A DNA stretch of 64,000 bases from Gemmatimonadota bacterium (GTDB lineage: Bacteria > Gemmatimonadota > Gemmatimonadetes > Gemmatimonadales > Gemmatimonadaceae), in assembly GCA_021324775.1 (NCBI GenBank), contig JAJPIM010000045.1:124001-188000 (forward strand), read 5' to 3'. The notes beneath the pieces were generated by a model. It saw only the letters and a list, made by a program, of their open reading frames with translations, was not told where the DNA came from and searched no databases. This document shows positions 1 to 64,000 of this stretch, in pieces. Position 1 is the first letter of the stretch. Each line of letters starts with the position of its first letter. A program made the position numbers and the translations under genes.

Positions 1-815
1 GCGAGGACCAACGCCGCGAGATCGTCGGATCCCTCCCCGTAGACGAAGCGGCCGATGCGCGCGCGCAGTAGCGCCACCGCGCCGCCAAGCCGCTCATCCG
101 CTTCCGCCGCCGGCAGACCTCGGGCGGTGAGACGAAGATCGACACCCTCCGTCCCCGGCAGGTAGGCCAGCGGAAGTCCCCCGGCGCCATCAGCGAGGTC
201 ACCCAGCAGGCCGGCCAACGCCGACTCTCCAATGCCGACCGTTCGAAGAGTCCGCGACCGCACGACGACATCGCCTCCAGGCGCGCTGGCCACGAGACGG
301 GTCAGCCGGGGCACGAGATGATCTGCCAGCATGCCACGCATCTCGCGAGGCACGCCGGGAAGCATGGCGACCCAGCGTCCGGTGTCATCCTCGAGCCAGA
401 TGCCGGGGGCGCTGCCGTGCCGGTTCTCGAGGATCGTCGCTCCTTCCGGGACATAGGCCTGCTGGCGATTCGCCGCCGGCATCGGGCCCCACTGGGGTCG
501 CGCCGCCCACATCGCTTCGAGACCGGCGTAGATGACGGGGTCGAAGCGCATCGGCCGGCCGAACAGCGCGGCGATGGCTGGCTTGGTCAGGTCGTCGCTG
601 GTAGGACCAAGGCCGCCGGTCGTGATGACGGCGCCCGTACGGCGGATGGCGTCGCCCACGGCAGCCGCGATGTCGTCCGCGCGGTCCCCGACAGACGTGC
701 GGCGTGCGATCTCGACTCCGACGGCACCAAGCTCACGTGCCAGGTGGGCACCGTTGGTGTCGATCGTAAAGCCGAGGAGGAGTTCATCCCCTATTGTGAT
801 CAGCTCGATGCGCAA
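1..815 (-). CDS. cinA: CinA-family protein, N-terminal part (partial at window edge)
   Basis: The reading frame opens with RIELITIGDELLLG and continues through TTGGLGPTSDDLTKP. These are the signature blocks of the MoCF/MogA-like domain of CinA (competence/damage-inducible protein; nicotinamide-nucleotide amidase family). About 271 codons are visible. CinA proteins are usually 410-430 aa, so the C-terminal PncC-type amidase domain lies beyond base 1. The start is a TTG at 815-813, chosen because no ATG or GTG precedes the conserved N-terminus in frame. The gene overlaps the end of pgsA by 32 bp, so translational coupling is likely. The pgsA-cinA pairing is a familiar bacterial arrangement. 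Family assignment is firm; the exact enzymatic activity cannot be judged without the C-terminus. Confidence 0.88.
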   Translation of the reverse strand, partial: MRIELITIGDELLLGFTIDTNGAHLARELGAVGVEIARRTSVGDRADDIAAAVGDAIRRTGAVITTGGLGPTSDDLTKPAIAALFGRPMRFDPVIYAGLEAMWAARPQWGPMPAANRQQAYVPEGATILENRHGSAPGIWLEDDTGRWVAMLPGVPREMRGMLADHLVPRLTRLVASAPGGDVVVRSRTLRTVGIGESALAGLLGDLADGAGGLPLAYLPGTEGVDLRLTARGLPAAEADERLGGAVALLRARIGRFVYGEGSDDLAALVL

Positions 816-1491
816 ACAGGCCGCCGTAGCGGAGCAGGTACTGGGCGAGTGAGTAGAGCGTGAGCGTCACCGCACCAGCCATGGTCACGACGCCGACGAT
901 CCCGATGAACTGCGCAATGGGCCGCCACGCGGGCGCGTCGAGCCATCCGTATTCCGAGGCTGCCCGCACCGCGGCGAACCAGAAGAAAGCGGTTCCGATC
1001 CAGGTCCATTGAAACCCGGTTTTGAGCTTCGCGGATCCGATGGCGGAAATCACGACGCCGCGCCAGGCCGCCGCTTGCCGGAATACCGTCATGAAGACCT
1101 CACGCCCGAGGATCGTCACCAGAATCCAGAGCGGAAGACCGAACGTGCCCACCGGCGTCACGAAGGGGGCCGGCTCGCGCCATGCGGCGGGGAGCACGGC
1201 GAATGCGGCCGATGCCGAGGTGCCATCCAGTCCGCTGCCCTGGAGGATGTAGACGGGGAGCAGCGTGGATACGAGCAGCACCTTGTCCGCCAACGGATCG
1301 AGCAGGCGGCCGAGGTTCGTGACGAGGTTGCGGTCGCGGGCCAGCTTGCCGTCGACGTAGTCCGTGGCCGCGACGCCGACGAAGAGCGCGAACGCGAGGA
1401 GCCGCAGCGGCCACTCCGGCGCGAGCGCCAGCACCGCGATCCCCGGGGCCATCACGATCCGCACCGCGGTGATCGAGTTCGGCAGGTTCAC
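784..1491 (-). CDS. pgsA: CDP-alcohol phosphatidyltransferase, probable phosphatidylglycerophosphate synthase
   Basis: Integral membrane enzyme that joins CDP-diacylglycerol to glycerol-3-phosphate in acidic phospholipid synthesis. The product begins NLPNSITAVRI, typical of PgsA. It carries the complete CDP-alcohol phosphotransferase motif D-x2-DG-x2-AR-x8-G-x3-D-x3-D (starting DYVDGKLAR, ending DPLAD). Several hydrophobic segments follow, as expected for a six-helix protein of about 235 aa. The start is a GTG at 1491; another GTG three codons upstream (1500) is possible, and neither has a strong Shine-Dalgarno sequence. It lies 67-76 bp after mglA and overlaps cinA. Other CDP-alcohol transferases share the motif, but the N-terminus and the cinA neighbour favour pgsA. 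Confidence 0.9.
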   Translation of the reverse strand: MNLPNSITAVRIVMAPGIAVLALAPEWPLRLLAFALFVGVAATDYVDGKLARDRNLVTNLGRLLDPLADKVLLVSTLLPVYILQGSGLDGTSASAAFAVLPAAWREPAPFVTPVGTFGLPLWILVTILGREVFMTVFRQAAAWRGVVISAIGSAKLKTGFQWTWIGTAFFWFAAVRAASEYGWLDAPAWRPIAQFIGIVGVVTMAGAVTLTLYSLAQYLLRYGGLFAHRADHNRG

Positions 1492-1567
1492 AGCGCGCAC
1501 CCGGCCATGCGCGAAATCTAGCGGAGCGTCGAGCGATTGGTGGCCGCCGCGGGGCCGGCCACCAAAG

Positions 1568-2245
1568 CTACGCCAGCGACTTGAGCACCATCTTGCTGAC
1601 GGCCTTGAGGGTGTCGAACACGCCGTCACCGGTGACCGCGACCGCCTCGAAGTACGGCGCGCGCTCGACCCACTCGCCGGTCGGAATCTGATCCACGAGG
1701 TTTTCGCCCGGATGCGATGTGTCGGGCATCACGCGGAACTTGGCGGGGTCTTCGACTTCCCAGCCCGGGTTGAGTGACGCCTGCAAGTCACCGACCGACG
1801 CGGCGTTCGGCAGGTCGCGCTTGTTGTACTGCACGATGAACGGCATGTGACGGAGATCGTATCCGTACTCTGCCATGTTGTCGTACAGGTTCTGCATCGC
1901 CTCCTGATTCGCCTCCATCCGGTCCAGTTGCGAATCCGCGACGAACACGATGCCGTCGACGCCCTTGAGAATCAGCTTGCGGCTCGCGTTGTAATAGACC
2001 TGTCCGGGGACGGTGTAGAGGTGGAACCGCGTCTTGAACCCGCGGATCGTCCCGAGATCAACCGGGAGGAAGTCGAAGAACAGCGTGCGCTCCGTCTCCG
2101 TCGCCAGCGAGATGAGCTTCCCGCGCGTGTCGGGCTGCACCTTGCCGTAGATGTGCTCGAGATTGGACGTCTTGCCGCCGAGCCCGGGCCCGTAATACAC
2201 GATCTTGCAGTTGATTTCCCGGGACGCGTAATTGATCATCGACAC
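1568..2245 (-). CDS. mglA: MglA-type Ras-like GTPase
   Basis: A 225-aa small GTPase of the bacterial MglA family, which sets cell polarity and directs motility or protein localisation in Myxococcus and Thermus. The P-loop is GPGLGGKT at residues 19-26. Switch II reads TVPGQ at 78-82, where Ras has DTAGQ; this replacement is characteristic of MglA. The guanine-specificity motif NKRD is at 141-144. It is slightly longer than the ~195-aa Myxococcus protein because of an insertion around residues 150-190. The gene lies 24 bp after mglB, the order expected for a GTPase with its GAP/GEF partner. No motility genes are visible here, so the cellular output is unknown. Confidence 0.93.
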
Positions 2246-2269
2246 GACTGTGCTCTCCCCTTACCCGGT

Positions 2270-2761
2270 CTACTGGAACAGTCGGTCGATCTCATCTTCC
2301 GCGCCCGCCAAGAGATTGGGCAGTGCGGCAGCCCCGTTGGCGCTTCCGCGCGTGAACACCTGGTGGAAGAGTTTCGTGAGGTCCTCGACAGCGAGCTTCA
2401 TCTTGAGGCGGACGAGTCCCAGCGTCGTGCGGTTGTCGAAGAGAACGACGAGGATGACCCGGCGCGCGACGTCCGCCAGATACATCGACTCCCTTTCGCC
2501 CTGGTGGAAGAGGGTGTTGAAGTCGCTCTCGCCGATGAGGCGAGCGAGTTGGTCGTTGGCACTGAAGTCGGCGGCCGTCAGCGTGGCGAACGCCGTCGGG
2601 TCGAATGTCGGCGGCTCACCCACCGTGGTAACCAGTTGCCCCGTCCGGTCGACGAGCAGGGCGCAGCGCGCGTTGCTCTCATACAGGAAACGCTGCAGCG
2701 ATTGGGTGATGGCACCGTAGTCGTCTTCTGTGAAGGACCAGCTCGCCGCACTGACCGCCAT
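2270..2761 (-). CDS. mglB: Roadblock/LC7-domain protein, MglB-like partner of MglA
   Basis: A 163-aa protein with the roadblock/LC7 pattern: a short helix (ITQSLQRFLYES), the strand segment ARCALLVDRTGQLVTTVGE, then DFSANDQLARLIGE and a hydrophobic strand VILVVLFDNRTTLGLVRLKM. MglB proteins of this fold form dimers that stimulate GTP hydrolysis by MglA. The C-terminal acidic tail (GAEDEIDRLF) is also common in this group. It sits directly upstream of mglA with a 24-bp gap, so the two are surely cotranscribed. Function as the MglA GAP is inferred from family and context. Confidence 0.85.
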   Translation of the reverse strand: MAVSAASWSFTEDDYGAITQSLQRFLYESNARCALLVDRTGQLVTTVGEPPTFDPTAFATLTAADFSANDQLARLIGESDFNTLFHQGERESMYLADVARRVILVVLFDNRTTLGLVRLKMKLAVEDLTKLFHQVFTRGSANGAAALPNLLAGAEDEIDRLFQ

Positions 2762-2770
2762 GTGCCCTAC

Positions 2771-3106
2771 CTAGTCGAGTGATGCCTCCACGTGCCGCAG
2801 CACCTGCTTGCCACGCCGCCGGAGGACGGACCGCGCTTCCCACCGGATGTAGTCACGCAGGAGATGCGCCGTCGTTGCTGACGGCTGGCCGCTCAGATAC
2901 CCCAAGGCAGCCAGACGCCGGAGCGGATGGCGGCTGAACAGGTCGCGCCGGTGACGGTGTTGCTGCCGGCTCCAGACGACGACCCCCACCACCACGCCAC
3001 TCAAAAACCCCAGCGCCATGAGGCGTCCGGCGTCAATGGCGCCGTTGCCGTCGCGGTGCCGTGGCCCGACGACTACCCCCCACCGCTCCCACCTCGACCG
3101 GGTCAT
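2771..3106 (-). CDS. Small basic single-membrane-segment protein, unknown
   Basis: A 111-aa protein I do not recognise. Residues about 28-46 (GRLMALGFLSGVVVGVVVW) form one probable transmembrane helix. This is followed by a strongly basic stretch (RQQHRHRRDLFSRHPLRR) and a predicted helical C-terminal half. The ATG overlaps the recR stop codon as ATGA, and the stop is 10 bp before mglB. It is therefore embedded in the recR-mglB-mglA transcript. It could be a membrane adaptor for the MglAB switch, but only position suggests this. Confidence 0.7.
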   Translation of the reverse strand: MTRSRWERWGVVVGPRHRDGNGAIDAGRLMALGFLSGVVVGVVVWSRQQHRHRRDLFSRHPLRRLAALGYLSGQPSATTAHLLRDYIRWEARSVLRRRGKQVLRHVEASLD

Positions 3107-3693
3107 CGCATCTCCCGGCGAGCCGATAGTGCCTGCGCGATAGTGACGCCGTCCGCGTACTCAAGGTCACCGCCGACGGGTATGCCCCGCGCAATGCGCG
3201 AAACGGTCAGCGGATAGCCCGCCAACTGCCGCTGGACATAGAGCGCGGTGGCCTCGCCTTCCAGGCTCGGGTTGGTCGCGAGAATGACTTCCCGGACCGC
3301 CCCCGCGGCGACCCGGGCCACGAGCTGCGAAACGGTCAGGTCGTCGGGCCCCACCCCGTCGAGCGGCGACAGGCGCCCGCCCAGCACGTGGTAGACCCCG
3401 CGGAACTCGCCCGCCCGTTCGATGGCACCGATGTCAGCCGCTTCTTCGACTGCGCAGATGAGAGAAGGCTCGCGGCGCCCGTCCCGGCAGATCGAGCACA
3501 CGGGATCCTCGGTCAGGTTGTAACACTGCTCGCAGGTCCGTACGCGGTCGGCAACCGTCACCAACGCCGCGGCTAGCCGGCGCCCCTGTTCCGGCGGGCG
3601 CTTAAGGAGATAATAGGTCAGCCGAAGTGCGGTCTTGCGCCCGATGCCCGGCAACTTGGCGAATTCCGCCGAGAGCTCATCGATTGCGGACAC
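3103..3693 (-). CDS. recR: Recombination mediator RecR
   Basis: A 196-aa cytoplasmic protein that works with RecF/RecO to load RecA on gapped DNA. An N-terminal helix-hairpin-helix (KLPGIGRKTALRL) is followed by a four-cysteine zinc finger (C54, C57, C66, C69). A Toprim domain starts near residue 79 (AVEEAADIGAIE), and the typical C-terminus contains RIARGIPVGGDLEYADGVT. Length matches the family. It follows ebfC in the widely conserved dnaX-ebfC-recR order, and its stop overlaps the next start by 4 bp. Confidence 0.98.
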   Translation of the reverse strand: MSAIDELSAEFAKLPGIGRKTALRLTYYLLKRPPEQGRRLAAALVTVADRVRTCEQCYNLTEDPVCSICRDGRREPSLICAVEEAADIGAIERAGEFRGVYHVLGGRLSPLDGVGPDDLTVSQLVARVAAGAVREVILATNPSLEGEATALYVQRQLAGYPLTVSRIARGIPVGGDLEYADGVTIAQALSARREMR

Positions 3694-3792
3694 GTCAGTG
3701 TCCCTCGCAACAGATCATCGCGGAACGGGCAAACGTGAGACCAAACGCGGAAGCGGAGCGACCGGAGGCGCCTGCACGTACTCCCCCGGCGG

Positions 3793-4110
3793 TCAGAACG
3801 GGAGCTTGAACGGCAGAGGGAGACCGCCGGTCAGCTTCCCCATCTCCTCCTGCGCGAGCGCAGCCGCCTTCTTCTGCGCCTCGGCCACCGCGACCTGGAT
3901 CAGATCCTCCAGCATCTCCACGTCGCTCGCCGACACCACGCTCGGATCGAGCTTGACCCGCCGCACCTGGCCCTTGCCGTCAGCTTCGACCATGACCATT
4001 CCGCCACCGGCACTGCCGGTCACGGTCTGCTGCTGCAGTTGGTCCTGGATCTCCTGCAGGCGCCCCTGCATCTGCTGCGCCTGCTGGAGGATCTTCATGA
4101 AGTCCGCCAT
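3793..4110 (-). CDS. ebfC: YbaB/EbfC-family nucleoid-associated protein
   Basis: A 105-aa DNA-binding protein starting MADFMKILQQAQQMQGRLQEIQDQL, a long helix typical of the YbaB/EbfC dimer. The beta-hairpin core GGGMVMVEADGKGQVRRVKLDPSVVS follows. Family members bind the nucleoid as tweezer-like homodimers. It sits 42 bp after dnaX and about 100 bp before recR, the common bacterial arrangement. The C-terminus is proline/leucine rich (GGLPLPFKLPF). Confidence 0.95.
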   Translation of the reverse strand: MADFMKILQQAQQMQGRLQEIQDQLQQQTVTGSAGGGMVMVEADGKGQVRRVKLDPSVVSASDVEMLEDLIQVAVAEAQKKAAALAQEEMGKLTGGLPLPFKLPF

Positions 4111-4152
4111 GGGAAGGAATCTAACGGCGCGGGCGGCTCGCGGCGGTGCGCG

Positions 4153-5916
4153 TCAGTCCAGCAACTCCAGGTCCAGCGCGTCGATCGCCGCACCGAGCAC
4201 GGGGTCGCGCCGGCGGAGGGATGCCACCTGCTCAGCCTTGACCGCCTCCGCCGTCAGCCGCTTGGGAGGGCCCGAGGCCGCGCCGCCGCCGGGCAGTGCG
4301 ACATCGACGCGTACCACCGCCGGCCATTCGCTCCGGACGGCGTTGAGCAGGTCCGAGCGGCCCGTCTCGATGGCTCGCAACAGAATCTCATTGCGCTCCG
4401 CCAGCCGGACGGTGACCGACGCGGCATCCGTTCCGAGTTCCGGCTCCGATTGCTGAAGCGCGGCCGCGAGAATCGACGACTGGCGGTTCCGCCGGACGCG
4501 CTCGATGATGGCGGGCCACCGCGCGGCGAGCCCTTCGGCATCGAGCTTGGTGGCCGGCCCCCCAGCGGGGGCCGCTGGGGGGGCCGGTTCACGGGCGACG
4601 CGCACGGGTACGGCGACATCCGGATGCGGACGCGCGCCGGCGGCCTCCCGGGCAACACCGGACACGGCGCTTGACGCGGCATCGGACCCAGCACCGCGTG
4701 CGGCCGTCCGGGTTTCACGACCAGCCGGCACTGGTGTCCCGGCCAGCGGTGGCGCACCCGCCGCCCCGCCCGGTGCATCGAGCTCACGCAGTACCTCTTC
4801 GAGCGACACCGCGCGGTCCAGCAACGCACACCGGACCAGCAGCGTCTCCAGCAGTAGCTGCTGCTGAGAACTCTTCCGGAACCGCGGCTCCAGCTCCGTG
4901 ATCGCGTTGAGCATGCGGAGCAGATCACCAGCCGCCCACGTGTCCTTGTACGACACGACGACCGCGCGCGCCCGCTCCGAAAGGTCGTGCCCATCGCCGC
5001 CCAGCACCACGGCCAGTTGCGACCGGATCAGGTCAGTCAGTCCGGCGAGAAACGTCCCGAAGTCGATCCCCGCGTCGGCCAGCCGCTCCACCGCCGGGAA
5101 TACGTCGCGCGCGCGGCGCTCGGCCAGCAACGCGAGGAACTCGAGGTATGTATCTTCAGGGACGAGACCCAGCGCGTCGCGCACGCGATCGGCCGTCACC
5201 GCGGCGACGTCGCCGAGTGCCAGGACCTGATCGGCCAGGCTCAGTGCATCCCGCATCGAGCCATCGGCGGCGCGCGCGATCATGGCGAGCGCGTCGTCGT
5301 CCGCCGGCACACCTTCCTGCGCCAGCACATCGCGCAGCCGGTCGCGGATGTCCGACAGTCCGATCCGCTTGAGATCGAACCGCTGCAGCCGGCTCAGCAC
5401 CGGCGCGGCCGATTGCGCGATCTTCTGCGGCTCCGTCGTCGCGAAGACGAACACGACACGCGGCGGCGGCTCCTCGAGCACTTTGAGGAGCGCGTTCCAA
5501 GCCTCGCGCGTCAGCATGTGCGCTTCGTCCACGATGTAGACCTTGTACTGCGTATCGCCGGACGGCGCATACATGGCACGCTCTCGCAACTCGCGCGCAT
5601 CGTCAACGCCGCGATTGGATGCGGCATCGATCTCCACCACGTCGAGACTCACCGAGCCGCTCCACACGCGCCGGCACGACGCGCATTCGCCGCACGGCTC
5701 GCCATCCATCCGCTCGGCGCGCCGCTCGCAGTTGAGTGCCATCGCGAGCACCCTGGCGAGGGTCGTCTTGCCGGTACCCCGTGGGCCGCAGAAGAGGTAC
5801 CCGTGCGCGACACGGCCGCGCGCGATCGCCCCCTTGAGCGTGGCCGAGACGTGAGTCTGGACCGCCACGGCGGCGAAAGACTTGGGGCGGTATTTACGAG
5901 CGAGGGCGAGCGGCAT
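4153..5916 (-). CDS. dnaX: DNA polymerase III subunits gamma and tau
   Basis: AAA+ clamp-loader ATPase of the replisome, 587 aa. Walker A is GPRGTGKT at residues 44-51. The zinc module has C63, C75, C78 and C81, and DEAH at 130-133 is the Walker B box. The collar region runs to about residue 360. An Ala/Pro/Gly-rich linker (about 375-445) leads to a shorter C-terminal tau-like region. I see no A-rich slippery heptamer, so separate gamma production by frameshifting is not evident. It follows the SRP RNA gene and precedes ebfC-recR. Two tandem 11-bp copies lie just before the ATG, and no clear Shine-Dalgarno sequence is present. Confidence 0.97.
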   Translation of the reverse strand: MPLALARKYRPKSFAAVAVQTHVSATLKGAIARGRVAHGYLFCGPRGTGKTTLARVLAMALNCERRAERMDGEPCGECASCRRVWSGSVSLDVVEIDAASNRGVDDARELRERAMYAPSGDTQYKVYIVDEAHMLTREAWNALLKVLEEPPPRVVFVFATTEPQKIAQSAAPVLSRLQRFDLKRIGLSDIRDRLRDVLAQEGVPADDDALAMIARAADGSMRDALSLADQVLALGDVAAVTADRVRDALGLVPEDTYLEFLALLAERRARDVFPAVERLADAGIDFGTFLAGLTDLIRSQLAVVLGGDGHDLSERARAVVVSYKDTWAAGDLLRMLNAITELEPRFRKSSQQQLLLETLLVRCALLDRAVSLEEVLRELDAPGGAAGAPPLAGTPVPAGRETRTAARGAGSDAASSAVSGVAREAAGARPHPDVAVPVRVAREPAPPAAPAGGPATKLDAEGLAARWPAIIERVRRNRQSSILAAALQQSEPELGTDAASVTVRLAERNEILLRAIETGRSDLLNAVRSEWPAVVRVDVALPGGGAASGPPKRLTAEAVKAEQVASLRRRDPVLGAAIDALDLELLD

Positions 5917-5920
5917 CAGA

Positions 5921-5942
5921 CAGTGGTCACGCAGTGGTCACG
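5921..5942 (-). repeat. Tandem direct repeat immediately upstream of dnaX
   Basis: Two perfect, adjacent 11-bp copies (CAGTGGTCACG on the plus strand) end 5 bp before the dnaX start codon and occupy the place of a ribosome-binding site. The pattern is directly visible. A role in translation control or repressor binding is only a guess. Confidence 0.55.
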
Positions 5943-5962
5943 GCACGAGCCGGGGGGGGATG

Positions 5963-5997
5963 AAAAGCGCGGGCTTGTCGTCCCCGGAGCGATCCGG
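5963..5997 (-). terminator. Possible terminator or processing hairpins 3' of the SRP RNA
   Basis: On the minus strand, downstream of the SRP RNA, lies a perfect 6-bp stem with 4-base loop (CCCGGA/TCCGGG, 5982-5997). A weaker stem AAGC/GCTT ending in TTTT follows (about 5963-5975). Together they could end or process the SRP RNA before dnaX. The T-tract is short and the second stem weak. Confidence 0.4.
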
Positions 5998-6016
5998 GAA
6001 CGCCTTCCGCCCGCGC

Positions 6017-6120
6017 GATACTCCAGGCCTGACGAAGCAACGAAAGACACCACATGCCGCTGCTACCTGCGGGGTCCTGACGGGATTAGTGGGCTGACGC
6101 CCTTCGGGACCTGGAGCATC
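6017..6120 (-). ncRNA. ffs: Small bacterial signal recognition particle RNA (4.5S-type)
   Basis: About 104 nt. The ends pair as an 11-bp stem: GATGCTCCAGG at the 5' side with CCTGGAGTATC at the 3' side, including one G-U pair. The apex holds the universal symmetric loop of SRP helix 8: CCG-UCAGG-ACC on one side and GGU-AGCAG-CGG on the other. These are the bases recognised by Ffh. The loop closing ACC/GGU reads CCGCA, five bases, instead of the usual GGAA tetraloop. Location just upstream of dnaX agrees with the frequent ffs-dnaX linkage. Ends are approximate. Confidence 0.85.
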
Positions 6121-6205
6121 AGCAAGTTACCGCCCCGTTCCCGCTGGTACAACCGCCGGGAGTGCAGCACCGGCGGAGCCGCGCCGGCCGGCGTGTCGGC
6201 GCGCC

Positions 6206-7114
6206 TCAGGGCGCGTGAAGCTGCTGCAAGCGCCGGACCCGTCGCAACTCGTAGACCTGCCCCACCTCGCCGCCCAGGACGAAAACCAACGCCGCGTAAT
6301 ACACCCACACGATTACGATCGCGAATGCCGCCAACGTCCCCGTGTAGAGCGATGCCGGGTTGAAATGCCGGATGTAGGCACGAAAGGCGGCCTTGGCCAG
6401 CTCGAAGAGCACGGCCGCCACCGTCGCCGACACGAGCGCCGTGGACATCCGGATGTGCCGGTTCGGGAGATACTTGTACAGCGCGAAGAACATCAGGCCG
6501 ATCACGGTGAAGGCGAGCACGCGGCCGGCGGTGTACGTGAGCGTGCCCATCGTCTGCGACTGCACGCCCACCGCCGAGAGCACTTCGGCCCCGCGCGTCG
6601 TCGCGATCGCCATGTACGCGCTGAGCGCGGTATACGCCACCACGAGGAGCGTCGCCATGATCGTCACGCGCACGTCGAAGAGCTTGCCCTCCACGATCCC
6701 GCGGTCGCGATCGATGTCGAATACGCTCGCCAGCACGCTCCGCAGCGAGCCAAACAGTCGTGTCGAGAACCAGACGAACCCGATGGCCCCGTACAATCCG
6801 ACTCGACCGCGTGCATGAATGATGTCGTTGAGCAGGCCGTTGATGAGTGCCCGGCCGGCGCCGGATTCCGAGGGCAGGAGGCGCTCGACGAGATCGGAGA
6901 CGTTGGCCAGTGACGCCGCCGGAGACAGGTTGAGGACATACCCCAGGCCGCTGATCAGGAGCAGGAAAAACGGAACGGCCGCGAGCAGGATGTTGAACGC
7001 GATGCCGCTGGCCAGGAAGAAAATGTTGTCTTCGCCGCTGTTGTCCCAGACGCGCCCGGCATAGTCATGCAGTGCGGATTGCCGGCCCCACACCGCTTCG
7101 CGGATCGCCCGCAT
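6206..7114 (-). CDS. YihY/BrkB-family inner membrane protein
   Basis: About 302 aa from the chosen ATG (MRAIREAVWG). Six hydrophobic segments and the family block DNSGEDNIFFLASGIAFNILLAAVPFFLLL identify a YihY (BrkB, formerly 'ribonuclease BN') membrane protein. The block YKYLPNRHIRMSTALVSATVAAVLFELAKAAF is also diagnostic. An upstream in-frame start would add 27 Gly/Ala-rich residues and is less likely. The family's molecular role is not established. The C-terminus is charged and cytoplasmic. Confidence 0.88.
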   Translation of the reverse strand: MRAIREAVWGRQSALHDYAGRVWDNSGEDNIFFLASGIAFNILLAAVPFFLLLISGLGYVLNLSPAASLANVSDLVERLLPSESGAGRALINGLLNDIIHARGRVGLYGAIGFVWFSTRLFGSLRSVLASVFDIDRDRGIVEGKLFDVRVTIMATLLVVAYTALSAYMAIATTRGAEVLSAVGVQSQTMGTLTYTAGRVLAFTVIGLMFFALYKYLPNRHIRMSTALVSATVAAVLFELAKAAFRAYIRHFNPASLYTGTLAAFAIVIVWVYYAALVFVLGGEVGQVYELRRVRRLQQLHAP

Positions 7115-7233
7115 CAGCGTCCCGCCCCGGCGTGCCCCTGTTGCGTGGCCAGGGGCGCCGGTGCCCGCGTGGCCCGCGTCCGCCTCAGGCGGCACGGCCG
7201 ACCGGTCGGGCTGAACGGCCGTGCCGGACGTCG

Positions 7234-7677
7234 CTACCCCTCGGTGGTGTCGGGCGCGCGCTCCGCAGTCCGCGACCGCGACCGGTGATCGGCCTTGGTG
7301 TCGGCCAACCGGTCGCGCATCTCCGTTCGCGCATCGCGAGCGGCGGCACGTCCGGCCGCGACCGCGTCCGCGAGCTGCCGGGTCCTCACCGAGACCGCCG
7401 CGCGGGCCGATTCGATGCGACGCTCCAGTTCCTCGCGGGCATCCGCCAGACCCCCCGACACACGCTCCGCGACCCCCTCGGCCGCGACCTGTGCCCGGTC
7501 TCGCGCCGATTGTACGCGCTCCCGGAGTGCCTCGCGCGTCTCCGCACCCGACTGCGGCGCGAGCAGGAGTGCCAGGCCGGCGCCGAGCGCCGCCCCGAGC
7601 AGGAACGGTCCGAGATCGCTCGACCGCCCTTCGACCACGACGTACGGCTCGCCGTCATCCATCATGTTCCGACTCAT
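7234..7677 (-). CDS. YtxH-like membrane-anchored coiled-coil protein
   Basis: A 147-aa protein with one N-terminal glycine-zipper membrane segment (LGPFLLGAALGAGLALLLAPQSG). The sequence ETREALRERVQ follows, which is the hallmark of YtxH/gas-vesicle-like proteins. A long charged helix rich in Arg, Ala and Glu comes next. The ATG at 7677 has a purine-rich GGGGGGAG Shine-Dalgarno just upstream, so it is preferred over an upstream GTG. The family is often stress-associated; the precise function is unknown. Confidence 0.75.
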   Translation of the reverse strand: MSRNMMDDGEPYVVVEGRSSDLGPFLLGAALGAGLALLLAPQSGAETREALRERVQSARDRAQVAAEGVAERVSGGLADAREELERRIESARAAVSVRTRQLADAVAAGRAAARDARTEMRDRLADTKADHRSRSRTAERAPDTTEG

Positions 7678-7780
7678 ACCACTCCCCCCCGCGGCGCGCC
7701 AGCGCCGCTCTCCGCGATCCACCATGCCGTCAGGCGGGCCCTCATTCGGGCCTTCATGCTGGTCTCAACGCCGCCGGCCG

Positions 7781-9724
7781 TCAGCGGGACCGCTTGGCGG
7801 TCAGTTTTTTCCCCGCTCCCTTCCCGTTCACCGGCCGCGCGGTCCGCTCAGGGGCGACGCCGGACGAGGCCAGGAGGGCTCCCTGGCCCGCATCGTCCAC
7901 CCTCGCCCCGGACTCATCGATCACCCGGGTACCAGTGTCGTCCCGCAGCAACGAGGCCACTTCCGAGCGCAACTCCGCCGCCGAGATCCCGAGTGACGAG
8001 GCGGCACGCACGATGTCTCCCCCCGTCGACGCGAGCGTCCGCAGAGCCAACTCTCGGCGCACGGCGCTCAATGACGTGCCGACCGAAACACTCATGGCGG
8101 ACGGCGCGTCGACAGTCGACGGCACTCTCTGATGGCGCGGCATGATTTCCGCGCGCGTGATGACCGAGCCAGTGGCCAGTACGACCGCCCGCTCGACGGC
8201 GTTCTTGAGATCACGAACGTTGCCAGGCCAGGAGTAGGTCAGTATCCACTCCATCGCCGCATCGTCGAAGCCGGTGACCGGCTTGTGGTTCTCCTCGGCG
8301 AATCGCGCGAGAAACTCGTTGGCCAGCAGGTTGACATCGCCCGCCCGTTCCCGCAGCGGCGGCAGATACAGCTCGACGACGGCCAGCCGGTAGTAGAGAT
8401 CGTCCCGCAGCTCACCCTCGGACAGCGCCAGTTGGAGATCGCGATTGGTAGCCGCGACGACGCGGATGTCCACCGCAATCTCTTTCTTGCCCCCCAGGCG
8501 GCGGACCACGCGCGACTCGAGCGCGCGGAGGAGCTTGACCTGGATCTCGGGCGGCATCTCCGCGACTTCGTCGAGAAAGAGCGTCCCGCCGCTCGCCATC
8601 TCGAAGGCGCCCGGCTTCTCGTTCGTCGATCCGGTGAACGCGCCTTTCTCGTGCCCGAACAGCTCGTTCTCGAGTATTTCCTTGGGCAGCGCCGCGCAGT
8701 TCAATGCGAAAAACGGTCCCTTTGCTCGCTCGCTCCGCGTGTGCAGCGCCCGCGCGACCAGCTCCTTGCCTGTTCCCGATTCGCCGAGAATGAGAACACT
8801 GGCGGTGGAAGGGGCCACCGCATCGATCACGCGGTACACCTCGCGCATGGCCTCGGATGAGCCGGTCAGCTCCGCGTATCGAGTCAGTCCCTCGAGGCGC
8901 GATGACAACTCGCGGTTCCGCTCGCGGACGGCGTACTTGTCGAGCGCCTTGGTTATCAGGGCCTTGAGACGCTCGAGCTTTTCGGCGTTGAGCGGCTTCT
9001 CGATGTAGTCGTACGCGCCGTTCTGCATCGCGGCGACCGCCGATCCGACCGACGCCTGGCCCGTAATGATGATGCACTCCGTCGGGATCTCGCGCTGCTG
9101 CATCTCCTTGAGCAGCGCAAGCCCGTCGAGCTTCGGCATCTTGAGATCCGCGAGCACCAGTCCGAATCGCTCGGCTGACAAGCGCTCGATCGCCTGCTTG
9201 CCGTCCTGCACCATCTCGACTTCGTACTCGAGACCCGCGAGCACGGCGCTCAACCCCGCTGCAATCGCGGGCTCGTCATCGGCAATCAGGATCCGGGGAA
9301 GCGCCATAGGCGTAACAGTGGGCAAGTCATGAATGTAACGGGGCTTCTCCAGGGTCGCTGCCGCGGATCGCCCCTTCGCGGGACCGGCGCTGGCGGCCGC
9401 GGCCGAGGCGCCCGCCGCTGTGGTGGCCGTACCGGCGGAGTTGGGCGAATTGGGGGTGCGATTGAGGGGATGATCGGCCAGCCACCGGCTCACGATGGTG
9501 GCAAGCGCCTCGCTCTGCCGGGTCGCTGCGTCGAGGAACTGGCTCGCGGCGCCCGGATTGTGGTCCCCACGGGCAAGCACCGTGCGCAGGGCTTCGAGAT
9601 TGAGCAGAATCCCGTTCAGCGCATTGCGTACATCGTGCGCCGTCTCCTGGTCGGCGTCCGATCGCCCGCGGCCGCCGGCCCCGGCTCCCTCCAGCGGGCC
9701 CATCTTCCCGGCCGGCTCAGTCAC
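7781..9724 (-). CDS. Sigma54 enhancer-binding response regulator with a histidine-kinase-like N-terminal domain
   Basis: 647 aa. Residues 28-90 (HDVRNALNGILLNLEALR and onward) look like a DHp/HisKA dimerisation helix with its H-box. A low-complexity Ala/Gly/Ser linker follows. A receiver domain runs from about 143 to 260, with the phospho-acceptor D193 in LADLKMP and the ..EKP lysine. The AAA+ domain follows: Walker A GESGTGKE at 314-321, the sigma54 loop GAFTGS at 361-366 (usually GAFTGA), Walker B GGTLFLDEV at 379-387. The C-terminus has an Fis-like helix-turn-helix candidate (STGGDIVRAASSLGISAAELRSEV). The GTG start is 2 bp after the aldolase stop; an internal ATG (9307) would give a receiver-first protein. 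No ATPase domain accompanies the DHp region. Confidence 0.88.
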   Translation of the reverse strand: MTEPAGKMGPLEGAGAGGRGRSDADQETAHDVRNALNGILLNLEALRTVLARGDHNPGAASQFLDAATRQSEALATIVSRWLADHPLNRTPNSPNSAGTATTAAGASAAAASAGPAKGRSAAATLEKPRYIHDLPTVTPMALPRILIADDEPAIAAGLSAVLAGLEYEVEMVQDGKQAIERLSAERFGLVLADLKMPKLDGLALLKEMQQREIPTECIIITGQASVGSAVAAMQNGAYDYIEKPLNAEKLERLKALITKALDKYAVRERNRELSSRLEGLTRYAELTGSSEAMREVYRVIDAVAPSTASVLILGESGTGKELVARALHTRSERAKGPFFALNCAALPKEILENELFGHEKGAFTGSTNEKPGAFEMASGGTLFLDEVAEMPPEIQVKLLRALESRVVRRLGGKKEIAVDIRVVAATNRDLQLALSEGELRDDLYYRLAVVELYLPPLRERAGDVNLLANEFLARFAEENHKPVTGFDDAAMEWILTYSWPGNVRDLKNAVERAVVLATGSVITRAEIMPRHQRVPSTVDAPSAMSVSVGTSLSAVRRELALRTLASTGGDIVRAASSLGISAAELRSEVASLLRDDTGTRVIDESGARVDDAGQGALLASSGVAPERTARPVNGKGAGKKLTAKRSR

Positions 9725-9726
9725 GA

Positions 9727-11154
9727 TCAGTCACTGAGCTCGGTGTCGTCGGGCGCGGCGCTGAGGTCGGTGGCGCCCGCCGTCCCCGGCGCCGGCCGGT
9801 GCACGGATGGACTCAGCACATGCTGGGCGACCATCGGTGCCGTGCCACCCACCGCGAGCTGCGCGAAGAGGAAGCCGAACTTCGCATCGTAGGCCGCCGC
9901 CAGCGTCGCTTTTGTGCTGGCGGGGAGATCCCACATCGCGCGCTTGAACGGGCCGAGGGCCTTCTTGCGCGTCTTGTAGATGAATTGCTCGTCGGTATCG
10001 GTGGGCTTGCGCTCCTCGATCGCGTGGACGCGCAACCACGCGTAGATCTCCTCGCGCAGCTCGTCCGGGAGATGGTCGAACAGCATGTTCTGGAAATTCG
10101 TCGCGAGGTGAATCTCCGCCGTCTCGGTCCGCGGGAAATTGTGGAACGCCGCATCCGGGAGCGTCGAGGCGCCGTGCTGCACGGCACCGGCGAGCCCGTA
10201 CTCGTCTCGCGCCACACGCGAGAGGTTTTCGAGGGTCGGCAGGTCGAGTTTGACGTCGGCGATCGAACCGTCGGGGAGCACGACACCGCCGTGCGACGTC
10301 CCCGACTGGACGCTGATCTTGGAGAGTCCCACCACGCCCGCCGGCCCGCGCGCCGCCAGCGCGGCGTTGAGTCCATCCATGTACGCTCGCAGCTCCTCCA
10401 CCGTGCTGTTCTTCGTTCCCACCTCGCCGATCTCGCCGCCGATTGAAATCGTGACCCCTTTCGGCTCGTGGGAGCGGACATAGGCCGCGATATCCGCTGC
10501 AGTCTCGTAGTTCAACCGTTGCTGTTCGGCCAGCGTGTCGCGCTTGAGGTCCACGAGCGTCGACGTGTCGACGTCGATATTGAAGAACCCGGCGGCGATC
10601 GCCTCGCGCGCAAGTTGCTTGACCGCGTTCACCTCGGGAGCCGGGTCGGCCGCGTACTTCTTCGCGTTGACCTGGAAATGATCGCCCTGAATGAACACCG
10701 GCTCGCGGAACCCCTCACGCAGCGCGGCCGCCAGGATGACGGCCGTGTATTCGGCCGGACGCTGATCCGTGTACCCGATCTCGGACCGAGCGATCTCGCA
10801 GATGAACGCGCCAGCATGCAGGCGGTTCGCCGTCCGGAATACCGATCGCGCGGTATCGTACGCCATGCCGCGCACATTGATCGCGGGCACGGTGAACCCG
10901 TGGACCAGACCCTTCCCCCGCGCCATGTAGAGCGCATGGATCGACGAGGGGCAAACGCCAACGGCCTGCCCCACCTCCCAGATCAGCCAGCGCGCGGCCG
11001 CCCGGGTCGCGGCATCCCCGAAGACGGCATCCAGCACCAGCCGGTCCATGCGCTCGGTCGCTAGGGCGGCCTCGCGAACCACGTGGACCTGGCCGTCGCC
11101 GACCACGACTGCGTCATCGAATGGATGGGCATATTGAACCGCGAGAGTCGCCAT
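9727..11154 (-). CDS. Class II (metal-dependent) fructose-bisphosphate aldolase family, long form
   Basis: 475 aa from ATG 11154 (MATLAVQYAHPFDD). Class II aldolases cleave fructose-1,6-bisphosphate using a divalent metal. FTVPAINVRGMAYDTARSVF and the metal/substrate block VFIQGDHFQVNAKKY are visible. So are FNIDVDTSTLVDL, ISIGGEIGEVGTKNS and a C-terminal QHGAST. It is clearly longer than the 290-360 aa E. coli type, and I recall this long form from several phyla. Neighbouring pyruvate kinase and transaldolase genes support a role in glycolysis or gluconeogenesis. Tagatose-bisphosphate aldolase cannot be excluded. Confidence 0.85.
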   Translation of the reverse strand: MATLAVQYAHPFDDAVVVGDGQVHVVREAALATERMDRLVLDAVFGDAATRAAARWLIWEVGQAVGVCPSSIHALYMARGKGLVHGFTVPAINVRGMAYDTARSVFRTANRLHAGAFICEIARSEIGYTDQRPAEYTAVILAAALREGFREPVFIQGDHFQVNAKKYAADPAPEVNAVKQLAREAIAAGFFNIDVDTSTLVDLKRDTLAEQQRLNYETAADIAAYVRSHEPKGVTISIGGEIGEVGTKNSTVEELRAYMDGLNAALAARGPAGVVGLSKISVQSGTSHGGVVLPDGSIADVKLDLPTLENLSRVARDEYGLAGAVQHGASTLPDAAFHNFPRTETAEIHLATNFQNMLFDHLPDELREEIYAWLRVHAIEERKPTDTDEQFIYKTRKKALGPFKRAMWDLPASTKATLAAAYDAKFGFLFAQLAVGGTAPMVAQHVLSPSVHRPAPGTAGATDLSAAPDDTELSD

Positions 11155-11402
11155 GAGATGCCGTCGTGGGTGATCGGTGAATGCGGTGCCCCGCAGGGCG
11201 CCCGCGACGTACGATGTGAGTATCAGAACGTGTTGTATTGCAACGACTTGAGAGACTCTCCCGCCCCCCGCCGGCTCCATTCCCGGCCAGGGTTCGAATC
11301 TACCCGCCGATGATCCGGCCGACCAGCGCCGATCGCCTTCGCCTCCTCCTGAGCAAACTGCTTGCCGGATCGGACGGACAGCGAAAGCGCCCGGCGCCTG
11401 CC
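11155..11402 (-). other. Gap between aldolase and MBL-fold gene
   Basis: 248 bp without a convincing gene. It contains one T-loop-like GGTTCGAATC that does not fold into a tRNA. No clear promoter hexamers or terminator were found, although the aldolase gene may have its own promoter here. Confidence 0.4.
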
Positions 11403-12182
11403 TCAGTCGACCCGGACGGTCAACCCGTCGAACGCGGGGGAGACCCCACGCGGCAGTTCGGCCTCCAGATCGGCGTGGAAATTGTCGTGAGTGAGATGCG
11501 TGAGATATGTCCGCTCCGCACCCAGCGACTGGGCCGCCCGGATCGCCTCCTGCACGCTCAGATGCGTCGGGTGCTCGGTACGAAACAGCGCATTGATCAC
11601 AAGGACTTTGGCGCCGGACAATGCGGGTCGTGCCTCCTCGGGGATCTGCTTGGCATCGGTTACGTACGCCAGTGGCCCGATCCGGTACGCGAACACCGTC
11701 ACGTGGCCGTGCGGAAGCGCCACCGGCAGCACGGTCGCGTCGCCGATCTGCACGGGCTCGCCTGCTGTCAGCACGATGGCGCGGCCCTCCGGTTTCGACG
11801 TGCCCGGCATCGGGCGCATCGATTCATCGAAGACGTACGGAAACTTGCGGGCGAGCCCCGCCAGTGTCGCCGCGGATCCGTACATCGGCAACGGCCCGTC
11901 GCGGCGGACCGACATCGCGCGAACGTCGTCGAGTCCGTGCGTGTGATCGGCGTGATCGTGGGTGAACAGCACGGCATCGACGCGGTCGATGCCGTTCGCG
12001 ATCAGTTGTACCCGCAACTCGGGCGGCGTATCGATCAGCAATCGCGTCCCGTGATCCGTCTCCACCACAGCCCCCACCCGCGTGCGCTTGTCCCGTGGGT
12101 CGGGGGATCGGCACACCCGGCACTGGCATCCGATCTGCGGGACGCCAAAGCTGGTGCCGGTACCCAGGAACGTGAGCTTCAG
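11403..12182 (-). CDS. MBL-fold metallo-hydrolase (PhnP-like), CTG start
   Basis: 259 aa. The N-terminus LTFLGTGTSFGVPQIGCQCRVC is the usual beginning of PhnP-like metallo-beta-lactamase phosphodiesterases. The metal motif FTHDHADHTHG follows, with further ligands in ALPHGHV, YVTDAK and LTHDNFH. To include the conserved N-terminus, translation must begin at the CTG 12182-12180. No ATG, GTG or TTG lies upstream in frame. An AAGGTGGAG Shine-Dalgarno sits 5 nt before the CTG, inside the end of pyk, and the CTG shares two bases with the pyk TGA. Members hydrolyse cyclic phosphates or nucleic-acid-like esters; the substrate is unknown. Confidence 0.85.
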   Translation of the reverse strand: MKLTFLGTGTSFGVPQIGCQCRVCRSPDPRDKRTRVGAVVETDHGTRLLIDTPPELRVQLIANGIDRVDAVLFTHDHADHTHGLDDVRAMSVRRDGPLPMYGSAATLAGLARKFPYVFDESMRPMPGTSKPEGRAIVLTAGEPVQIGDATVLPVALPHGHVTVFAYRIGPLAYVTDAKQIPEEARPALSGAKVLVINALFRTEHPTHLSVQEAIRAAQSLGAERTYLTHLTHDNFHADLEAELPRGVSPAFDGLTVRVD

Positions 12183-13651
12183 ATCTGCTCCACCTTGAGA
12201 AGATTGGTGCTGCCCGGCACATCGAACGGCACGCCCGCGGTCACCAGCACGCGGTCGCCCGCCTGCGCGAGGCTGTGCGCGACGGCGGCCGCCCTGGCGA
12301 GCGGGATCGCCGCCTCGTAACTCGCGACGTGCTCGATCAGATGTGGGATGACGCCCCAGACGAGCGCAAGCTGGCGGTACGTCCTCGGTTGGTCGGTGAG
12401 CGCAAGGATCGGAACGCCCGGGCGGTGGGACGCGATGATGCGAGCCGTGAACCCGCTCTTGGTGATCACGATGACGAGCGGGGTCGCCAGCATGCGGGCC
12501 GCGGCCACGGTCGCCGCCGCGATCGCCTCTTCCGTCGCCAGCACCCGTCCCCGGTCGGCGCGCCGCGGCCGAAGTTCCTCGCGCGATCCCGCACTCGGAT
12601 GCGCCTCGATCTCCGTGATGATGCGGCGCATGGCGTCGACGGCCAACCGCGGGTAGGCGCCCGCGGCCGTCTCGGCTGAGAGCATCACCGCGTCCGTTCC
12701 GTCGAGAATCGCGTTGGCGACATCGCTGGCCTCGGCGCGCGTGGGGCGCGGATGATCGACCATCGATTCGAGCATCTGTGTCGCGGTGATGACGGGCCGG
12801 CCGAGCTGGTTGGCGAGCCGGATGATCCGCTTCTGGGCGATCGGCACTTCCTCGAAGGGCAGTTCCACGCCCAGGTCGCCGCGCGCGACCATGACGCCGT
12901 CGGACGCTCGCAGGATCTCCTCGATGTGCTTGAGCGCGGCGTCCTTCTCGATCTTGGCGATGATGAGCAGGTCGCTCGGCAACCGCGTCCGGAGTTCCGC
13001 CAGGTCCGCCGCGCGGCGGACGAAGCTGAGGGCCAGGTAGTCCAGCTCGTGCGTGATGGCGAACGCGATGTCGGCCGCATCCTTGTCCGTGATCGCCGGC
13101 GCGCTCACGCGAATCCCCGGGAGGTTGAGTCCCTTGTGACTCAGCAGCGGTCCCCCGTGGACGACGCGCGTCACCACGCGCGGCGGCGCGACCTCCAGCA
13201 CCATGACTTCCAGCAGGCCGTCGTTGATCAGGATCCGGTCACCCGCGTGCACATCGGCCGCGAGTGCTTCGTATGTGATCGGCACATCGCCGGGACCGGC
13301 TGATGTTTGGGGCACGAGCACCAGATCCTGCCCGGTCGCGAGCGTGAGGGGCGCGGCCAGCTCGCCGATACGAATGCGGGGACCCTGCAGGTCGCCCAGA
13401 ATCGCAATCGGCCGCCCGCGCGCCGCCGCCGCCGAGCGCACCCGCCCGATGGTGGCCGCCTGCTCGGTGTGGGTGCCATGGGAAAAGTTGATGCGGGCCA
13501 CATCCATGCCGGCATCGACCAGGCCCGCGACGACGTCGTCGGTCGCGCTGGCCGGTCCCAGCGTGCATACGATCTTGGCCCGCGGCTGCACCGAGGATGT
13601 ACGCTCCCCGGCCGGTGCCGCGTCAGCCGCGGGCCGGCTCATGGCGTCCAC
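12179..13651 (-). CDS. pyk: Pyruvate kinase
   Basis: Final glycolytic enzyme, converting phosphoenolpyruvate and ADP to pyruvate and ATP. At 490 aa (GTG start; an ATG three codons in is equally possible) it matches the family. Visible blocks are AKIVCTLGPAS, INFSHGTH, GDLQGPRIRIG, LIIAKIEKDAALKHIEEIL, GVMVARGDLGVELPFEEVPIAQK and the monovalent-cation/active-site segment TATQMLESM. The C-terminal allosteric domain is present (ITKSGFTARIIASHRPGVPILALT). It lies between transaldolase and the MBL-fold gene. Confidence 0.97.
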   Translation of the reverse strand: MDAMSRPAADAAPAGERTSSVQPRAKIVCTLGPASATDDVVAGLVDAGMDVARINFSHGTHTEQAATIGRVRSAAAARGRPIAILGDLQGPRIRIGELAAPLTLATGQDLVLVPQTSAGPGDVPITYEALAADVHAGDRILINDGLLEVMVLEVAPPRVVTRVVHGGPLLSHKGLNLPGIRVSAPAITDKDAADIAFAITHELDYLALSFVRRAADLAELRTRLPSDLLIIAKIEKDAALKHIEEILRASDGVMVARGDLGVELPFEEVPIAQKRIIRLANQLGRPVITATQMLESMVDHPRPTRAEASDVANAILDGTDAVMLSAETAAGAYPRLAVDAMRRIITEIEAHPSAGSREELRPRRADRGRVLATEEAIAAATVAAARMLATPLVIVITKSGFTARIIASHRPGVPILALTDQPRTYRQLALVWGVIPHLIEHVASYEAAIPLARAAAVAHSLAQAGDRVLVTAGVPFDVPGSTNLLKVEQI

Positions 13652-13669
13652 CGCTCGCTCGCGAGCCGG

Positions 13670-14812
13670 CTACGCGAGTGCGTGCGCTTTGCGGTCGAGC
13701 CCTGCGAGCACGGATTCGTACGACTTGCGGAAGCTCGCGATCCCATCGGCCAGCAGTTGATCGGTGACCGAGGCCAGGGAGACGCCAGCCGCCGCCAGGT
13801 CGCGCAGGACGGCTTCGGCGCCCGCGACATCGGCGTCCACTGTCCGCGCGACGATCCCGTGGTCCCGGAATGCTTCGATCGTCGCCGGCGGAAGCGTGTT
13901 GACGGTGTACGGTCCGATGAGTTGCTCGACGTACATCACGTCGCGGTACGCCGGGTTCTTGGTGCTCGTGCTGGCCCACAGCGGCCGCTGGACGCGCGCA
14001 CCGCGGTTGGCGAGGGCGGTCCATCGCGGACCGGCGAACTGCTGCTGAAACAGGCGGTACGCAAGCTTGGCATTCGCGATCGCGGCCTTCCCCTTCAACG
14101 CGGCGAGGCGCGCGCGGCCGGCATCGTCGCGCTGCGCCGCGAGGGCGTCGAGACGCTTGTCGACTTCCGTATCGACGCGGCTCACGAAGAAACTGGCGAC
14201 CGAGGCCAGGTGATCGACCGGGAGTCCGGCACGGACGCGGTCCTCGAGACCAGCGAGAAACGCCTCGATGACACGGGCATGGGCCTCCACCGCGAACAGC
14301 AGCGTGATGTTCACGTTGATGCCGGCGGCCGTCAGCTCGCGCACGGCACGAGCACCCTCGACGGTCCCGGGCACCTTGATCATGACGTTGGGGCAATCCA
14401 CCGTCGCCCACAGCCGGCGCGCCTCCTCGATCGTATGCGTCGCGTCGCCGGCGACGCCCGGCGACACTTCGATGGATACGAATCCATCGGCCCCCCGCGT
14501 GGCATCGTAGACCGGCCGGAATGCGCCACACGCCGCGCGCACATCGTCGGTCTCCACGAGTTCGAAGAGGGCCTGGGGGGTGATGCCCGGCTCCGTGCCC
14601 GCGATGGCGAGCTGCGCATCGTATGCCGTTCCCTCGGCGAGCGCTTTCTCGAAGATCGTGGGATTGGACGTCATTCCCGTGAGCGCGTCATCCCGGATCC
14701 GGCGCGCGAGATCCCCATTGCGGAGGATCGTACGATCGATGAAGTCGAGCCAGAGAGACTGGCCGCTGTCGTGAAGCTGGACCAGCCGCGAGGAGGTCGG
14801 GGAGTTGGGCAT
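13670..14812 (-). CDS. tal: Transaldolase
   Basis: Pentose-phosphate enzyme transferring a dihydroxyacetone unit through a Schiff-base lysine. About 380 aa from ATG 14812 (MPNSPTSSRLVQL), matching the longer TalAB-like (actinobacterial/cyanobacterial) class. Recognisable blocks are LWLDFIDRTILRNGDL, GMTSNPTIFEKAL, SIEVSPGVAGD, NVMIKVPGTVEG with the catalytic lysine, GINVNITLLFAVEAH, ASTSTKNPAYRDVMYVEQLIGPYTVNTLPP. An upstream in-frame start would add 26 Arg/Ala-rich residues and is unlikely. It heads the tal-pyk-MBL run. Confidence 0.96.
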   Translation of the reverse strand: MPNSPTSSRLVQLHDSGQSLWLDFIDRTILRNGDLARRIRDDALTGMTSNPTIFEKALAEGTAYDAQLAIAGTEPGITPQALFELVETDDVRAACGAFRPVYDATRGADGFVSIEVSPGVAGDATHTIEEARRLWATVDCPNVMIKVPGTVEGARAVRELTAAGINVNITLLFAVEAHARVIEAFLAGLEDRVRAGLPVDHLASVASFFVSRVDTEVDKRLDALAAQRDDAGRARLAALKGKAAIANAKLAYRLFQQQFAGPRWTALANRGARVQRPLWASTSTKNPAYRDVMYVEQLIGPYTVNTLPPATIEAFRDHGIVARTVDADVAGAEAVLRDLAAAGVSLASVTDQLLADGIASFRKSYESVLAGLDRKAHALA

Positions 14813-14897
14813 GCCGGAAATTACACCCGCAGCGCGGGTGCCGGTACGGCGAGCGCGGGCCGGCCGCGCGTCGCGGTCCTCCGGCGACACGGGACAG

Positions 14898-15224
14898 TCA
14901 CGATTTGAACGCGGTTTCGATACACTCCGCGAATTCCGTCACGAGTGTCGCGCGCTGGCCAGCCTCGAGCGTGGGATCCGCCATCCAGCCGGCGACACGC
15001 TCTTCCAGTGCGGCCGCCAGGTCGCTGACCGCCGTGTAGCCATAGCTCCCCGCGGTCCCGTGGACACGATGAAGCTCGCGCCGCAATCCGTCGAGCACGG
15101 TGTCATCAGAGGGTGCCCCGGAGAGCTGCGCCGCGATGCCGCGAAATCCCTCCACGATCCGGCCGGCGGATGCCCGGTAGCGTTCGCGCAGCAGCCGCAG
15201 CTTCTCGTCGCCCGAGAACGACAT
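14898..15224 (-). CDS. Histidine phosphotransfer (Hpt) domain protein
   Basis: 108 aa, a stand-alone Hpt domain. The phospho-histidine region reads RRELHRVHGTAGSYGY, with H52 in the position of the HxLKG-type motif. The rest is amphipathic helix (SDLAAALEERVAGWM). Such proteins relay phosphate between receivers in phosphorelays. It is divergent from a single-domain response regulator 177 bp away. No hybrid kinase is in the window, so its donor is encoded elsewhere. Confidence 0.85.
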   Translation of the reverse strand: MSFSGDEKLRLLRERYRASAGRIVEGFRGIAAQLSGAPSDDTVLDGLRRELHRVHGTAGSYGYTAVSDLAAALEERVAGWMADPTLEAGQRATLVTEFAECIETAFKS

Positions 15225-15292
15225 CACCGCCTCATGCGCTCGGGCAGGATATCCGCCGCCGCGCACGCTAGCCGGCGTGCCCCTGGGCGCCG

Positions 15293-15328
15293 AAAAAACG
15301 GGACGGCCGGTCCTCCGGTTGCCGGCCG
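15293..15328 (-). terminator. Possible minus-strand terminator in the hpt/response-regulator gap
   Basis: Read on the minus strand, a 7-bp stem CGGCCGG/CCGGCCG with an 11-base loop is followed six bases later by TTTTTT (plus-strand A6 at 15293-15298). It could stop transcripts arriving from the FHA-PP2C genes before hpt. Spacing to the T-run is longer than ideal. Confidence 0.35.
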
Positions 15329-15401
15329 CGCCCGGGTTCGTCGTGTTTCGGCCGGCGTCCGGATCGCGAGAACGCGGTCCTTCACCCTTTCCGAACGTGC
15401 C

Positions 15402-15779
15402 ATGCGGCTGCTTTGCGCCGACGATGAGCCAGACATCCGGGCCATTCTCCGACTGGCCCTCAGTCTCGACCCGGAAATGGAGGTCGAGATGGTGGACTCG
15501 GGACACGAGGCCATCGCGCGCGCGGCTGCGGGCGCATTCGACGCGATCCTCCTCGACGGCATGATGCCGGGGCTCGATGGATACGAGACCTGCCGCATCC
15601 TCAAGGCGAACCCCGCGACGGCCCACGTACCCGTGCTCTTCCTCACCGCGAAAACGCAGCGTGACGAAGCGCGGCGCGCGTTGAGTGTTGGTGCGGTCGC
15701 CTGTCTCACCAAGCCATTCGACCCGATGACAATCGGCCAGGAACTTCGCGCCGCCCTGCTCGCCGCGCGCTCCGCCTGA
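15402..15779 (+). CDS. Single-domain response regulator (CheY-like receiver)
   Basis: 125 aa consisting only of a receiver: acidic pocket CADDEP at 5-10, phospho-acceptor D52 in LLDGMMPGLDG, and the conserved lysine K104 in LTKPFD. Lack of an output domain means it acts by protein interaction or in a phosphorelay. It is the plus-strand neighbour of the Hpt gene in divergent orientation, and the two are natural partners. It ends 4 bp before the convergent 67-aa ORF. Confidence 0.93.
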   Translation: MRLLCADDEPDIRAILRLALSLDPEMEVEMVDSGHEAIARAAAGAFDAILLDGMMPGLDGYETCRILKANPATAHVPVLFLTAKTQRDEARRALSVGAVACLTKPFDPMTIGQELRAALLAARSA

Positions 15780-15783
15780 CCAT

Positions 15784-15987
15784 TCACGGGCGCGGGGGCG
15801 CGGCCCCCGGCTCCGGCCTGCGCATCGCGCGGCCCCGGGCCTCGGCGAGTACCCGCGCGATCCCGCGGTAGAACGCGGCGTCTTCGGCCTTGCCCTCGCC
15901 ATCGAGCGCCATCGCCGCCCGCTCGAGGGCGTAGAGGATGTTGCCGAGGTAGCGCTCGGACAGCTCGCCGACGGTTCCGTCGTCCAT
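15784..15987 (-). CDS. Small helical protein, unknown
   Basis: 67 aa, starting MDDGTVGELSERYLGNILYALERAAMALDG and ending in a Pro/Ala/Arg tail. Mostly predicted helix, with no motif I recognise. It follows the PP2C gene by 41 bp on the same strand and may be the last gene of the FHA-PP2C unit. Confidence 0.55.
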   Translation of the reverse strand: MDDGTVGELSERYLGNILYALERAAMALDGEGKAEDAAFYRGIARVLAEARGRAMRRPEPGAAPPRP

Positions 15988-16028
15988 ATGCCGGTTGAAA
16001 GGCGACGTGCCGGACGCGGCGTTCGTAT

Positions 16029-16847
16029 CTACGGACGTCCCGCCGCCCCGGGGCTGGCACCGCCACCGAACGCCGGGTTCTCTGCCGTCGGCGCATCGAG
16101 CCGGGGATCCTCGGTCGACAGCACCTGCACGACGACCGCCGTGATGTTGTCCAGCCCACCCCGCCCGTTCGCTTCGTTGATCAGTGAATCGACCAAGCGG
16201 CCCGGCGAGGCACGGGACGACAGCACCTGCTGCAGCCGCGCGTCGTCGAGCATGCCCGTCAGACCATCGCTCGCCACGAGGAAGATGTCGTTGGCCTGCA
16301 CCTCGCCCGAATAGGTGTCGGCCTCGACCTCGCGGCTGGCGCCGACGCATCGCGTGATGACGTTGCTGTAGGGATGATACCGCGCCTGCTCGGGCGTGAG
16401 ATATCCCGCATCGACCTGTTCCTGCACGTACGAATGGTCCTTCGTCAGTTGCGTGAGCACGCCGTTGCGGACCCGGTAGATGCGCGAGTCGCCGATCTGG
16501 CCGATCAGGTAGCGTCCGCCACTCAGCATCAGGACCGATGCCGTGGTGCCCATACCCTGCTTGTCGACTTCGGCGAGCGTGCGCTCGAAGATCGCCCGGT
16601 TGGCCTCACGCAGTGCGCGTTTGAGCGCCTCCTCGCCCTCGGGGCTCGCGATGTTGTGCACCGGCGAGAGATCCCGTGTCACGATCGCGACCGCCATCTC
16701 GCTGGCGATCTCGCCCGCCGCATGCCCTCCCATCCCGTCCGCCACCATGAAGACACCGCGATACGGAGTCGCGTCGGCGAAAAGGCTATCCTCGTTGCCG
16801 GAGCGGACCATACCGACATCGCTCCGAGATGCGTACGTCAGATGCAC
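16029..16847 (-). CDS. PP2C-family protein serine/threonine phosphatase
   Basis: 272 aa. The GTG start (16847) shares one base with the TAG stop of the upstream FHA gene, giving tight coupling. PP2C metal-binding motifs are complete: RSGNEDS near residue 16, VADGMGGHAAGE at 35-46, GTTA, GDSRIYRVR, LVASDGLTGML and GGLDNITAVVV. Such phosphatases remove phosphate from Ser/Thr-phosphorylated proteins, often opposing Hanks-type kinases. None is in the window. Its partner gene encodes phosphothreonine-binding FHA domains, so the two probably act in one phospho-signalling pathway. Confidence 0.95.
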   Translation of the reverse strand: MHLTYASRSDVGMVRSGNEDSLFADATPYRGVFMVADGMGGHAAGEIASEMAVAIVTRDLSPVHNIASPEGEEALKRALREANRAIFERTLAEVDKQGMGTTASVLMLSGGRYLIGQIGDSRIYRVRNGVLTQLTKDHSYVQEQVDAGYLTPEQARYHPYSNVITRCVGASREVEADTYSGEVQANDIFLVASDGLTGMLDDARLQQVLSSRASPGRLVDSLINEANGRGGLDNITAVVVQVLSTEDPRLDAPTAENPAFGGGASPGAAGRP

Positions 16848-18406
16848 TAGCGACCCTGGAGGAGATAGACGACGGCCGCCGCCGCGATGACAATGGCAAG
16901 TACCAGCCAGAGCCATCGCGATCCCCCGCGCGTCACGGGGGCGGCCGTGCGGGACGTGCGGACCGGCGGATCCGTGCGGGGTTCACCCGCACCGCCACCA
17001 GTGCCCGCCTGCGCCGGCACGCGCGAGTCATCCGCCGGGTGGATCCCGGCGAACTCCCGCGTCGCGCCGCGAGGCAGTGTGGGGGCCTCGGACGGCGTCA
17101 CCGCGAAGGTGAGTTTGACCCCGCCGAGACGCAGATCCGCCATATGGTCCAACCGCTCCTCCGCATCGATGCGCTTACCACCCACGTAGGTGCCGTTGGT
17201 CGAGCGCAAATCCGTGACGTACCACACGCCGTCCCGCCGCTGCAACTTGGCATGCGAATCGGAGACGCTCTCCTCGGCGACGACGATGTCGTTGTGCTCC
17301 CCGCGTCCAAGATGCGCGACAACCGTCGTGACGGAATAGCGCTGGCCCCTCAGGAGACCCCCGCCGATGACTTCGAGCGTCGCGATCGGAGGACGCGACG
17401 GGGATGATGCCGCGAGGTTGAGGCGAGGGACAGCGATCGGGGGTTGGGGCGCTGCTTCGGCTGCGACCGGCTCGCCGGCCGGGAGAGCGGCATCCGCAAC
17501 CGGCGGCGGCTCGACGACACGCTGGTCACCATCCGCCTTGGCCGGCGCCGGGGCCGCCGGCGTGCCGGGGGAGACCGCGGGTGCCGCTGGGGCGGGGGCT
17601 GCTCCCACCGCGGCTGCTCCCACCGCGGCTGCTCCCACCGCGGCTGCCGCTGGCGCGGCGGCCTGGCCGGCCGGGCCGGCGCTCCGGGTAGCTGGCACCG
17701 CCCCGACACGGGCGGCCACCGCGTCCGCGATTGCCGGAGCCGCGACATCCGCGTAGAAGCGAAACTCGTCCGGCCCGATCCGCAGCACATCACCGCGTCC
17801 CAGAATCTGCATGCCTTCGACGCGGTCGCCGTTCACGAACAGGCCGTTCGTGCTGGTGTCGGTCACCACGTAACCGGTGTCGCCCGCGATGATCTCGGCA
17901 TGCCGCCGGGACACATCGGACGACGGGATCACCACGTCGCACCCGGCATCGCGCCCGAAGACGAGACCTGCCGGGGGCACCATGTACTCGCGGCCGTCCA
18001 CCAGGGAGATCACGCGGCCGCCCGTGGCGGCCGTCGCCCGTGCCGGCGGGGGTCCGCGGAGACGGTCGAAGTCGGGGACGTTGATGCTCGGGATGAACTG
18101 CGTGCTCCCCCCACGCTTGTCGTCGCCGAAATACAGTTCCGCGCCACCGATCTCGATTTTGTCCCCATGAATGAGCGGCGTCGGTTCCGCACCGAGGAGA
18201 ACACCGTTGACACGCACGATTGCATCAGGAGCCGCTCGCCGGATGGCCACATGAGTACCGCGCCCGACCTCGGCGATGGCCAGCACCGACGGATTCGCCG
18301 AATTCAGCGGTCCAGGCAGGCGGAAATCCACCTCAGGTCCGGCACCGATGCGTGTCTCGCCGACTCTGAGTTGCACCTGTTTGTCGTTGAGCTGGAGATA
18401 CGGCAT
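16847..18406 (-). CDS. Tail-anchored protein with three FHA domains
   Basis: 519 aa from ATG 18406 (MPYLQLNDKQVQLRVG). The first FHA-like unit spans roughly 10-105 and is weaker. The second contains GLVFGRDAGCDVVIPSSDVSRRHAEI and TSTNGLFVNG. The third contains HLGRGEHNDIVVAEESVSDSHAKL and DLRSTNGTYVGG. A long Ala/Pro linker separates units two and three and contains three exact 15-bp DNA repeats. The C-terminus is a single hydrophobic helix (WLWLVLAIVIAAAAVVYLL), so the FHA modules face the cytoplasm. FHA domains bind phosphothreonine. It is coupled to PP2C by a 1-bp overlap. Confidence 0.9.
   Translation of the reverse strand: MPYLQLNDKQVQLRVGETRIGAGPEVDFRLPGPLNSANPSVLAIAEVGRGTHVAIRRAAPDAIVRVNGVLLGAEPTPLIHGDKIEIGGAELYFGDDKRGGSTQFIPSINVPDFDRLRGPPPARATAATGGRVISLVDGREYMVPPAGLVFGRDAGCDVVIPSSDVSRRHAEIIAGDTGYVVTDTSTNGLFVNGDRVEGMQILGRGDVLRIGPDEFRFYADVAAPAIADAVAARVGAVPATRSAGPAGQAAAPAAAAVGAAAVGAAAVGAAPAPAAPAVSPGTPAAPAPAKADGDQRVVEPPPVADAALPAGEPVAAEAAPQPPIAVPRLNLAASSPSRPPIATLEVIGGGLLRGQRYSVTTVVAHLGRGEHNDIVVAEESVSDSHAKLQRRDGVWYVTDLRSTNGTYVGGKRIDAEERLDHMADLRLGGVKLTFAVTPSEAPTLPRGATREFAGIHPADDSRVPAQAGTGGGAGEPRTDPPVRTSRTAAPVTRGGSRWLWLVLAIVIAAAAVVYLLQGR
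17597..17641 (-). repeat. Three perfect 15-bp tandem repeats inside the FHA gene
   Basis: The unit GGCTGCTCCCACCGC (plus strand) is repeated three times without change. In the protein it gives an AVGAA-type repeat in the Ala/Pro linker. It keeps frame, so copy-number change would only lengthen or shorten the linker. Confidence 0.85.
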
Positions 18407-18494
18407 GACGCCAGGCCGAGGAAAGCGGCAAAGGTACGGACGCCCACTGGGGCTGGCAAGGAACGACCGCCCCGACGCGCGCGCGAGCCGCACG

Positions 18495-20411
18495 CTACAC
18501 CGCTGCCGGCGCCTCGCCGACCTGCAGCCGGTACAGACGCTCGTACAGACCGCCTCGCACCAGGAGGTCACGATGCGTGCCACGCTCGCGGATCTCGCCG
18601 TGCTGCATCACGAGAATCTCATCGGCATCGAGAATCGTGGTCAGCCGATGCGCGATCGCGATCGTGGTCCGTCCCCGCATGAGTTCCGCCAGCGCCGCCT
18701 GTATTTCCGCTTCGATCTCGCTGTCGACCGCACTCGTCGCTTCGTCGAGGATGAGCAGGGCCGGATCCGCGGCGATCGCCCGCGCGAACGACAGCAACTG
18801 GCGCTCGCCGACGCTGATCGACGCACCGCGCTCCCCGAGCTGGTAGTGGTAGCCATTTGGAAGCCGGCGGATGATCCGGCCGGCGCCCACACGGTCGGCG
18901 GCACGCTCCACCTCCGCATCCGTGAGCGGGCTGGAAAGCCGGATGTTGGTGGCGACATCACCGGCGAACAGGAAGATGTCCTGCTGGACGTAGCCGATCT
19001 TCGCGCGCAATACGCTCACCGGTATCTGCCGGATATCGACGCCGTCCAGTGTGATCCGGCCCCGTTGCGGGTCGTAGAATCGCATCAGCAGGCTTACCAC
19101 GGTCGTCTTGCCGGCCCCCGTGTGACCGACGATGGCCACGGTCTCGCCCGGAACGGCGCGGAACGTCACACCCTTGAGCACCCATTCCGGCTCCCTCGCC
19201 GGCTGTGCCGTGCCGGCCATGTGCGCGAGGTCGTAGGCGAACCACACATCCTCAAACGCGATCGTCACACCGGATGCGTTGGACGCGGCCGGTGCAGCGG
19301 CAACTCGCAGGGCGCTCTGCTCCGGGGCGGGCCGGGAAGCCTGGGTGAGCGCCGCCCGGCCGCGGACCGGCAGCGGCAGCGGGTCGGCGGCCTCGCCGGC
19401 CGGCTCGTCGAGCAGTCTGAAGATCCGCTCCGAGGAGGCCATCGCCTGCTGGAGCGTGTTGTATTTGTCGGAGAGGTCCTGCAGCGGCTGGAAGAAACGG
19501 CGCACCAATTGGAAGAATTCCGCCACCACGCCGATCTTGAGCGTCGTGGCGTGCACCCGGCCAACGGCGCCCACGATCAGGCTGGCCATCGCCACCGACG
19601 TCAGGATTTCGATCGCCGGGAAATAGAGCGCGTACACGGTGATCGACCGCAGATGCGCATCGAGGTGTCCGCGGTTGTATCCATCGAACCGGGCGGCCTC
19701 GCTGCGCTCTCGTCCGAAGAGCTGGACGATGCGCATGCCGGTGAGGCGTTCCTGCAGGAACGCGTTGATCCGGGCAAGCCGGATGCGGATGTCGCGGTAG
19801 GCCTGGCGGACCTTGATGCGAAAGATGTGCGACGTCAGGTAGACGAATGGAATCACCCCGAACGACGCGACCGCGAGGCGCCAATCGACCGCGAGCATCA
19901 GCACCGCGATCGCGACGAGCGTGAACAGATCGCCGAGGCCGGACACGACGCCGGCCGTGAACAGTTCGTTGAGGGCCTCGATGTCGGCCGTGACGCGTGT
20001 GACGAGGCGGCCGACCGGGTTCCGGTCGAAAAACGCGATCGGCAGCCGCTCCAGATGCGCGAACATCTGGAGCCTCAGGTCCCGCATCACGCGTTGGCCG
20101 AGCAGACTCGTCAGAATCGTCTCGCCGTATGCGCAGGCGAATTGGACGATGAGCGTGAGGACGAATAGCAGGACCGCGTTCCGGATGAGCGCCGTGTCGT
20201 GGTACGGCACCGCCACGTCGATCACACGCTCTGTGAGGATCGGACCGACGAGCTGCGAAGCGCCTTCCGCGAAGAGGCATGCAATCGCCCCCGCGACGAG
20301 CGGCCAATACGGACGGACGTACGCCGCGAGCCGCCGTATGAGCCGGCCGTCGTACGCCTTGCCGAGTGCGTCTTCGTCGTGAATGCCGCCGTCGCGCGCT
20401 GGATCCGCCAT
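18495..20411 (-). CDS. ABC exporter, fused permease/ATPase (MsbA-like)
   Basis: 638 aa half-transporter with an N-terminal six-helix exporter domain (about 25-330) and a C-terminal nucleotide-binding domain. Walker A is VGHTGAGKTT. The Q-loop is GYVQQDIFLF, the signature ISVGERQLLSFARA, Walker B LLILDEATSAVD, and the H-loop AHRLTT. The EAA-like coupling segment FFDRNPVGRLVTRVTADIEALNELF matches lipid/drug exporters. It probably dimerises to export lipids or hydrophobic compounds. About 60 residues of linker between the domains are Ala/Pro rich. The substrate cannot be deduced. Confidence 0.93.
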   Translation of the reverse strand: MADPARDGGIHDEDALGKAYDGRLIRRLAAYVRPYWPLVAGAIACLFAEGASQLVGPILTERVIDVAVPYHDTALIRNAVLLFVLTLIVQFACAYGETILTSLLGQRVMRDLRLQMFAHLERLPIAFFDRNPVGRLVTRVTADIEALNELFTAGVVSGLGDLFTLVAIAVLMLAVDWRLAVASFGVIPFVYLTSHIFRIKVRQAYRDIRIRLARINAFLQERLTGMRIVQLFGRERSEAARFDGYNRGHLDAHLRSITVYALYFPAIEILTSVAMASLIVGAVGRVHATTLKIGVVAEFFQLVRRFFQPLQDLSDKYNTLQQAMASSERIFRLLDEPAGEAADPLPLPVRGRAALTQASRPAPEQSALRVAAAPAASNASGVTIAFEDVWFAYDLAHMAGTAQPAREPEWVLKGVTFRAVPGETVAIVGHTGAGKTTVVSLLMRFYDPQRGRITLDGVDIRQIPVSVLRAKIGYVQQDIFLFAGDVATNIRLSSPLTDAEVERAADRVGAGRIIRRLPNGYHYQLGERGASISVGERQLLSFARAIAADPALLILDEATSAVDSEIEAEIQAALAELMRGRTTIAIAHRLTTILDADEILVMQHGEIRERGTHRDLLVRGGLYERLYRLQVGEAPAAV

Positions 20412-20479
20412 CGTCGGCGAAGGCTAACCCGCCGCGCGCCGGAGGGTCAATCGTGCGACGCCGCCATGCGCGCGGTGCG

Positions 20480-20887
20480 TTAGAGGGGGGGTCCCCCATC
20501 CGTCGGAGGTCCGCCCAGATCGATGCGGTAGTAGCCTTCGACGGCCCAACGTACGAGGCGGTCAGTGACAACCGACCGCCACCAGTCGCTCACTCCCGTG
20601 AGCGAGCTTTCATCGGCAAGCTGCTTGACGACGATCAGCACCCGTTCCGGGGGGACACCGCCGGCATGGAGGTCGGCGGCAAATTGCGACACCGCGTCGC
20701 GGAGTTCGCGGCTTTCGTAGTTCCGGGTTGTGGCGGCGGCCGCGAGTGCGGCCCGGATGGCGTCGGGGGGGGCCGGGGTCACGTATATCGGAGGCAGGTA
20801 CCCGCAGCGCCGAATGTCGTGGCTGTTGAGTCCGCTCGGCAGCGCGATGGACGCACGCTGCGACCGGGCCAAAAACCGGGACTGCAA
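20480..20887 (-). CDS. Hypothetical protein
   Basis: 135 aa, soluble, with no motif I recognise. The region PDAIRAALAAAATTRNYESRELRDAVSQFAADLHAGGVPPERVLIVVKQLADE looks helical. The first ~25 residues (MQSRFLARSQRASIALPSG) may lie upstream of the true start. It lies about 70 bp upstream of the ABC exporter on the same strand. Confidence 0.6.
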   Translation of the reverse strand: MQSRFLARSQRASIALPSGLNSHDIRRCGYLPPIYVTPAPPDAIRAALAAAATTRNYESRELRDAVSQFAADLHAGGVPPERVLIVVKQLADESSLTGVSDWWRSVVTDRLVRWAVEGYYRIDLGGPPTDGGPPL

Positions 20888-21001
20888 GAATGAGGGTGTC
20901 GGACTTGCTCAGTTGTCATCTTTTATGTGCTCGATCGGGCGGCGGCTGAAATCATCCTCGAACCATGCGGTCGCCATCCGTGATCCTACATTGGGTCTGT
21001 T

Positions 21002-21241
21002 ATGAGCCCGATCCCCTTCCCTCGCGCTGACCACTCGCACGTGCACTGGCGCTACCGAGCCGTAAACGGCGAGGGCGATGTTCTGCTCGACGTCGAGATC
21101 GAGGCCAATACCGAAAGCCAAGCGCTCTTCGCCGGCATCGTACAGTACGCGACTCGCGTGGCGGCCGGCACCACCCCGCCCACGTTCGCACGTGACTGGG
21201 TGACCGCCCGCCAGTCGAAGGCGTGGCAGTCCGACGCCTGA
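21002..21241 (+). CDS. Small hypothetical protein
   Basis: 79 aa. Begins MSPIPFPRADHSHVHWRYRAVNGEGDVLLDVEIEANTESQALFAG. It looks like a compact alpha/beta protein with aromatic residues near the start. It is divergent from the 135-aa hypothetical gene across 114 bp. No family recognised. Confidence 0.55.
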   Translation: MSPIPFPRADHSHVHWRYRAVNGEGDVLLDVEIEANTESQALFAGIVQYATRVAAGTTPPTFARDWVTARQSKAWQSDA

Positions 21242-21306
21242 GGGCGTCGTCGTTCTCTCCCGTCACTTCACGTTTCGCGCCACGCCGCTCTCGCGCGGCG
21301 CCCACT

Positions 21307-22173
21307 TCACGCGATATCGACGGTCTTCATCATCCCGTGCATGAAATGAGGCTTGCCGTCCTTGCCGTCCGGCAGGAAGCAGATCAGCAGGTACTTGCCT
21401 GGCACGAGATCAACGGACACGTAGACCGGGGACCCTGACGTCGATGGGGACGCGCCCCCAACCACATGGCCCGGTGGCGGACCCTGCTCCTTCGGCATCC
21501 ACGCGAGCAGGTCCTTCTCCGTCTTCCCCGGATCCAGCTGGACGAGCACGAGCTCGTGCGGCTGGCCCGGCGCCGTCTCGACCTTGATAGTGTGCCGCCC
21601 GGCCGTCAGCGGCTGCGATAGCGCGAAGGTGTAGTCGGACAACGACACAACGGCATCGGTAGCGGGCGCGGCTGCGCTGGCCGTCGTCGCAGCCGTCACG
21701 GTCAGCGGGCGGACCATGCCTTTGGCGAAATGCGGCACGCCGTTCGGTATGTCGACGAAGCAGAGCATCACGTAATTGCCAGGGGCCAGATCGACGGTCG
21801 CGGTCGATTCCCCCTTCGGCTCCGCTGCGTTCGGCCCGCCAGAGAGCACTGCCCAGCCAGGAAGCGGGCCGGGGTTCTTTATCGCGGCCTGGAGATCTGC
21901 TGCCGTTTTCGCGCTGTCCAGGCGGATGAGAACGAGGTGGTGCACCCCGGGGCCGTCGTTCACCAGATGGAAGGTTGTCATCCCGGCCGCGATTTGGTCC
22001 GGCGCGTCATACGCGAAGTCGCGGGCATGGACGGTCACGATCACCGGTGCCGCAGCGGGGGCCGCCGCCACCGCGACGGAGTCGCCCGCATTCGCTGCGT
22101 CGTGCTTCGGTTGGCAGGCCCCCAACGCGCACATGAGTCCCACAGCGGCTCCGACTCTGGCGATTCCTGGCAT
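21307..22173 (-). CDS. Lipoprotein with two cupredoxin-like domains
   Basis: 288 aa. The signal peptide ends in a lipobox LGAC with C20 as lipidation site. Two repeated beta-sandwich domains follow (about 43-160 and 174-288). Each keeps the order expected of a type-1 copper site: H78/H79, C138, H148, M153 in the first and H206, C265, H276, M281 in the second. The motif around the cysteine reads (M/I)CF...PHF..GM in both. This suggests a two-domain periplasmic blue copper protein made by internal duplication. Copper binding and electron transfer are inferred from ligand order only. No redox partner lies adjacent. Confidence 0.72.
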   Translation of the reverse strand: MPGIARVGAAVGLMCALGACQPKHDAANAGDSVAVAAAPAAAPVIVTVHARDFAYDAPDQIAAGMTTFHLVNDGPGVHHLVLIRLDSAKTAADLQAAIKNPGPLPGWAVLSGGPNAAEPKGESTATVDLAPGNYVMLCFVDIPNGVPHFAKGMVRPLTVTAATTASAAAPATDAVVSLSDYTFALSQPLTAGRHTIKVETAPGQPHELVLVQLDPGKTEKDLLAWMPKEQGPPPGHVVGGASPSTSGSPVYVSVDLVPGKYLLICFLPDGKDGKPHFMHGMMKTVDIA

Positions 22174-22461
22174 GTCATGCTCCGTCGATCAAGAGGATGC
22201 GCGCGCCAGGGCGGCGCGGCCGGCGAACCGTGACATATGGCCCCCAATGTCACCGCCTGTCAACGCCTCACACACCGGCAAACCGGACGCACACACCAGC
22301 GGAGCACCGGGTGGGCTCACTGCCTTCGGAGAACAACCAGCACCCAGATATTGAATCCGGGTTGACCGCGCGTATCCCGGTGCAGCATCCTCCCCCGCCG
22401 GAGACCCGGCGCGCGTGGCGCCGATCATCGGCGCGAGGCGAGCCAGGCCAAAGGAGGTGGC
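22174..22461. promoter_or_regulatory. Divergent intergenic region with an inverted repeat
   Basis: 288 bp between the cupredoxin lipoprotein and the GlsB-like gene. It contains the inverted repeat GTGACAT (22230-22236) and ATGTCAC (22247-22253), separated by 10 bp and about 57 bp upstream of the lipoprotein start. This could be an operator. No confident promoter hexamers were identified. Confidence 0.4.
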
Positions 22462-22722
22462 GTGCCACAGTGGCTGCACTGGGTCATTCTCGGGCTCCTG
22501 GCGGGCGCGCTCGCCAAGTATCTCATGCCGGGTCGCGATCCATCCGGATGCATCGTGACGATTCTGCTGGGCATCGTCGGTGCGTTCATCGGCGGGCTGA
22601 TCGGCACGACGGTGGGTTGGGGCTCGGTGACCGCTGAGCGATTCGAGCCGCGATCACTCGCGCTGGCGACGCTGGGCGCCATCGTCATCCTCCTCGTCGG
22701 CAGGCTGCTGCGACGCCTATAG
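22462..22722 (+). CDS. GlsB/YeaQ/YmgE-family (transglycosylase-associated) membrane protein
   Basis: 86 aa with three hydrophobic segments and the family signature GLLAGALAKYLMPGRDPSGCIVTILLGIVGAFIGGLIG. The GTG start has an excellent AAGGAGGTG Shine-Dalgarno. The family is linked to stress responses in many bacteria, but its biochemical role is unknown. Confidence 0.9.
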   Translation: MPQWLHWVILGLLAGALAKYLMPGRDPSGCIVTILLGIVGAFIGGLIGTTVGWGSVTAERFEPRSLALATLGAIVILLVGRLLRRL

Positions 22723-22793
22723 GAGCCCGTACGGCCAGCACGTAGCCATTCGCGCGGGTCGGCTTTTGTTCGGGGCTGCGTTAACTTTGAGAC

Positions 22794-25700
22794 GTGAAAG
22801 ACCGCCTCATCATCCGCGGCGCGCGGCAACACAACCTCCGGAACATCGATCTCGAGATTCCGCGCCGGATGTTTACGGTCATCACCGGTCCATCCGGCTC
22901 CGGAAAGTCCTCCCTCGCTTTCGACACGATCTACGCCGAGGGCCAGCGGCGGTACGTCGAGTCGCTGTCGGCTTACGCACGGCAGTTTCTCGAGCGCGTC
23001 GAGAAGCCGGACGTGGACAGTATCGACGGCCTGTCGCCCGCCGTGGCCATCGAGCAGAAAAACCCGACCAAGACGTCCCGGTCTACCGTCGGCACCGCGA
23101 CCGAGATCTACGACTATCTCCGCCTCCTCTGGGCCCGGGCCGGACACACGATGTGTCCGGTCTGCGGGCGCGAGATGCGTCCCGACACGGTCCAGTCGGT
23201 CACCGATACGGTCCTCGGGCTCCCCGCGGGCACCCGGTTCGCCGTCGCGTTCCCGCTCCGCGTGTCCTCCGAGGTCACGCACGACGTCGCGGCCGACAAC
23301 CTGCGGGCGCAAGGTTTCGTGCGGGTGAACGCCGGCGGCGTCACGTACCAGCTCGACGAGCTGGCTGCCGCGGGGATCGACCTCGCCGATGCACCCGGCG
23401 CCCTGGTGGTGATCGACCGCCTGGTCGCAGGCCCCGAGGTCGCCGGCCGCCTGACCGATGCGGTGGCCACGGCGTTCCGCGAGGGGGATCGCGACTGCGT
23501 CATCCTGCTCACCGAAGCGATGCGCGTCCGTGGCAGTGCTGAGCGTGGTAGTGCTGAACGTGGTAGTGCTGAACGTGGTAGTGCTGAACGTGGTAGTCCT
23601 GAAGATGATCCGCCGGTCACGCGTCTCCGGTTTACCGAGCGTTTTGAATGTCCGTACGATGGGACCGTCGCGCCTGCGCCGAGCCCGCAACTGTTCTCGT
23701 TCAACAACCCGCGTGGCGCCTGTCCCACCTGCAACGGATTCGGAGCGGTCCTCGAATACACCGAGGAGATGATCGTTCCCTATCCCGACCGATCGTTGAA
23801 GGATGGCGCGATCGACCCCTGGACCAAGCCGCGCTACGACAAGCAGCGAAGGACGCTGGCCGACTTCGCGCGCCGCGAGGGCATTCCGGCCGACGCTCCG
23901 TGGGAATCGCTCACGACCGCGCAGCGTGACCGGCTCCTCAACGCCAAGACGAGTGCGAAAAATGGCAGCTACACCGGTATTCTGCCCTTCCTGAAACGGC
24001 TCGAGGCCAAGCGCTACAAGCAGTACATCCGCGTATTCCTGCGGCAATACCAGTCGGCCCAGACGTGCCCCGCCTGCCATGGCGCGAAGCTGCGCCCCGA
24101 AGCGCTGCAGGTCCGGGTCGCCGGACGCACGATTGCGGACGTCTCGGATCTACCGGCGGAGCGGCTCCTCACGTGGCTCGATACGCTCGCGCTGTCACCG
24201 TTCGAGCAGCAGGTCGCCGACCACGTCGTAGCCGAGGCGCGCGGGCGCGTGCAGTTCATGTGCGACGTGGGACTCACCTACCTGTCCCTCAACCGCGGGG
24301 CCCGCACACTGTCCGGCGGCGAAGCGCAGCGCATCACGCTCGCGAACTCACTCGGCTCCCATCTCGTCGACACACTCTACGTGCTCGACGAGCCGTCGAT
24401 CGGACTCCACGCGCGCGACATGGACCGGCTGCTGCGCCTGCTCACTCGCCTCCGCGACGCCGGCAACACGGTGCTGGTGGTCGAGCACGATCCCGAAGCG
24501 ATCCGCCGCGCGGACTTCATGGTCGAGCTTGGACCCGGCAGCGGCACGAACGGCGGCACGGTCGTCTTCGCGGGACCGGTGGCCCGGGCCGCCGAAAGCC
24601 CGCTGACCGGCCAGTATCTGACCGGTGCACGGCAGATCCCACTGCCGGCCGAACGGCGCCGCGTCGGACCACGATGGCTGACGCTCACCGGCGCGCGTGA
24701 GCACAATCTCCGCGATGCCGACATCCGGATCCCGATCGGTGCGTTCACCGCCGTGACGGGCGTCTCGGGCTCCGGAAAGAGCACGCTCGTGCACGATGTC
24801 CTGTACCACGCGCTCGAAACCCGGCTCCGCGGCGAGCACACGGCCAAACGGCACCTCGGCGAACGTGTCGGCGGATATGAGAAGCTGACTGGCGTCGACG
24901 CGATCGACGATGTCGTCTTGATCGATCAGGCCCCGATCGGCCGCTCCCCGCGCTCGAATCCCGTGACGTATATCAAGGCGTTCGACGAGATCCGGCGGAT
25001 CTTCGCGGCCAGGCCGTTGGCACGCGAGCGGAAATATTCGAGCGGCTCATTCAGTTTCAATGTCCCCGGCGGACGATGCGAGGCGTGCGAAGGCGCCGGG
25101 TATCTCGAAGTCGAGATGGTGTTCATGGCCGACGTCTTCGTGCCCTGCGAGATCTGTGGGGGCACACGGTACAAGCCGGAGGTGCTCGAGGTCACGGTGC
25201 ATGGGAAGAACATCGCGCAGATCCTCGAGCTGACGGTGGATGAGGCGGTGCGGTATTTCCCCACGGAGGAGCGGCTCGCCGCGTCCCTGTGGCAATTGCA
25301 GCGGGTCGGGCTGGGCTATCTCCGCCTCGGCCAGCCCGCGACGACCCTCTCCGGCGGCGAGGCGCAGCGCATCAAGATCGCGCGCGAATTGGCGCTGTCC
25401 GGACGCGGCGCAGGCAGGAAACTCTACGTGATGGATGAACCAACCACCGGATTGCACCTCGATGACATCCGCAAGCTCGCCGAAGTCTTCGACCGGCTGC
25501 TGGAGCAGGGACACACGCTCGTCGTGATCGAGCACAACCTCGACGTCATCAAGCTGGCCGACTGGGTAATCGACCTTGGCCCCGAAGCGGGCGACGAAGG
25601 CGGGCGGGTCGTCGCGATGGGGCGCCCCGAGGAAGTCGCGGAGGTCGAGGCCTCCCACACGGGACGCTGGTTACGCACCGTCCTGCGGGACGCTCCGCCG

Positions 25701-25808
25701 GCTGCTGCGCCACGGGCAACTGGCGGCGCGCCAGGGCCGGGCCGTCAGACGGTGAGCGCATTCGCGGCCTCCGGTCGCGGCGGACGAAGTGCCCGCGGGC
25801 TTGCTTGA
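22794..25808 (+). CDS. uvrA: Excinuclease ABC subunit A
   Basis: 1004-aa nucleotide-excision-repair damage sensor. Two ABC ATPase units are seen: Walker A GPSGSGKS at 32-39 and GVSGSGKST near 656. Both have their own signature (LSGGEAQRI, twice) and Walker B (LDEPSIGLH and MDEPTTGLH). The C-terminal zinc finger CEACEG...CEIC is intact. The first zinc module is altered: C286 is followed by D289 rather than a second cysteine, while C310/C313 remain. Just before it, residues 247-271 carry a tandem GSAER insertion from 15-bp repeats. GTG start. The 3' end reaches into the tRNA-Asn promoter. Confidence 0.97.
23532..23606 (+). repeat. 15-bp tandem repeats inside uvrA
   Basis: Five units of the type GGTAGTGCTGAACGT. 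Units 2-4 are identical, the first differs at two bases and the last is degenerate. They encode GSAER repeats and stay in frame. They sit in the insertion domain before the first zinc module. Confidence 0.9.
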
Positions 25809-25833
25809 CCCGTCTTCCTGCCGATCCTAACTT
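25805..25833 (+). promoter_or_regulatory. Sigma70-type promoter of tRNA-Asn
   Basis: -35 TTGACC (25805-25810) and -10 TAACTT (25828-25833) are separated by exactly 17 bp and end about 10 bp before the tRNA. The uvrA stop codon lies within the -35 box. Confidence 0.7.
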
Positions 25834-25843
25834 TGTTGATTCT

Positions 25844-25916
25844 TCCCGAGTAGCTCAGTTGGTAGAGCAGGCGGCTGTTAACCGCCGGGTCGGGGGTTCG
25901 AGTCCCTCCTCGGGAG
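25844..25916 (+). tRNA. tRNA-Asn (anticodon GUU)
   Basis: 73 nt cloverleaf. Acceptor stem TCCCGAG pairs with CTCGGGA, followed by discriminator G. The D-arm is GCTCAGTTGGTAGAGC. The anticodon arm is GGCGG-CTGTTAA-CCGCC with anticodon GTT. The T-arm contains GGTTCGAGTCC. CCA is not encoded. Confidence 0.97.
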
Positions 25917-25994
25917 CTGGCGCCTCGTGACAATTCGTAGCCATTCTCTTCCGCGCTCTCAGCGCCGGTCCGAATCGTTGCCGCACGTCCACCC

Positions 25995-26552
25995 ATGCCG
26001 GCCGGCCAGCGCCCCGTGACCCCACCCCGGAAGCGGGCCGGTTCGAGTACTGGAACCACGCCACGCGTCGGCGTGGTCATGGGGAGCCAGAGCGACTACC
26101 AGTGCCTCAGTAGCACGTGCGAGTTGCTCCGCGAGTTCGAAGTGCCGTTCGAAACACGCGTCGTCTCCGCGCACCGCACGCCGGACTGGCTGTTCGAGTA
26201 TGCGGAAGCGGCGGCCGGCCGCGGACTGCAGGTCCTCATCGCTGGCGCCGGCGGGGCCGCCCATCTGCCGGGCATGCTGGCGGCGAAGACCTTGCTGCCC
26301 GTCCTCGGTGTCCCGGTACCAGCCACGTCGCTCAACGGTCTCGACTCGCTGCTTTCGATCGTGCAGATGCCGAAGGGCGTGCCGGTCGGGACGCTGGCGA
26401 TCGGCGCGCCCGGAGCGGCGAATGCCGCGGTTCTCGCGGCTGAGATTCTGGCGTTGCACGACCCGTCACTGGGCGAGCGGCTCCGCGCATGGCGCGCTGG
26501 CCGGCGTGACGAGGTGCTCGCGCAAATTCTGCCGCCGCCCGGCAAGAAGTGA
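25995..26552 (+). CDS. purE: N5-carboxyaminoimidazole ribonucleotide mutase
   Basis: 185 aa; the second enzyme of the two-step conversion of AIR to CAIR in purine synthesis. The family core starts at RVGVVMGSQSDYQCL and continues with VVSAHRTPDWLFEYAEAAAGRGLQVLIAGAGGAAHLPGM, including the catalytic His region. PVLGVPVPATSLNGLDSLLSIVQMPKGVPVGTLAIG follows. About 24 residues precede the core, so a start slightly downstream is possible. It is followed by purK after 54 bp, so the pair is the ATP-dependent bacterial route. Confidence 0.97.
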   Translation: MPAGQRPVTPPRKRAGSSTGTTPRVGVVMGSQSDYQCLSSTCELLREFEVPFETRVVSAHRTPDWLFEYAEAAAGRGLQVLIAGAGGAAHLPGMLAAKTLLPVLGVPVPATSLNGLDSLLSIVQMPKGVPVGTLAIGAPGAANAAVLAAEILALHDPSLGERLRAWRAGRRDEVLAQILPPPGKK

Positions 26553-26606
26553 CGCCGCAACACACGCGCGTGCGCACCGCGTGCGGGCACTGATCGGGGT
26601 GGGCGC

Positions 26607-27752
26607 GTGAGTCAGAGATCGATCCTCCCCGGAGCCACGATCGGCTTCCTCGGCGGAGGACAGCTCGGCCGGATGACCGCGCTCGCCGCACGCGACATGG
26701 GCTATGACGTGCGCGTGCTCGACCCCGAGCCCGACTGCCCGGCGTCCGCGCTGGCAACGGAGACCATCGTCGCCGGATGGGACGACGCCGATGCCGCGGC
26801 GCGCCTCGCGCGCGCCAGCGATGTCGTGACGATCGAGATCGAGCGGGTCGGCATCGAAAGTCTCGAGGCCGCGGCACGCCACGCCCCCACGCATCCCGGC
26901 GCCGCCACACTCGCCATCGTGCAGCACCGCGCGCGGCAGAAAGACTGGCTCGTCTCACAGGGATTTCCGGTCGGCGACTACCGGATCGCCGGGTCGGCCG
27001 GCGAGTGTGAAGCAGCAGTCGCTGCGTGGGGGCCGTGCTACATCAAAGCATCCACGGGCGGCTATGATGGGCGCGGCCAGATTCGCGTCTCGCGGCCGGA
27101 CGAATGCGAGGCGGCATGGCAGGCGCTCCGCGCGACCCGCTGCGTCATCGAGCGCGCGCTCGATCTCGAGGTGGAGATCTCGGTGATGGTCGCGCGCCGG
27201 CTCAACGGCGATCGAGCGGTGTTCCCAGTGGCGTTGAACCATCACGAGGCCGGCCAGCTGGCGTGGTCGGTCATTCCGGCGCCCATCGGCGCCACGATCA
27301 CCGCGCGCGCCACCGAGATGGGGGTGGCCATCGCCAGCGCGCTCGGCGTCGTCGGCCTGCTCGCCGTCGAGATGTTCGTGCTGCGTGACGGGCGCCTGCT
27401 CGTCAACGAGCTCGCGCCCCGGCCGCACAACAGCTTTCACCACACGATCGAGGGCTGCGCCACCAGCCAGTTCGAGCAGCTCGTGCGGGCCATCTGCGAC
27501 CTGCCGCTCGGCGATACCAGCATCCTGCGGCCGGCCGCGATCGCGAATGTGCTGGGTGATGCGTGGGCTGGTGGGCGGCCGCCGGACTTCGCTGCTGCCC
27601 TGGCCGTCCCAGGAACGCGGATTCACCTGTACGGGAAGCGCGATCCGCGGCCCGCGCGCAAGATGGGGCATGTGGCTGCCGTCGCCGACACGGCCGAACA
27701 CGCACGCGCCGCGGTGCTCGATGCGGCGCGCCGGCTCCGGAGCGCCGGCTAG
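26607..27752 (+). CDS. purK: N5-carboxyaminoimidazole ribonucleotide synthase
   Basis: 381-aa ATP-grasp enzyme that carboxylates AIR with bicarbonate and ATP to feed PurE. The nucleotide-fold start IGFLGGGQLGRMTALAA is typical. It continues with YIKASTGGYDGRGQIRV (ATP-grasp loop), VEISVMVAR, VGLLAVEMFVLRDGRLLVNELAPRPHNSFHHTIEGCATSQFEQ and HLYGKRDPRPARKMGHV. GTG start preceded by GGGGTGGG. Length matches the family. Confidence 0.97.
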   Translation: MSQRSILPGATIGFLGGGQLGRMTALAARDMGYDVRVLDPEPDCPASALATETIVAGWDDADAAARLARASDVVTIEIERVGIESLEAAARHAPTHPGAATLAIVQHRARQKDWLVSQGFPVGDYRIAGSAGECEAAVAAWGPCYIKASTGGYDGRGQIRVSRPDECEAAWQALRATRCVIERALDLEVEISVMVARRLNGDRAVFPVALNHHEAGQLAWSVIPAPIGATITARATEMGVAIASALGVVGLLAVEMFVLRDGRLLVNELAPRPHNSFHHTIEGCATSQFEQLVRAICDLPLGDTSILRPAAIANVLGDAWAGGRPPDFAAALAVPGTRIHLYGKRDPRPARKMGHVAAVADTAEHARAAVLDAARRLRSAG

Positions 27753-27788
27753 CAGCTCCCGCCGGGTCTCACGCCGTCCGGCAGGGAC

Positions 27789-28529
27789 TCAGCCTGCGGC
27801 CGCCTGTGGAAGCGCGCCGAACCGCCGGTCGCGCCGCCGGTACTCGGCCACGGCGCGCCCCAGATCCGCGGCATCGAAATCCGGCCACATGCGCGGCGTG
27901 AAATAGAGTTCGGCATAGGCGCTCTCCCAGAGCAGGAAGTCGCTGAGCCGCTGCTCACCGCCGGTACGAATCAACAGATCGACATCAGGAGCGACCGGCG
28001 ACGCATCGACCGCCGCGAGGATCGCGGCAAACTCTTCACGTGTCGGAGGCAGGGGCTGCGACCAGCATGCGGCCGCGCGGGCCATCGAATCACGCGCCGA
28101 GTAGTCGACCGCCACTCGCAGCCACAGCCGCCGGCCTGAGGCTGTCGCCTCCTCGGCCGACTCGATCGCGCGAACCAGTGGATTGGGCAGGCGGTCGCGG
28201 CGCCCGACAATCGACAACCGGACGTCGTTGCGGACGCACCGGTCGACCTCGGTCGCCAAGCTGCGACGCAGCAGTGTCATCAGTGCCGCTACTTCCGATC
28301 GCGGGCGATTCCAGTTGTCGGCCGAGAAGGCGTACACGGTCAGCGTGGTGATGCCGTGGAGGGGTGCCGCCTCGGCGATGCGACGCAAGGCCGTCACGCC
28401 CGCTGCATGCCCCATCGCGCGGGGGCGCCCGCGTGCGGCGGCCCACCGGCCGTTGCCATCCATAATGATGGCGACGTGCAGACCGGTGCCCTGCGAGAGA
28501 GGAGGAGAAGGTGAAGTACTTTGCGCCAT
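27789..28529 (-). CDS. uppS: Isoprenyl transferase (undecaprenyl diphosphate synthase family)
   Basis: 246-aa cis-prenyltransferase that elongates farnesyl diphosphate to the C55 carrier lipid of cell-wall synthesis. The catalytic Asp lies in IIMDGNGRWA near residue 24. Other blocks are GHAAGVTALRRIAEAA, LTVYAFSADNWNRP and the substrate-binding RTGGEQRLSDFLLWESAYAELYF. It lies convergent to purK. A run of nine T's precedes the start. Other chain lengths are possible, so the symbol rests on the usual role. Confidence 0.88.
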   Translation of the reverse strand: MAQSTSPSPPLSQGTGLHVAIIMDGNGRWAAARGRPRAMGHAAGVTALRRIAEAAPLHGITTLTVYAFSADNWNRPRSEVAALMTLLRRSLATEVDRCVRNDVRLSIVGRRDRLPNPLVRAIESAEEATASGRRLWLRVAVDYSARDSMARAAACWSQPLPPTREEFAAILAAVDASPVAPDVDLLIRTGGEQRLSDFLLWESAYAELYFTPRMWPDFDAADLGRAVAEYRRRDRRFGALPQAAAG

Positions 28530-28561
28530 GAAGTTTTTCCGAAAAAAAAAGGAGCCGCGTC

Positions 28562-28948
28562 CTATCGCTCTCGCGTCACCTGAATGAGTGCTTCCATATG
28601 GTCGAGGTAACGCTCCAGGGCTCGCCGGCCGGCCGCCGTCAGCCGGTATTCGGTCCGCGGCACCCGTCCCGAAAAGCTCTTGGCACAGGCGATATACCCC
28701 GCCTCCTCCAGTTTGCGCGCGTGGACGCTGAGGTTACCGTCCGTGGCGTGCATGAGCTGTTTCAGCTCGTTGAAGCTGAGCGTGCTGTTGACCGCCAGGG
28801 CGCTGACGATGCCCAGTCTGAGCCGTTCATGGATAAGCCGGTCGAGCGCCGCGGAGACGCCGGCGGCCCGTCCACCCGTCCGCCGGACCGATCGGTCCTC
28901 GTCCGCACCGCGCCCGCGATCCTTCGGAACCGCCGAAGCCTTAGCCAC
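28562..28948 (-). CDS. Winged-helix transcriptional regulator
   Basis: 128 aa. Core IHERLRLGIVSALAVNSTLSFNELKQLMHATDGNLSVHARKLEEAGYI is a winged-helix DNA-binding domain of the ArsR/MarR-like 'HTH_27' type. A wing (RVPRTEYRLTAAGRRALERYLDHMEAL) follows. The GTG start at 28948 has a GGAGG 5 nt upstream. It overlaps the end of the adjacent membrane-protein gene by 8 bp, so the two are coupled. In families I know, such regulators often control their coupled membrane protein; the target here is unknown. Confidence 0.83.
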   Translation of the reverse strand: MAKASAVPKDRGRGADEDRSVRRTGGRAAGVSAALDRLIHERLRLGIVSALAVNSTLSFNELKQLMHATDGNLSVHARKLEEAGYIACAKSFSGRVPRTEYRLTAAGRRALERYLDHMEALIQVTRER

Positions 28949-29555
28949 CGTACCTCCGCGCGATCGCCGCACCAAATACAAGATGGAAGCCACCGAATCC
29001 CACCGCCAACTCCCGCCCTCCCCACGCGCCGGGTGCAAGCACCGCGACGGCACCGAGCGCCACGAAGCAGAGGCCCATCACCGGGACGATCGGCACCGAG
29101 TACGTGCCTCCGCAAATGACCGCCGTGCCGTACAGGAGCAACCACATTCCCGGCAGGAGACCGTCGAGCCCCGCGCGAAACAGCGCGACCGTCAGCAGCG
29201 CCCCCACCAGCATGGGCGGAGAGAATCCCAGCAGCAGCTTGCGCGCAGGTCCCGACAACAGCGGCGTGCCCGTCGCTCTCGCTTTCCGGACGATCGCCCA
29301 GAGCGATACGGCCGCACTGAGTCCCGCCGCAGTCAGCCACGTACCGAGCCACGCCTGTCGTTCCGGCTGCCGGGCCGCGACCCAGGCCGCGATCGTCGCC
29401 AGCACGCCCATCACCATCATGCCCAGCCCCGAAATCGCCGTGAACGCACCGGCGCGTTCCATCGTCTCGCGGATGAACTGCAGGTTGTCCCGCGCCCGAT
29501 CGTGGAGCGCGGGTGGCTCGCCATTCGTACGCGGTGATGCGCCGGGGAACGTCAC
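28941..29555 (-). CDS. Polytopic membrane protein, unknown
   Basis: 204 aa with about six hydrophobic segments (AFTAISGLGMMVMGVLATIAAWVAA; WLTAAGLSAAVSLWAIV; LLLGFSPPMLVGALLTVALF; and others). A soluble N-terminus contains NLQFIRETMERAG. The GTG start at 29555 is chosen because the reading frame upstream is antisense to holB. It is translated just before the winged-helix regulator and probably regulated with it. Confidence 0.72.
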   Translation of the reverse strand: MTFPGASPRTNGEPPALHDRARDNLQFIRETMERAGAFTAISGLGMMVMGVLATIAAWVAARQPERQAWLGTWLTAAGLSAAVSLWAIVRKARATGTPLLSGPARKLLLGFSPPMLVGALLTVALFRAGLDGLLPGMWLLLYGTAVICGGTYSVPIVPVMGLCFVALGAVAVLAPGAWGGRELAVGFGGFHLVFGAAIARRYGG

Positions 29556-29627
29556 GATGAGCAATCTAGCGCTGCGGCGAGCCGCCGCGGCCCTCACGAT
29601 CTGGTACATCCGGACCCATATTTCGTC

Positions 29628-30740
29628 GTGCCGGCCGGTAAACGGGTTCCTCTGATCGGTCACGCGGCGCTGCGCGCGCGTTTGGCGGCGGCCGCGGGGC
29701 GCGGCTCCCTGCCCGCGAGCCTGCTGCTCCACGGGCCCCGCGGCATCGGGAAGCAGCGCCTCGCCCTCTGGCTGGCCGAGACGCTTCTCTGCACCAACCC
29801 TGCGATTCGCGACGACACAGGCGAGCTGGCCGCCTGCGGAGAGTGCATGTCGTGCCGCTACGCCGCCGAGGTTGCCCACCCGGATCTGCGATGGGTGTTC
29901 CCACGGCCGCGGCCGAAGGATCCCGACATCGGCGCCGCCGAGGTGGCCCGCGAGTATGCGGACGCCATCGCGGAGCGGATGCGGAACGGCCTCCTGTACG
30001 GGCCCGCCGACGGCACGGAAGCCATTTACGTGTCGACCATCCGCGCGCTCGCGCACGACGCGGCGCTGACGCCCGCGGTCAGCCCCCGGAAGGTGCTGGT
30101 GATTGGTGATGCGGAGCGGATGGTGGCTCAGGAGGGCGCCGACGCCGCCGCCAATGCGTTGCTCAAGCTGCTCGAGGAGCCGCCTGCAGACACGACGATC
30201 ATTCTGACCTCGAGTGAACCGGGCGCACTGCTCCCCACGGTGCGGTCGCGCGTCGCCGCCATTCGCGTGTCGCCACTCGACGCGGCGGACGTTGCCGATT
30301 GGCTTCGCCATCCGCAGGTGCGAGCGGCGCTCGATGCCGCGGGGCCGGCGGCGAGCGACGCGGACCGGATACGGCGGGCGCGTGGCGCGCCAGGCACGCT
30401 CCTCGGGGACTCGCGGGGCGCCGCGAGCGATCGGGCGAGCGCCCTCATCGAGGCCGCGCAGTCCGCGCGCGCATCCGCGCGCTACCGGCTCGCCCTCCAG
30501 CAAGGCGCGGCCGGTGCCCGGGGTGCGTTCTCCGATGTCCTCGACGCCCTGACGGAGCAAATGACCGCGCGGGCGCGGACCGCGGCCGAGCAGATGGATG
30601 ACCAGGGTGCACGGGCCGCAAGCGCGGCGGTCGCGGCGGTCGCCGAGGCCCAGTCGCGTGCGGATGGCAACGTCAACCCGCAGCTGGTCGCCGCAGGTCT
30701 GCTCCGGACGCTTCGCATGCCGCCTCCGCGCCGCGGATGA
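29628..30740 (+). CDS. holB: DNA polymerase III delta' subunit
   Basis: 370-aa AAA+ clamp-loader subunit. LLLHGPRGIGKQRLALWLAE is the P-loop region, and a zinc module (CTNP...CGECMSC) follows. ISTI-type (VSTIRALAHDAALTP), RKVLVIGDAERM, EGADAAANALLKLLEEPPADTTIILTSSEPGALLPTVRSRV contain the sensor elements. A long Ala-rich C-terminus forms the collar. It starts with a GTG and overlaps moaC by ATGA. The gene is divergent from the membrane-protein gene across 72 bp. Confidence 0.9.
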   Translation: MPAGKRVPLIGHAALRARLAAAAGRGSLPASLLLHGPRGIGKQRLALWLAETLLCTNPAIRDDTGELAACGECMSCRYAAEVAHPDLRWVFPRPRPKDPDIGAAEVAREYADAIAERMRNGLLYGPADGTEAIYVSTIRALAHDAALTPAVSPRKVLVIGDAERMVAQEGADAAANALLKLLEEPPADTTIILTSSEPGALLPTVRSRVAAIRVSPLDAADVADWLRHPQVRAALDAAGPAASDADRIRRARGAPGTLLGDSRGAASDRASALIEAAQSARASARYRLALQQGAAGARGAFSDVLDALTEQMTARARTAAEQMDDQGARAASAAVAAVAEAQSRADGNVNPQLVAAGLLRTLRMPPPRRG

Positions 30741-31273
30741 GCGAGCCCCGGCGTCCGGGCGACCGCGCCAGACCCGGAAAGGCCTCGGCGGGACCGCCCC
30801 GGCGCCTCTCGCATGTGGGCCCCGGCGGGGCCGCACGGATGGTGGACGTGAGCGGCAAAGACGACACCGAGCGTCTCGCCCGCGCGACAGGTATCATCCG
30901 CATGACGCCGGGAACGCTCCGCGCGGTCGTCGAAAACACTGTCAAAAAAGGTGACGTCATTGCGGTGGCTCGCGTGGCAGGCATCTTGGCAGGAAAGCGG
31001 ACGGCGGACCTCGTTCCGCTCTGTCACCCGGTGGCTCTGACAGACCTGCAAGTGACTGTGGTACCGGACTCTACAATTCCGGGGCTTCGCGCCGAAGCCG
31101 TGGCGCGGACTGTCGGAAAGACAGGGGTCGAAATGGAGGCTTTGACCGCCGTGGCAGTGACGCTTATCACCGTTTACGACATGGCCAAGGCGCTAGATAA
31201 GGGCATGGTCATTTCGGACATTTGCCTCGAGGAGAAGCGGGGCGGCCGGAGCGGTCATTGGGTTCGGAAATGA
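30737..31273 (+). CDS. moaC: Cyclic pyranopterin monophosphate synthase
   Basis: 178 aa. MoaC completes the first step of molybdenum cofactor synthesis after MoaA. Recognisable blocks: LSHVGPGGAARMVDVSGKDDTERLARATGIIRM, KGDVIAVARVAGILAGKRTADLVPLCHPVALT and GVEMEALTAVAVTLITVYDMAKALDKGMVI. About 20 extra N-terminal residues are Arg/Pro-rich. The start overlaps holB by 4 bp. No other mo-genes are nearby. Confidence 0.97.
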   Translation: MSEPRRPGDRARPGKASAGPPRRLSHVGPGGAARMVDVSGKDDTERLARATGIIRMTPGTLRAVVENTVKKGDVIAVARVAGILAGKRTADLVPLCHPVALTDLQVTVVPDSTIPGLRAEAVARTVGKTGVEMEALTAVAVTLITVYDMAKALDKGMVISDICLEEKRGGRSGHWVRK

Positions 31274-31285
31274 GGGGGTCAACCA

Positions 31286-31301
31286 TGGCACGGCGGTTGC
31301 C
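31286..31301 (+). promoter_or_regulatory. Sigma54-type (-24/-12) promoter
   Basis: TGGCACGGCGGTTGCC matches the -24/-12 consensus TGGCAC-R-N4-TTGC-W at all but the last base. GG and GC have correct spacing. The expected start of transcription is about 31312, giving a roughly 93-nt leader before the transglycosylase ATG. It begins 13 bp after the moaC stop. Third-position G+C across 31285-31404 falls to about 55%, which argues that this stretch is not coding. Confidence 0.65.
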
Positions 31302-31404
31302 TTTTGTACCCGCAACACCGGATCCGACGGTCCGTGGGCACCACCCGGGTGAGGGTAGCCCGTCTGACGCTACGAACCTTTCAGCGGGAACGAGGGACCA
31401 TCAT

Positions 31405-32106
31405 ATGGTGCACAGCGCATACGAACGACGTGGGCAGCATGAACGTCACCGCGCCCGCGTGAGGCAGATGGCAGCAGCCGTTGGCGTGGCCGCGATCGTC
31501 GCGGTCCTCGTCGCGGCTCGCAACACGCCGGAGGCCCAGGCCGCCGGCCGCGCCATGTCGGATGCCTCGTCCGGAACGCTGTTCGGCTTCGGATCCCAGC
31601 ATCTCAAGGACGAATTGGAAGCCACGAAGGGCCAGCTCGATCTCGCCAACGCGCAGCTCGAGCGGCTCAATGCCATCGTTCACTATTCCAGCCAGTACCA
31701 TATCGGCGCCGATCTCTCGGCGTCGGTCTACGACATCGCGATCGCCGAAGGCATCGAGCCGGAACTCGGATTCCGGCTGGTCAAGGCCGAGAGCGACTTC
31801 AACGAACACGCGACCAGCTCCGCCGGCGCGCTCGGCCTCACGCAGATGATGCCGGCTACGGCGCAATTCTTCGTGCCGGGAATCAGTCACGATGGTCTGT
31901 ACAAGCGGGAAACCAATCTCCGCGTCGGGTTCCGGTATCTCCGCTCGCTCGTGCGCGAGAATCACGGCGACCTCAATCTCGCACTGCTTGTGTACAACCG
32001 CGGCGAAGGTGCAGTTGACATGTCGGTCGCTCAGGGCCGCGACCCCTCGAACGGCTACGAGCGGGAAGTCACGAAGGGATACAAGGGTTCGGGCGTGATC
32101 AACTAG
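31405..32106 (+). CDS. Membrane-anchored lytic transglycosylase (SLT domain)
   Basis: About 233 aa from ATG 31405, which has GAGGGA 7 nt upstream. One N-terminal membrane segment (MAAAVGVAAIVAVLVAA) is followed by a coiled coil (ELEATKGQLDLANAQLERLNAIV). The goose-lysozyme-like SLT domain follows: GFRLVKAESDFNEHATSSAGALGLTQMMPATA with the catalytic Glu in the KAESDF motif. NLRVGFRYLRSLVRENHGDLNLALLVYNRGEG completes it. Acts in the periplasm on peptidoglycan. In-frame ATGs at 31270 (overlapping moaC) and 31285 would extend it, but the extension looks non-coding and contains a sigma54 promoter. Confidence 0.88.
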   Translation: MVHSAYERRGQHERHRARVRQMAAAVGVAAIVAVLVAARNTPEAQAAGRAMSDASSGTLFGFGSQHLKDELEATKGQLDLANAQLERLNAIVHYSSQYHIGADLSASVYDIAIAEGIEPELGFRLVKAESDFNEHATSSAGALGLTQMMPATAQFFVPGISHDGLYKRETNLRVGFRYLRSLVRENHGDLNLALLVYNRGEGAVDMSVAQGRDPSNGYEREVTKGYKGSGVIN

Positions 32107-32132
32107 GAAGTACCCGGAAGCAGTCACCGGCA

Positions 32133-32170
32133 ACACGAGGGCCGGCTTCAGCAGAAGCCGGCCCTCGTGT
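32133..32170. terminator. Perfect 17-bp hairpin between convergent genes
   Basis: Arms ACACGAGGGCCGGCTTC and GAAGCCGGCCCTCGTGT pair without mismatch around a 4-base loop AGCA. It lies between two convergent transglycosylase genes and can act in both directions. There is no T-tract, so it may block exonucleases or require Rho rather than being a classical terminator. Confidence 0.65.
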
Positions 32171-32256
32171 CATTCCCCACGTCATCCTCGGGTCGTCCCG
32201 CGAACCATTGCGCGGCGAAGATCGCGCTGGCAAGACGCCCGGTGCCGGCCGCGACG

Positions 32257-33855
32257 CTAATCCTTGTGCACCACCGGGTGCTTGTGCACAGGCATCGCGG
32301 AGCCCGATACCACGAGCGCCTGTCCCGGAAGAATGATGCTCTTGCGGAGGCCGTTCAGCCGCATGAGCGTGGCGACAGTGGTGTGATAGTGCATCGCGAT
32401 GCGGCCGAGGGATTCCCCGCGCTTCACGATGTGGATGCCGCGACCACTCCCGTACCGTTCGATCGAGGGATCCGGGACATCGAGCGCTGCGGCGGCGACC
32501 GCGGCCGACGGGACAAGCACCACGTCACCGGCCGGCAGCCGGCCGCTCTTCAGAGGGTGGACGCCCGGATTGTACCATTTGAGGTGACGCACACTGACGC
32601 CCGAGCGCTCGGCGATCGAGCCGAAGCCATCACCCTTGCGGGTGGTGACCCGCGTGAAGGCGGTGCGATCCCGCTCGGACAAGACGGTGAAGTTGCTGTC
32701 GAATGCCGCCGCCGCTCCGACCGGTACGCGGACGGTGAAGGAGTCCTTGGGCGGCGTCACGCCGCGCAGGATGAACGGGTTGAGATCGGCGATCGTGGCG
32801 AGCGGCGCATCGGATGCCTTCGCGATCGCGGCCAGCGGCGTGGCCGGACCCACACGCACCGAGTCATACGCGTACGTCTCCATCGGCTCGATGTGCAGGC
32901 CGTAGCGGGCCGGCTCCTTGGCCACGAGTGCCGCCGCAATCAACTGCGGCACGTAATCCTTGGTTTCGCCCCGCAGGTACTTCTTGTCGGCGAGCGCGAA
33001 GAACAGATCATCGCCCGTCGTCCCTTCGAAGTCGCCCGCGTAGCGCGCCAGGCCGCGCGAGATCCGCCCGGGACCACCGTCATACGCGGCCGCGGCGAGA
33101 TAGATCGACCCGAATTGATCTTTCAGGTATCGCAGGAACCGGATCGCGGCATCCGTCGAGCGGACCGGATCGCGCCGCTCATCCACCCACCAGTCGACAC
33201 GGAGTCCCGCGCCGCGCGCGGTGGACGTCATGAGCTGCCACATCCCGACGGCCGCGGCTGAGGAATACGCGTTTGGCGAATAGCCGCTCTCGATGATCGG
33301 CAGATACGCCATGTCTTCGGGCAGTCCCGCCTGCCGCAGCTTGCCCCGGATCAGCGGCTCGTAGCGGGTGCCTCGCTGGACCCACTGTGTGAAGACGTCG
33401 CGGGCCCCCCCACTGAAGAGCGAGACGAAGTGTGACACCCGCGCCTGCGTCGCATAAGACCGCACGTCGATGTCCCAGGTGGGACCTGACGCGGGGTCCC
33501 CGCTAGCCGCGGTGCTGTCGCCCGAGCCGCCAGCGGCCTGTGCGCCGCCGACGGAATCGCCGAACACTCGCAGTGCCTGCTGGGTGACTTCCGAATGCGT
33601 CACGGTCGTGTCGGGCGCAGCGGGCGTCGCGGCGAGCGTATCGGGAGAGGCCGTTGCCGGCGGGACGCCGGGAGCCGGCACCGGCCTCAGGGCGACGGAT
33701 GGCGGTGCATGGTGATGACAGGCGGAGAGCAGCAACGCACCGAACAGGATCAGCCAGCGCGCCAACGTGCCGGCACCGCGGAACTGGGGGCGCGCGTATC
33801 GCGCGCTGCCATACCAGGTCTTACGCACAGGAGTGCATCGTGCGTCGCGATCCAT
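32257..33855 (-). CDS. MltD-like lytic transglycosylase lipoprotein with LysM domains
   Basis: About 532 aa. A hydrophobic segment ends in lipobox LLSAC. A Pro/Ala linker precedes the SLT domain: LPIIESGYSPNAYSSAAAVGMWQLMTSTAR, with catalytic Glu in IESGY, then YLAAAAYDGGPGRI. Two LysM-like modules follow near the C-terminus (TRVTTRKGDGFGSIAERSGVSVRHLKWYNP and IHIVKRGESLGRIAMHYHTTVATLMRLNG). It cleaves peptidoglycan glycan strands from the outer-membrane side. The start is uncertain: GTG 33894, ATG 33855 or TTG 33765 are possible, and the last would place the lipobox at normal distance. Confidence 0.88.
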   Translation of the reverse strand: MDRDARCTPVRKTWYGSARYARPQFRGAGTLARWLILFGALLLSACHHHAPPSVALRPVPAPGVPPATASPDTLAATPAAPDTTVTHSEVTQQALRVFGDSVGGAQAAGGSGDSTAASGDPASGPTWDIDVRSYATQARVSHFVSLFSGGARDVFTQWVQRGTRYEPLIRGKLRQAGLPEDMAYLPIIESGYSPNAYSSAAAVGMWQLMTSTARGAGLRVDWWVDERRDPVRSTDAAIRFLRYLKDQFGSIYLAAAAYDGGPGRISRGLARYAGDFEGTTGDDLFFALADKKYLRGETKDYVPQLIAAALVAKEPARYGLHIEPMETYAYDSVRVGPATPLAAIAKASDAPLATIADLNPFILRGVTPPKDSFTVRVPVGAAAAFDSNFTVLSERDRTAFTRVTTRKGDGFGSIAERSGVSVRHLKWYNPGVHPLKSGRLPAGDVVLVPSAAVAAAALDVPDPSIERYGSGRGIHIVKRGESLGRIAMHYHTTVATLMRLNGLRKSIILPGQALVVSGSAMPVHKHPVVHKD

Positions 33856-33916
33856 GGCCCGGGGTACCCCGCATGCTGTCGGGTGGATCCTCACGAGCGC
33901 CCATCGCCCAACAGGA

Positions 33917-34384
33917 TCACCGTGTGGCGATGAAATTGCCCAGGAGGCGGTTCGTCGCGTTCAATACGGAGATGACCGCGGCCCGTACCGGATCGCGCTC
34001 GGCAAGATAGCTCCCCAGCAGGCGCTGCGGACCCTCGCCCTTTCGCAGGCCCAGCGCCACGATCACGATGTTCGCATCGAACGCGCGCAGTGCTTTGACC
34101 CCCGCCAGCTCGAATTCGATTGCACCGCCGGAAAAGCTTTCCAGGGCGCGCAAGGCAGCTTCGGCGGCGATGCGGAGGTCGCCCATGGGGCTCGACTGGC
34201 CGCTGGCCTTGCCGACGACCGTGACGCCGTCAAGCCACTCCAGCTCGACTTCGGCGGTACACAACCCCGAGGGTGTGCGTACGAAGCGGAAATTGGTGAA
34301 CCGCAGCCGTTCCCGTTTGAGCTGCAACGGCGAAAGAGCCGATGGCGAAAGGGGATCGTTGGGGGACGGCGTGACAGAGGCCAT
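33917..34384 (-). CDS. Hypothetical protein
   Basis: 155 aa. Alternating strand-like segments (RLRFTNFRFVRTPSGLCTAEVELEWLDGVTVVGKASGQS) and a helix (RIAAEAALRALESFSGG) recur, then ALRAFDANIVIVALGLRKGEGPQRLLGSYLAERDPVRAAVISVLNATNRLLG. I do not recognise a named family. The ATG 34384 is the first in-frame start that follows ordinary codon use. It lies just upstream of the MltD-like gene. Confidence 0.65.
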   Translation of the reverse strand: MASVTPSPNDPLSPSALSPLQLKRERLRFTNFRFVRTPSGLCTAEVELEWLDGVTVVGKASGQSSPMGDLRIAAEAALRALESFSGGAIEFELAGVKALRAFDANIVIVALGLRKGEGPQRLLGSYLAERDPVRAAVISVLNATNRLLGNFIATR

Positions 34385-34613
34385 GAGCTTCAATGCGAGT
34401 GGTGCTCTAGCGTGATGCCGGTCAGGGTGATCAGGGGGTACGGAGCAACACGACCGACCCGCGGCCAACGCAACGCCCCGGAACCGCCCAAAGCGTGTCT
34501 GGACCGGCAATTCCACACCTGCTACGCCAGTAGGGCCGCCGGGCGCTCATTGGACAACCCGCTGGCGAAGCCCTCAGGCCACCCGCGCGACCCCCGTCCG
34601 AGGCCGCTAACGC

Positions 34614-35126
34614 TCAGATCAGGCTGAGGATCACCACGTCAGTGACGATCGCGATCACCTGGCCGGCCAGCACGTCGCCCGGGTAGTGCACGCCGAGTCT
34701 GACGCGCGAGAACCCCACGGCCGCGGCCACGACCACCAGCGGCAACGCACAGGCGGGATAGGCCGCCGCGTACACCACCGCAATCGCCATCGCGGAGGTC
34801 GCGTGACCGGAGGGAAACGAGAACTCATCCGGCACGGCCACCAGCGATGCGGCGCGATCCGCCGGCCGCGCCCGCAGGACGTTCCGCTTGAGGAGTTGCA
34901 CGATGGCGTGCGAGATCGCGATGCACATCACCGCGTGAAGCGCCACCGTCCGCAACGGGCCGCCTGCCAACAGCGGAACCCCCGCCAGGACGGCAATGCA
35001 CCGAAGCCCGCCGAGGTGGGTGCACGCGACCCAGATACGGCGAACATCGGCCGGCCGCTCGATGGTCCAGCGGGCAAACAGCGCGCGGTCTTGAGCGTCC
35101 AGGCGCTCGAGGATCGATGTCCCCAT
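34614..35126 (-). CDS. PAP2-family membrane phosphatase
   Basis: 170 aa with about five hydrophobic segments. All three phosphatase motifs are present: K-x6-RP (KRNVLRARP), PSGH (FSFPSGHATS) and SR-x5-H-x3-D (SRVRLGVHYPGD). Members dephosphorylate phosphatidic acid, undecaprenyl diphosphate or similar lipids on the outer face of the inner membrane. With uppS nearby, recycling of the C55 carrier is a reasonable guess, but not shown. Confidence 0.92.
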   Translation of the reverse strand: MGTSILERLDAQDRALFARWTIERPADVRRIWVACTHLGGLRCIAVLAGVPLLAGGPLRTVALHAVMCIAISHAIVQLLKRNVLRARPADRAASLVAVPDEFSFPSGHATSAMAIAVVYAAAYPACALPLVVVAAAVGFSRVRLGVHYPGDVLAGQVIAIVTDVVILSLI

Positions 35127-35230
35127 GTGCTTATGGATACCCGCCAGCGGATCCGATGTGACAGCAGCCAGGCAACGATTCTGTAACCGCCGTTCGGGCC
35201 GGCTTGCGGACGCGCCTGGGGGCTCCCCCG

Positions 35231-36115
35231 CTAGGCCGCAACTACGACGCGCGGCTCGGCGGTCGCGAACGCCTCAGTGAGAACGCGTCCCTCGTACGAC
35301 GGCGGACAGGTCACGCCGAGTGCCCACAGCACGGTCGGCGGCACGTCGAGGAGACTCACTGGTCCGGCAAGTACGCCGGTTTCCACGCCCGCTCCAGCCA
35401 GGATGATCGGAATCGTCTGGTCCGCGGGATGCACGCTGTCGTGATCGTTCGCGACCGCGCCGCCACCACCGTGGTCCGCGAGCGCAATGATCAGGGTGTT
35501 GTCCTCTCCGGTGCGTGACACGATGCCGAGCAGGTCTCCCAGCGCCTGATCCATGGCGCGCGCACCCGCTTCGTACGGCCGCGACATCCACCCATGTTCG
35601 TGTCCGGCGCGGTCGGCATCCGGCCAGTGCAGCACGATCAAGCCGTGCTCCTGCTGCACGAGCGTGGGCCTGGCGCTCGCGACGATCGCGCGCGCGGTCT
35701 CGCCCGAACACACGGCTCGCCCCAGGCCAATGTGCCGGGCGATCTGCCGCGCCAGACCGGCGTAGAGTGCGGGGAGCGATCCGACGAACGCCGACGACGG
35801 CAGTCCCGCGGCGGTGAGGACCCGCGGCAGCGGGTCGACGGGGCCCCGCCGCCGCGGCACGTGGAACCGGTCGCTGACGACGCCGTGCCGGGCGGGAGCG
35901 AGCCCCGTGAAGAGCGATGCCATGGCGGCGGCGGTGACGCTCGGCGTGACGGTCCGCGCGTTGAAGGTCGTCGCGCCGCGGCCGGCGAGCTCCGCGACGT
36001 GATCCAGCCGGAACGCGTCCACGGCATCGGGACGCAGGCCATCGAGCACCACCAGCACGACGCGGTCGATCGCGGCCGATCCATTCATGGCGACTCCGGG
36101 GTGATGGACGGACAT
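35231..36115 (-). CDS. Alkaline-phosphatase-superfamily hydrolase (type I phosphodiesterase-like)
   Basis: 294 aa. VVLVVLDGLRPDAVD is the first metal site. The nucleophile region TVTPSVTAAAMASLFTG has a Thr/Ser in the usual place. LIVLHWPDADRAGHEHGW and LADHGGGG supply the remaining Asp/His metal ligands. Fits phosphodiesterase/nucleotide pyrophosphatase or phosphopentomutase-like hydrolases. An internal ATG at residue 10 could be the true start. No signal peptide is seen. The substrate is unknown. Confidence 0.83.
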   Translation of the reverse strand: MSVHHPGVAMNGSAAIDRVVLVVLDGLRPDAVDAFRLDHVAELAGRGATTFNARTVTPSVTAAAMASLFTGLAPARHGVVSDRFHVPRRRGPVDPLPRVLTAAGLPSSAFVGSLPALYAGLARQIARHIGLGRAVCSGETARAIVASARPTLVQQEHGLIVLHWPDADRAGHEHGWMSRPYEAGARAMDQALGDLLGIVSRTGEDNTLIIALADHGGGGAVANDHDSVHPADQTIPIILAGAGVETGVLAGPVSLLDVPPTVLWALGVTCPPSYEGRVLTEAFATAEPRVVVAA

Positions 36116-36296
36116 TGTCGCGTCGCGCTACACGTCACCGCGGTGCCCGTGCAGCCGTCGCGTGCACACGCACAATAGACGAGACCAACGCCACGGCGAG
36201 CACGCCGTTGTGTGACGTCCACGTAACGCTTGCCGCACGGTTCGGCGACGACGGCTGGGGCGGCACCGGGCGCGTACACATTTCTGCACGACGCGA

Positions 36297-37457
36297 ATGC
36301 GCATCCTGTTCTGCTCAGACACATACCCGCCGCAGGTCAACGGCGTCTCCGTCGTCACCGCCATCTCGGTGGCGGGCCTCCAGAGCCGGGGGTGGGAATG
36401 CGCGGTCGTCGCGCCGCGCTATCCCGCGGCCTCCGCGAGCGTGTTCACCGAAGCCGGAACCGGCGGCGAGTCGGTGCTGGAATGCGTGGCCAGCGTGGCG
36501 ATGCCCCGCTATCCCGACGTCAGACTCGCCGCGCCGTCCTACACGGCCATCGCGCGCCTCGTGCGGCGATTCCAGCCGCATCTCGTCCACAGCGAGACGG
36601 AGTTCATGCTCGGACGACTCGGCCAGATGGCCGGAAGCCGCGCCGGATTGCCCCTCGTGTCATCGTACCATACGGATTTCGCGCGGTACGCCGCCGCGTA
36701 CGGCATCCCGTGGATGCGGGGCCCGATCTCGCGCTACATCGCGCGATTCCACCGGCGCAGCCGGCGCACGTACACGCCCTCGCATCCGGCGCGCGAGGAC
36801 CTCCTCCGGAACGGCGCCGGTGACGTCGAAGTCTGGGGTCGTGGCGTCGACATCGCAGCGTATCACCCGCGGAATCGCTGCGCCGAATGGCGCGAACGGC
36901 TCGGCATCGGCGGCCGCTTCACGTTCGTCTACGTCGGACGGCTTGCCGCCGAGAAGCGAGTGGAGCACATCATCCGCGCGTATACGATCGCGCAAAGCCG
37001 GTTGCCGCGCGACTCCACGCGGCTCGTGATCGCTGGCGCCGGACCCCAGGAGCCGGCGCTTCGCGCGGCCGCCCCGCCCGGGACGATCTTCCTGGGCTAC
37101 CTCGATCGCCGCGCCGAGCTGCCTGTGCTCTATGCGAGCAGCGACGCGTTTGTGTTTGGGTCCCTGACCGAGACGCTTGGCCTCGTGGTCCTGGAAGCCA
37201 TGGCGAGCGGGTTGCCAGTCATCGCGGTGCCGGCGGGCGGGGTCGCCGACCACTTGCACCATGACGTGAACGGGCTCGCCGTGTCCGCCACCGACGTGCA
37301 GGCGATGGCGGCGGCCATGGTGACGATCGCCAGCAACCGCGCACAGACGTGCCGCCTCGGCGCTGGCGCGCGCGCGACCGCCGAGGCGCTCAGTTGGGAG
37401 CGTGAGCTCGACCGCCTCGACGCGAGCTATCGCGAGGTAATCGCTGGGGCCTCATAG
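36297..37457 (+). CDS. GT4-family glycosyltransferase
   Basis: 386 aa, GT-B fold. The N-terminus MRILFCSDTYPPQVNGVSVVT is typical of alpha-mannosyltransferases and related GT4 enzymes. The donor-binding half has FVYVGRLAAEKRVEHIIRAY and a nucleotide-sugar E-x7-E motif (LTETLGLVVLEAMASGLPVIA). It may transfer mannose or glucose to lipid or polysaccharide acceptors at the membrane. The 3' end overlaps the convergent Nramp-like gene by 6 bp. Confidence 0.9.
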   Translation: MRILFCSDTYPPQVNGVSVVTAISVAGLQSRGWECAVVAPRYPAASASVFTEAGTGGESVLECVASVAMPRYPDVRLAAPSYTAIARLVRRFQPHLVHSETEFMLGRLGQMAGSRAGLPLVSSYHTDFARYAAAYGIPWMRGPISRYIARFHRRSRRTYTPSHPAREDLLRNGAGDVEVWGRGVDIAAYHPRNRCAEWRERLGIGGRFTFVYVGRLAAEKRVEHIIRAYTIAQSRLPRDSTRLVIAGAGPQEPALRAAAPPGTIFLGYLDRRAELPVLYASSDAFVFGSLTETLGLVVLEAMASGLPVIAVPAGGVADHLHHDVNGLAVSATDVQAMAAAMVTIASNRAQTCRLGAGARATAEALSWERELDRLDASYREVIAGAS

Positions 37458-38825
37458 CCACGTCGCCACCAGGGCGACCGCCGCGGCGCTCATCAGGAGC
37501 GCGGTCATGCCGCCGAACAGGTTGAGTACCCAGCCGTTTCGATGCTCACCCATCACCGCGGCGTTGTTGCACACCAGGATCACGATCACGATGAGCGGCG
37601 GCGCGAGCAGACCGTTGATCACCGCCGACCAGAACAGCATGCGGATCGGGTTGAGATGGGTGAAATCGAGGAGCGTCCCGAGCACGGTGGCGACACCGAT
37701 CAGCGTATAGAAATGCGGTGCCGCCCGCACGTGGAGGTCCATCCCACGTGCCCACCCGCGAGCCTCGGCCACGGCATATGCCGCGGACCCGGCGAGTACC
37801 GGAACGCCCAGCATGCCGGTGCCGACGATCCCGGCGGCAAAGAGCACGGATGACAGCGCCCCGGAGATCGGCCGGAGCGCCTGTGCCGCTTCCTGCGCCG
37901 TCTGGACATCGGTCAGCCCGGCCTGATGCAGTGTGGCGCCGGCGGTGAGAATGATGAAGTACATGATGCCGTTCGACAGGGTCATGCCAACGATCACATC
38001 TGCCCGCACGCCGCGAAGCTCGCGTACCACCGTGCGCCGCGGCCGGTCACCCATGTGGGCCGTGAGATGCTCGTCTTCCTCGGCGTTCTGCGCGGCCTGC
38101 CAGAAGAACAGATACGGGGAGATGGTGGTACCCAGCAGCGCCACGATCGTCAGCAGGACTCCCTTCTGCGTCAGAGACTGCGGCAGCAGTGTTCCGCGTA
38201 TGACGTCAGACAGGTGCGGATGCGCCAGGAATGCCGCGACGACATAGGCGAACAGCGACCACGTCAGCCACTTGAGGAGACGCGTCATCACCGCGTACGA
38301 CGCGAAGACGAGCAACCCCAGCACCAGCGCGGCGAAGACCGGCACGAAGATCCGCGATGGGACGCCTGTCAGCAGTGCGGCCGCCGCGCCCATGCCGCCG
38401 AGATCGGCCGCGATGTTCACGGTATTGGCGACCAGGAGCAGGCTGCAGGCAAACCAGAGTAGCCGGGCGGAATAGTGATCCCGGAGGACACTTGCGAGCC
38501 CCGCGCGCGCCACGGTGCCGATGCGGGCGCACATCAGCTGTACGGCGATCATGAGCGGCCACGTGACGAGAGCGGTCCACAGCAGCCCGTATCCGTATGC
38601 TGCGCCAGCCTGGGAATAGGTGGAGATCCCGGACGGGTCATCGTCCGCCGCCCCGGTGATCAATCCCGGGCCCAGCGTGTGTCCAATGCTCCGCAGCCTG
38701 CCAGCGAGCGAGCGCCGGTGTCCTGAACGCCCACGGGCCGCAGCGGACACGTCGCGGCGGCCCGCCTTGCCTCTCTTCGGTGGCGGGTCTCGGTCGTCTG
38801 GAGGCGCGGCGCGCAGCTCGGTCAC
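37452..38825 (-). CDS. Nramp-related divalent metal transporter (DPSG variant)
   Basis: 457 aa with about eleven membrane segments. Helix 1 carries GAADDDPSGISTYSQAGAAYGYG, where classic Mn/Fe Nramps have DPGN. Helix 6 reads LLGTTISPYLFFWQAAQNAEED instead of the MPH motif. This matches the subset of Nramp-related proteins, some of which carry Mg2+ and not only Mn2+/Fe2+. The N-terminus is a 45-residue Arg-rich tail, so a later start is possible. The ion is not predictable with confidence. Confidence 0.87.
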   Translation of the reverse strand: MTELRAAPPDDRDPPPKRGKAGRRDVSAAARGRSGHRRSLAGRLRSIGHTLGPGLITGAADDDPSGISTYSQAGAAYGYGLLWTALVTWPLMIAVQLMCARIGTVARAGLASVLRDHYSARLLWFACSLLLVANTVNIAADLGGMGAAAALLTGVPSRIFVPVFAALVLGLLVFASYAVMTRLLKWLTWSLFAYVVAAFLAHPHLSDVIRGTLLPQSLTQKGVLLTIVALLGTTISPYLFFWQAAQNAEEDEHLTAHMGDRPRRTVVRELRGVRADVIVGMTLSNGIMYFIILTAGATLHQAGLTDVQTAQEAAQALRPISGALSSVLFAAGIVGTGMLGVPVLAGSAAYAVAEARGWARGMDLHVRAAPHFYTLIGVATVLGTLLDFTHLNPIRMLFWSAVINGLLAPPLIVIVILVCNNAAVMGEHRNGWVLNLFGGMTALLMSAAAVALVATWL

Positions 38826-38894
38826 GTTCGGGAGAATCGCCCCCCGGCGCGGCCCGCGCCAGCGTCACCGCCAGCCTGACCAACGGCCTTACCA

Positions 38895-38909
38895 ACGCCC
38901 TTAGGGCGT
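38895..38909. promoter_or_regulatory. Small palindrome upstream of the Nramp-like gene
   Basis: ACGCCCT-T-AGGGCGT is a perfect 7-bp inverted repeat around one base. It overlaps the stop codon of the kinase-like gene and lies about 70 bp before the Nramp-like start. It could be a metal-regulator operator or a short transcript-end hairpin. Confidence 0.3.
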
Positions 38910-39959
38910 GACGCTGCTCCGGCCCGCCGCATTGATAGGAGTTGAACCACTCTCCAGCCCAATAGCAGAACCGGGGCCACTGGGTGCGGCGGGCACCGAA
39001 ATCACGGTTCGCTCGTCACCGTGCTGCACGCGTCCCCCGAGCGCAGTGATGAGGCGATCGGCCAGCGCGATATCGGTCATGCGTCCGGCAAGCGCGCCGT
39101 GGCTGATGGTGAGATGAACCATCGCCGCAGCCCCCGGTGCAGCGGCCGCAGCGGCCGCGCCGGCGCGATCCGAGGGGTTAGTCTCGCCACCGGTAATCCG
39201 CACGGCGTCGCCGGCAGGCGTACGGCGAATAGCATCCGTCACCAGCAGCGACAGGGCTTGCCCGAGGCGCGCCCTGTCTCCGCTGATGGCGGGCAGCCAG
39301 GGCGACAGGTCCGCACTCACCGCCACCGAGCCGCGCGCTCCTTCCGCCGCCAGTCCGGGCAGCAGCGCGGCCACGAGGTCGGTGAGCCGCACCCGCTCCG
39401 CGCGCATACGAAGTGTGCCGCGGTCGATGTCGGCGACTTGCCGCAGCCGCTCCAGCGACGCTTGCGCGTCGTCGGCGGCCGTCCGCGCCGCGGCCAGCAT
39501 CTCCTCCTGGTTGTCGTTGAGATCTCCGAACCGGTTCTCCAGGAGGATGTGGAGGGGCATCCGGATCTCGTCGAGCTGCCGGGCGGCCGCCATCGCGGCG
39601 TCGGAGACGAGCGTGCCGTATTCCTGCACCGACGCGTCCGCCCGCTGCTGGGCTCCGGCCTGTGCGGCTTCGGCCCCTGCTACTGCTCGCCGGAGCCTGT
39701 CGACTTCCTGCTCGATCGCATCCAGCTCGTCGTCGCGCATCCCCGGGCCCGGTGCGGCCAGCCGGGTGACCCGCGTCGCCACGTACCGCGTGTTGCGCCA
39801 GGCCACCACGAGCGATCCCACCGACGCGATCACGCCGACGACCACGAGCACGGTTGGCGCCTGGCGGTCGTACTGGCCCCAATAGGCCAGCCCCGCCACG
39901 GCGAACACGCCGACGATCGCCGGCACCACCGCGAGGTAGAGCCGCTGGCTGACGGTCAT
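38901..39959 (-). CDS. Pseudo-histidine-kinase membrane protein downstream of kdpD
   Basis: 352 aa. Two membrane helices (about 7-27 and 36-53) and a coiled coil (75-115) precede a DHp-like region. There the phosphorylated His is replaced: QLDEIRMPLHILL has D130 where H is expected. The ATPase-like part keeps an N-box remnant (GQALSLLVTDAIRRTP, Asn to Asp). It has no recognisable DxGxG or G2 box and ends with an Ala/Gly-rich stretch. The ATG overlaps the truncated kdpD stop as ATGA, so it is part of the kdp operon. It is best read as a signalling pseudokinase; catalytic activity is unlikely. Confidence 0.72.
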   Translation of the reverse strand: MTVSQRLYLAVVPAIVGVFAVAGLAYWGQYDRQAPTVLVVVGVIASVGSLVVAWRNTRYVATRVTRLAAPGPGMRDDELDAIEQEVDRLRRAVAGAEAAQAGAQQRADASVQEYGTLVSDAAMAAARQLDEIRMPLHILLENRFGDLNDNQEEMLAAARTAADDAQASLERLRQVADIDRGTLRMRAERVRLTDLVAALLPGLAAEGARGSVAVSADLSPWLPAISGDRARLGQALSLLVTDAIRRTPAGDAVRITGGETNPSDRAGAAAAAAAPGAAAMVHLTISHGALAGRMTDIALADRLITALGGRVQHGDERTVISVPAAPSGPGSAIGLESGSTPINAAGRSSVTP

Positions 39960-41125
39960 GGCGGCGCCGGTGTGCCTGCGCGATTCATCTCCGCGCGCGT
40001 GGGCAGGCCGACGACCAGGACATCGAGCCCTTCACTATTGTGGGTGAGCCGCTCGACAACCGATCCGTGGCGCCACCGGTGCCAGCGGGAACGCCGGCTT
40101 TGCCCCGCGATCAGCAGCGTCACGCCGCGCTCTTGCGCGAACCGCCGCAACTCGCCAGCAATGTCGGTACCGACCAGCTTGACGACCTCGGCGCCCATCG
40201 CTTGCGCGAGCTGGATGTTGTCGACCAGTTTCCGCTGCACCGTCGAGTCGATGCGCTCGGCGCTCTCCTCCGGCGTCTGGACGTACACGCAATACCAGTC
40301 CGAGTTGAGACGGCCCGCGATGCGGCTCGCCTTGCGCAGCAGGATGGCGGTATACGGGGGATTACTCGCGAGCGCGACACCGATCCGATCGACGGTCTTA
40401 GGCGCGACGACCGGTCCCGCGTCACGGCGCACGATCTCCTCGCGCGTCCGGTCCACGGAGCTCGCCACCTCCCGCAACGCGAGCTCACGGAGCGTGGTGA
40501 GGTTCTCCTCAGTGAAGAAGTTCGCCAGCGCGGCCGGCACTTTCTCCGGCCGGTAGATCTTCCCTTCCGCGAGCCGCTGCCGCAGGTCCTCGGCGGATAT
40601 GTCGATGTTCACGACCTGGTCGGCGATGGCCAGCACCCAGTCGGGCACCGTTTCGCGCACCGTGATGCCGAGGGTAGTCGCAACCACGTCGTTGAGCGAT
40701 TCCAGGTGCTGAACGTTGACGGCGGAGATGACGTTGATGCCATCGTCGATGAGCTGCATCACGTCCTCCCACCGCTTCCGGTGAGAGACTCCCGGGACGT
40801 TGGTGTGGGCCAGCTCGTCAACGATCGCCACTTCGGGACGCCGTGCGATCACTGCCTCCACATCCATCTCTTCCAGCGACACACCACGGTATTCGAGTCG
40901 CCGCCGCGGAATTACCTCGAGGTCGCCGAGCTGTGCCTCGGTCTCCGCGCGGCCGTGGGATTCCACGAACCCGACCACGATGTCGACCCCGCGCCGCCGG
41001 AGCTCGTGCGCCTCGGTCAGCATCCGGTAGGTTTTCCCGACCCCCGCAAACGATCCGATGTACAGTTTGAGCTTCCCCCGTTCGCGCGGGGTCAGGACCT
41101 CGAGGAAACTCGCGTTGTTCGTCAC
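39956..41125 (-). CDS. kdpD: KdpD sensor N-terminal half only (KdpD domain plus UspA domain)
   Basis: 389 aa. The KdpD family domain has a P-loop GSFAGVGKT at 24-32 and the blocks ESHGRAETEAQLGDLEVIPRR, VAIVDELAHTNVPGVSHRKRWEDV and INVQHLESLND-like VNVQHLESLNDVV. A UspA-like nucleotide-binding domain (about 250-389) contains LLIAGQSRRSRWHRWRHGSVVERL. It stops before any membrane or kinase domain, so it is the cytoplasmic receptor module alone. UspA domains of KdpD bind c-di-AMP in some bacteria. GTG start overlaps the barrel gene stop. Confidence 0.93.
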   Translation of the reverse strand: MTNNASFLEVLTPRERGKLKLYIGSFAGVGKTYRMLTEAHELRRRGVDIVVGFVESHGRAETEAQLGDLEVIPRRRLEYRGVSLEEMDVEAVIARRPEVAIVDELAHTNVPGVSHRKRWEDVMQLIDDGINVISAVNVQHLESLNDVVATTLGITVRETVPDWVLAIADQVVNIDISAEDLRQRLAEGKIYRPEKVPAALANFFTEENLTTLRELALREVASSVDRTREEIVRRDAGPVVAPKTVDRIGVALASNPPYTAILLRKASRIAGRLNSDWYCVYVQTPEESAERIDSTVQRKLVDNIQLAQAMGAEVVKLVGTDIAGELRRFAQERGVTLLIAGQSRRSRWHRWRHGSVVERLTHNSEGLDVLVVGLPTRAEMNRAGTPAPP

Positions 41126-42528
41126 ATCTTGACCATCATGGCGAAGTTGAAGCGCGTCTCCGTCTTTCGCAGATCCGGGGTAAAGCCCTGGACGAATGAT
41201 CCAGCCGGACCCGTGTTGCCGCCTGATGGAGTGATACCACCCGGCCCGACGAAATACGGGACATTGGCTTCGCGGTGGTTGAACTCGCCGCGAAATGTGA
41301 TGTACTCGCTCGGCATGTAATCGAAGGTTATCGACGTATCCCAGGCATTGAAATTGGTTCCGGGACTGGTGGAGAAATAGGGCGTGCCGGAGGTCGCCGT
41401 AGCGCCGTTGATCGGAGGCAGGAGGACCAGGTACCGGCCGGGATTCGTGATCGCGCCGTTGCCGAAGGTCAGGCCGAACAGGTCTTTGTGGAACCACAGG
41501 CGGTCGTAGACCATGTAGCCGAGGAAATATTGCGCCGGCCGCGCGGTGGTCCCTGTGGCGCACTGCACGCCTCCGCCTGATTCACAGCCGGCATCCAGCG
41601 TCACCGAAAAAGCCGACTTGTCGAAGAACGATGCCGGATGGTCCAGGTACTTGACCTCCACGCTGTTGTCGCTGTGCACCCGCGCGCGGGTTGGCGTATT
41701 CGGGGTGTCGTAGCCCCAGTAGTCGTTGGTGATGAGCTCGAACGAGCCGGTGGGCCGCCACAGAATCTGCGTGCCCAGCCCCGGCGCGTCATTGAAACTG
41801 GCATACGATTGCCAGCCGTTGATGATCCAGTATTCGATCTTGAGCTTGTCGCTGGGAAACGTCTGAATCCGGATGCCGTTGAAGAACCAGGGCGTGTTGG
41901 CCGACACGTACGAAGGCTGATACGCCCAGTTGTCGTAGTTATAGTAGCTGAACAGCCCGATATACGAGAGGAAGATCCCGGCATCGACGTTGATGCCGTT
42001 CCAGGCGTTGAAGTGGTACCCCCCGTACGCCTCCGAGATGTACCGATACGCATCCGCGAGATTCCATTGGCCGCGGGCGGGACTGGCATCGTCACGCGGG
42101 GTCAGCTCCGAGTACATGCCGAACTGCGTCATCAGTCGCCCGCGCACGTTGTCATAGTGGAAGTCTCCGCCGATGCCGAGTTGCTGGACCTGTACCTCGC
42201 CCGTCCGGCCGGCCTCCGCGGCTCCGTCCAGGGTGTGGTCCTTGGGATTGTCAAAGTCGGCGATGAAGTTCACGTCGGAGCGGAATTCCCCCGTGAAATA
42301 CTTCGTGTCGAGCAGCGGGCTCTTCTCACGGCTGTTGCCGGTCAGCCAGGTGAAGTCAGCAAAGGCGAATGGGTCCGGTTTCGGCGCCTTGTGTCCCGTC
42401 CGGCCCGCCGATGAGGTCGTGTCGCCAGCGTGGGCCGCCGACGAGTCGGTACCGCTTTGTGCGCCGAGCCGGGACACAGCCAGAGACAACGCGAGCGCGG
42501 TGCCGCCGATACGACATATCCTATGCAT
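41122..42528 (-). CDS. Outer-membrane beta-barrel protein in the kdp operon
   Basis: 468 aa. Signal peptide MHRICRIGGTALALSLAVSRLGAQ, with start ATG 42528 and GGAG 7 nt upstream. The remainder is rich in alternating aromatic/polar strands (FHYDNVRGRLMTQFGMYSEL, AYRYISEAYGGYHFNAWNGINVDAGIFLSYIGLFSYYNYDNW). It ends in a strand RFNFAMMVKM. This pattern fits a porin-like barrel (BBP2-type). It lies directly between kdpC and the truncated kdpD and overlaps the latter by 4 bp. It may be a potassium or general porin co-induced under K+ limitation; the fold is inferred from composition. Confidence 0.8.
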   Translation of the reverse strand: MHRICRIGGTALALSLAVSRLGAQSGTDSSAAHAGDTTSSAGRTGHKAPKPDPFAFADFTWLTGNSREKSPLLDTKYFTGEFRSDVNFIADFDNPKDHTLDGAAEAGRTGEVQVQQLGIGGDFHYDNVRGRLMTQFGMYSELTPRDDASPARGQWNLADAYRYISEAYGGYHFNAWNGINVDAGIFLSYIGLFSYYNYDNWAYQPSYVSANTPWFFNGIRIQTFPSDKLKIEYWIINGWQSYASFNDAPGLGTQILWRPTGSFELITNDYWGYDTPNTPTRARVHSDNSVEVKYLDHPASFFDKSAFSVTLDAGCESGGGVQCATGTTARPAQYFLGYMVYDRLWFHKDLFGLTFGNGAITNPGRYLVLLPPINGATATSGTPYFSTSPGTNFNAWDTSITFDYMPSEYITFRGEFNHREANVPYFVGPGGITPSGGNTGPAGSFVQGFTPDLRKTETRFNFAMMVKM

Positions 42529-42600
42529 ACACGATCTCCAGGGGTGAGCGGGGTCGTTCACACGCCGTGGTCACGAGCCGCACGGCGTCCGGTGGGTGAG

Positions 42601-43209
42601 TCAGTGCGCGGCCGGCGGTGCGGCCGGAAGGGGGAACGCCGAGTCCACAGCCAGATTGAGAAGCAACACTTTGACTCGGGGCTCGCCGAAGAGCCCGAAC
42701 TGCCGCCCCGCGGTGTGCGCAGCCACCAGCGCCCGAATCCGGTCGGGTTCGGCGTGCCGCGCCCGCGCCACGCGCGCGACCTGCAACTCGGCGTTCGCCG
42801 GCGAGATATCCGGATCGAGTCCCGACGCGGAGGCCGTCACCATGTCGGACGGGACCTGCCCTCGCACCGCGCCATCGGCCGCGACCACGCTGTCCACCGC
42901 CTGCGCGATCAGCGTGTCGGCGAGCTTCCGGTCCGTCGGCCCCTTGTTCGTGGCATTCGACGAATCGCCGACGTATCCCGACCCGGCAGCGGATGGACGC
43001 GAGTGGAAATACGAGGGTCCCGTGAACGCCTGCCCGATGAGCGCGCTGCCGACGACCCGCCCGTCGTCGCCGAGCACGAGCGAGCCACCGGCCTGCCGAG
43101 GGAACAATACGTGCGCCACGGCGGCGACCGCGCCTGGATAGACGATGCCCGTGATGACCATCAGCAGGAGCGTCATGACGAGCGCGGGACGAAGCTGGTT
43201 GCGCAGCAT
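42601..43209 (-). CDS. kdpC: Potassium-transporting ATPase subunit C
   Basis: 202 aa. One N-terminal membrane helix (ALVMTLLLMVITGIVYPGAVAAVAHVLFP) is followed by the periplasmic domain with SYFHSRPSAAGSGYVGDSSNATNKGPTD, DMVTASASGLDPDISPANAELQVARVA and FGLFGEPRVKVLLLNLAVD. KdpC stabilises the KdpFABC complex and raises ATP affinity. Spacing of 10 bp to kdpB. Confidence 0.97.
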   Translation of the reverse strand: MLRNQLRPALVMTLLLMVITGIVYPGAVAAVAHVLFPRQAGGSLVLGDDGRVVGSALIGQAFTGPSYFHSRPSAAGSGYVGDSSNATNKGPTDRKLADTLIAQAVDSVVAADGAVRGQVPSDMVTASASGLDPDISPANAELQVARVARARHAEPDRIRALVAAHTAGRQFGLFGEPRVKVLLLNLAVDSAFPLPAAPPAAH

Positions 43210-43219
43210 GTGGGAGCGG

Positions 43220-45319
43220 TCAGGTCGCGAGATGAACGGCGACGAGCAGCACGTCGATCAGCTTGATGAAGACGAACGGGACGATCACGCCGCCGACGCC
43301 GTAGACGATCAGGTTGCGGCGCAGAATCGACGCGGCGCCCATCGGGCGGTACCGCACACCGCGCAGGGCCAGCGGGATCAGTGCGATGATGATCAGCGCG
43401 TTGAAGATCACGGCCGAGAGAATGGCCGACTCGGGCGAATGCAGCCGCATGATGTTCAACGCCTGCAGCACGGGAAACGTGGCCACGAACATCGCCGGAA
43501 TGATCGCGAAATACTTCGCGACGTCGTTGGCGATCGAGAACGTCGTCAGCGAGCCGCGCGTCATGAGCAGTTGCTTCCCGATCTCCACGATCTCGATCAG
43601 CTTCGTCGGGTTGGAATCGAGGTCGATCATGTTGCCGGCTTCCTTGGCCGCCTGTGTCCCGGTGTTCATCGCGACACCCACATCGGCCTGCGCCAGCGCC
43701 GGGGCGTCGTTGGTCCCGTCCCCGGTCATGGCCACGAGCCGGCCGCCGGCCTGTTCCCGCCGGATCAGCGCCATCTTGTCCTCGGGCTTGGCTTCGGCCA
43801 GGAAATCGTCGACACCCGCCTCCTGCGCGATGGCGGCCGCGGTGAGCGGGTTGTCGCCCGTGATCATTACCGTGCGGATGCCCATGGCGCGGAGCCGGTC
43901 GAACCGCTCCCGCATGCCTCCCTTCACGATGTCCTTGAGGTAGATCACACCCAGAACGCACGCGGGTCCCGCTCCGCGCTCCGCCACGACGAGCGGCGTC
44001 CCGCCCTCGCGCGCGATGCGATCGACGACCGACCGCAGATCCGGCGGAATGACACCGTCATGTTCGCGCACCCAACGCGATACCATGTCGCCCGCGCCTT
44101 TCCGCAGTTCCCCGCCGCCGGCGAGGTTCACGCCGCTCATCCGCGTCGTCGCGCTGAAGGGGACGAACTGCACGTCCGAGCCCGTGGCTGACGCATCCGC
44201 CGTCCCGCCCTGCCCGTCGGTCAGCGACCGGCCACGCAGTCCGAACTTCTCCTTGGCGAGCACGACGATGCTACGGCCCTCCGGCGTCTCGTCGGCCAGG
44301 GACGCAAGCTGTGCCCGGTCGGCCAGCCGGTCCGGGGTGACGCCGGGCATCGGCACCATCTCGACCGCCTGCCGGTTGCCGAGGGTGATCGTGCCGGTCT
44401 TGTCGAGCAGGAGCGTATTCACATCTCCGGCGGCCTCGACGGAACGGCCACTCATGGCGATCACGTTCTGCTGGATCACGCGGTCCATTCCCGCGATGCC
44501 GATTGCCGACAGCAAGCCGCCGATCGTCGTCGGGATGAGGCAGACGAGGAGCGCGACGAGCACGGGAATCCCGATCGACGTACCGCTGTACGTCGCGAAT
44601 GGCTGCAGCGTCACGACCGCCAGCAGAAACACGATGGTCAGGCCCGAGAGGAGAATGGTCAGGGCGATCTCATTGGGTGTCTTCTGACGCTCGGCACCCT
44701 CGACCAACGCGATCATGCGATCGAGGAACGTCTCGCCAGGGTTCGCCGTGATGCGAGTGACCAGGTAGTCGGAGAGCACGCGCGTCCCGCCCGTGACGGC
44801 CGAGCGGTCGCCGCCGGATTCCCGAATCACGGGCGCGGACTCGCCGGTGATCGCCGATTCGTCGACCGACGCCACCCCCTCAATCACGTCGCCGTCACCC
44901 GGTATCACGTCGCCCGGCATGCAGAGCACCAGATCCCCGCGGCGGAGCGTCGAGGCTGCAACCACCTCGACGTCGTGCTTGCGGCCGGCCGCGGGAATGC
45001 GCTTCGCCTGTGCCTGCGTGCGCGACTTGCGAAGGGCGTCCGCCTGCGCCTTACCTCGTCCTTCCGCCATCGCTTCGGCGAAATTCGCGAACAGGACCGT
45101 GAACCACAGCCAGAGCGCGATCTGGAGCGTGAATCCGAGGTGGCCCCGTCCGCCGGTCGCATCGCGAACCAGCACCAGCGTGGTGAGCACGCTGCCGATG
45201 AGGACCACGAACATCACCGGATTTCGCACCATGTGGCGCGGCGCGAGCTTGATGAACGAGTCGCTCACCGCCCGGCGGACGATCGGCGGGTCGAAGAGCG
45301 GACGAGGGGTCGCGGCCAT
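43220..45319 (-). CDS. kdpB: Potassium-transporting ATPase subunit B (P-type ATPase)
   Basis: 699 aa catalytic subunit. TGES at 158-161 (actuator), phosphorylated D306 in [18 protein letters not shown], and the hinge [32 protein letters not shown] and [49 protein letters not shown] are all present. No motif is missing. It energises K+ uptake by KdpA at very low external K+. It starts 13 bp after kdpA. Confidence 0.98.
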
Positions 45320-45332
45320 GGAGACGAGGCGC

Positions 45333-47042
45333 CTAGAAGAGGTGACCGGCCTGCATCAACAGGTGCTCGACGACGGGTCCCAGCGCGAGCGCCGGGAAGA
45401 ACGTGAGCGCCGTGACGATCAGGATGACGCCGAGCAGCAGCGCGACGAAGAGCGGCGATGTGACCGGAAAGGTTCCCACCGTTTCGGGCGACGTCTTCCG
45501 CTCCGAGAGGAAACCGGCAAGCGCCAGCACCGGGATCTTCATCGCGAACCGGCCGAACAGCATCGCGATTGCGAAGAGCGTGTTGTAGAAGTAGGTCCCC
45601 CCAGTCAGCCCGGCGAACGCGCTGCCGTTGTTCGCCACGGTGGAACTGAACGCGTAGAGGATCTCCGAGAATCCATGGGGACCAGCGTTGTTCAGGCCCG
45701 CCAATCCGGCCGGCGTCGCGACGGCCAGGGCCGAAAAGCTGAGCACGACGAAGGCGTAGACGAGCACGTAGATCATGACCATCCGGATTTCCCGGCTCTC
45801 GATGCGCTTGCCGAGGTACTCCGGCGTGCGCCCCACCATCAGACCGGCGATGAAGACAGCGAGGATGACCTCGACCAGCATCGCGTAGAGACCTGCGCCA
45901 ACGCCCCCGAACACCAGCTCGCCCAGTTGTATGTTGACGAGAGGAACCATGCCGCCGATCGGTGTGAACGAGTCGTGCATGGCGTTGACCGCGCCGCACG
46001 ATGCGTCAGTCGTCACGGTCGCGAAGAGGGCGGAGCCGGCGATGCCGAATCACACCTCTTTCCCTTCCATGTTCCCGCCCGGATTGGTAGATGACGCCCG
46101 GACATCGATCCCACGCATCGCATGGATCGGGTTTCCGCGCGCCTCGGCCCAATACGCAGTGGTGACTCCGCCGATGAACAACACGAACATCGCCGTCCAC
46201 ACGGCCCACGCGTGGCGGCTGTTGTTCACCATCCGCCCGAACATGTAGACCAGGCCGGCGGGGATCAGGAAGATCGCCACCATCTGGAGGAAGTTCGACC
46301 AGGGCGTCGGATTCTCGAACGGATGCGCCGAGTTCACGTTGAAGAAACCGCCGCCATTGGTTCCGAGCTGCTTGATCGCCTCCTGGCTCGCGACGGGACC
46401 CATCGGCAGCGTCTGGCGCACGCCCTCGAGCGTGGTCAGGTGCACGTAGGGGTGGAAGTTCTGGATCACGCCCTGCTGCACGAACAGCAAGGCGAGGATG
46501 AACGACAGTGGGAGGAATACGTAGAGCGTCCCCCGCACCACGTCGGCGTAGAAGTTGCCAATCCGGCCGGCTGACCGGCGCGCGAGGCCACGGATGAGGG
46601 CCACCGCCGCCGCCGTGCCGACCGCCGCCGACGCGAAGTTGTGATACGCCAGTTGCGTCATCTGCGAGAGGTACGACATCGTCGTCTCGCCCGCGTACGA
46701 CTGCCAGTTGGTGTTGGTCGTGAAGGAGGCCGCGGTCTCGAACGCTTGCCGGTCAACGACGTTCGCGAGATGTTCGGGATTGAGCGGCAGGCCATGCTGC
46801 AGCCGCAAGACAGCGTAGGTGATGAGCATGCCCACCGCGCTGAACCACAACAGCGCCGCGGTATAGCGCGTCCAATGCTGGTCTTCGGCGGGCGACACGC
46901 CCGCGAGACGGTACAGCCACCGCTCGACAGGGCCGAGCCATTGCCACGTGCCGTCGAACACGCGCACGAGGTACAGGCCGGCCGGCTTCGTCAGGGCCAG
47001 CAGGACCATGGAGAACAACAGGATCTGCACCCACCCGCTCAC
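45333..47042 (-). pseudogene. kdpA: kdpA interrupted by an in-frame TGA
   Basis: KdpA forms the K+ channel-like pore of KdpFABC. The frame runs from GTG 47042 (SGWVQILLFSMVLLALTKP) to 45333 with good homology throughout, including LGTNGGGFFNVNSAHPFENP and [12 protein letters not shown] filter regions. Codon 331 (46052-46050) is TGA in the block NMEGKEV[23 protein letters not shown]. Families have an arginine there, so a single CGA to TGA change explains it. No frameshift is involved. The downstream part could restart at GTG 46016. It could be a sequencing error, a real loss, readthrough, or two peptides assembling. Confidence 0.85.
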
Positions 47043-47049
47043 GGTCACG

Positions 47050-47139
47050 TCAGAACTTTTCCGGGCGGAGGAGGGTGTAGACGAGATAGATGAGCGTGAG
47101 AACCGACGCCACGCCGCCAATCAACGTATCGGCGCTCAC
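47050..47139 (-). CDS. kdpF: KdpF stabilising peptide
   Basis: 29 aa, one membrane helix: SADTLIGGVASVLTLIYLVYTLLRPEKF. KdpF is the small subunit that stabilises the Kdp complex. It is preceded by an overlapping stop/start GTGA with the upstream 39-aa ORF and ends just before kdpA. Confidence 0.9.
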   Translation of the reverse strand: MSADTLIGGVASVLTLIYLVYTLLRPEKF

Positions 47140-47255
47140 GACTGCTCCTTGTCTTGCAGGGCCGGATCACGACCCAGGGTATCGAGACCATGCACGAAGG
47201 CCAGCATGAGCGCGAAGAACGCGATCGTGGCGGCGATGTAGATGACGTCGAGCAC
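47136..47255 (-). CDS. 39-aa membrane peptide upstream of kdpF
   Basis: Translates as DVIYIAATIAFFALMLAFV followed by HGLDTLGRDPALQDKEQS. One membrane helix and a short polar tail. The GTG start has a strong GGGGAGGAG 4 nt upstream, and the stop overlaps kdpF as GTGA. I recall similar tiny membrane ORFs before kdpF in other kdp operons. It may be an additional subunit or a leader peptide. It encodes the first product of the kdp structural operon. Confidence 0.75.
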   Translation of the reverse strand: MLDVIYIAATIAFFALMLAFVHGLDTLGRDPALQDKEQS

Positions 47256-47392
47256 CGGGCTCCTCCCCTAGCGAATGACATGAACGTCCGCTGGCGCGCA
47301 CCGGCGCATCACGAATGTTCGGTGCATGGAGGCTACGGACCGTTCCATAAAGACCGCATGAAAGGTCAGCCCGATCGCCGTGAATATTTCGT
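47256..47392 (-). promoter_or_regulatory. Probable kdp structural operon promoter region
   Basis: 137 bp between a terminator and the 39-aa ORF. It holds the most A+T-rich patch of the neighbourhood (GAAATATTCACGG and CTTTCATGCGGTCTTTATGG on the minus strand), suitable for KdpE and polymerase. No exact KdpE box can be asserted. Confidence 0.45.
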
Positions 47393-47433
47393 AAAAACCC
47401 CACGCCAACCCCCTTCGGGCGGGGTTCACGGCG
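47393..47433 (-). terminator. Rho-independent terminator after the kdp sensor kinase
   Basis: On the minus strand CGCC-GTG-AACCCC pairs with GGGGTT-GGCG around an 8-base loop (GCCCGAAG). This is followed by TGGGGTTTTT. Located between the sensor kinase stop and the kdp structural genes, it would separate the two transcripts. Confidence 0.65.
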
Positions 47434-47458
47434 CGGTCAGGGGCTTACACCCCCGGGT

Positions 47459-49147
47459 TCAGCCGCCCGTCTCGAGACTCGATAGGTCGAGTGCCGGCAC
47501 GCGAAGCGTGAAGACACTTCCCCCGCCGTCTCGAGGCTCATACGTCACGGAGCCGCCCTGGGCCACGGCAAGGCTTCGCGCGATCGACAGTCCCAGTCCG
47601 GCGCCGCCGGTGTCGGGCGGGGAGTCCGCGGGACGGTAGAACGGCTGAAAGATCCGGTCTGTCTCCGCAGCGGGAACGCCGCGCCCGCGATCGGCCACCG
47701 CAAACACCACCCACGGCCCATCACGGCGCACGCCCAGATCGATCGGGCTGGAGAGTGGCGAGAACTTGTGCGCGTTCTCGAGGAGATTGACCAGCACACG
47801 GAGCGTATCCGAGAAATCGAAACGGCCCACGATCGGCACGTCCCCGTCGGTGCTGACCGTGACGATCACGTCGCGGCCCGCCGTCCGTCCGCTCACACGC
47901 TGTAGCGCGGCGCCAACGAGGTCTTCGGCTTCATTCGCCACCGGCTCGTGCCGGTGCTCGCCGGCCTGGATACGCGACAGATCGAGCAGGTTCTCGACCA
48001 GTCCATTCAGGCGATCTGCCTCTTCCTCGATGGTCGCCGCCCGTTCGTCGCCGGATTGCGCGATCGCGTTGGCAAGTGCCTTGATCGTGGTGAGGGGCGT
48101 GCGGAGATCGTGGGACACCGATGCGAGCACCGCGTCCTTGAGTTGGTCGGCCTGGCGCAGCGCCTCCGCGTGCTCGGCATCGCGGACGAGGCGCACGCGC
48201 TCGACGCCCAGGGCCGCGTAATACGAGAGCGCGCGGAGCACGCGGCGCTGGGAGGCGCGAAGATCGAGTCCATCCTCTGCCCCGATCGCCAGCACGCCGA
48301 CGATCCTGTCCCGCACCTGAAGCGGCAGAAACATCACGCGCAAGATCTCGGGCAGCGCTCGCCGCCCGTTCGGAGGTGTGAGACTCGCCTCCGGATCTTC
48401 GGGCAACCCGCGGACGGAGGATGCCACACGCGACGTCCCGTCCATCAGTATGCTGGCCTCGGTGCCGTGCTCGGCGACCCAATGCACGAGCTGCCCCTCG
48501 GCCACGACGGCCGGACCGTCGAGTGGTCCGCCGGCCGACCGCGCCGCGAGCACAACCCGGCCGGCCCCAGGCTCCCGCATGTACACATCGCACCAGTCGA
48601 CGCCCACCGTCCCGCGAATCACCGATGCGACCGCCAGCAACGCCTCCTCGGCCCGCCCCGCATTGAGCGTCTCCGCCCCGAGCACCGCGAGCCGGTCGAT
48701 CTCCACGGTCCGGGCGCGCGCCGCGTCTGCTTCCGCACGCGCCCGGTAGAGTAGCTGCGCGGCGACGGCGCTCGTCGCGAAGAACACGATCAGCACGAGC
48801 CAGTTCAGCGGGTTCGTGATGACCAGCGTCCCGTACGGCGGCAGGAAGAACCAGTCGAACAACAGGAACGCCGCCGTCGCGAGGGCGAGGCCCAATGCGC
48901 GGCCGACGTGCGCGCTCGCCCCGAGGATGACCAGCAGGAAGAGCAACGCGACGTGGGCCTCGTTGAGTCGCGCCCGGACGGCCAGCATCCCCAGTGTGAC
49001 CACGACGAGCACCACCGTCCAGCCGATGACCGCACCCGGCCCGGCGGACTTGGGCGCCGGTACGTCGAGCGCGCTCACGGCGGCGCCCCCGTCCTGCACC
49101 GGTGACCTGGACGTGCGAGGCGTCTGGCTACCACCCGATGCCGGCAT
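47459..49147 (-). CDS. Membrane sensor histidine kinase, KdpD C-terminal-like
   Basis: 562 aa. Four membrane helices in a DUF4118-type domain (about 40-135), a GAF-like region (about 155-325), HisKA with H346 in SVSHDLRTPLTTIKALANA, and HATPase_c with NLLENAHKFSP, DRGRGVP and GGAGLGLSIARS. This is exactly the C-terminal half of a normal KdpD without its N-terminal KdpD/UspA module, which is encoded separately at 39956-41125. It starts 20 bp after the KdpE-like regulator. GTG 49078 is an alternative start. Confidence 0.92.
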   Translation of the reverse strand: MPASGGSQTPRTSRSPVQDGGAAVSALDVPAPKSAGPGAVIGWTVVLVVVTLGMLAVRARLNEAHVALLFLLVILGASAHVGRALGLALATAAFLLFDWFFLPPYGTLVITNPLNWLVLIVFFATSAVAAQLLYRARAEADAARARTVEIDRLAVLGAETLNAGRAEEALLAVASVIRGTVGVDWCDVYMREPGAGRVVLAARSAGGPLDGPAVVAEGQLVHWVAEHGTEASILMDGTSRVASSVRGLPEDPEASLTPPNGRRALPEILRVMFLPLQVRDRIVGVLAIGAEDGLDLRASQRRVLRALSYYAALGVERVRLVRDAEHAEALRQADQLKDAVLASVSHDLRTPLTTIKALANAIAQSGDERAATIEEEADRLNGLVENLLDLSRIQAGEHRHEPVANEAEDLVGAALQRVSGRTAGRDVIVTVSTDGDVPIVGRFDFSDTLRVLVNLLENAHKFSPLSSPIDLGVRRDGPWVVFAVADRGRGVPAAETDRIFQPFYRPADSPPDTGGAGLGLSIARSLAVAQGGSVTYEPRDGGGSVFTLRVPALDLSSLETGG

Positions 49148-49166
49148 CCGCAGTGGCGCGCGGTCT

Positions 49167-49928
49167 CTACGGGCGGGGCGTCCGCACGAAACGATACCCG
49201 ACGCCGGGTTCGGTCACGATCAGCCGGGGACGGACGGGGTCGCGCTCCAGCTTCTGGCGGAGGTTGCGGACATACACGCGCAGATACTGCTGCGCATCGC
49301 CCGACCCGCTGCCCCAGACGGCCCGAAAGAGCTGCGCATGCGTCATCGTCCGCCCTTCGTTCGCCGCCAGCGCCCGCAGGAGATCCCATTCGGTGCGCGT
49401 CAGATGCACGTCCGCGTCCCCCTTGGCCACCGCGGGCACCGAAAAGTCGATGAGCACGTCGCCTGCCGTGATCGCGCCGCCGGCCTCCGGGCGCAGCATG
49501 CCCGACGCCCGGCGCAGGTGCGCGCGGACGCGGGCCCTCAGTTCATCGGAGCTGAACGGCTTCGTGACGTAGTCGTCGGCGCCGGCATCGAAGAGTGCGA
49601 TCTTCTCGGCTTCACCGTGGCGCGCCGTCAGCACGATGATCGGCGCGCGCGAGCGCTCGCGGAGCGCCCGGCAGATCGCCTGCCCGTCGGCGTCCGGCAG
49701 CCCCAGATCAAGAATGATCAGATCGGGCCGTTCCGCGGAGGCCAACGCGACACCCCCGGCCCCCGTCCCAGCCTCGAGGAGCACGGTGGCTTCCCCCTCC
49801 AGCGCCGTCCGCACGACGCGCCGGATCTGTGGCTCGTCGTCGATGATCAGAACGGTCGACGGACGAGAGGGCGCAGTGGACGGAGCAACTGCCCCCGGGA
49901 CGTCGCGGACCATGGGCCAAAATACCAC
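49167..49928 (-). CDS. kdpE: KdpE-like OmpR-family response regulator
   Basis: 253 aa. Receiver: IDDEPQIRRVVRTALEG with D74 in LDLGLPDADGQ and the TKPF lysine. OmpR/PhoB winged helix: HLTRTEWDLLRALAANEGRTMTHAQLFRAVWG and YLRVYVRNLRQKLERDPVRPRLIVTEPGVGYRF. Closely matches KdpE in the receiver. It is the first gene of a two-gene unit with the sensor kinase. A start at M6 is possible. Confidence 0.93.
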   Translation of the reverse strand: MVFWPMVRDVPGAVAPSTAPSRPSTVLIIDDEPQIRRVVRTALEGEATVLLEAGTGAGGVALASAERPDLIILDLGLPDADGQAICRALRERSRAPIIVLTARHGEAEKIALFDAGADDYVTKPFSSDELRARVRAHLRRASGMLRPEAGGAITAGDVLIDFSVPAVAKGDADVHLTRTEWDLLRALAANEGRTMTHAQLFRAVWGSGSGDAQQYLRVYVRNLRQKLERDPVRPRLIVTEPGVGYRFVRTPRP

Positions 49929-50010
49929 ATGCGCCCACCCGGCAACACGACCGGGCGACGCGGCGGCGGCGCCCAGCCTTCAGCCGGGAACACGCCAGGC
50001 GTCAGGGTGA

Positions 50011-50529
50011 CTACGGTTTGGCCGGTGCCGGCTTGGTGGTATCGGCAGGCGCCTTGGTCTTTGTGGTATCGGCAGGCGCCACGTTGGTGGCGTCCAGCAC
50101 ATCGTAGAACGACAGAATGTTGGCCTGGAGGTTCCAGAGAACAGTTCCCGTCTCCGGCCCGTTGATCGTGAACTGTTGCGACCGGAACGGATACGGCTGC
50201 AACTGCGCGACGCCGAGCAGCCGGTACGGCTGTCCAAAGCTGGCGGGTGTGAATTTGAACGTCTTGTCCTTTCCGCCGGGAACGGATCCCAGCGCCTGGC
50301 GGATCCCGCTCTGGTCGACGTAGATCATGAGCTCCGTCGGGACGGTCAGATTGTTGTCGATCTCGATCGCGACGGGGTGGACATCCTGGTCGGACCCCGG
50401 GTGCTTCCCACTAGACGCGCACGCACCCACGAACATGCAGACGCCCGCCGCCAGCGCACTCGTCCCGCCCAGACGAGCAATCCGGGAAGCCCAGGGAGGA
50501 ATGGCATCGCTCCACAATTCAGCAGTCAT
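50011..50529 (-). CDS. Hypothetical lipoprotein
   Basis: 172 aa. Signal region with lipobox VGAC near residue 37. The mature part contains VAIEIDNNLTVPTELMIYVDQSGIRQALGSVPGGKDKTFKF, which looks like a compact beta fold. The C-terminus is a low-complexity (ADTTK/APA) tail made by two exact 18-bp copies (50036-50053 and 50063-50080). It is divergent from the ABC importer genes across about 140 bp. A secretory-pathway role is clear; function is not. Confidence 0.75.
   Translation of the reverse strand: MTAELWSDAIPPWASRIARLGGTSALAAGVCMFVGACASSGKHPGSDQDVHPVAIEIDNNLTVPTELMIYVDQSGIRQALGSVPGGKDKTFKFTPASFGQPYRLLGVAQLQPYPFRSQQFTINGPETGTVLWNLQANILSFYDVLDATNVAPADTTKTKAPADTTKPAPAKP
50036..50080 (-). repeat. 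Duplicated 18-bp sequence in the lipoprotein tail
   Basis: GTGGTATCGGCAGGCGCC occurs twice, 27 bp apart start to start, giving a repeated APADTTK tail. It keeps the reading frame. Confidence 0.8.
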
Positions 50530-50653
50530 CGTAGACTCCGGCTAAAGGACGGCTAGAAAACGGCGCGCGGCTGGCCATCGAAGAAAGCTCATCCAGTAAG
50601 GTGTCGACTCAGCAACGACCGCGCCACACCGGGCTCGCGCAGCCGCCAATGGC

Positions 50654-50659
50654 TATACT
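50654..50659 (+). promoter_or_regulatory. -10 box candidate for the ABC importer
   Basis: TATACT, 11 bp before the permease ATG, in an otherwise GC-rich context. It would give a very short leader. I see no good -35 hexamer at the right distance. Confidence 0.35.
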
Positions 50660-50670
50660 TTCCGGCGCGT

Positions 50671-52425
50671 ATGGCTCAGCCTATCATCCCGGTCCGGACG
50701 GCGGACGGCCGACTCGCGCCGGTCCCTCCCCGTACAACGTCCCGTTGGGTCGACGTCGCGATATTCGCGATCCTCGGCGGGTTCACGTACGGGCTCATGC
50801 GGACCGCCACCCGCTGGTCCGCACCGCTGGAACCGGGCACGCAGATCGACCTCGGCGCGATCCATCTGCCGCTCTATGCCGCGTACTCGACGCTCCGCAT
50901 GTCGATCGCGTACGTGATCTCGCTGGTGTTCAGCCTGGCGTACGCCAAGATCGCGGTCGCCAGCCGATCGGCCGAACGCGTGATGATTCCGCTGCTCGAC
51001 ATCCTCCAGAGCATTCCGATCCTGTCATTCATGCCCGCCGTCGTGCTGGGCATGGCCGCGCTGATTCCCGGCCGCACGGTCGGGCTGGAGCTTGCCGCCA
51101 TTCTGCTCATTTTCACGAGCCAGGCCTGGAACATGGCGTTCAGCTTCCACCAGTCCCTGCTCACGATCCCGCGGGAGTTGAGCGAGGCGTCCACCGTCTA
51201 CCAGCTCAGCCCGTGGCGCCGGTTCACCCGGCTGGAGCTGCCCTTCGGCGCCATCTCCCTCATCGCGAACAGCATGATGAGCTGGGCCGGTGGCTGGTTC
51301 GTGCTCACGGCCTCCGAGCAGTTCCCGCTCAAGAATCTCCGTCTCCCGGGACTCGGATCCTACCTGCAGGCGGCAGCCGACGCCGGAGACCTGTCCGCGA
51401 CACTCTTCGGCCTGGCGATGCTGATCGGCGTCATCGTCCTGCTCGATCAGTTCTTGTGGCGCCCGCTGGTCGTCTGGTCGGATCGGTTCAAGTTCGAGCA
51501 ATCCGGGGCCGCCGACGCTCCATCCTCCCGGGTCGTGGAGCTGCTCCAGGGATCGGCGCTCATCGAGTGGATGAATCTCCACGTCTGGCGGCCGGTCTGG
51601 CTGTGGCTCGATCGCACGTTCGGAAACGCGGCCGCCAGGACTCGGCGATTCACGTTGCCTGCCACGTACCGGCGCGGCGGGCGCAAGGCCGCCCGATGGG
51701 GATTGATCGGTGTGGGCGTCGCACTCGTCCTCTGGGGTGTCGTGGCGACAATCCAGGAACTCGCGGGGCTGCCCGGCGGGCAATGGGCGCACGTGTGGCT
51801 CAGCGCTGGAGCCACGCTCACACGCACGGTGATCGCGCTCGCGATCGCCGCGGCGTGGACGATCCCCGCCGGCGTCGCCATCGGTTTCAACCCGAAGTGG
51901 TCGTATCGGGCGCAGCCGCTCGTGCAGGTTGCCGCATCCGTCCCGGCGAACACCGTGTTTCCGATCCTGTTCGTCGTCCTGCTGTCCATCCCCGGCGGCC
52001 TCAACATCGCCTCGGTTCTGCTGATGCTCCTCGGTACGCAATGGTACGTGCTGTTCAACGTGATCGCAGGCGCCATGTCGATACCGTCCGACCTCCGCGA
52101 AGCCGCGGTCGTGTACCAGGTCACCGGATGGCGGCGGTGGCGAACTCTGATCCTGCCGGGGATTTTCCCGTACCTGGTGACGGGCATGATCACGGCGACG
52201 GGCGGCGCGTGGAACGCGAGCATCGTGTCCGAGTACGTCAGCTACAAGGGCCACAAGGTCATGACACTGGGCCTTGGCGCGCTGATCGCCGACTCGGCGG
52301 ACCGCGGGGACTTCCCGCTGCTGCTGGCAGGCACGCTCGTGATGGCCGCGATCGTCATCACCGGCAACCGCCTTGTCTGGCGGCGCCTGTATACTTTAGC
52401 TGAGGCGCGCTTCCGGCTGGACTGA
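50671..52425 (+). CDS. ABC importer permease, two domains fused (NitT/TauT-like)
   Basis: 584 aa made of two homologous permease halves. Each has the EAA loop: RELSEASTVYQLSPWRRFTRLELPFG in the first half and SDLREAAVVYQVTGWRRWRTLILPGIFPY in the second. Together they contain about eleven membrane helices. This fusion replaces the usual homodimer. It is followed 49 bp later by its ATPase. No substrate-binding protein is encoded in the window, so the substrate cannot be assigned. Nitrate, sulfonate and bicarbonate systems are the relatives. Confidence 0.9.
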   Translation: MAQPIIPVRTADGRLAPVPPRTTSRWVDVAIFAILGGFTYGLMRTATRWSAPLEPGTQIDLGAIHLPLYAAYSTLRMSIAYVISLVFSLAYAKIAVASRSAERVMIPLLDILQSIPILSFMPAVVLGMAALIPGRTVGLELAAILLIFTSQAWNMAFSFHQSLLTIPRELSEASTVYQLSPWRRFTRLELPFGAISLIANSMMSWAGGWFVLTASEQFPLKNLRLPGLGSYLQAAADAGDLSATLFGLAMLIGVIVLLDQFLWRPLVVWSDRFKFEQSGAADAPSSRVVELLQGSALIEWMNLHVWRPVWLWLDRTFGNAAARTRRFTLPATYRRGGRKAARWGLIGVGVALVLWGVVATIQELAGLPGGQWAHVWLSAGATLTRTVIALAIAAAWTIPAGVAIGFNPKWSYRAQPLVQVAASVPANTVFPILFVVLLSIPGGLNIASVLLMLLGTQWYVLFNVIAGAMSIPSDLREAAVVYQVTGWRRWRTLILPGIFPYLVTGMITATGGAWNASIVSEYVSYKGHKVMTLGLGALIADSADRGDFPLLLAGTLVMAAIVITGNRLVWRRLYTLAEARFRLD

Positions 52426-52474
52426 GCCAATGCGCTGCGGCCTCGTTCCCCGCCCTCTCGTGGAGATGTGATCC

Positions 52475-53851
52475 GTGGCCACCATCACGACTCTTCCCGC
52501 GCCGTCGCACGCCGGCGAGGTGCTGCTCGCCGCCGAAGACGTGAAGAAGTACTACGGCGACGACCGCTCGCCGGTGCTGGAGATGGTCACCGTCGAGCTC
52601 CGTGACGGCGAGTTCGTGGCGCTGCTCGGCCCATCCGGGTCCGGCAAATCGACGCTGTTGCGGATCCTGGCAGGCCTCATGCCGCCGTCGGAGGGCCGCG
52701 TGCTGGTCCACGGCGAACGGCTGGACGGGCCGAACGCCCAGGTGGCGATCGTGTTCCAGAGCTTTGCGCTGTTTCCCTGGCTCACCGTACTGGACAACGT
52801 CGAGTTGGGGCTGCTCGCCACCGATCTCTCGCCGGCGGAGCGCCGCGCGCGGGCCGAGCAGGCGATCGACATGATTGGGCTGGCGGGGTACGAGGAGGCG
52901 TTCCCGAAGGAGCTGTCCGGCGGGATGAAGCAGCGCGTGGGCTTTGCGCGAGCGCTGGTAGTGCACCCCGAGATCCTGTTCATGGACGAACCCTTCTCCG
53001 CGCTCGACGTCCTCACCGGTGAAAATCTCCGGCAGGAGCTCCTGGACCTGTGGGCTGAGCATTCGATTCCGACGCGCGCCGTGCTGATCGTCACGCACAA
53101 CATCGAGGAGGCGGTCGCGCTGGCCGACCGGATCCTCGTGTTCGGGGCCAACCCGGGCCACATCCGCGTGGAGTTGAAAGGTCTTCCGCAGGCCGATCGC
53201 CGCGCGAAGAACAGCGCGCATGCGCAGCTCGTGGAGACGATCTATCAGATCATGACCAACCCCGAGCTCGACGCCGCGGAGCTCGTGCAGCAGCGGTCGA
53301 TGACCGCCCGCGGGACCGAGCCCAAGACGGGCGGGTCGCGCGCCCGGCGTTACCAGACGCTGCCGGATGTCAGCATCGACGATCTGACGGGTTTCGTGCA
53401 GTATCTCGCCACGGTCGGCGGCCGCGGCAACGTGCACGAGTTGTCCCGCGATCTCCAGATGCGCGCCGACGATCTCATGGCGCTCGTCGAGGCAACCGAC
53501 CTGCTGGGCCTCGTCGACCTCCAGAACCGGCATGTCCTGCTGACACCGGTCGGCCAGCGGTTCGCGGATGCCGATCTCGACGCGGAGAAGGCGCTGTTCC
53601 GGCAGATTGCGCTCGAGCAGATCTCGCTGCTCCGCTACGTCGTGCGCGAGCTCGAAACCAGTCCGACGCACACGCTGGAAGCGGAGCGAGTACTCGACGA
53701 TCTCGAGCACTCTTTCAGCAGCGAGGAAGCCCGCCGGCAGTTCGAGACCGTGATCGACTGGGGGCGGTATGCGGAGCTTCTCTCCTACGACGACAGCTCG
53801 GGCGAGCTGCGCCTCGATGAGGAGCACCGGGTGCCCGAGCTTCCGACGTAG
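52475..53851 (+). CDS. ABC importer ATPase with AAA-associated C-terminal domain
   Basis: 458 aa. ATPase core: Walker [20 protein letters not shown]-loop FQSFALFPWLTV, signature ELSGGMKQRVGFARAL, Walker B ILFMDEPFSALD, H-loop TVTHNIEEA-like VTHNIEEAV. After residue about 280 an extra helical domain (DVSIDDLTGFVQYLATVGGRGNVHEL to the end) matches the AAA-associated domain found in nitrate/taurine-type ATPases. GTG start. Partner of the fused permease. Confidence 0.92.
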   Translation: MATITTLPAPSHAGEVLLAAEDVKKYYGDDRSPVLEMVTVELRDGEFVALLGPSGSGKSTLLRILAGLMPPSEGRVLVHGERLDGPNAQVAIVFQSFALFPWLTVLDNVELGLLATDLSPAERRARAEQAIDMIGLAGYEEAFPKELSGGMKQRVGFARALVVHPEILFMDEPFSALDVLTGENLRQELLDLWAEHSIPTRAVLIVTHNIEEAVALADRILVFGANPGHIRVELKGLPQADRRAKNSAHAQLVETIYQIMTNPELDAAELVQQRSMTARGTEPKTGGSRARRYQTLPDVSIDDLTGFVQYLATVGGRGNVHELSRDLQMRADDLMALVEATDLLGLVDLQNRHVLLTPVGQRFADADLDAEKALFRQIALEQISLLRYVVRELETSPTHTLEAERVLDDLEHSFSSEEARRQFETVIDWGRYAELLSYDDSSGELRLDEEHRVPELPT

Positions 53852-53902
53852 AGAGGCAGCGGCGCGATGCCGCGCGACCTGGCGTCGTGTGGACACGCGG
53901 CG

Positions 53903-53908
53903 TAACTT
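53903..53908 (+). promoter_or_regulatory. -10 box candidate for the sdh operon
   Basis: TAACTT, identical to the tRNA-Asn -10 sequence, about 40 bp before sdhC. The -35 region is weak. Confidence 0.35.
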
Positions 53909-53948
53909 CGCGCGGCAATTTCTGTGATCATGCTTCGAGAGGATGGTG

Positions 53949-54752
53949 ATGGCGCACGCGCAACTTCCGGTTTTCGAGCGGCCGCAGGGTCTGACCATGC
54001 GGCGCGATGCATGGTGGGTGCAGCCCGTCGTCGTTGGGATCGTGCTCTTGTCGTTCGTGATCTACGCCACGTGGGCCGCATTGCAGAACAGCCACTATCG
54101 GTACGGGCCCTATCTCTCCCCGTTCTATTCTCCGGAGATTTTCGGAGACTCGGGACACGCGCTGCTCGGTCCGAAGCCTGGTTGGTGGCCCGGGTGGCTG
54201 CCGTTCTCCCCGGCGCTTCTGATCCTGCCGTTTCCCGGACTCTTCCGGGTGACGTGCTACTACTATCGGGGTGCCTACTACAAAGCGCTGTGGGCCGACC
54301 CGCCAGCGTGCACGGTGCGGGAGCCCCGCCATTCGTATCTCGGTGAGCAGTCGTTCCCGCTCATCCTGCAGAACGTCCACCGCTACTTCCTCTACATCGC
54401 CCTGCTCTTTCTCATCATTCTCGCCCACGATGTGTGGGATGCGCTGTGGTTCACCGATCCGGCGAGCGGAGTGACGCGATTCGGCGTCGGTCTCGGCACG
54501 CTGGTGCTCGCACTCAATGTTGTCCTGCTCTCCTGCTATACGTTTGGGTGCCACTCGCTGCGCCACATCGCCGGCGGATACCTCGACCGCCTCGCCGGCC
54601 GGCCCGTTCGCCGCCAGGCCTACGCGTGTGTGAGCTGTTTCAACCGGTGGCACATGCGGTGGGCCTGGATGAGTTTGTTCGGCGTGGCTTTCGCCGACAT
54701 CTACGTTCGCATGTGCTCGATGGGCATCTGGCACGACTGGCGGCTTCTCTGA
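53949..54752 (+). CDS. sdhC: Succinate dehydrogenase/fumarate reductase membrane anchor, actinobacterial SdhC-like
   Basis: 267 aa with five to six membrane segments. SLRHIAGGYLDRLAG, HRYFLYIALLFLIILAHDVWD and FGCHSLRH supply conserved histidines. It resembles the larger SdhC of Mycobacterium Sdh1 rather than the classical SdhC/SdhD pair. No separate SdhD is present. The ATG 53949 is preferred because a GAGAGG motif lies 6 nt upstream. Function: electron transfer from SdhB to quinone in the inner membrane. Confidence 0.85.
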   Translation: MAHAQLPVFERPQGLTMRRDAWWVQPVVVGIVLLSFVIYATWAALQNSHYRYGPYLSPFYSPEIFGDSGHALLGPKPGWWPGWLPFSPALLILPFPGLFRVTCYYYRGAYYKALWADPPACTVREPRHSYLGEQSFPLILQNVHRYFLYIALLFLIILAHDVWDALWFTDPASGVTRFGVGLGTLVLALNVVLLSCYTFGCHSLRHIAGGYLDRLAGRPVRRQAYACVSCFNRWHMRWAWMSLFGVAFADIYVRMCSMGIWHDWRLL

Positions 54753-54767
54753 GGATTTCTACGCTCC

Positions 54768-56579
54768 GTGGCTGATTTCGAAACTGTCCGCCACGACGTC
54801 CTCGTCGTGGGCGCCGGAGGCGCGGGCCTCCGCGCCGCGATCGCGGCCGCCGCGGACGGCGTGTCCGTCGGCCTCGTGTGCAAGTCGCTGCTTGGCAAGG
54901 CACACACGGTCATGGCCGAGGGCGGCATCGCCGCCGCCATGGGGAACGTCGATGACCGTGACGACTGGAAGGTCCACTTCGCCGACACGATGCGGGGTGG
55001 CCAGTACATCAACAACTGGCGCATGGCGGAGCTGCACGCCAAGGAGGCGCCGGCTCGCGTCCGCGAGCTCGAGGCATGGGGCGCGCTGTTCGACCGGACG
55101 CCGGACGGCCGGATCCTGCAGCGCAACTTCGGAGGACACCGGTACCCTCGGCTCGCCCATGTCGGTGATCGCACCGGTCTGGAGATGATTCGTACGCTCC
55201 AGGATCACGGCATCCATCATGGCATCGACGTCCATATGGAATGGACGGTGCTCACGCTGCTCACCGACGGTGAGCGGGTGGCGGGTGCACTCGCCTACGA
55301 TCGGGAGCGCGGCCGCTTCCGCGTGTTCGCTGCCGGGGCCGTCGTGCTCGCGACCGGCGGCATCGGCCGCGCGTTCCGCATCACCAGCAATAGCTGGGAG
55401 TACACCGGGGACGGCCAGTCACTGGCCTACCACGCTGGCGCGGTGCTGCAGGACATGGAGTTCGTGCAATTCCATCCGACCGGCATGGTGTGGCCGCCGA
55501 GTGTACGCGGCATCCTCGTGACCGAAGGCGTCCGCGGCGAAGGAGGCGTGCTCACCAACCGAGAGGGCCGCCGCTTCATGTTCGACGACATCCCCGAGAA
55601 CTATCGCGCGCAGACCGCCGCCGATGCCGACGAAGGCTGGCGCTATACGCAGGGCGACAAGAACGCGCGCCGGCCGCCCGAGCTGCTCACGCGTGACCAC
55701 GTGGCCCGCAGCATCACCCGCGAAGTCCGCGAGGGACGAGGCAGCCCGCACGGCGGTGTCTATCTCGACATCGCGTGGATCAAGGAGCGGCTCCCGAACG
55801 CGGCGGAACACATCAAGAAAAAACTGCCGAGCATGTATCACCAGTTCAAACAACTCGCCGACATCGACATCACGACGGAACCGATGGAAGTCGGGCCGAC
55901 GACGCACTATATCATGGGCGGCATCCACGTGGACGGCGACACCCAGATGTCCACGGTGCCGGGGCTCTTTGCGGCCGGGGAATGCGCGGCCGGCCTGCAT
56001 GGTGCCAACCGGCTCGGCGGCAATTCCCTGTCGGACCTGCTCGTGTTCGGCCAACGCGCGGGAACGTACGCCGCGCAATTCGCGCAGGCGCACGCTCCGG
56101 TCGCTCCGGATCTGGGGCAGGCCAACGAGGCTGCCCAGCAGGCGCTCGAGCCGTTCTCCCGCACGACCGGTGAAGGTCCGTACCAGATCCAGCATGCGCT
56201 GCAGGACACGATGCAGGAGCTGGTCGGCATCGTCCGCCGAGAGGAGGAAATGGCCAAGGCTCTGAGCCAGATCTCCGCGCTCTCGGCGCGTGCCGCCCAG
56301 GTCGCGGTCGTGGGCAATCGCGAGTACAATCCGGGATGGCATACCGCGCTGGACCTCGGCAACCTCCTCACCGTGGCCGAAGCGATCACACGCTCGGCGA
56401 TCGAGCGCCGCGAGAGTCGCGGCGGTCACTTTCGCGACGACTTCCCGGACAAGGACCCCGGGTCCGCGACGTTCAACATCACGCTGCGCAAAGGGCCGGC
56501 CGGCCGCATGGAGCTGAGCCGCGAACCGATCCGGCCGATGCCTGATGCACTCAAGCAAGTGATCGCCGAGGGCGGATGA
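54768..56579 (+). CDS. sdhA: Succinate dehydrogenase/fumarate reductase flavoprotein subunit
   Basis: 603 aa. Dinucleotide fold VLVVGAGGAGLRAAIAAA. AHTVMAEGGIAAAMGNVDD provides the FAD-linking region. HPTGMVWPPSVRGILVTEGVRGEGGVL, RSITREVREGRG and HGANRLGGNSLSDLLVFGQRAG include substrate-binding and catalytic residues. Catalyses succinate/fumarate interconversion at the cytoplasmic face. GTG start; a 68-bp gap to sdhB. Confidence 0.96.
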   Translation: MADFETVRHDVLVVGAGGAGLRAAIAAAADGVSVGLVCKSLLGKAHTVMAEGGIAAAMGNVDDRDDWKVHFADTMRGGQYINNWRMAELHAKEAPARVRELEAWGALFDRTPDGRILQRNFGGHRYPRLAHVGDRTGLEMIRTLQDHGIHHGIDVHMEWTVLTLLTDGERVAGALAYDRERGRFRVFAAGAVVLATGGIGRAFRITSNSWEYTGDGQSLAYHAGAVLQDMEFVQFHPTGMVWPPSVRGILVTEGVRGEGGVLTNREGRRFMFDDIPENYRAQTAADADEGWRYTQGDKNARRPPELLTRDHVARSITREVREGRGSPHGGVYLDIAWIKERLPNAAEHIKKKLPSMYHQFKQLADIDITTEPMEVGPTTHYIMGGIHVDGDTQMSTVPGLFAAGECAAGLHGANRLGGNSLSDLLVFGQRAGTYAAQFAQAHAPVAPDLGQANEAAQQALEPFSRTTGEGPYQIQHALQDTMQELVGIVRREEEMAKALSQISALSARAAQVAVVGNREYNPGWHTALDLGNLLTVAEAITRSAIERRESRGGHFRDDFPDKDPGSATFNITLRKGPAGRMELSREPIRPMPDALKQVIAEGG

Positions 56580-56646
56580 CGACCATGCGCGTGACCCACC
56601 GGCTCCGGAGCCCACGGCCGACGACTCACCACGGATCCGTGACACC

Positions 56647-57480
56647 GTGACGACACCTGCGATCGGGACTTCCTCCGGCGGCACGCCCCGCGCCGCCGGC
56701 GCGCAGGCCGCACCGGCGGAATCCGGCCAGCGGCCGGCGACGTTCCGGGTCTGGCGTGGCGACGCGGCCGGGGGCGCGTTCCGCGACTACACGACGGACA
56801 CCGCCCCGGGGATGGTCGTGCTCGACGCGATCCATCAGATTCAGGCCGAACAGGCGAACGACCTCGCGGTACGCTGGAATTGCAAGGCTGGGAAGTGCGG
56901 GTCGTGCTCGGCCGAGATCAACGGCAAGCCACGATTGATGTGCATGACGCGGTTGAGCGATCTGTCGCTCGACAAGCCCGTGACCGTCGAGCCGATGCGC
57001 GCCTTCCCGCCGGTCAAGGATCTCGTCACCGACGTGTCGTGGAACTATCGGGTGAAGGAGAAGATTACGCAGTTCACGCCGCGGCCACCCGATGCCCCGG
57101 ATGGCACCTGGCGCATCCAGCAATCGGACGTCGATCGCGTGCAGGAGTTCCGGAAGTGCATCGAATGCTTCCTCTGCCAGGATGTCTGCCACGTCATCCG
57201 TGAGCACCACGAAGAAACGGAATTCATCGGTCCGCGGTTTTTCGTCTATACGGCGGCGCTCGAGATGCACCCGCTCGACGTGGCGGACCGGATCCCCGCG
57301 CTCAAGCGCGACTACGGGATCGGATTCTGCAACATCACGAAATGCTGCACCAGCGTTTGCCCGGAGAGTATCACGATCACCGACAACGCGATCATTCCGC
57401 TCAAGGAGCGCGTGGTGGACGAGTTCTACGACCCGCTGGGGAAACTGGTGAAGCTCTTTTCGCGGGCGCATCGCGGATAA
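56647..57480 (+). CDS. sdhB: Succinate dehydrogenase iron-sulfur subunit
   Basis: 277 aa. N-terminal [2Fe-2S] cluster: CKAGKCGSCSAEINGKPRLMC. C-terminal clusters: CIECFLCQDVCHV and CNITKCCTSVCPESI. About 30 extra residues precede the ferredoxin domain. Completes the sdhC-A-B order. GTG start. Confidence 0.96.
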   Translation: MTTPAIGTSSGGTPRAAGAQAAPAESGQRPATFRVWRGDAAGGAFRDYTTDTAPGMVVLDAIHQIQAEQANDLAVRWNCKAGKCGSCSAEINGKPRLMCMTRLSDLSLDKPVTVEPMRAFPPVKDLVTDVSWNYRVKEKITQFTPRPPDAPDGTWRIQQSDVDRVQEFRKCIECFLCQDVCHVIREHHEETEFIGPRFFVYTAALEMHPLDVADRIPALKRDYGIGFCNITKCCTSVCPESITITDNAIIPLKERVVDEFYDPLGKLVKLFSRAHRG

Positions 57481-57492
57481 CGGGCGAACCGG

Positions 57493-57993
57493 ATGTATTC
57501 CCTCAAGCCGATCACCCGGGCCGGCGTGCCGGCCGCGCTCCTCAAGGCGGAGCGCTACCGGCTGCTCAACGACTCGTCGGCCGCCGAGAGCATCTGCCTC
57601 GACGTGCTGGAGGTGGATCCGGACAACCAGCAGGCGCTCGTGATGCTGGTCCTGGCGATCACCGATCAGATGCGCGACGGGCTCGTCGAGAGCGTGACTC
57701 GCGCGCGGGAGGTGCTGCCGCGACTCAAGGATGAATACAAGCGGCACTACTACGCCGGCATCATCTGCGAGCGGCGCGCCAAGGCGCAGTTAGGGCGCGG
57801 GGGCCCGCGCGCCCATCATGTCGCAGCGCAGTGGCTCGAAGAGGCCATGCGCCACTACGAGATCGCCGAGGGGATGCGGCCGGCAGGAAATGACGAAGCC
57901 ATCCTCCGGTGGAACACCTGCGCGCGACTCCTCAACCGCGGCGAGCAGTTGCACCCGCCCGTCGACGAACCCTACGAGCCGAGCCTCGAATAG
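57493..57993 (+). CDS. TPR-like protein linked to sdhB
   Basis: 166 aa. KAERYRLLNDSSAAESICLDVLEVDPDNQQALVMLVLAI is a TPR repeat, and further helical repeats follow (WLEEAMRHYEIAEGMRPAGNDEAILRWNTCARLL). It starts 13 bp after sdhB, so it is probably cotranscribed. It may help assemble or scaffold the complex. That role is inferred only from position. Confidence 0.8.
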   Translation: MYSLKPITRAGVPAALLKAERYRLLNDSSAAESICLDVLEVDPDNQQALVMLVLAITDQMRDGLVESVTRAREVLPRLKDEYKRHYYAGIICERRAKAQLGRGGPRAHHVAAQWLEEAMRHYEIAEGMRPAGNDEAILRWNTCARLLNRGEQLHPPVDEPYEPSLE

Positions 57994-57997
57994 CACA

Positions 57998-59239
57998 TCA
58001 GACCGGCTGCGTCTCTCGGTAGGCCATCGCCGCGGCAGCCACCGTCTCGTTCGCACGCCGATCGCCGCCCACGAGCCGCACCGAAGCGGAACGATAGGGT
58101 ACCGTCACGACCGCGATGGCGCCCCCGCCGTCCCGCGGGGAGAGCGTGAACTCATACCCGTCCGAGTACGCCTCCCGCAACCGCGCCCGGGTCGCGGTCA
58201 GGCCGATCCCTTCGCGGATCCCGCTCGGCAAGAGTCCGGCGCCATCGTCGCGGACCACCATGCGAAGGTGGTCCGCATCACGCCACACACGAACGTCGAT
58301 GTGGCCGGCCGCGGCCCGCGGCGCTATGCCATGACGAATCGCGTTTTCGACCAATGGCTGCAGCAACAATCTGGGAACGAGGCCGTCTTCGGCATCGGGG
58401 TCGATATCCAGGTTGACGCCGAGACGATCTCCGAATCGTGCTTGCTGAATCTCGACGTACTTGCCGAGGAACCTCGCCTCATCACGCACCGTGCTCCACG
58501 CATCGGTGACACTGGCCAGCGTGTACCGCAAGAGATCGCTGAGGCGGCCGATCGTGCGTTCGGCTTGCGCGGGATTGCTTCGGACGAGCGCCGAAACCGC
58601 GTTGAGTGTGTTGAAGAGGAAGTGCGGTTGGAGTTGGGTCGTCAGCGCATGGACACGTGCGTCGGCGAGCTGGCTCTGGAGACGCGCGGCGGCCACCTGC
58701 CGCTCCCGTGATTCGCGGCCATACGCGAGGGCCTGCACGGCGGCGACGATCAACGCATACACGAGCAGGTATCCGGTAAACCCGCCCACGATGCCGCGCC
58801 CGACGGCTCCCGCCAGCGGCGTCGGGCCGGCCTGGCCGGGCGTCAGCCAGTCGAGCACCCCCATCGCGGCCCCGCCCAGCACCGCGAAGGCAACCGCCGC
58901 GCACACGTGCGCCGCGGTTGCGCGGAGACGACGGCCCTCCCCGAACCGCACGCGCACCGTCAGAAGCGCGACCAGCGGAGCGAGCACGGCGCACGGCACC
59001 CACATGCCAAGCTGGTCGAGAAGCGTCGCGGTAAAGGGAACGCGGTGGCCATTGAGGCCGGAAAAGACCCAATATTGGCCGGCGAACAGAAACGTCAGAG
59101 CGGCCCAGAACACGACATCCACGACCGCCCACTGCAGTGCCCGGTGGCGGCCGGTCGCTCCCATGCCCTCGTGATCACGCCCGGTCGTCGCCGTCGAGGG
59201 CGCCGCGAGCATTGGACTGGCATTGGAGAGAGAAATCAC
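57998..59239 (-). CDS. LytS/YehU-type sensor histidine kinase
   Basis: 413 aa. About six hydrophobic segments (37-175) precede a His_kinase domain: LQPHFLFNTLNAVSALVRSNPAQAERTI with H206. The ATPase part contains LLLQPLVENAIRHGIAPRAAAGHI and DDGAGL. GTG start. It is convergent with the TPR gene by 4 bp and has no LytTR regulator next to it, so it is an orphan kinase. The stimulus is unknown. Confidence 0.92.
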   Translation of the reverse strand: MISLSNASPMLAAPSTATTGRDHEGMGATGRHRALQWAVVDVVFWAALTFLFAGQYWVFSGLNGHRVPFTATLLDQLGMWVPCAVLAPLVALLTVRVRFGEGRRLRATAAHVCAAVAFAVLGGAAMGVLDWLTPGQAGPTPLAGAVGRGIVGGFTGYLLVYALIVAAVQALAYGRESRERQVAAARLQSQLADARVHALTTQLQPHFLFNTLNAVSALVRSNPAQAERTIGRLSDLLRYTLASVTDAWSTVRDEARFLGKYVEIQQARFGDRLGVNLDIDPDAEDGLVPRLLLQPLVENAIRHGIAPRAAAGHIDVRVWRDADHLRMVVRDDGAGLLPSGIREGIGLTATRARLREAYSDGYEFTLSPRDGGGAIAVVTVPYRSASVRLVGGDRRANETVAAAAMAYRETQPV

Positions 59240-59342
59240 GAGTCCCGGTCCTCGACTCTGAGACGGCTACACACGCAGTGCGATCAGCAATGTAACGACG
59301 CGGACGATTTCCGGGCCGGTACTCTGGTCTGCCTGGGCACGG

Positions 59343-60605
59343 TCATGATCGGGCGGCGATCGGCACGGCAGCCCGCTCCATGTGACGCGCCTGCTCCTCG
59401 TCGATACCCAGATTGTCGGCCAGCAATGCCGGGGGAACGTTGTGCATCCAGGCGGTCAGCCCAACCTCCTGATAGAACCCGCTGTTGAATCCGGCGACGA
59501 TCTGGCACTCGTCCGCGCCGACGTTCTCGATGTGGTGTCCGTAGCCGCGCGGGATATACGTCGCGTCGCCTGCGCTCACCTCTTCGGTGCGCGCTCGCCC
59601 GCTCGATCCGAACACTGTCAGCCGGGCGCGGCCCGCGACGTAGTATTGCCATTCGTCGGCATTGGGGTGCCAGTGCATCGTGCGCAGTCCGCCGGGCGCG
59701 ATCGTGAGGTACGCACCGGTCATACCGGCGGAGATGGGGAATTCGACGGATGACACGATCCGGATCGTCCCGCCCGGTGATTCGCGCGGGGCCTGCGCCA
59801 GGAGCCGGAACTTGTGGGTCTGCGGCGCATCGTGTGCCGACCCGTCTGGACGGGCTGTCGCGTCCATCGCCGGGACCTTGCCCGGCCCGATGTACAGTTC
59901 CCCTTTGGGGATCTTGGCGAACGTCGCTTCGGGCAGCCCGAAGTTCTGCGCCAGCACGTGCGGGGGTGTCAGCGACGTCCAGTCCGTGACGCTGAATGTC
60001 CCGTACTCGGAGAAGTGGCCGTTGTCGAAAATGAGGACGAAGTGACACTCGCCCGGACCCAGCCCCTGAATCGAGTGCGCGTAGCCGCGGGGGAAATACC
60101 ACACGTCGCCAGGGCCGAAGTCATTGACTTCGCTCCGGCCTTCGGGATCGAATGTCGTCGTCTGGCAGCGCCCCGTCAGCACGAACGCCCATTCCGCCGC
60201 CAGGGCGTGCCAATGCAACTCGCGGATCGCACCAGGCTGAAGGCGCATCGAGACGCCAGCGAGGCCTTCCGCGCCGGGCATCTGCTTGACCGTGGATTCT
60301 TTCGCGGTCCCCGCCGCGTACACGCGCCCCGTCTGCGCCTCCAACGCGTAACGGAATGACGGAAGTGGCTCTGGCGCATCCGCGTCATGGGCAGGCGGCG
60401 GTCCTTGGCCGGGACGCCACGTCTCTCGGGCGATCGGCCGCGGTATGAACGCCCCGAGCGCGGCAGCCCCTCCGAGGGCGGCGAAATCGCGCCGCGAGAG
60501 TGGCGTGGGCGATGCGAGTTCCGGCTCCTGCCCGCCGGGGGCCGAGGCGGCAGCGGGGGCGCCGGTGCTGGAGTTGGCGGAACCGGATGACTGGCGCTCA
60601 GACAT
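59343..60605 (-). CDS. Bicupin of the oxalate decarboxylase family with a Tat signal
   Basis: 420 aa. Twin-arginine signal SRRDFAALGGAAALGAF at about 37-53. Two cupin modules carry metal-binding motifs: ELHWHALAAEWAFVLTG with PGDVWYFPRGYAHSI, and TMHWHPNADEWQYYVAG with AGDATYIPRGYGHHI. Oxalate decarboxylases are Mn2+-dependent bicupins that convert oxalate to formate and CO2. The lid loop that separates decarboxylase from oxidase is not judged here. Export by Tat implies a folded, metal-loaded periplasmic protein. Confidence 0.85.
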   Translation of the reverse strand: MSERQSSGSANSSTGAPAAASAPGGQEPELASPTPLSRRDFAALGGAAALGAFIPRPIARETWRPGQGPPPAHDADAPEPLPSFRYALEAQTGRVYAAGTAKESTVKQMPGAEGLAGVSMRLQPGAIRELHWHALAAEWAFVLTGRCQTTTFDPEGRSEVNDFGPGDVWYFPRGYAHSIQGLGPGECHFVLIFDNGHFSEYGTFSVTDWTSLTPPHVLAQNFGLPEATFAKIPKGELYIGPGKVPAMDATARPDGSAHDAPQTHKFRLLAQAPRESPGGTIRIVSSVEFPISAGMTGAYLTIAPGGLRTMHWHPNADEWQYYVAGRARLTVFGSSGRARTEEVSAGDATYIPRGYGHHIENVGADECQIVAGFNSGFYQEVGLTAWMHNVPPALLADNLGIDEEQARHMERAAVPIAARS

Positions 60606-60755
60606 AGTCGTCCTCGGAAAGCACTACGATGTGAGATGCCCGGCCTCGTGGGCTGGGCGCATCGCCTGCCGGTCGTGAACGCTACGACACCGCGCACATT
60701 CCCGGTAGTTGATACCCGGTGGCGGGGTGCTACGCGAGCGCCCGGTGCCGCAATG

Positions 60756-61928
60756 CTACGCGAGCGCGCGCGCCGGCCGCCTCGACCCGAACTGCCGCAG
60801 GGTGCGGTAGTGCGACGCGATCGCCGCACGGAGCGTGGGATACGCGTTGTACGGCAGGCCGTACTGCACGGCGACCTCTTTCACGATGCCGCTGATCGCC
60901 GGGTAGTGGACGCTGCAGACCCGGGGGAAGAGATGATGCTCGACCTGAAAGTTGAGTCCCCCGACGTACCACGACAGGAGGCGATTCTTCGGGCCGAAAT
61001 TCGCCGTGGTCTGCATCTCGTGCAGCCACCACTCCTGCGCGATCAGGCCCTCGACGTTCGGTGCCGGGTAGTCGGTGGACTCCACGACGTGCGCCAACTG
61101 GAAGACGATGCCGAGGATGGCGCCGGCGGCGAAATGCATCACGAAGAAGCCGATCAGTATCTGCCACCACGGGATCTGCAGCACGAGCATCGGGATCACG
61201 AGCGCGTATGCGTAGTAGCCGAGCTTCGTGCCCACGAGAACGCCGACCTGCATCCGGTCGTGCCGCTTGTCGCGATACGGACCGAGCTCCGCCTTCAGCA
61301 ACTGCTGGTAATCCTTGATGAACACCCAGAACAGCGTCGTGAAGCCGTAGAGGGCGAAGGCGTAGAGATGCTGGAACCGGTGAAACCACAGCCGCTCGCA
61401 GTTGGGCGACAGCCGCAGAAGCGGTGACACGGCGAGGTCCTCGTCGACGCCTTCGATGTTCGTATACGTGTGGTGCACGATGTTGTGCGTGATCTTCCAC
61501 ATGTAGCTGCTCGCCCCGAGGACGTCGAGCGACATCCCGAGCAACGCGTTGACCCGGGAGTTCGCCGAGTAAGCGCCGTGCAGCGCGTCGTGCGCGATAC
61601 CGAACCCGATGCCGGCCATCCCCACGCCCATCGCCAGGGCCAGCAGCAGCATCTCCCAGCGCGCGAACCGGTTGGTCAGGATGAGCCCGTAGGGTACGAA
61701 CGTGATCGCGAGCAGCAGCACGGTCTTGACGACCATGCCGGCGTTGGCCTTGGAGGAGAGCTCGTGTGTCTCGAAGTATTTCGCGACGCGCGCCTTCATC
61801 TCGTGCATCGCATGATCGGGCGTGGCCCGCGCGAATTTCACGTTGCCGCGCGGCAGGCCGCCTGGCACGGCCGCGCTCTCCGGCACGGCCAAAGCTGGGC
61901 TCGCTACCGCGTTCGATCGTGAATCCAT
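60756..61928 (-). CDS. Membrane fatty-acid desaturase
   Basis: 390 aa from ATG 61928. Three histidine boxes for the di-iron centre: GIAHDALHG, HNIVHHTYTN and QVEHHLFP. Four or more membrane helices. The third box (QxxHH) is the front-end/linoleoyl-CoA-desaturase type also found in mycobacterial DesA3-like enzymes. It introduces a double bond into membrane lipid acyl chains. An upstream in-frame start is poorer. A palindrome about 100 bp upstream may regulate it. Confidence 0.9.
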   Translation of the reverse strand: MDSRSNAVASPALAVPESAAVPGGLPRGNVKFARATPDHAMHEMKARVAKYFETHELSSKANAGMVVKTVLLLAITFVPYGLILTNRFARWEMLLLALAMGVGMAGIGFGIAHDALHGAYSANSRVNALLGMSLDVLGASSYMWKITHNIVHHTYTNIEGVDEDLAVSPLLRLSPNCERLWFHRFQHLYAFALYGFTTLFWVFIKDYQQLLKAELGPYRDKRHDRMQVGVLVGTKLGYYAYALVIPMLVLQIPWWQILIGFFVMHFAAGAILGIVFQLAHVVESTDYPAPNVEGLIAQEWWLHEMQTTANFGPKNRLLSWYVGGLNFQVEHHLFPRVCSVHYPAISGIVKEVAVQYGLPYNAYPTLRAAIASHYRTLRQFGSRRPARALA

Positions 61929-62026
61929 ATTTCGCTCATCCTTATCGGGTGTTCGCCGTGATCCGGGCCAACCGAGCCCTGCGGGGCGCCATTGTTGGCG
62001 ACCGGCCCGCACCGGCGATCCATACG

Positions 62027-62043
62027 TTCTAACCCGGTTAGAA
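62027..62043 (-). promoter_or_regulatory. Perfect palindrome upstream of the desaturase gene
   Basis: TTCTAACC-C-GGTTAGAA: 8-bp arms around one central base, about 100 bp upstream of the desaturase ATG. This is typical of a TetR-type operator. No matching regulator gene lies in the window. Confidence 0.5.
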
Positions 62044-62210
62044 GACGGTACGCCGCGCTAAGCGCGACGGACCGCCTGTAACGGCGAGCGAGCCGCAGGT
62101 GGATCTCTGATACCCCAGCTTGTTTGGAACGCTTCCGTACAGAAGCCGGGAAAGGATAGGGCTGCGCCATCTCCCCCCGCAAGAACAGGAAAATGAGACT
62201 CCCCGCTAAG
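62044..62210. other. Non-coding stretch between the desaturase and DUF4126 genes
   Basis: I see no gene, tRNA or recognisable RNA here. It adjoins the palindrome on one side and a hairpin on the other. Confidence 0.4.
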
Positions 62211-62225
62211 CCCCCCTGCGGGGGG
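62211..62225 (-). terminator. Hairpin directly after the DUF4126 gene
   Basis: CCCCCC-GCA-GGGGGG on the minus strand immediately after the stop codon, a strong GC stem without a T-tract. It is the likely transcript end of the ligD-DUF4126 pair. Confidence 0.5.
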
Positions 62226-62642
62226 TCAAAGAAGGAATGCGAGACTCGCCAGGGCGAGAGCCACTAGATCTTCGACCAGCGCGGCTCGAAGTGCACCGTA
62301 CTGGTCAATGGCCCACATGCGCGTCCGATAGCCCGCGAAGGTGCCGGCCGCAGCCGCACAGGCGCCGACGATGGCACCCGCAAGCCTCGCCGTTTCCGAT
62401 CCGCCCCCGGCCAACCAGCCGGCGAACGCACCGCTCGCAACTCGCGCGATCAGCGGGCCCGGCTTGGTTCGCGCCGGCGTCGCCGGCAGGAGGTCGATCA
62501 CCCACTCACATGCCGCGAGCAGGCTTACGACGGCGCCCGCGACGACATGATGCCGGGCGAGCAGGATGGCGGCCGCGGGTGTCATGGTGCGCAGCCCGGC
62601 GGAGAGTCCGAGGGCCGCTGCCACGACGAGAGCAACGATCAA
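62226..62642 (-). CDS. DUF4126-like membrane protein
   Basis: 138 aa with four hydrophobic segments. The start IVALVVAAALGLSAGLRTMTPAAAILLARHH is the DUF4126 pattern. The TTG start (62642) overlaps the ligD TGA stop as TTGA, so it is translationally coupled. Function unknown. Confidence 0.75.
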   Translation of the reverse strand: MIVALVVAAALGLSAGLRTMTPAAAILLARHHVVAGAVVSLLAACEWVIDLLPATPARTKPGPLIARVASGAFAGWLAGGGSETARLAGAIVGACAAAAGTFAGYRTRMWAIDQYGALRAALVEDLVALALASLAFLL

Positions 62643-64000
62643 GGGGACCGCCCGGCCGCGTGTGATTTGACCATGGCGCGCAGGTCGTTGCCCCGGCGCA
62701 TCGCCGCCACCCACAGTGCGCGCCGCCCGCTCAGCTCTGCCGGTGCCGTTTCGATCGTGAACGCGGCCGGCGACAGGCCATCGGTCACCTCCTCCCACCT
62801 CAGGGGCATCGAAACCTGCGCGAGTGGGTGCGCTCGCGCCGCGAACACCCCCGCCACCGTCTTGCCCCGGATGTTCTGCAGATAGTCCACGTACACCTGG
62901 CGCGCTCCCCGCTCGCGAACGCCCCGTGTGACGGTGGCGCCCGCGGGATACCGGTCCGCCACGGTCGTCGCGACGACCTGCGCCGCCAGCCGCGCCGCAT
63001 CCTCGCTCGTCCCCGGTGCCAGCGGGAGCATGATGTGGATGCCGGTCATCCCGGATGTCTTCGCAACTCCGTGCAGGCCGAGTTCATCGAGGACCTCCTT
63101 GACCCGGCGGGCCACGTCGATGACGCGGGGGAAAGACGCCGTCTTCCCCGGGTCGAGATCGATAATCGCATAGTCGGGGGTCGCGACGTGGCCGACGCGC
63201 GAATGCCAGGGATCGATCGAAATCGCGCCCAGCTGGATCGCGTATAGAACCGTGGCCAGGTCCCCGCCGATGAGGTGACGGATGACGTTGCCGCCTGCTT
63301 CGACATCCGCGGTGCGGACGCCGCGGGGCACGTGCTCTGGGGCCCGGTGCTGGTAGAAGCTCGGCCCCGTGATGCCGTTGGGAAACCGCCGCAGCACGAG
63401 CGGATGGTCGGCGATGGCGGGCAGCAGCCCGGGCGCCATCTGCACGTAGTAGCGCATCACATCGCCTTTCGTGTACGCCCGTGCGCTGCGGGTCTTCGGA
63501 AAAAACACCTTGTCGAGGTGCGAGAGGGCGAGTGTCGTCTCATCTCCGACGACGAGATTGCCCGCGCCCCCCGCTTCGTGCTCGATCGCGCTGAGCTGTT
63601 CGATGAGCCGCTGTCCGCCGCGGTCGCCGGCTCGGGCGCGCGCCGGGCGCTTCGCCTTCCCCGTCCGCTCGGCCGGCGCAGGCGCGCCGGGTTTCTGCAG
63701 GCTCTCCGCTTCGCGGTGCACGGCTACCGGCGGCTTGTCATCACGCAGCCCAAGATATACCGGGTGCCGCAGCTTGCCATCTGTGGTCCACTCGGTGAAA
63801 CGGACCTGCGCAACGAGCACGGGCTTCACCCAGTGCGCGGGTTCGTGTGTGCGCGGCACCGCACCATCGAAAGGCGACCGGGCAACCTCGAGCGCACGCA
63901 GCTTGGCCGAGACACGCCGCAACGCGTCCTGTGTGAAGCCGCCGCCGCAGAGGCCCGCGTACACGAGCCGGTGTCCGCGATAAAATCCCAGTAACAGCGC
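62639..64000 (-). CDS. ligD: LigD-type DNA ligase/polymerase, C-terminal part (partial at window edge)
   Basis: About 453 codons visible, cut by the right edge. The beginning (VYAGLCGGGFTQDALRRVSAKL and HWVKPVLVAQVRFTEWTTDGKLRHPVYLGLRDDK) is the OB-fold end of an ATP-dependent ligase domain. The rest is a primase-polymerase (LigD Pol) domain: LDKVFFPK, TKGDVMRYYVQMAPGLLPAIADHPLVLRRFPNGI, DYAIIDLDPG with catalytic aspartates, GMTGIHIMLPL and VYVDYLQNIRGKTVAG. Order is ligase then polymerase. It serves non-homologous end joining, usually with Ku, which is not in the window. Confidence 0.93.
   Translation of the reverse strand, partial: ALLLGFYRGHRLVYAGLCGGGFTQDALRRVSAKLRALEVARSPFDGAVPRTHEPAHWVKPVLVAQVRFTEWTTDGKLRHPVYLGLRDDKPPVAVHREAESLQKPGAPAPAERTGKAKRPARARAGDRGGQRLIEQLSAIEHEAGGAGNLVVGDETTLALSHLDKVFFPKTRSARAYTKGDVMRYYVQMAPGLLPAIADHPLVLRRFPNGITGPSFYQHRAPEHVPRGVRTADVEAGGNVIRHLIGGDLATVLYAIQLGAISIDPWHSRVGHVATPDYAIIDLDPGKTASFPRVIDVARRVKEVLDELGLHGVAKTSGMTGIHIMLPLAPGTSEDAARLAAQVVATTVADRYPAGATVTRGVRERGARQVYVDYLQNIRGKTVAGVFAARAHPLAQVSMPLRWEEVTDGLSPAAFTIETAPAELSGRRALWVAAMRRGNDLRAMVKSHAAGRSP

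What the first reader, a model, noticed from the sequence alone, without database searches (positions are those of the whole stretch)
38901..49928. Extended kdp locus with a split KdpD, a pseudokinase and an outer-membrane barrel
Seen: transcription order is kdpE, a KdpD-C-like kinase (DUF4118-GAF-HisKA-HATPase), terminator, 39-aa ORF, kdpF, kdpA, kdpB, kdpC, beta-barrel, KdpD N-terminal domain with UspA, pseudo-histidine kinase. A normal KdpD joins receptor and kinase in one chain; here they are about 6 kb apart in separate transcripts. The last three genes overlap by 4 bp each. Known: KdpD senses K+ limitation and KdpE activates kdpFABC. Inference: the N-domain (P-loop plus UspA) may signal to the kinase in trans, possibly through the pseudokinase. 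The barrel may let K+ cross the outer membrane. Together this would be an envelope-wide potassium scavenging system. I have a recollection of barrel-containing kdp loci in Bacteroidota, so novelty of that part is uncertain.
Basis: partly seen in the sequence, partly recalled or inferred. Interest (0 to 1): 0.75.

Follow-up and report, generated by a model that had tools for sequence, protein, structure and literature searches.

The report
Potassium pump locus with retired kinase
In a Gemmatimonadota bacterium, the genes for a potassium pump travel with a split sensor whose front half is probably a brake on the pump and is tied to a histidine kinase that has lost its active site; the split is already known, but the dedicated dead-kinase partner appears to be new.

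Summary
The gene order described is real. The own genome holds one KdpD domain and no full-length KdpD. The split itself is published: KdpD/Usp on one chain, TM/GAF/DHp-CA on another, and the N-terminal half is an atypical serine kinase acting on the KdpB TGES motif (PMC11018627). The front half here keeps those motifs and KdpB keeps TGES, so it most likely brakes the pump.

The new element is the last gene: a histidine-kinase fold without the phospho-acceptor His or N box in any of 44 copies, yet under purifying selection. In a sample of 395 Gemmatimonadota genomes it lies beside short KdpD in 44 of 47 short-KdpD genomes and in none of 14 with full-length KdpD. It often overlaps KdpD(N) by 4 bp and is fused to it in two genomes. 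Its nearest active relatives found are kdp-linked HAMP-PAS kinases. I read it as a retired kinase kept as the serine kinase's partner.

The barrel is a BBP2 porin that also occurs in loci with full-length KdpD. A small membrane-peptide gene precedes kdpF, with similar ORFs in four other genera.

The parts
49167..49928 (-). kdpE, OmpR-type response regulator
   Evidence: Pfam Response_reg + Trans_reg_C; best NCBIfam hit KdpE, 230 bits, below its cut-off of 325
47459..49147 (-). KdpD C-half kinase (DUF4118-GAF-HisKA-HATPase), active-site motifs present
   Evidence: Pfam; VSHDLRTPL, DRGRG and GAGLG read directly in the sequence
47395..47460 (-). terminator-like hairpin ending in a T run, between the kinase and the pump operon
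   Evidence: fold of 47388-47462, -38.9 kcal/mol, z -2.9; not listed by the simple scan
47379..47395 (-). candidate KdpE operator, direct repeat TTNRYG-N5-TTNACG
   Evidence: only match in the window, 0.20 expected; same repeat upstream of the operon in 22 of 35 loci, 24 sites against 0.09 expected; pattern chosen after looking at 9 of the 35
47136..47255 (-). 39-aa single-TM peptide gene upstream of kdpF
   Evidence: no Pfam or NCBIfam match; found in 32 of 32 pseudokinase loci with coverage; similar ORFs before kdpF in four of five named plasmid loci
47050..47139 (-). kdpF
   Evidence: PF09604, E 2e-9
45333..47048 (-). kdpA with an in-frame TGA stop at 46050-46052
43220..45319 (-). kdpB with TGES motif (predicted serine-kinase target)
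   Evidence: TIGR01497 1079 bits; TGES in 47 of 48 kdpB frames over 900 bits in the loci
42601..43209 (-). kdpC
   Evidence: PF02669, E 3e-66
41122..42528 (-). BBP2 (PF07642) outer-membrane barrel, the only BBP2 found in the genome
   Evidence: 142 bits; single match
39956..41125 (-). KdpD N-half (KdpD + Usp), predicted stand-alone serine kinase for KdpB
   Evidence: PF02702 313 bits; NF038185 KdpD-like non-kinase best NCBIfam hit, 381 bits, cut-off 550; Walker A GSFAGVGKTY and Walker B VDELA in its sequence
38901..39959 (-). pseudo-histidine kinase: two N-terminal helices long enough for TM, coiled coil, DHp and CA-like domain without catalytic residues

Best explanation
The locus is a split-KdpD Kdp system in which the two KdpD activities run on separate chains. 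Transcription branch: the DUF4118-GAF kinase and KdpE switch on the up39-kdpFABC-barrel-KdpD(N)-pseudokinase operon at low K+, through a direct-repeat operator just after the terminator (inferred). Post-translational branch: KdpD(N) is an atypical serine kinase that phosphorylates the TGES serine of KdpB and shuts the pump when K+ is plentiful (inferred from homology with a published activity). The pseudokinase descends from a kdp-linked HAMP-PAS histidine kinase that lost its phospho-acceptor, N box and G boxes (sequence evidence). It is kept as a dedicated non-catalytic partner of KdpD(N) (supported by linkage, overlap and fusion, not biochemically). It supplies dimerisation, in most lineages membrane tethering, and perhaps the on/off input that a full-length KdpD gets from its own C-half (inferred). 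The barrel is an accessory porin co-expressed with the pump (inferred).
For: One KdpD domain in the genome. In 395 phylum genomes, 61 have a KdpD domain over cut-off; I count 14 full-length and 47 short. The pseudokinase profile gives 158 to 442 bits in 44 genomes and 96 bits for the next; all 44 are short-KdpD genomes and none of the 14 full-length ones is among them. The two genes are adjacent in all 44 fetched loci, and a single open frame carries the profile to its end in all 44. They are fused in one frame in G206 and G309. A start codon sits at exactly -4 from the KdpD(N) stop in 13 of 16 relatives. Catalytic His: 0 of 44 at its place or within two residues; N box 0 of 44; one DxGxG and one GxGLG-like string in two different copies. 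dN/dS 0.28, 0.19, 0.12 against three close relatives. HK fold: pLDDT 82.6; PDB matches GacS, DivL, HK853, RetS at E 9e-13 to 7e-12. The KdpD(N) tree puts the 43 pseudokinase rows used plus G023 in one clade, 100/99. In G060 and G222, the two short-KdpD genomes outside that clade, the best match to the profile is the kinase beside kdp, a HAMP-PAS-HisKA-HATPase protein with intact motifs. kdpE plus the DUF4118 kinase lie upstream in 26 of 29 loci with 3 kb of coverage. Of the 43 pseudokinase-type KdpD(N) rows, 41 have Walker A and 40 the DE motif; two of the misses are fragments. KdpB TGES 47 of 48.
Against: No expression, binding or phosphorylation data exist for any of it here. The KdpD N-terminal domain of E. 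coli is active alone (PMC11018627), so a partner is not needed for catalysis. In 6 of 44 copies the profile match starts only after the TM part, and in two more part of it is missing, so tethering is not a universal job. Three copies (L032, L135, L139) have a His four residues behind the aligned acceptor place, in HDLD, not in an HxxRTPL context. The fused protein's model was too poor to show an interface (pLDDT 51.8). G023 lacks the gene; its locus looks damaged (kdpA in two frames; one stop listed inside its KdpD match). kdpA in this very genome is interrupted, so the pump may be dead here. Three of 29 loci lack an adjacent kinase and kdpE, though matches to the DUF4118 kinase with its N-terminal part occur elsewhere in those genomes.
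Confidence: 0.6

Rival explanations
1. The pseudokinase joins the two branches: its DHp helices pair with the DUF4118 kinase or hold KdpE, so KdpD(N) signals to transcription in trans.
For: The kinase and kdpE sit upstream in 26 of 29 covered pseudokinase loci; DHp domains dimerise (family knowledge).
Against: The pseudokinase profile and the single DUF4118 kinase sequence compare weakly (hhalign probability 4.9, E 0.008 over 124 columns). In G222 its nearest kin stands with a regulator that I read as NtrC-like, not OmpR-type. The overlaps and fusions seen are with KdpD(N); none with the kinase was seen in the loci.
Confidence: 0.15
2. KdpD(N) is controlled by c-di-AMP through its Usp domain, as shown for Deinococcus geothermalis, and the pseudokinase is only a membrane anchor or chaperone.
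For: The own genome has a DAC domain. All three short-KdpD genomes without pseudokinase have one. PMC11018627 shows c-di-AMP control in Deinococcus.
Against: 20 of 44 pseudokinase genomes have no detected DAC domain, 10 of these 20 being 96-100% complete, so c-di-AMP is unlikely to be the common input. The contrast 24 of 44 against 3 of 3 is too small to prove anything. In 6 of 44 the TM part is absent.
Confidence: 0.2
3. The pseudokinase is a decaying remnant with no function.
For: Catalytic residues lost; highest dN of the operon genes compared; absent in G023.
Against: Kept in 44 genomes, with one open frame to the end of the profile in all 44, dN/dS 0.12-0.28, a conserved DHp loop (invariant L, F, G, L, N, Q, E among 17 rows) and two fusions.
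Confidence: 0.05

Closest known systems
Split KdpD of Deinococcus radiodurans / D. geothermalis (PMC5716572, PMC11018627)
   Same: KdpD/Usp chain encoded after kdpC, separate kinase and response regulator; serine-kinase motifs
   Different: In the D. radiodurans record examined there is no barrel between kdpC and KdpD(N) and the next gene is an unnamed hypothetical without a pseudokinase profile match in the listed hits; the kinase operon is divergent there
Full-length KdpD of E. coli
   Same: Same domain set if the two chains are added together
   Different: One chain in E. coli; here ASK and HK are separate and a third, non-catalytic HK-like protein is added
NCBIfam NF038185 KdpD-like non-kinase potassium sensor
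   Same: Best NCBIfam match of KdpD(N), nearly whole length
   Different: 381 bits, below the curated cut-off of 550
Non-canonical or degenerate histidine kinases such as DivL and RetS (both in the fold listing; their biology is recalled) and Spo0B (recalled)
   Same: HK fold with altered or unused phospho-acceptor site
   Different: Those act on other kinases or phosphorelays (recalled); here the partner is predicted to be a serine kinase
BBP2 / OmpL-like porin (PF07642)
   Same: Family match over most of the profile
   Different: Sits inside kdp operons; my paper search listing showed no paper on a kdp-linked barrel (12 of 66 papers listed)

Membership tests
Short KdpD with atypical serine kinase (Silberberg 2024 class) | KdpD domain plus Usp, no DHp-CA on the same chain | tested here: met
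Short KdpD with atypical serine kinase (Silberberg 2024 class) | Walker A G-X5-GKT, Walker B DE, KdpB TGES | tested here: met
   window: GSFAGVGKTY, VDELA, TGES; relatives: Walker A 41 of 43 rows, DE 40 of 43, TGES 47 of 48
Short KdpD with atypical serine kinase (Silberberg 2024 class) | Phosphorylates KdpB serine | not testable with these tools
   needs biochemistry
NF038185 KdpD non-kinase | Score over curated cut-off 550 | tested here: not met
   380.7 bits
Histidine kinase (for the last gene) | Phospho-acceptor His in DHp | tested here: not met
   0 of 44 at the aligned place or within two residues
Histidine kinase (for the last gene) | N box and G boxes for ATP | tested here: not met
   N-box pattern 0 of 44; isolated G-box-like strings in 2
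Histidine kinase (for the last gene) | DHp-CA fold | tested here: met
   (predicted model)
KdpD/KdpE two-component system (kinase and KdpE here) | DUF4118-GAF-HisKA-HATPase with intact His, and OmpR-type regulator | tested here: met
NCBIfam KdpE equivalog (NF007820) | Score over curated cut-off 325 | tested here: not met
   230.4 bits
BBP2 porin PF07642 | Score over gathering cut-off 26.2 | tested here: met
   142 bits

The most novel reading that the evidence does not exclude
A histidine kinase that once drove kdp transcription was stripped of all phospho-signalling and rebuilt as the obligate regulatory subunit of a serine kinase: the pseudokinase senses the K+ state and allosterically switches KdpD(N) on KdpB, replacing both the C-half of KdpD and c-di-AMP as input.
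Probability: 0.35. Interest if true: 0.75.

Novelty: new variant of a known kind. Interest (0 to 1): 0.52.

Why it matters
PMC11018627 says that control of KdpD's serine-kinase activity remains to be further characterised. Here 20 of 44 genomes with a short KdpD have no detected c-di-AMP cyclase domain, so another input seems needed, and a genetically locked partner protein is at hand. If it proves to be that input, it would be a case of a two-component kinase retired into a non-phosphorylating subunit of a serine kinase. The naturally fused proteins and the forms without TM helices make this directly testable.

Tried and rejected
A riboswitch in the leader: no Rfam match up to E 1 from 37000 to 52000. 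Fusion model to see the interface: too poor to use, so no fold search was run with it. The pseudokinase as a copy of the DUF4118 kinase: rejected on weak similarity. Anti-phage defence: no PADLOC match for the pseudokinase or the barrel. Survey in other phyla: limited to the motif scan of genome contigs, because a centre outside the own phylum was not accepted. That scan gave 39 loci: 34 with Gemmatimonad titles and one titled only bacterium; one (L150, 81% identical) titled Gammaproteobacteria, probably a misbinned contig; three weak matches from Chloroflexi, Gastranaerophilales and Anaerolineae, which I take for ordinary kinases. It used one seven-residue pattern, so it would miss diverged members.

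Correction made on the way: I first took the D of LDEIR as the place of the catalytic His. The profile alignment with the active G060 kinase moved it seven residues upstream, and recounted it; the conserved His at the later position is shared with that active kinase and is not evidence of a moved acceptor. The operator pattern was chosen after reading 9 of 35 upstream regions; 8 of those 9 and 14 of the 26 not read carry it. The DAC contrast between genomes with and without pseudokinase is too small to count. The start nearest -4 was chosen, so the 13 of 16 is availability of a start there. One search lists one stop inside 9 of its 44 strong matches; one search shows that in all 44 loci one frame without stops carries the profile to its end. 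The tree's bootstrap had not settled, and the branch between full-length and short KdpD is weak, 82/38.

Papers: PMC11018627 abstract, section 8 whole, section 9 part 1 of 2, and passages; PMC5716572 abstract, outline and passages; PMC8552747 passages; all others search listings only. That the pseudokinase, the up39 peptide and a kdp-linked barrel are not in print rests on the listings and on the passages named, in an open-access library only.
Full report
What is there. The locus reads, in transcription order, kdpE, a DUF4118-GAF-HisKA-HATPase kinase, a terminator-like hairpin, a candidate operator, a 39-aa single-TM peptide gene, kdpF, kdpA, kdpB, kdpC, a BBP2 barrel, KdpD(N)-Usp, and a pseudo-histidine kinase. 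The genome has one KdpD domain, so no full-length KdpD is elsewhere in the 98%-complete assembly. The kdpA frame is cut by a TGA at 46052-46050; in 46 of 48 other kdpA rows that column is Arg. The part behind the stop still shows dN/dS of 0.12 and 0.06 against two relatives, so the stop is recent or an assembly error.

The split is known. PMC11018627 reports that KdpD's N-terminal domain is an atypical serine kinase that phosphorylates KdpB S162 and inhibits the pump at high K+. It also reports that some species carry this activity and the histidine kinase on separate chains, the commonest pairing being KdpD/Usp with TM/GAF/DHpCA, and that in Deinococcus radiodurans, Anabaena and Alicyclobacillus the serine-kinase chain is kept downstream of the pump. 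PMC5716572 describes the split in D. radiodurans. The KdpD(N) here has the Walker motifs and KdpB has TGES; so do nearly all relatives.

The pseudokinase is the informative gene. In 395 genomes of the phylum, drawn evenly from a larger group, the KdpD domain is over cut-off in 61. By frame length and by the kinase in the same frame I count 14 full-length and 47 short, some of the short ones being contig-edge or frame-broken fragments (G185, G300, G384). The pseudokinase profile A1 gives 158 to 442 bits in 44 genomes; the next match has 96 bits. All 44 belong to the short class; G023, G222 and G060 are the short ones without it. In the fetched loci the pseudokinase lies beside KdpD(N) in all 44, and one open frame carries the profile to its end in all 44. 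A start codon at -4 from the KdpD(N) stop is present in 13 of 16 (I chose the start nearest -4, so read this as availability). In G206 and G309 the two are one open frame.

What it is. The model has two N-terminal helices long enough to span the membrane, a long coiled coil into a DHp hairpin and a CA-like domain, mean pLDDT 82.6. The listed PDB matches are histidine kinases. At the place of the phospho-acceptor, fixed by alignment to the active G060 kinase, 0 of 44 have His, nor within two residues; three copies have a His four residues later in an HDLD string. No N-box pattern is found; one DxGxG and one GxGLG-like string occur in two different sequences. dN/dS against G001, G002 and the L150 contig is 0.28, 0.19 and 0.12. 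The profile is matched from its TM start in 36 of 44; in 6 the match starts after the TM part, among them both fused forms. It is thus a conserved non-catalytic protein, membrane-bound in most lineages.

Where it came from. In G060 and G222 the best match to the profile is the kinase beside kdp itself, a HAMP-PAS-HisKA-HATPase protein with intact motifs. Only 5 candidates per genome were scored, out of 53 and 66. In G222 a regulator that I read as NtrC-like follows KdpD(N). The KdpD(N) tree puts the 43 pseudokinase rows used and G023 together (100/99), with G060 and G222 as their sister pair. A single origin by decay of such a kinase, with one loss in G023, is the simplest history. The DUF4118 kinase does not look like its source.

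How it likely works. Full-length KdpD places serine kinase, Usp, membrane and DHp in one chain; E. coli KdpD's serine kinase responds to K+ when kept in lipid discs (PMC11018627). The pseudokinase rebuilds much of that arrangement for a short KdpD without histidine chemistry. A common c-di-AMP input is unlikely: of the 44 pseudokinase genomes, 24 have a DAC domain and 20 have none found. The three short genomes without pseudokinase all have DAC, and 6 of 15 full-length genomes do (the 14 plus G028, which is outside the 395). Transcription is assigned to the kinase/KdpE pair: they lie upstream in 26 of 29 covered loci, divergent in two. The three without them (G006, G100, G264) have matches to the kinase, N-terminal part included, elsewhere.

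Barrel. It is a BBP2 porin, the only one found in this genome. Among 60 relatives, 23 of 27 kdp loci have one inside the operon, in split and full-length types alike; 13 of 33 genomes without a KdpD match have a BBP2 too (my reading). In pseudokinase loci, 36 of 41 with coverage have a barrel or a gap over 1 kb between kdpC and KdpD(N); the ORFs checked in two loci with no or a weak barrel call were BBP2 (L032, L036). It is a frequent companion of Kdp, not part of the split. Passage of K+ is a guess.

Operator and peptide. A direct repeat TTNRYG-N5-TTNACG lies before the operon in 22 of 35 loci, 24 sites against 0.09 expected from the rest of the same loci, with the caveat on choice given in Tried and rejected. 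The peptide before kdpF is found in 32 of 32 pseudokinase loci with coverage, and also in G023 and two full-length loci, but in none of the other full-length loci that show a kdpF, nor in G060 or G222. In 4 of 5 named plasmid loci the best match to its profile is an ORF directly before kdpF: Caballeronia E 4e-5, Deinococcus 0.03, Novosphingobium 0.04, Streptomyces 0.06; Allomeiothermus none. All but the first are weak scores; their position carries the argument. It has no Pfam or NCBIfam family.

Verdict. The split is already known; the barrel is a common neighbour. The linked, often overlapping and sometimes fused pseudokinase partner of the KdpD serine kinase is a new variant, found so far only in Gemmatimonadota or contigs that look like them.

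Noticed in passing
window 46050-46052 (-): In-frame TGA in kdpA where 46 of 48 other rows encode Arg; recent nonsense change or assembly error.
   Followed up: partly
window 47136-47255 (-); L192:3917-4195; L191:6163-6369; L193:4279-4467; L194:2628-2717: Unnamed single-TM peptide gene directly before kdpF in several phyla; a second copy in Caballeronia (L192:1767-1871) is annotated 'potassium ABC transporter ATPase'. Possibly an overlooked small Kdp subunit or regulator.
   Followed up: partly
L147 (G348): A second, lower-scoring kdpC and kdpA lie between the barrel and KdpD(N), and another barrel lies upstream of the peptide gene.
   Followed up: no
L040, L129, L045, L132: The DUF4118 kinase matches in two pieces in short frames (349-493 aa), as if the GAF domain were missing; in L040 and L129 kdpE and the kinase are divergent from the pump operon.
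   Followed up: no
L150: Contig titled Gammaproteobacteria carries a pseudokinase 81% identical to the window's; probably misbinned.
   Followed up: no
window 50671-53851 (+): Two ORFs that read like a double-length ABC permease and an ATPase with an extra C-terminal domain, divergent from kdpE; family not searched.
   Followed up: no
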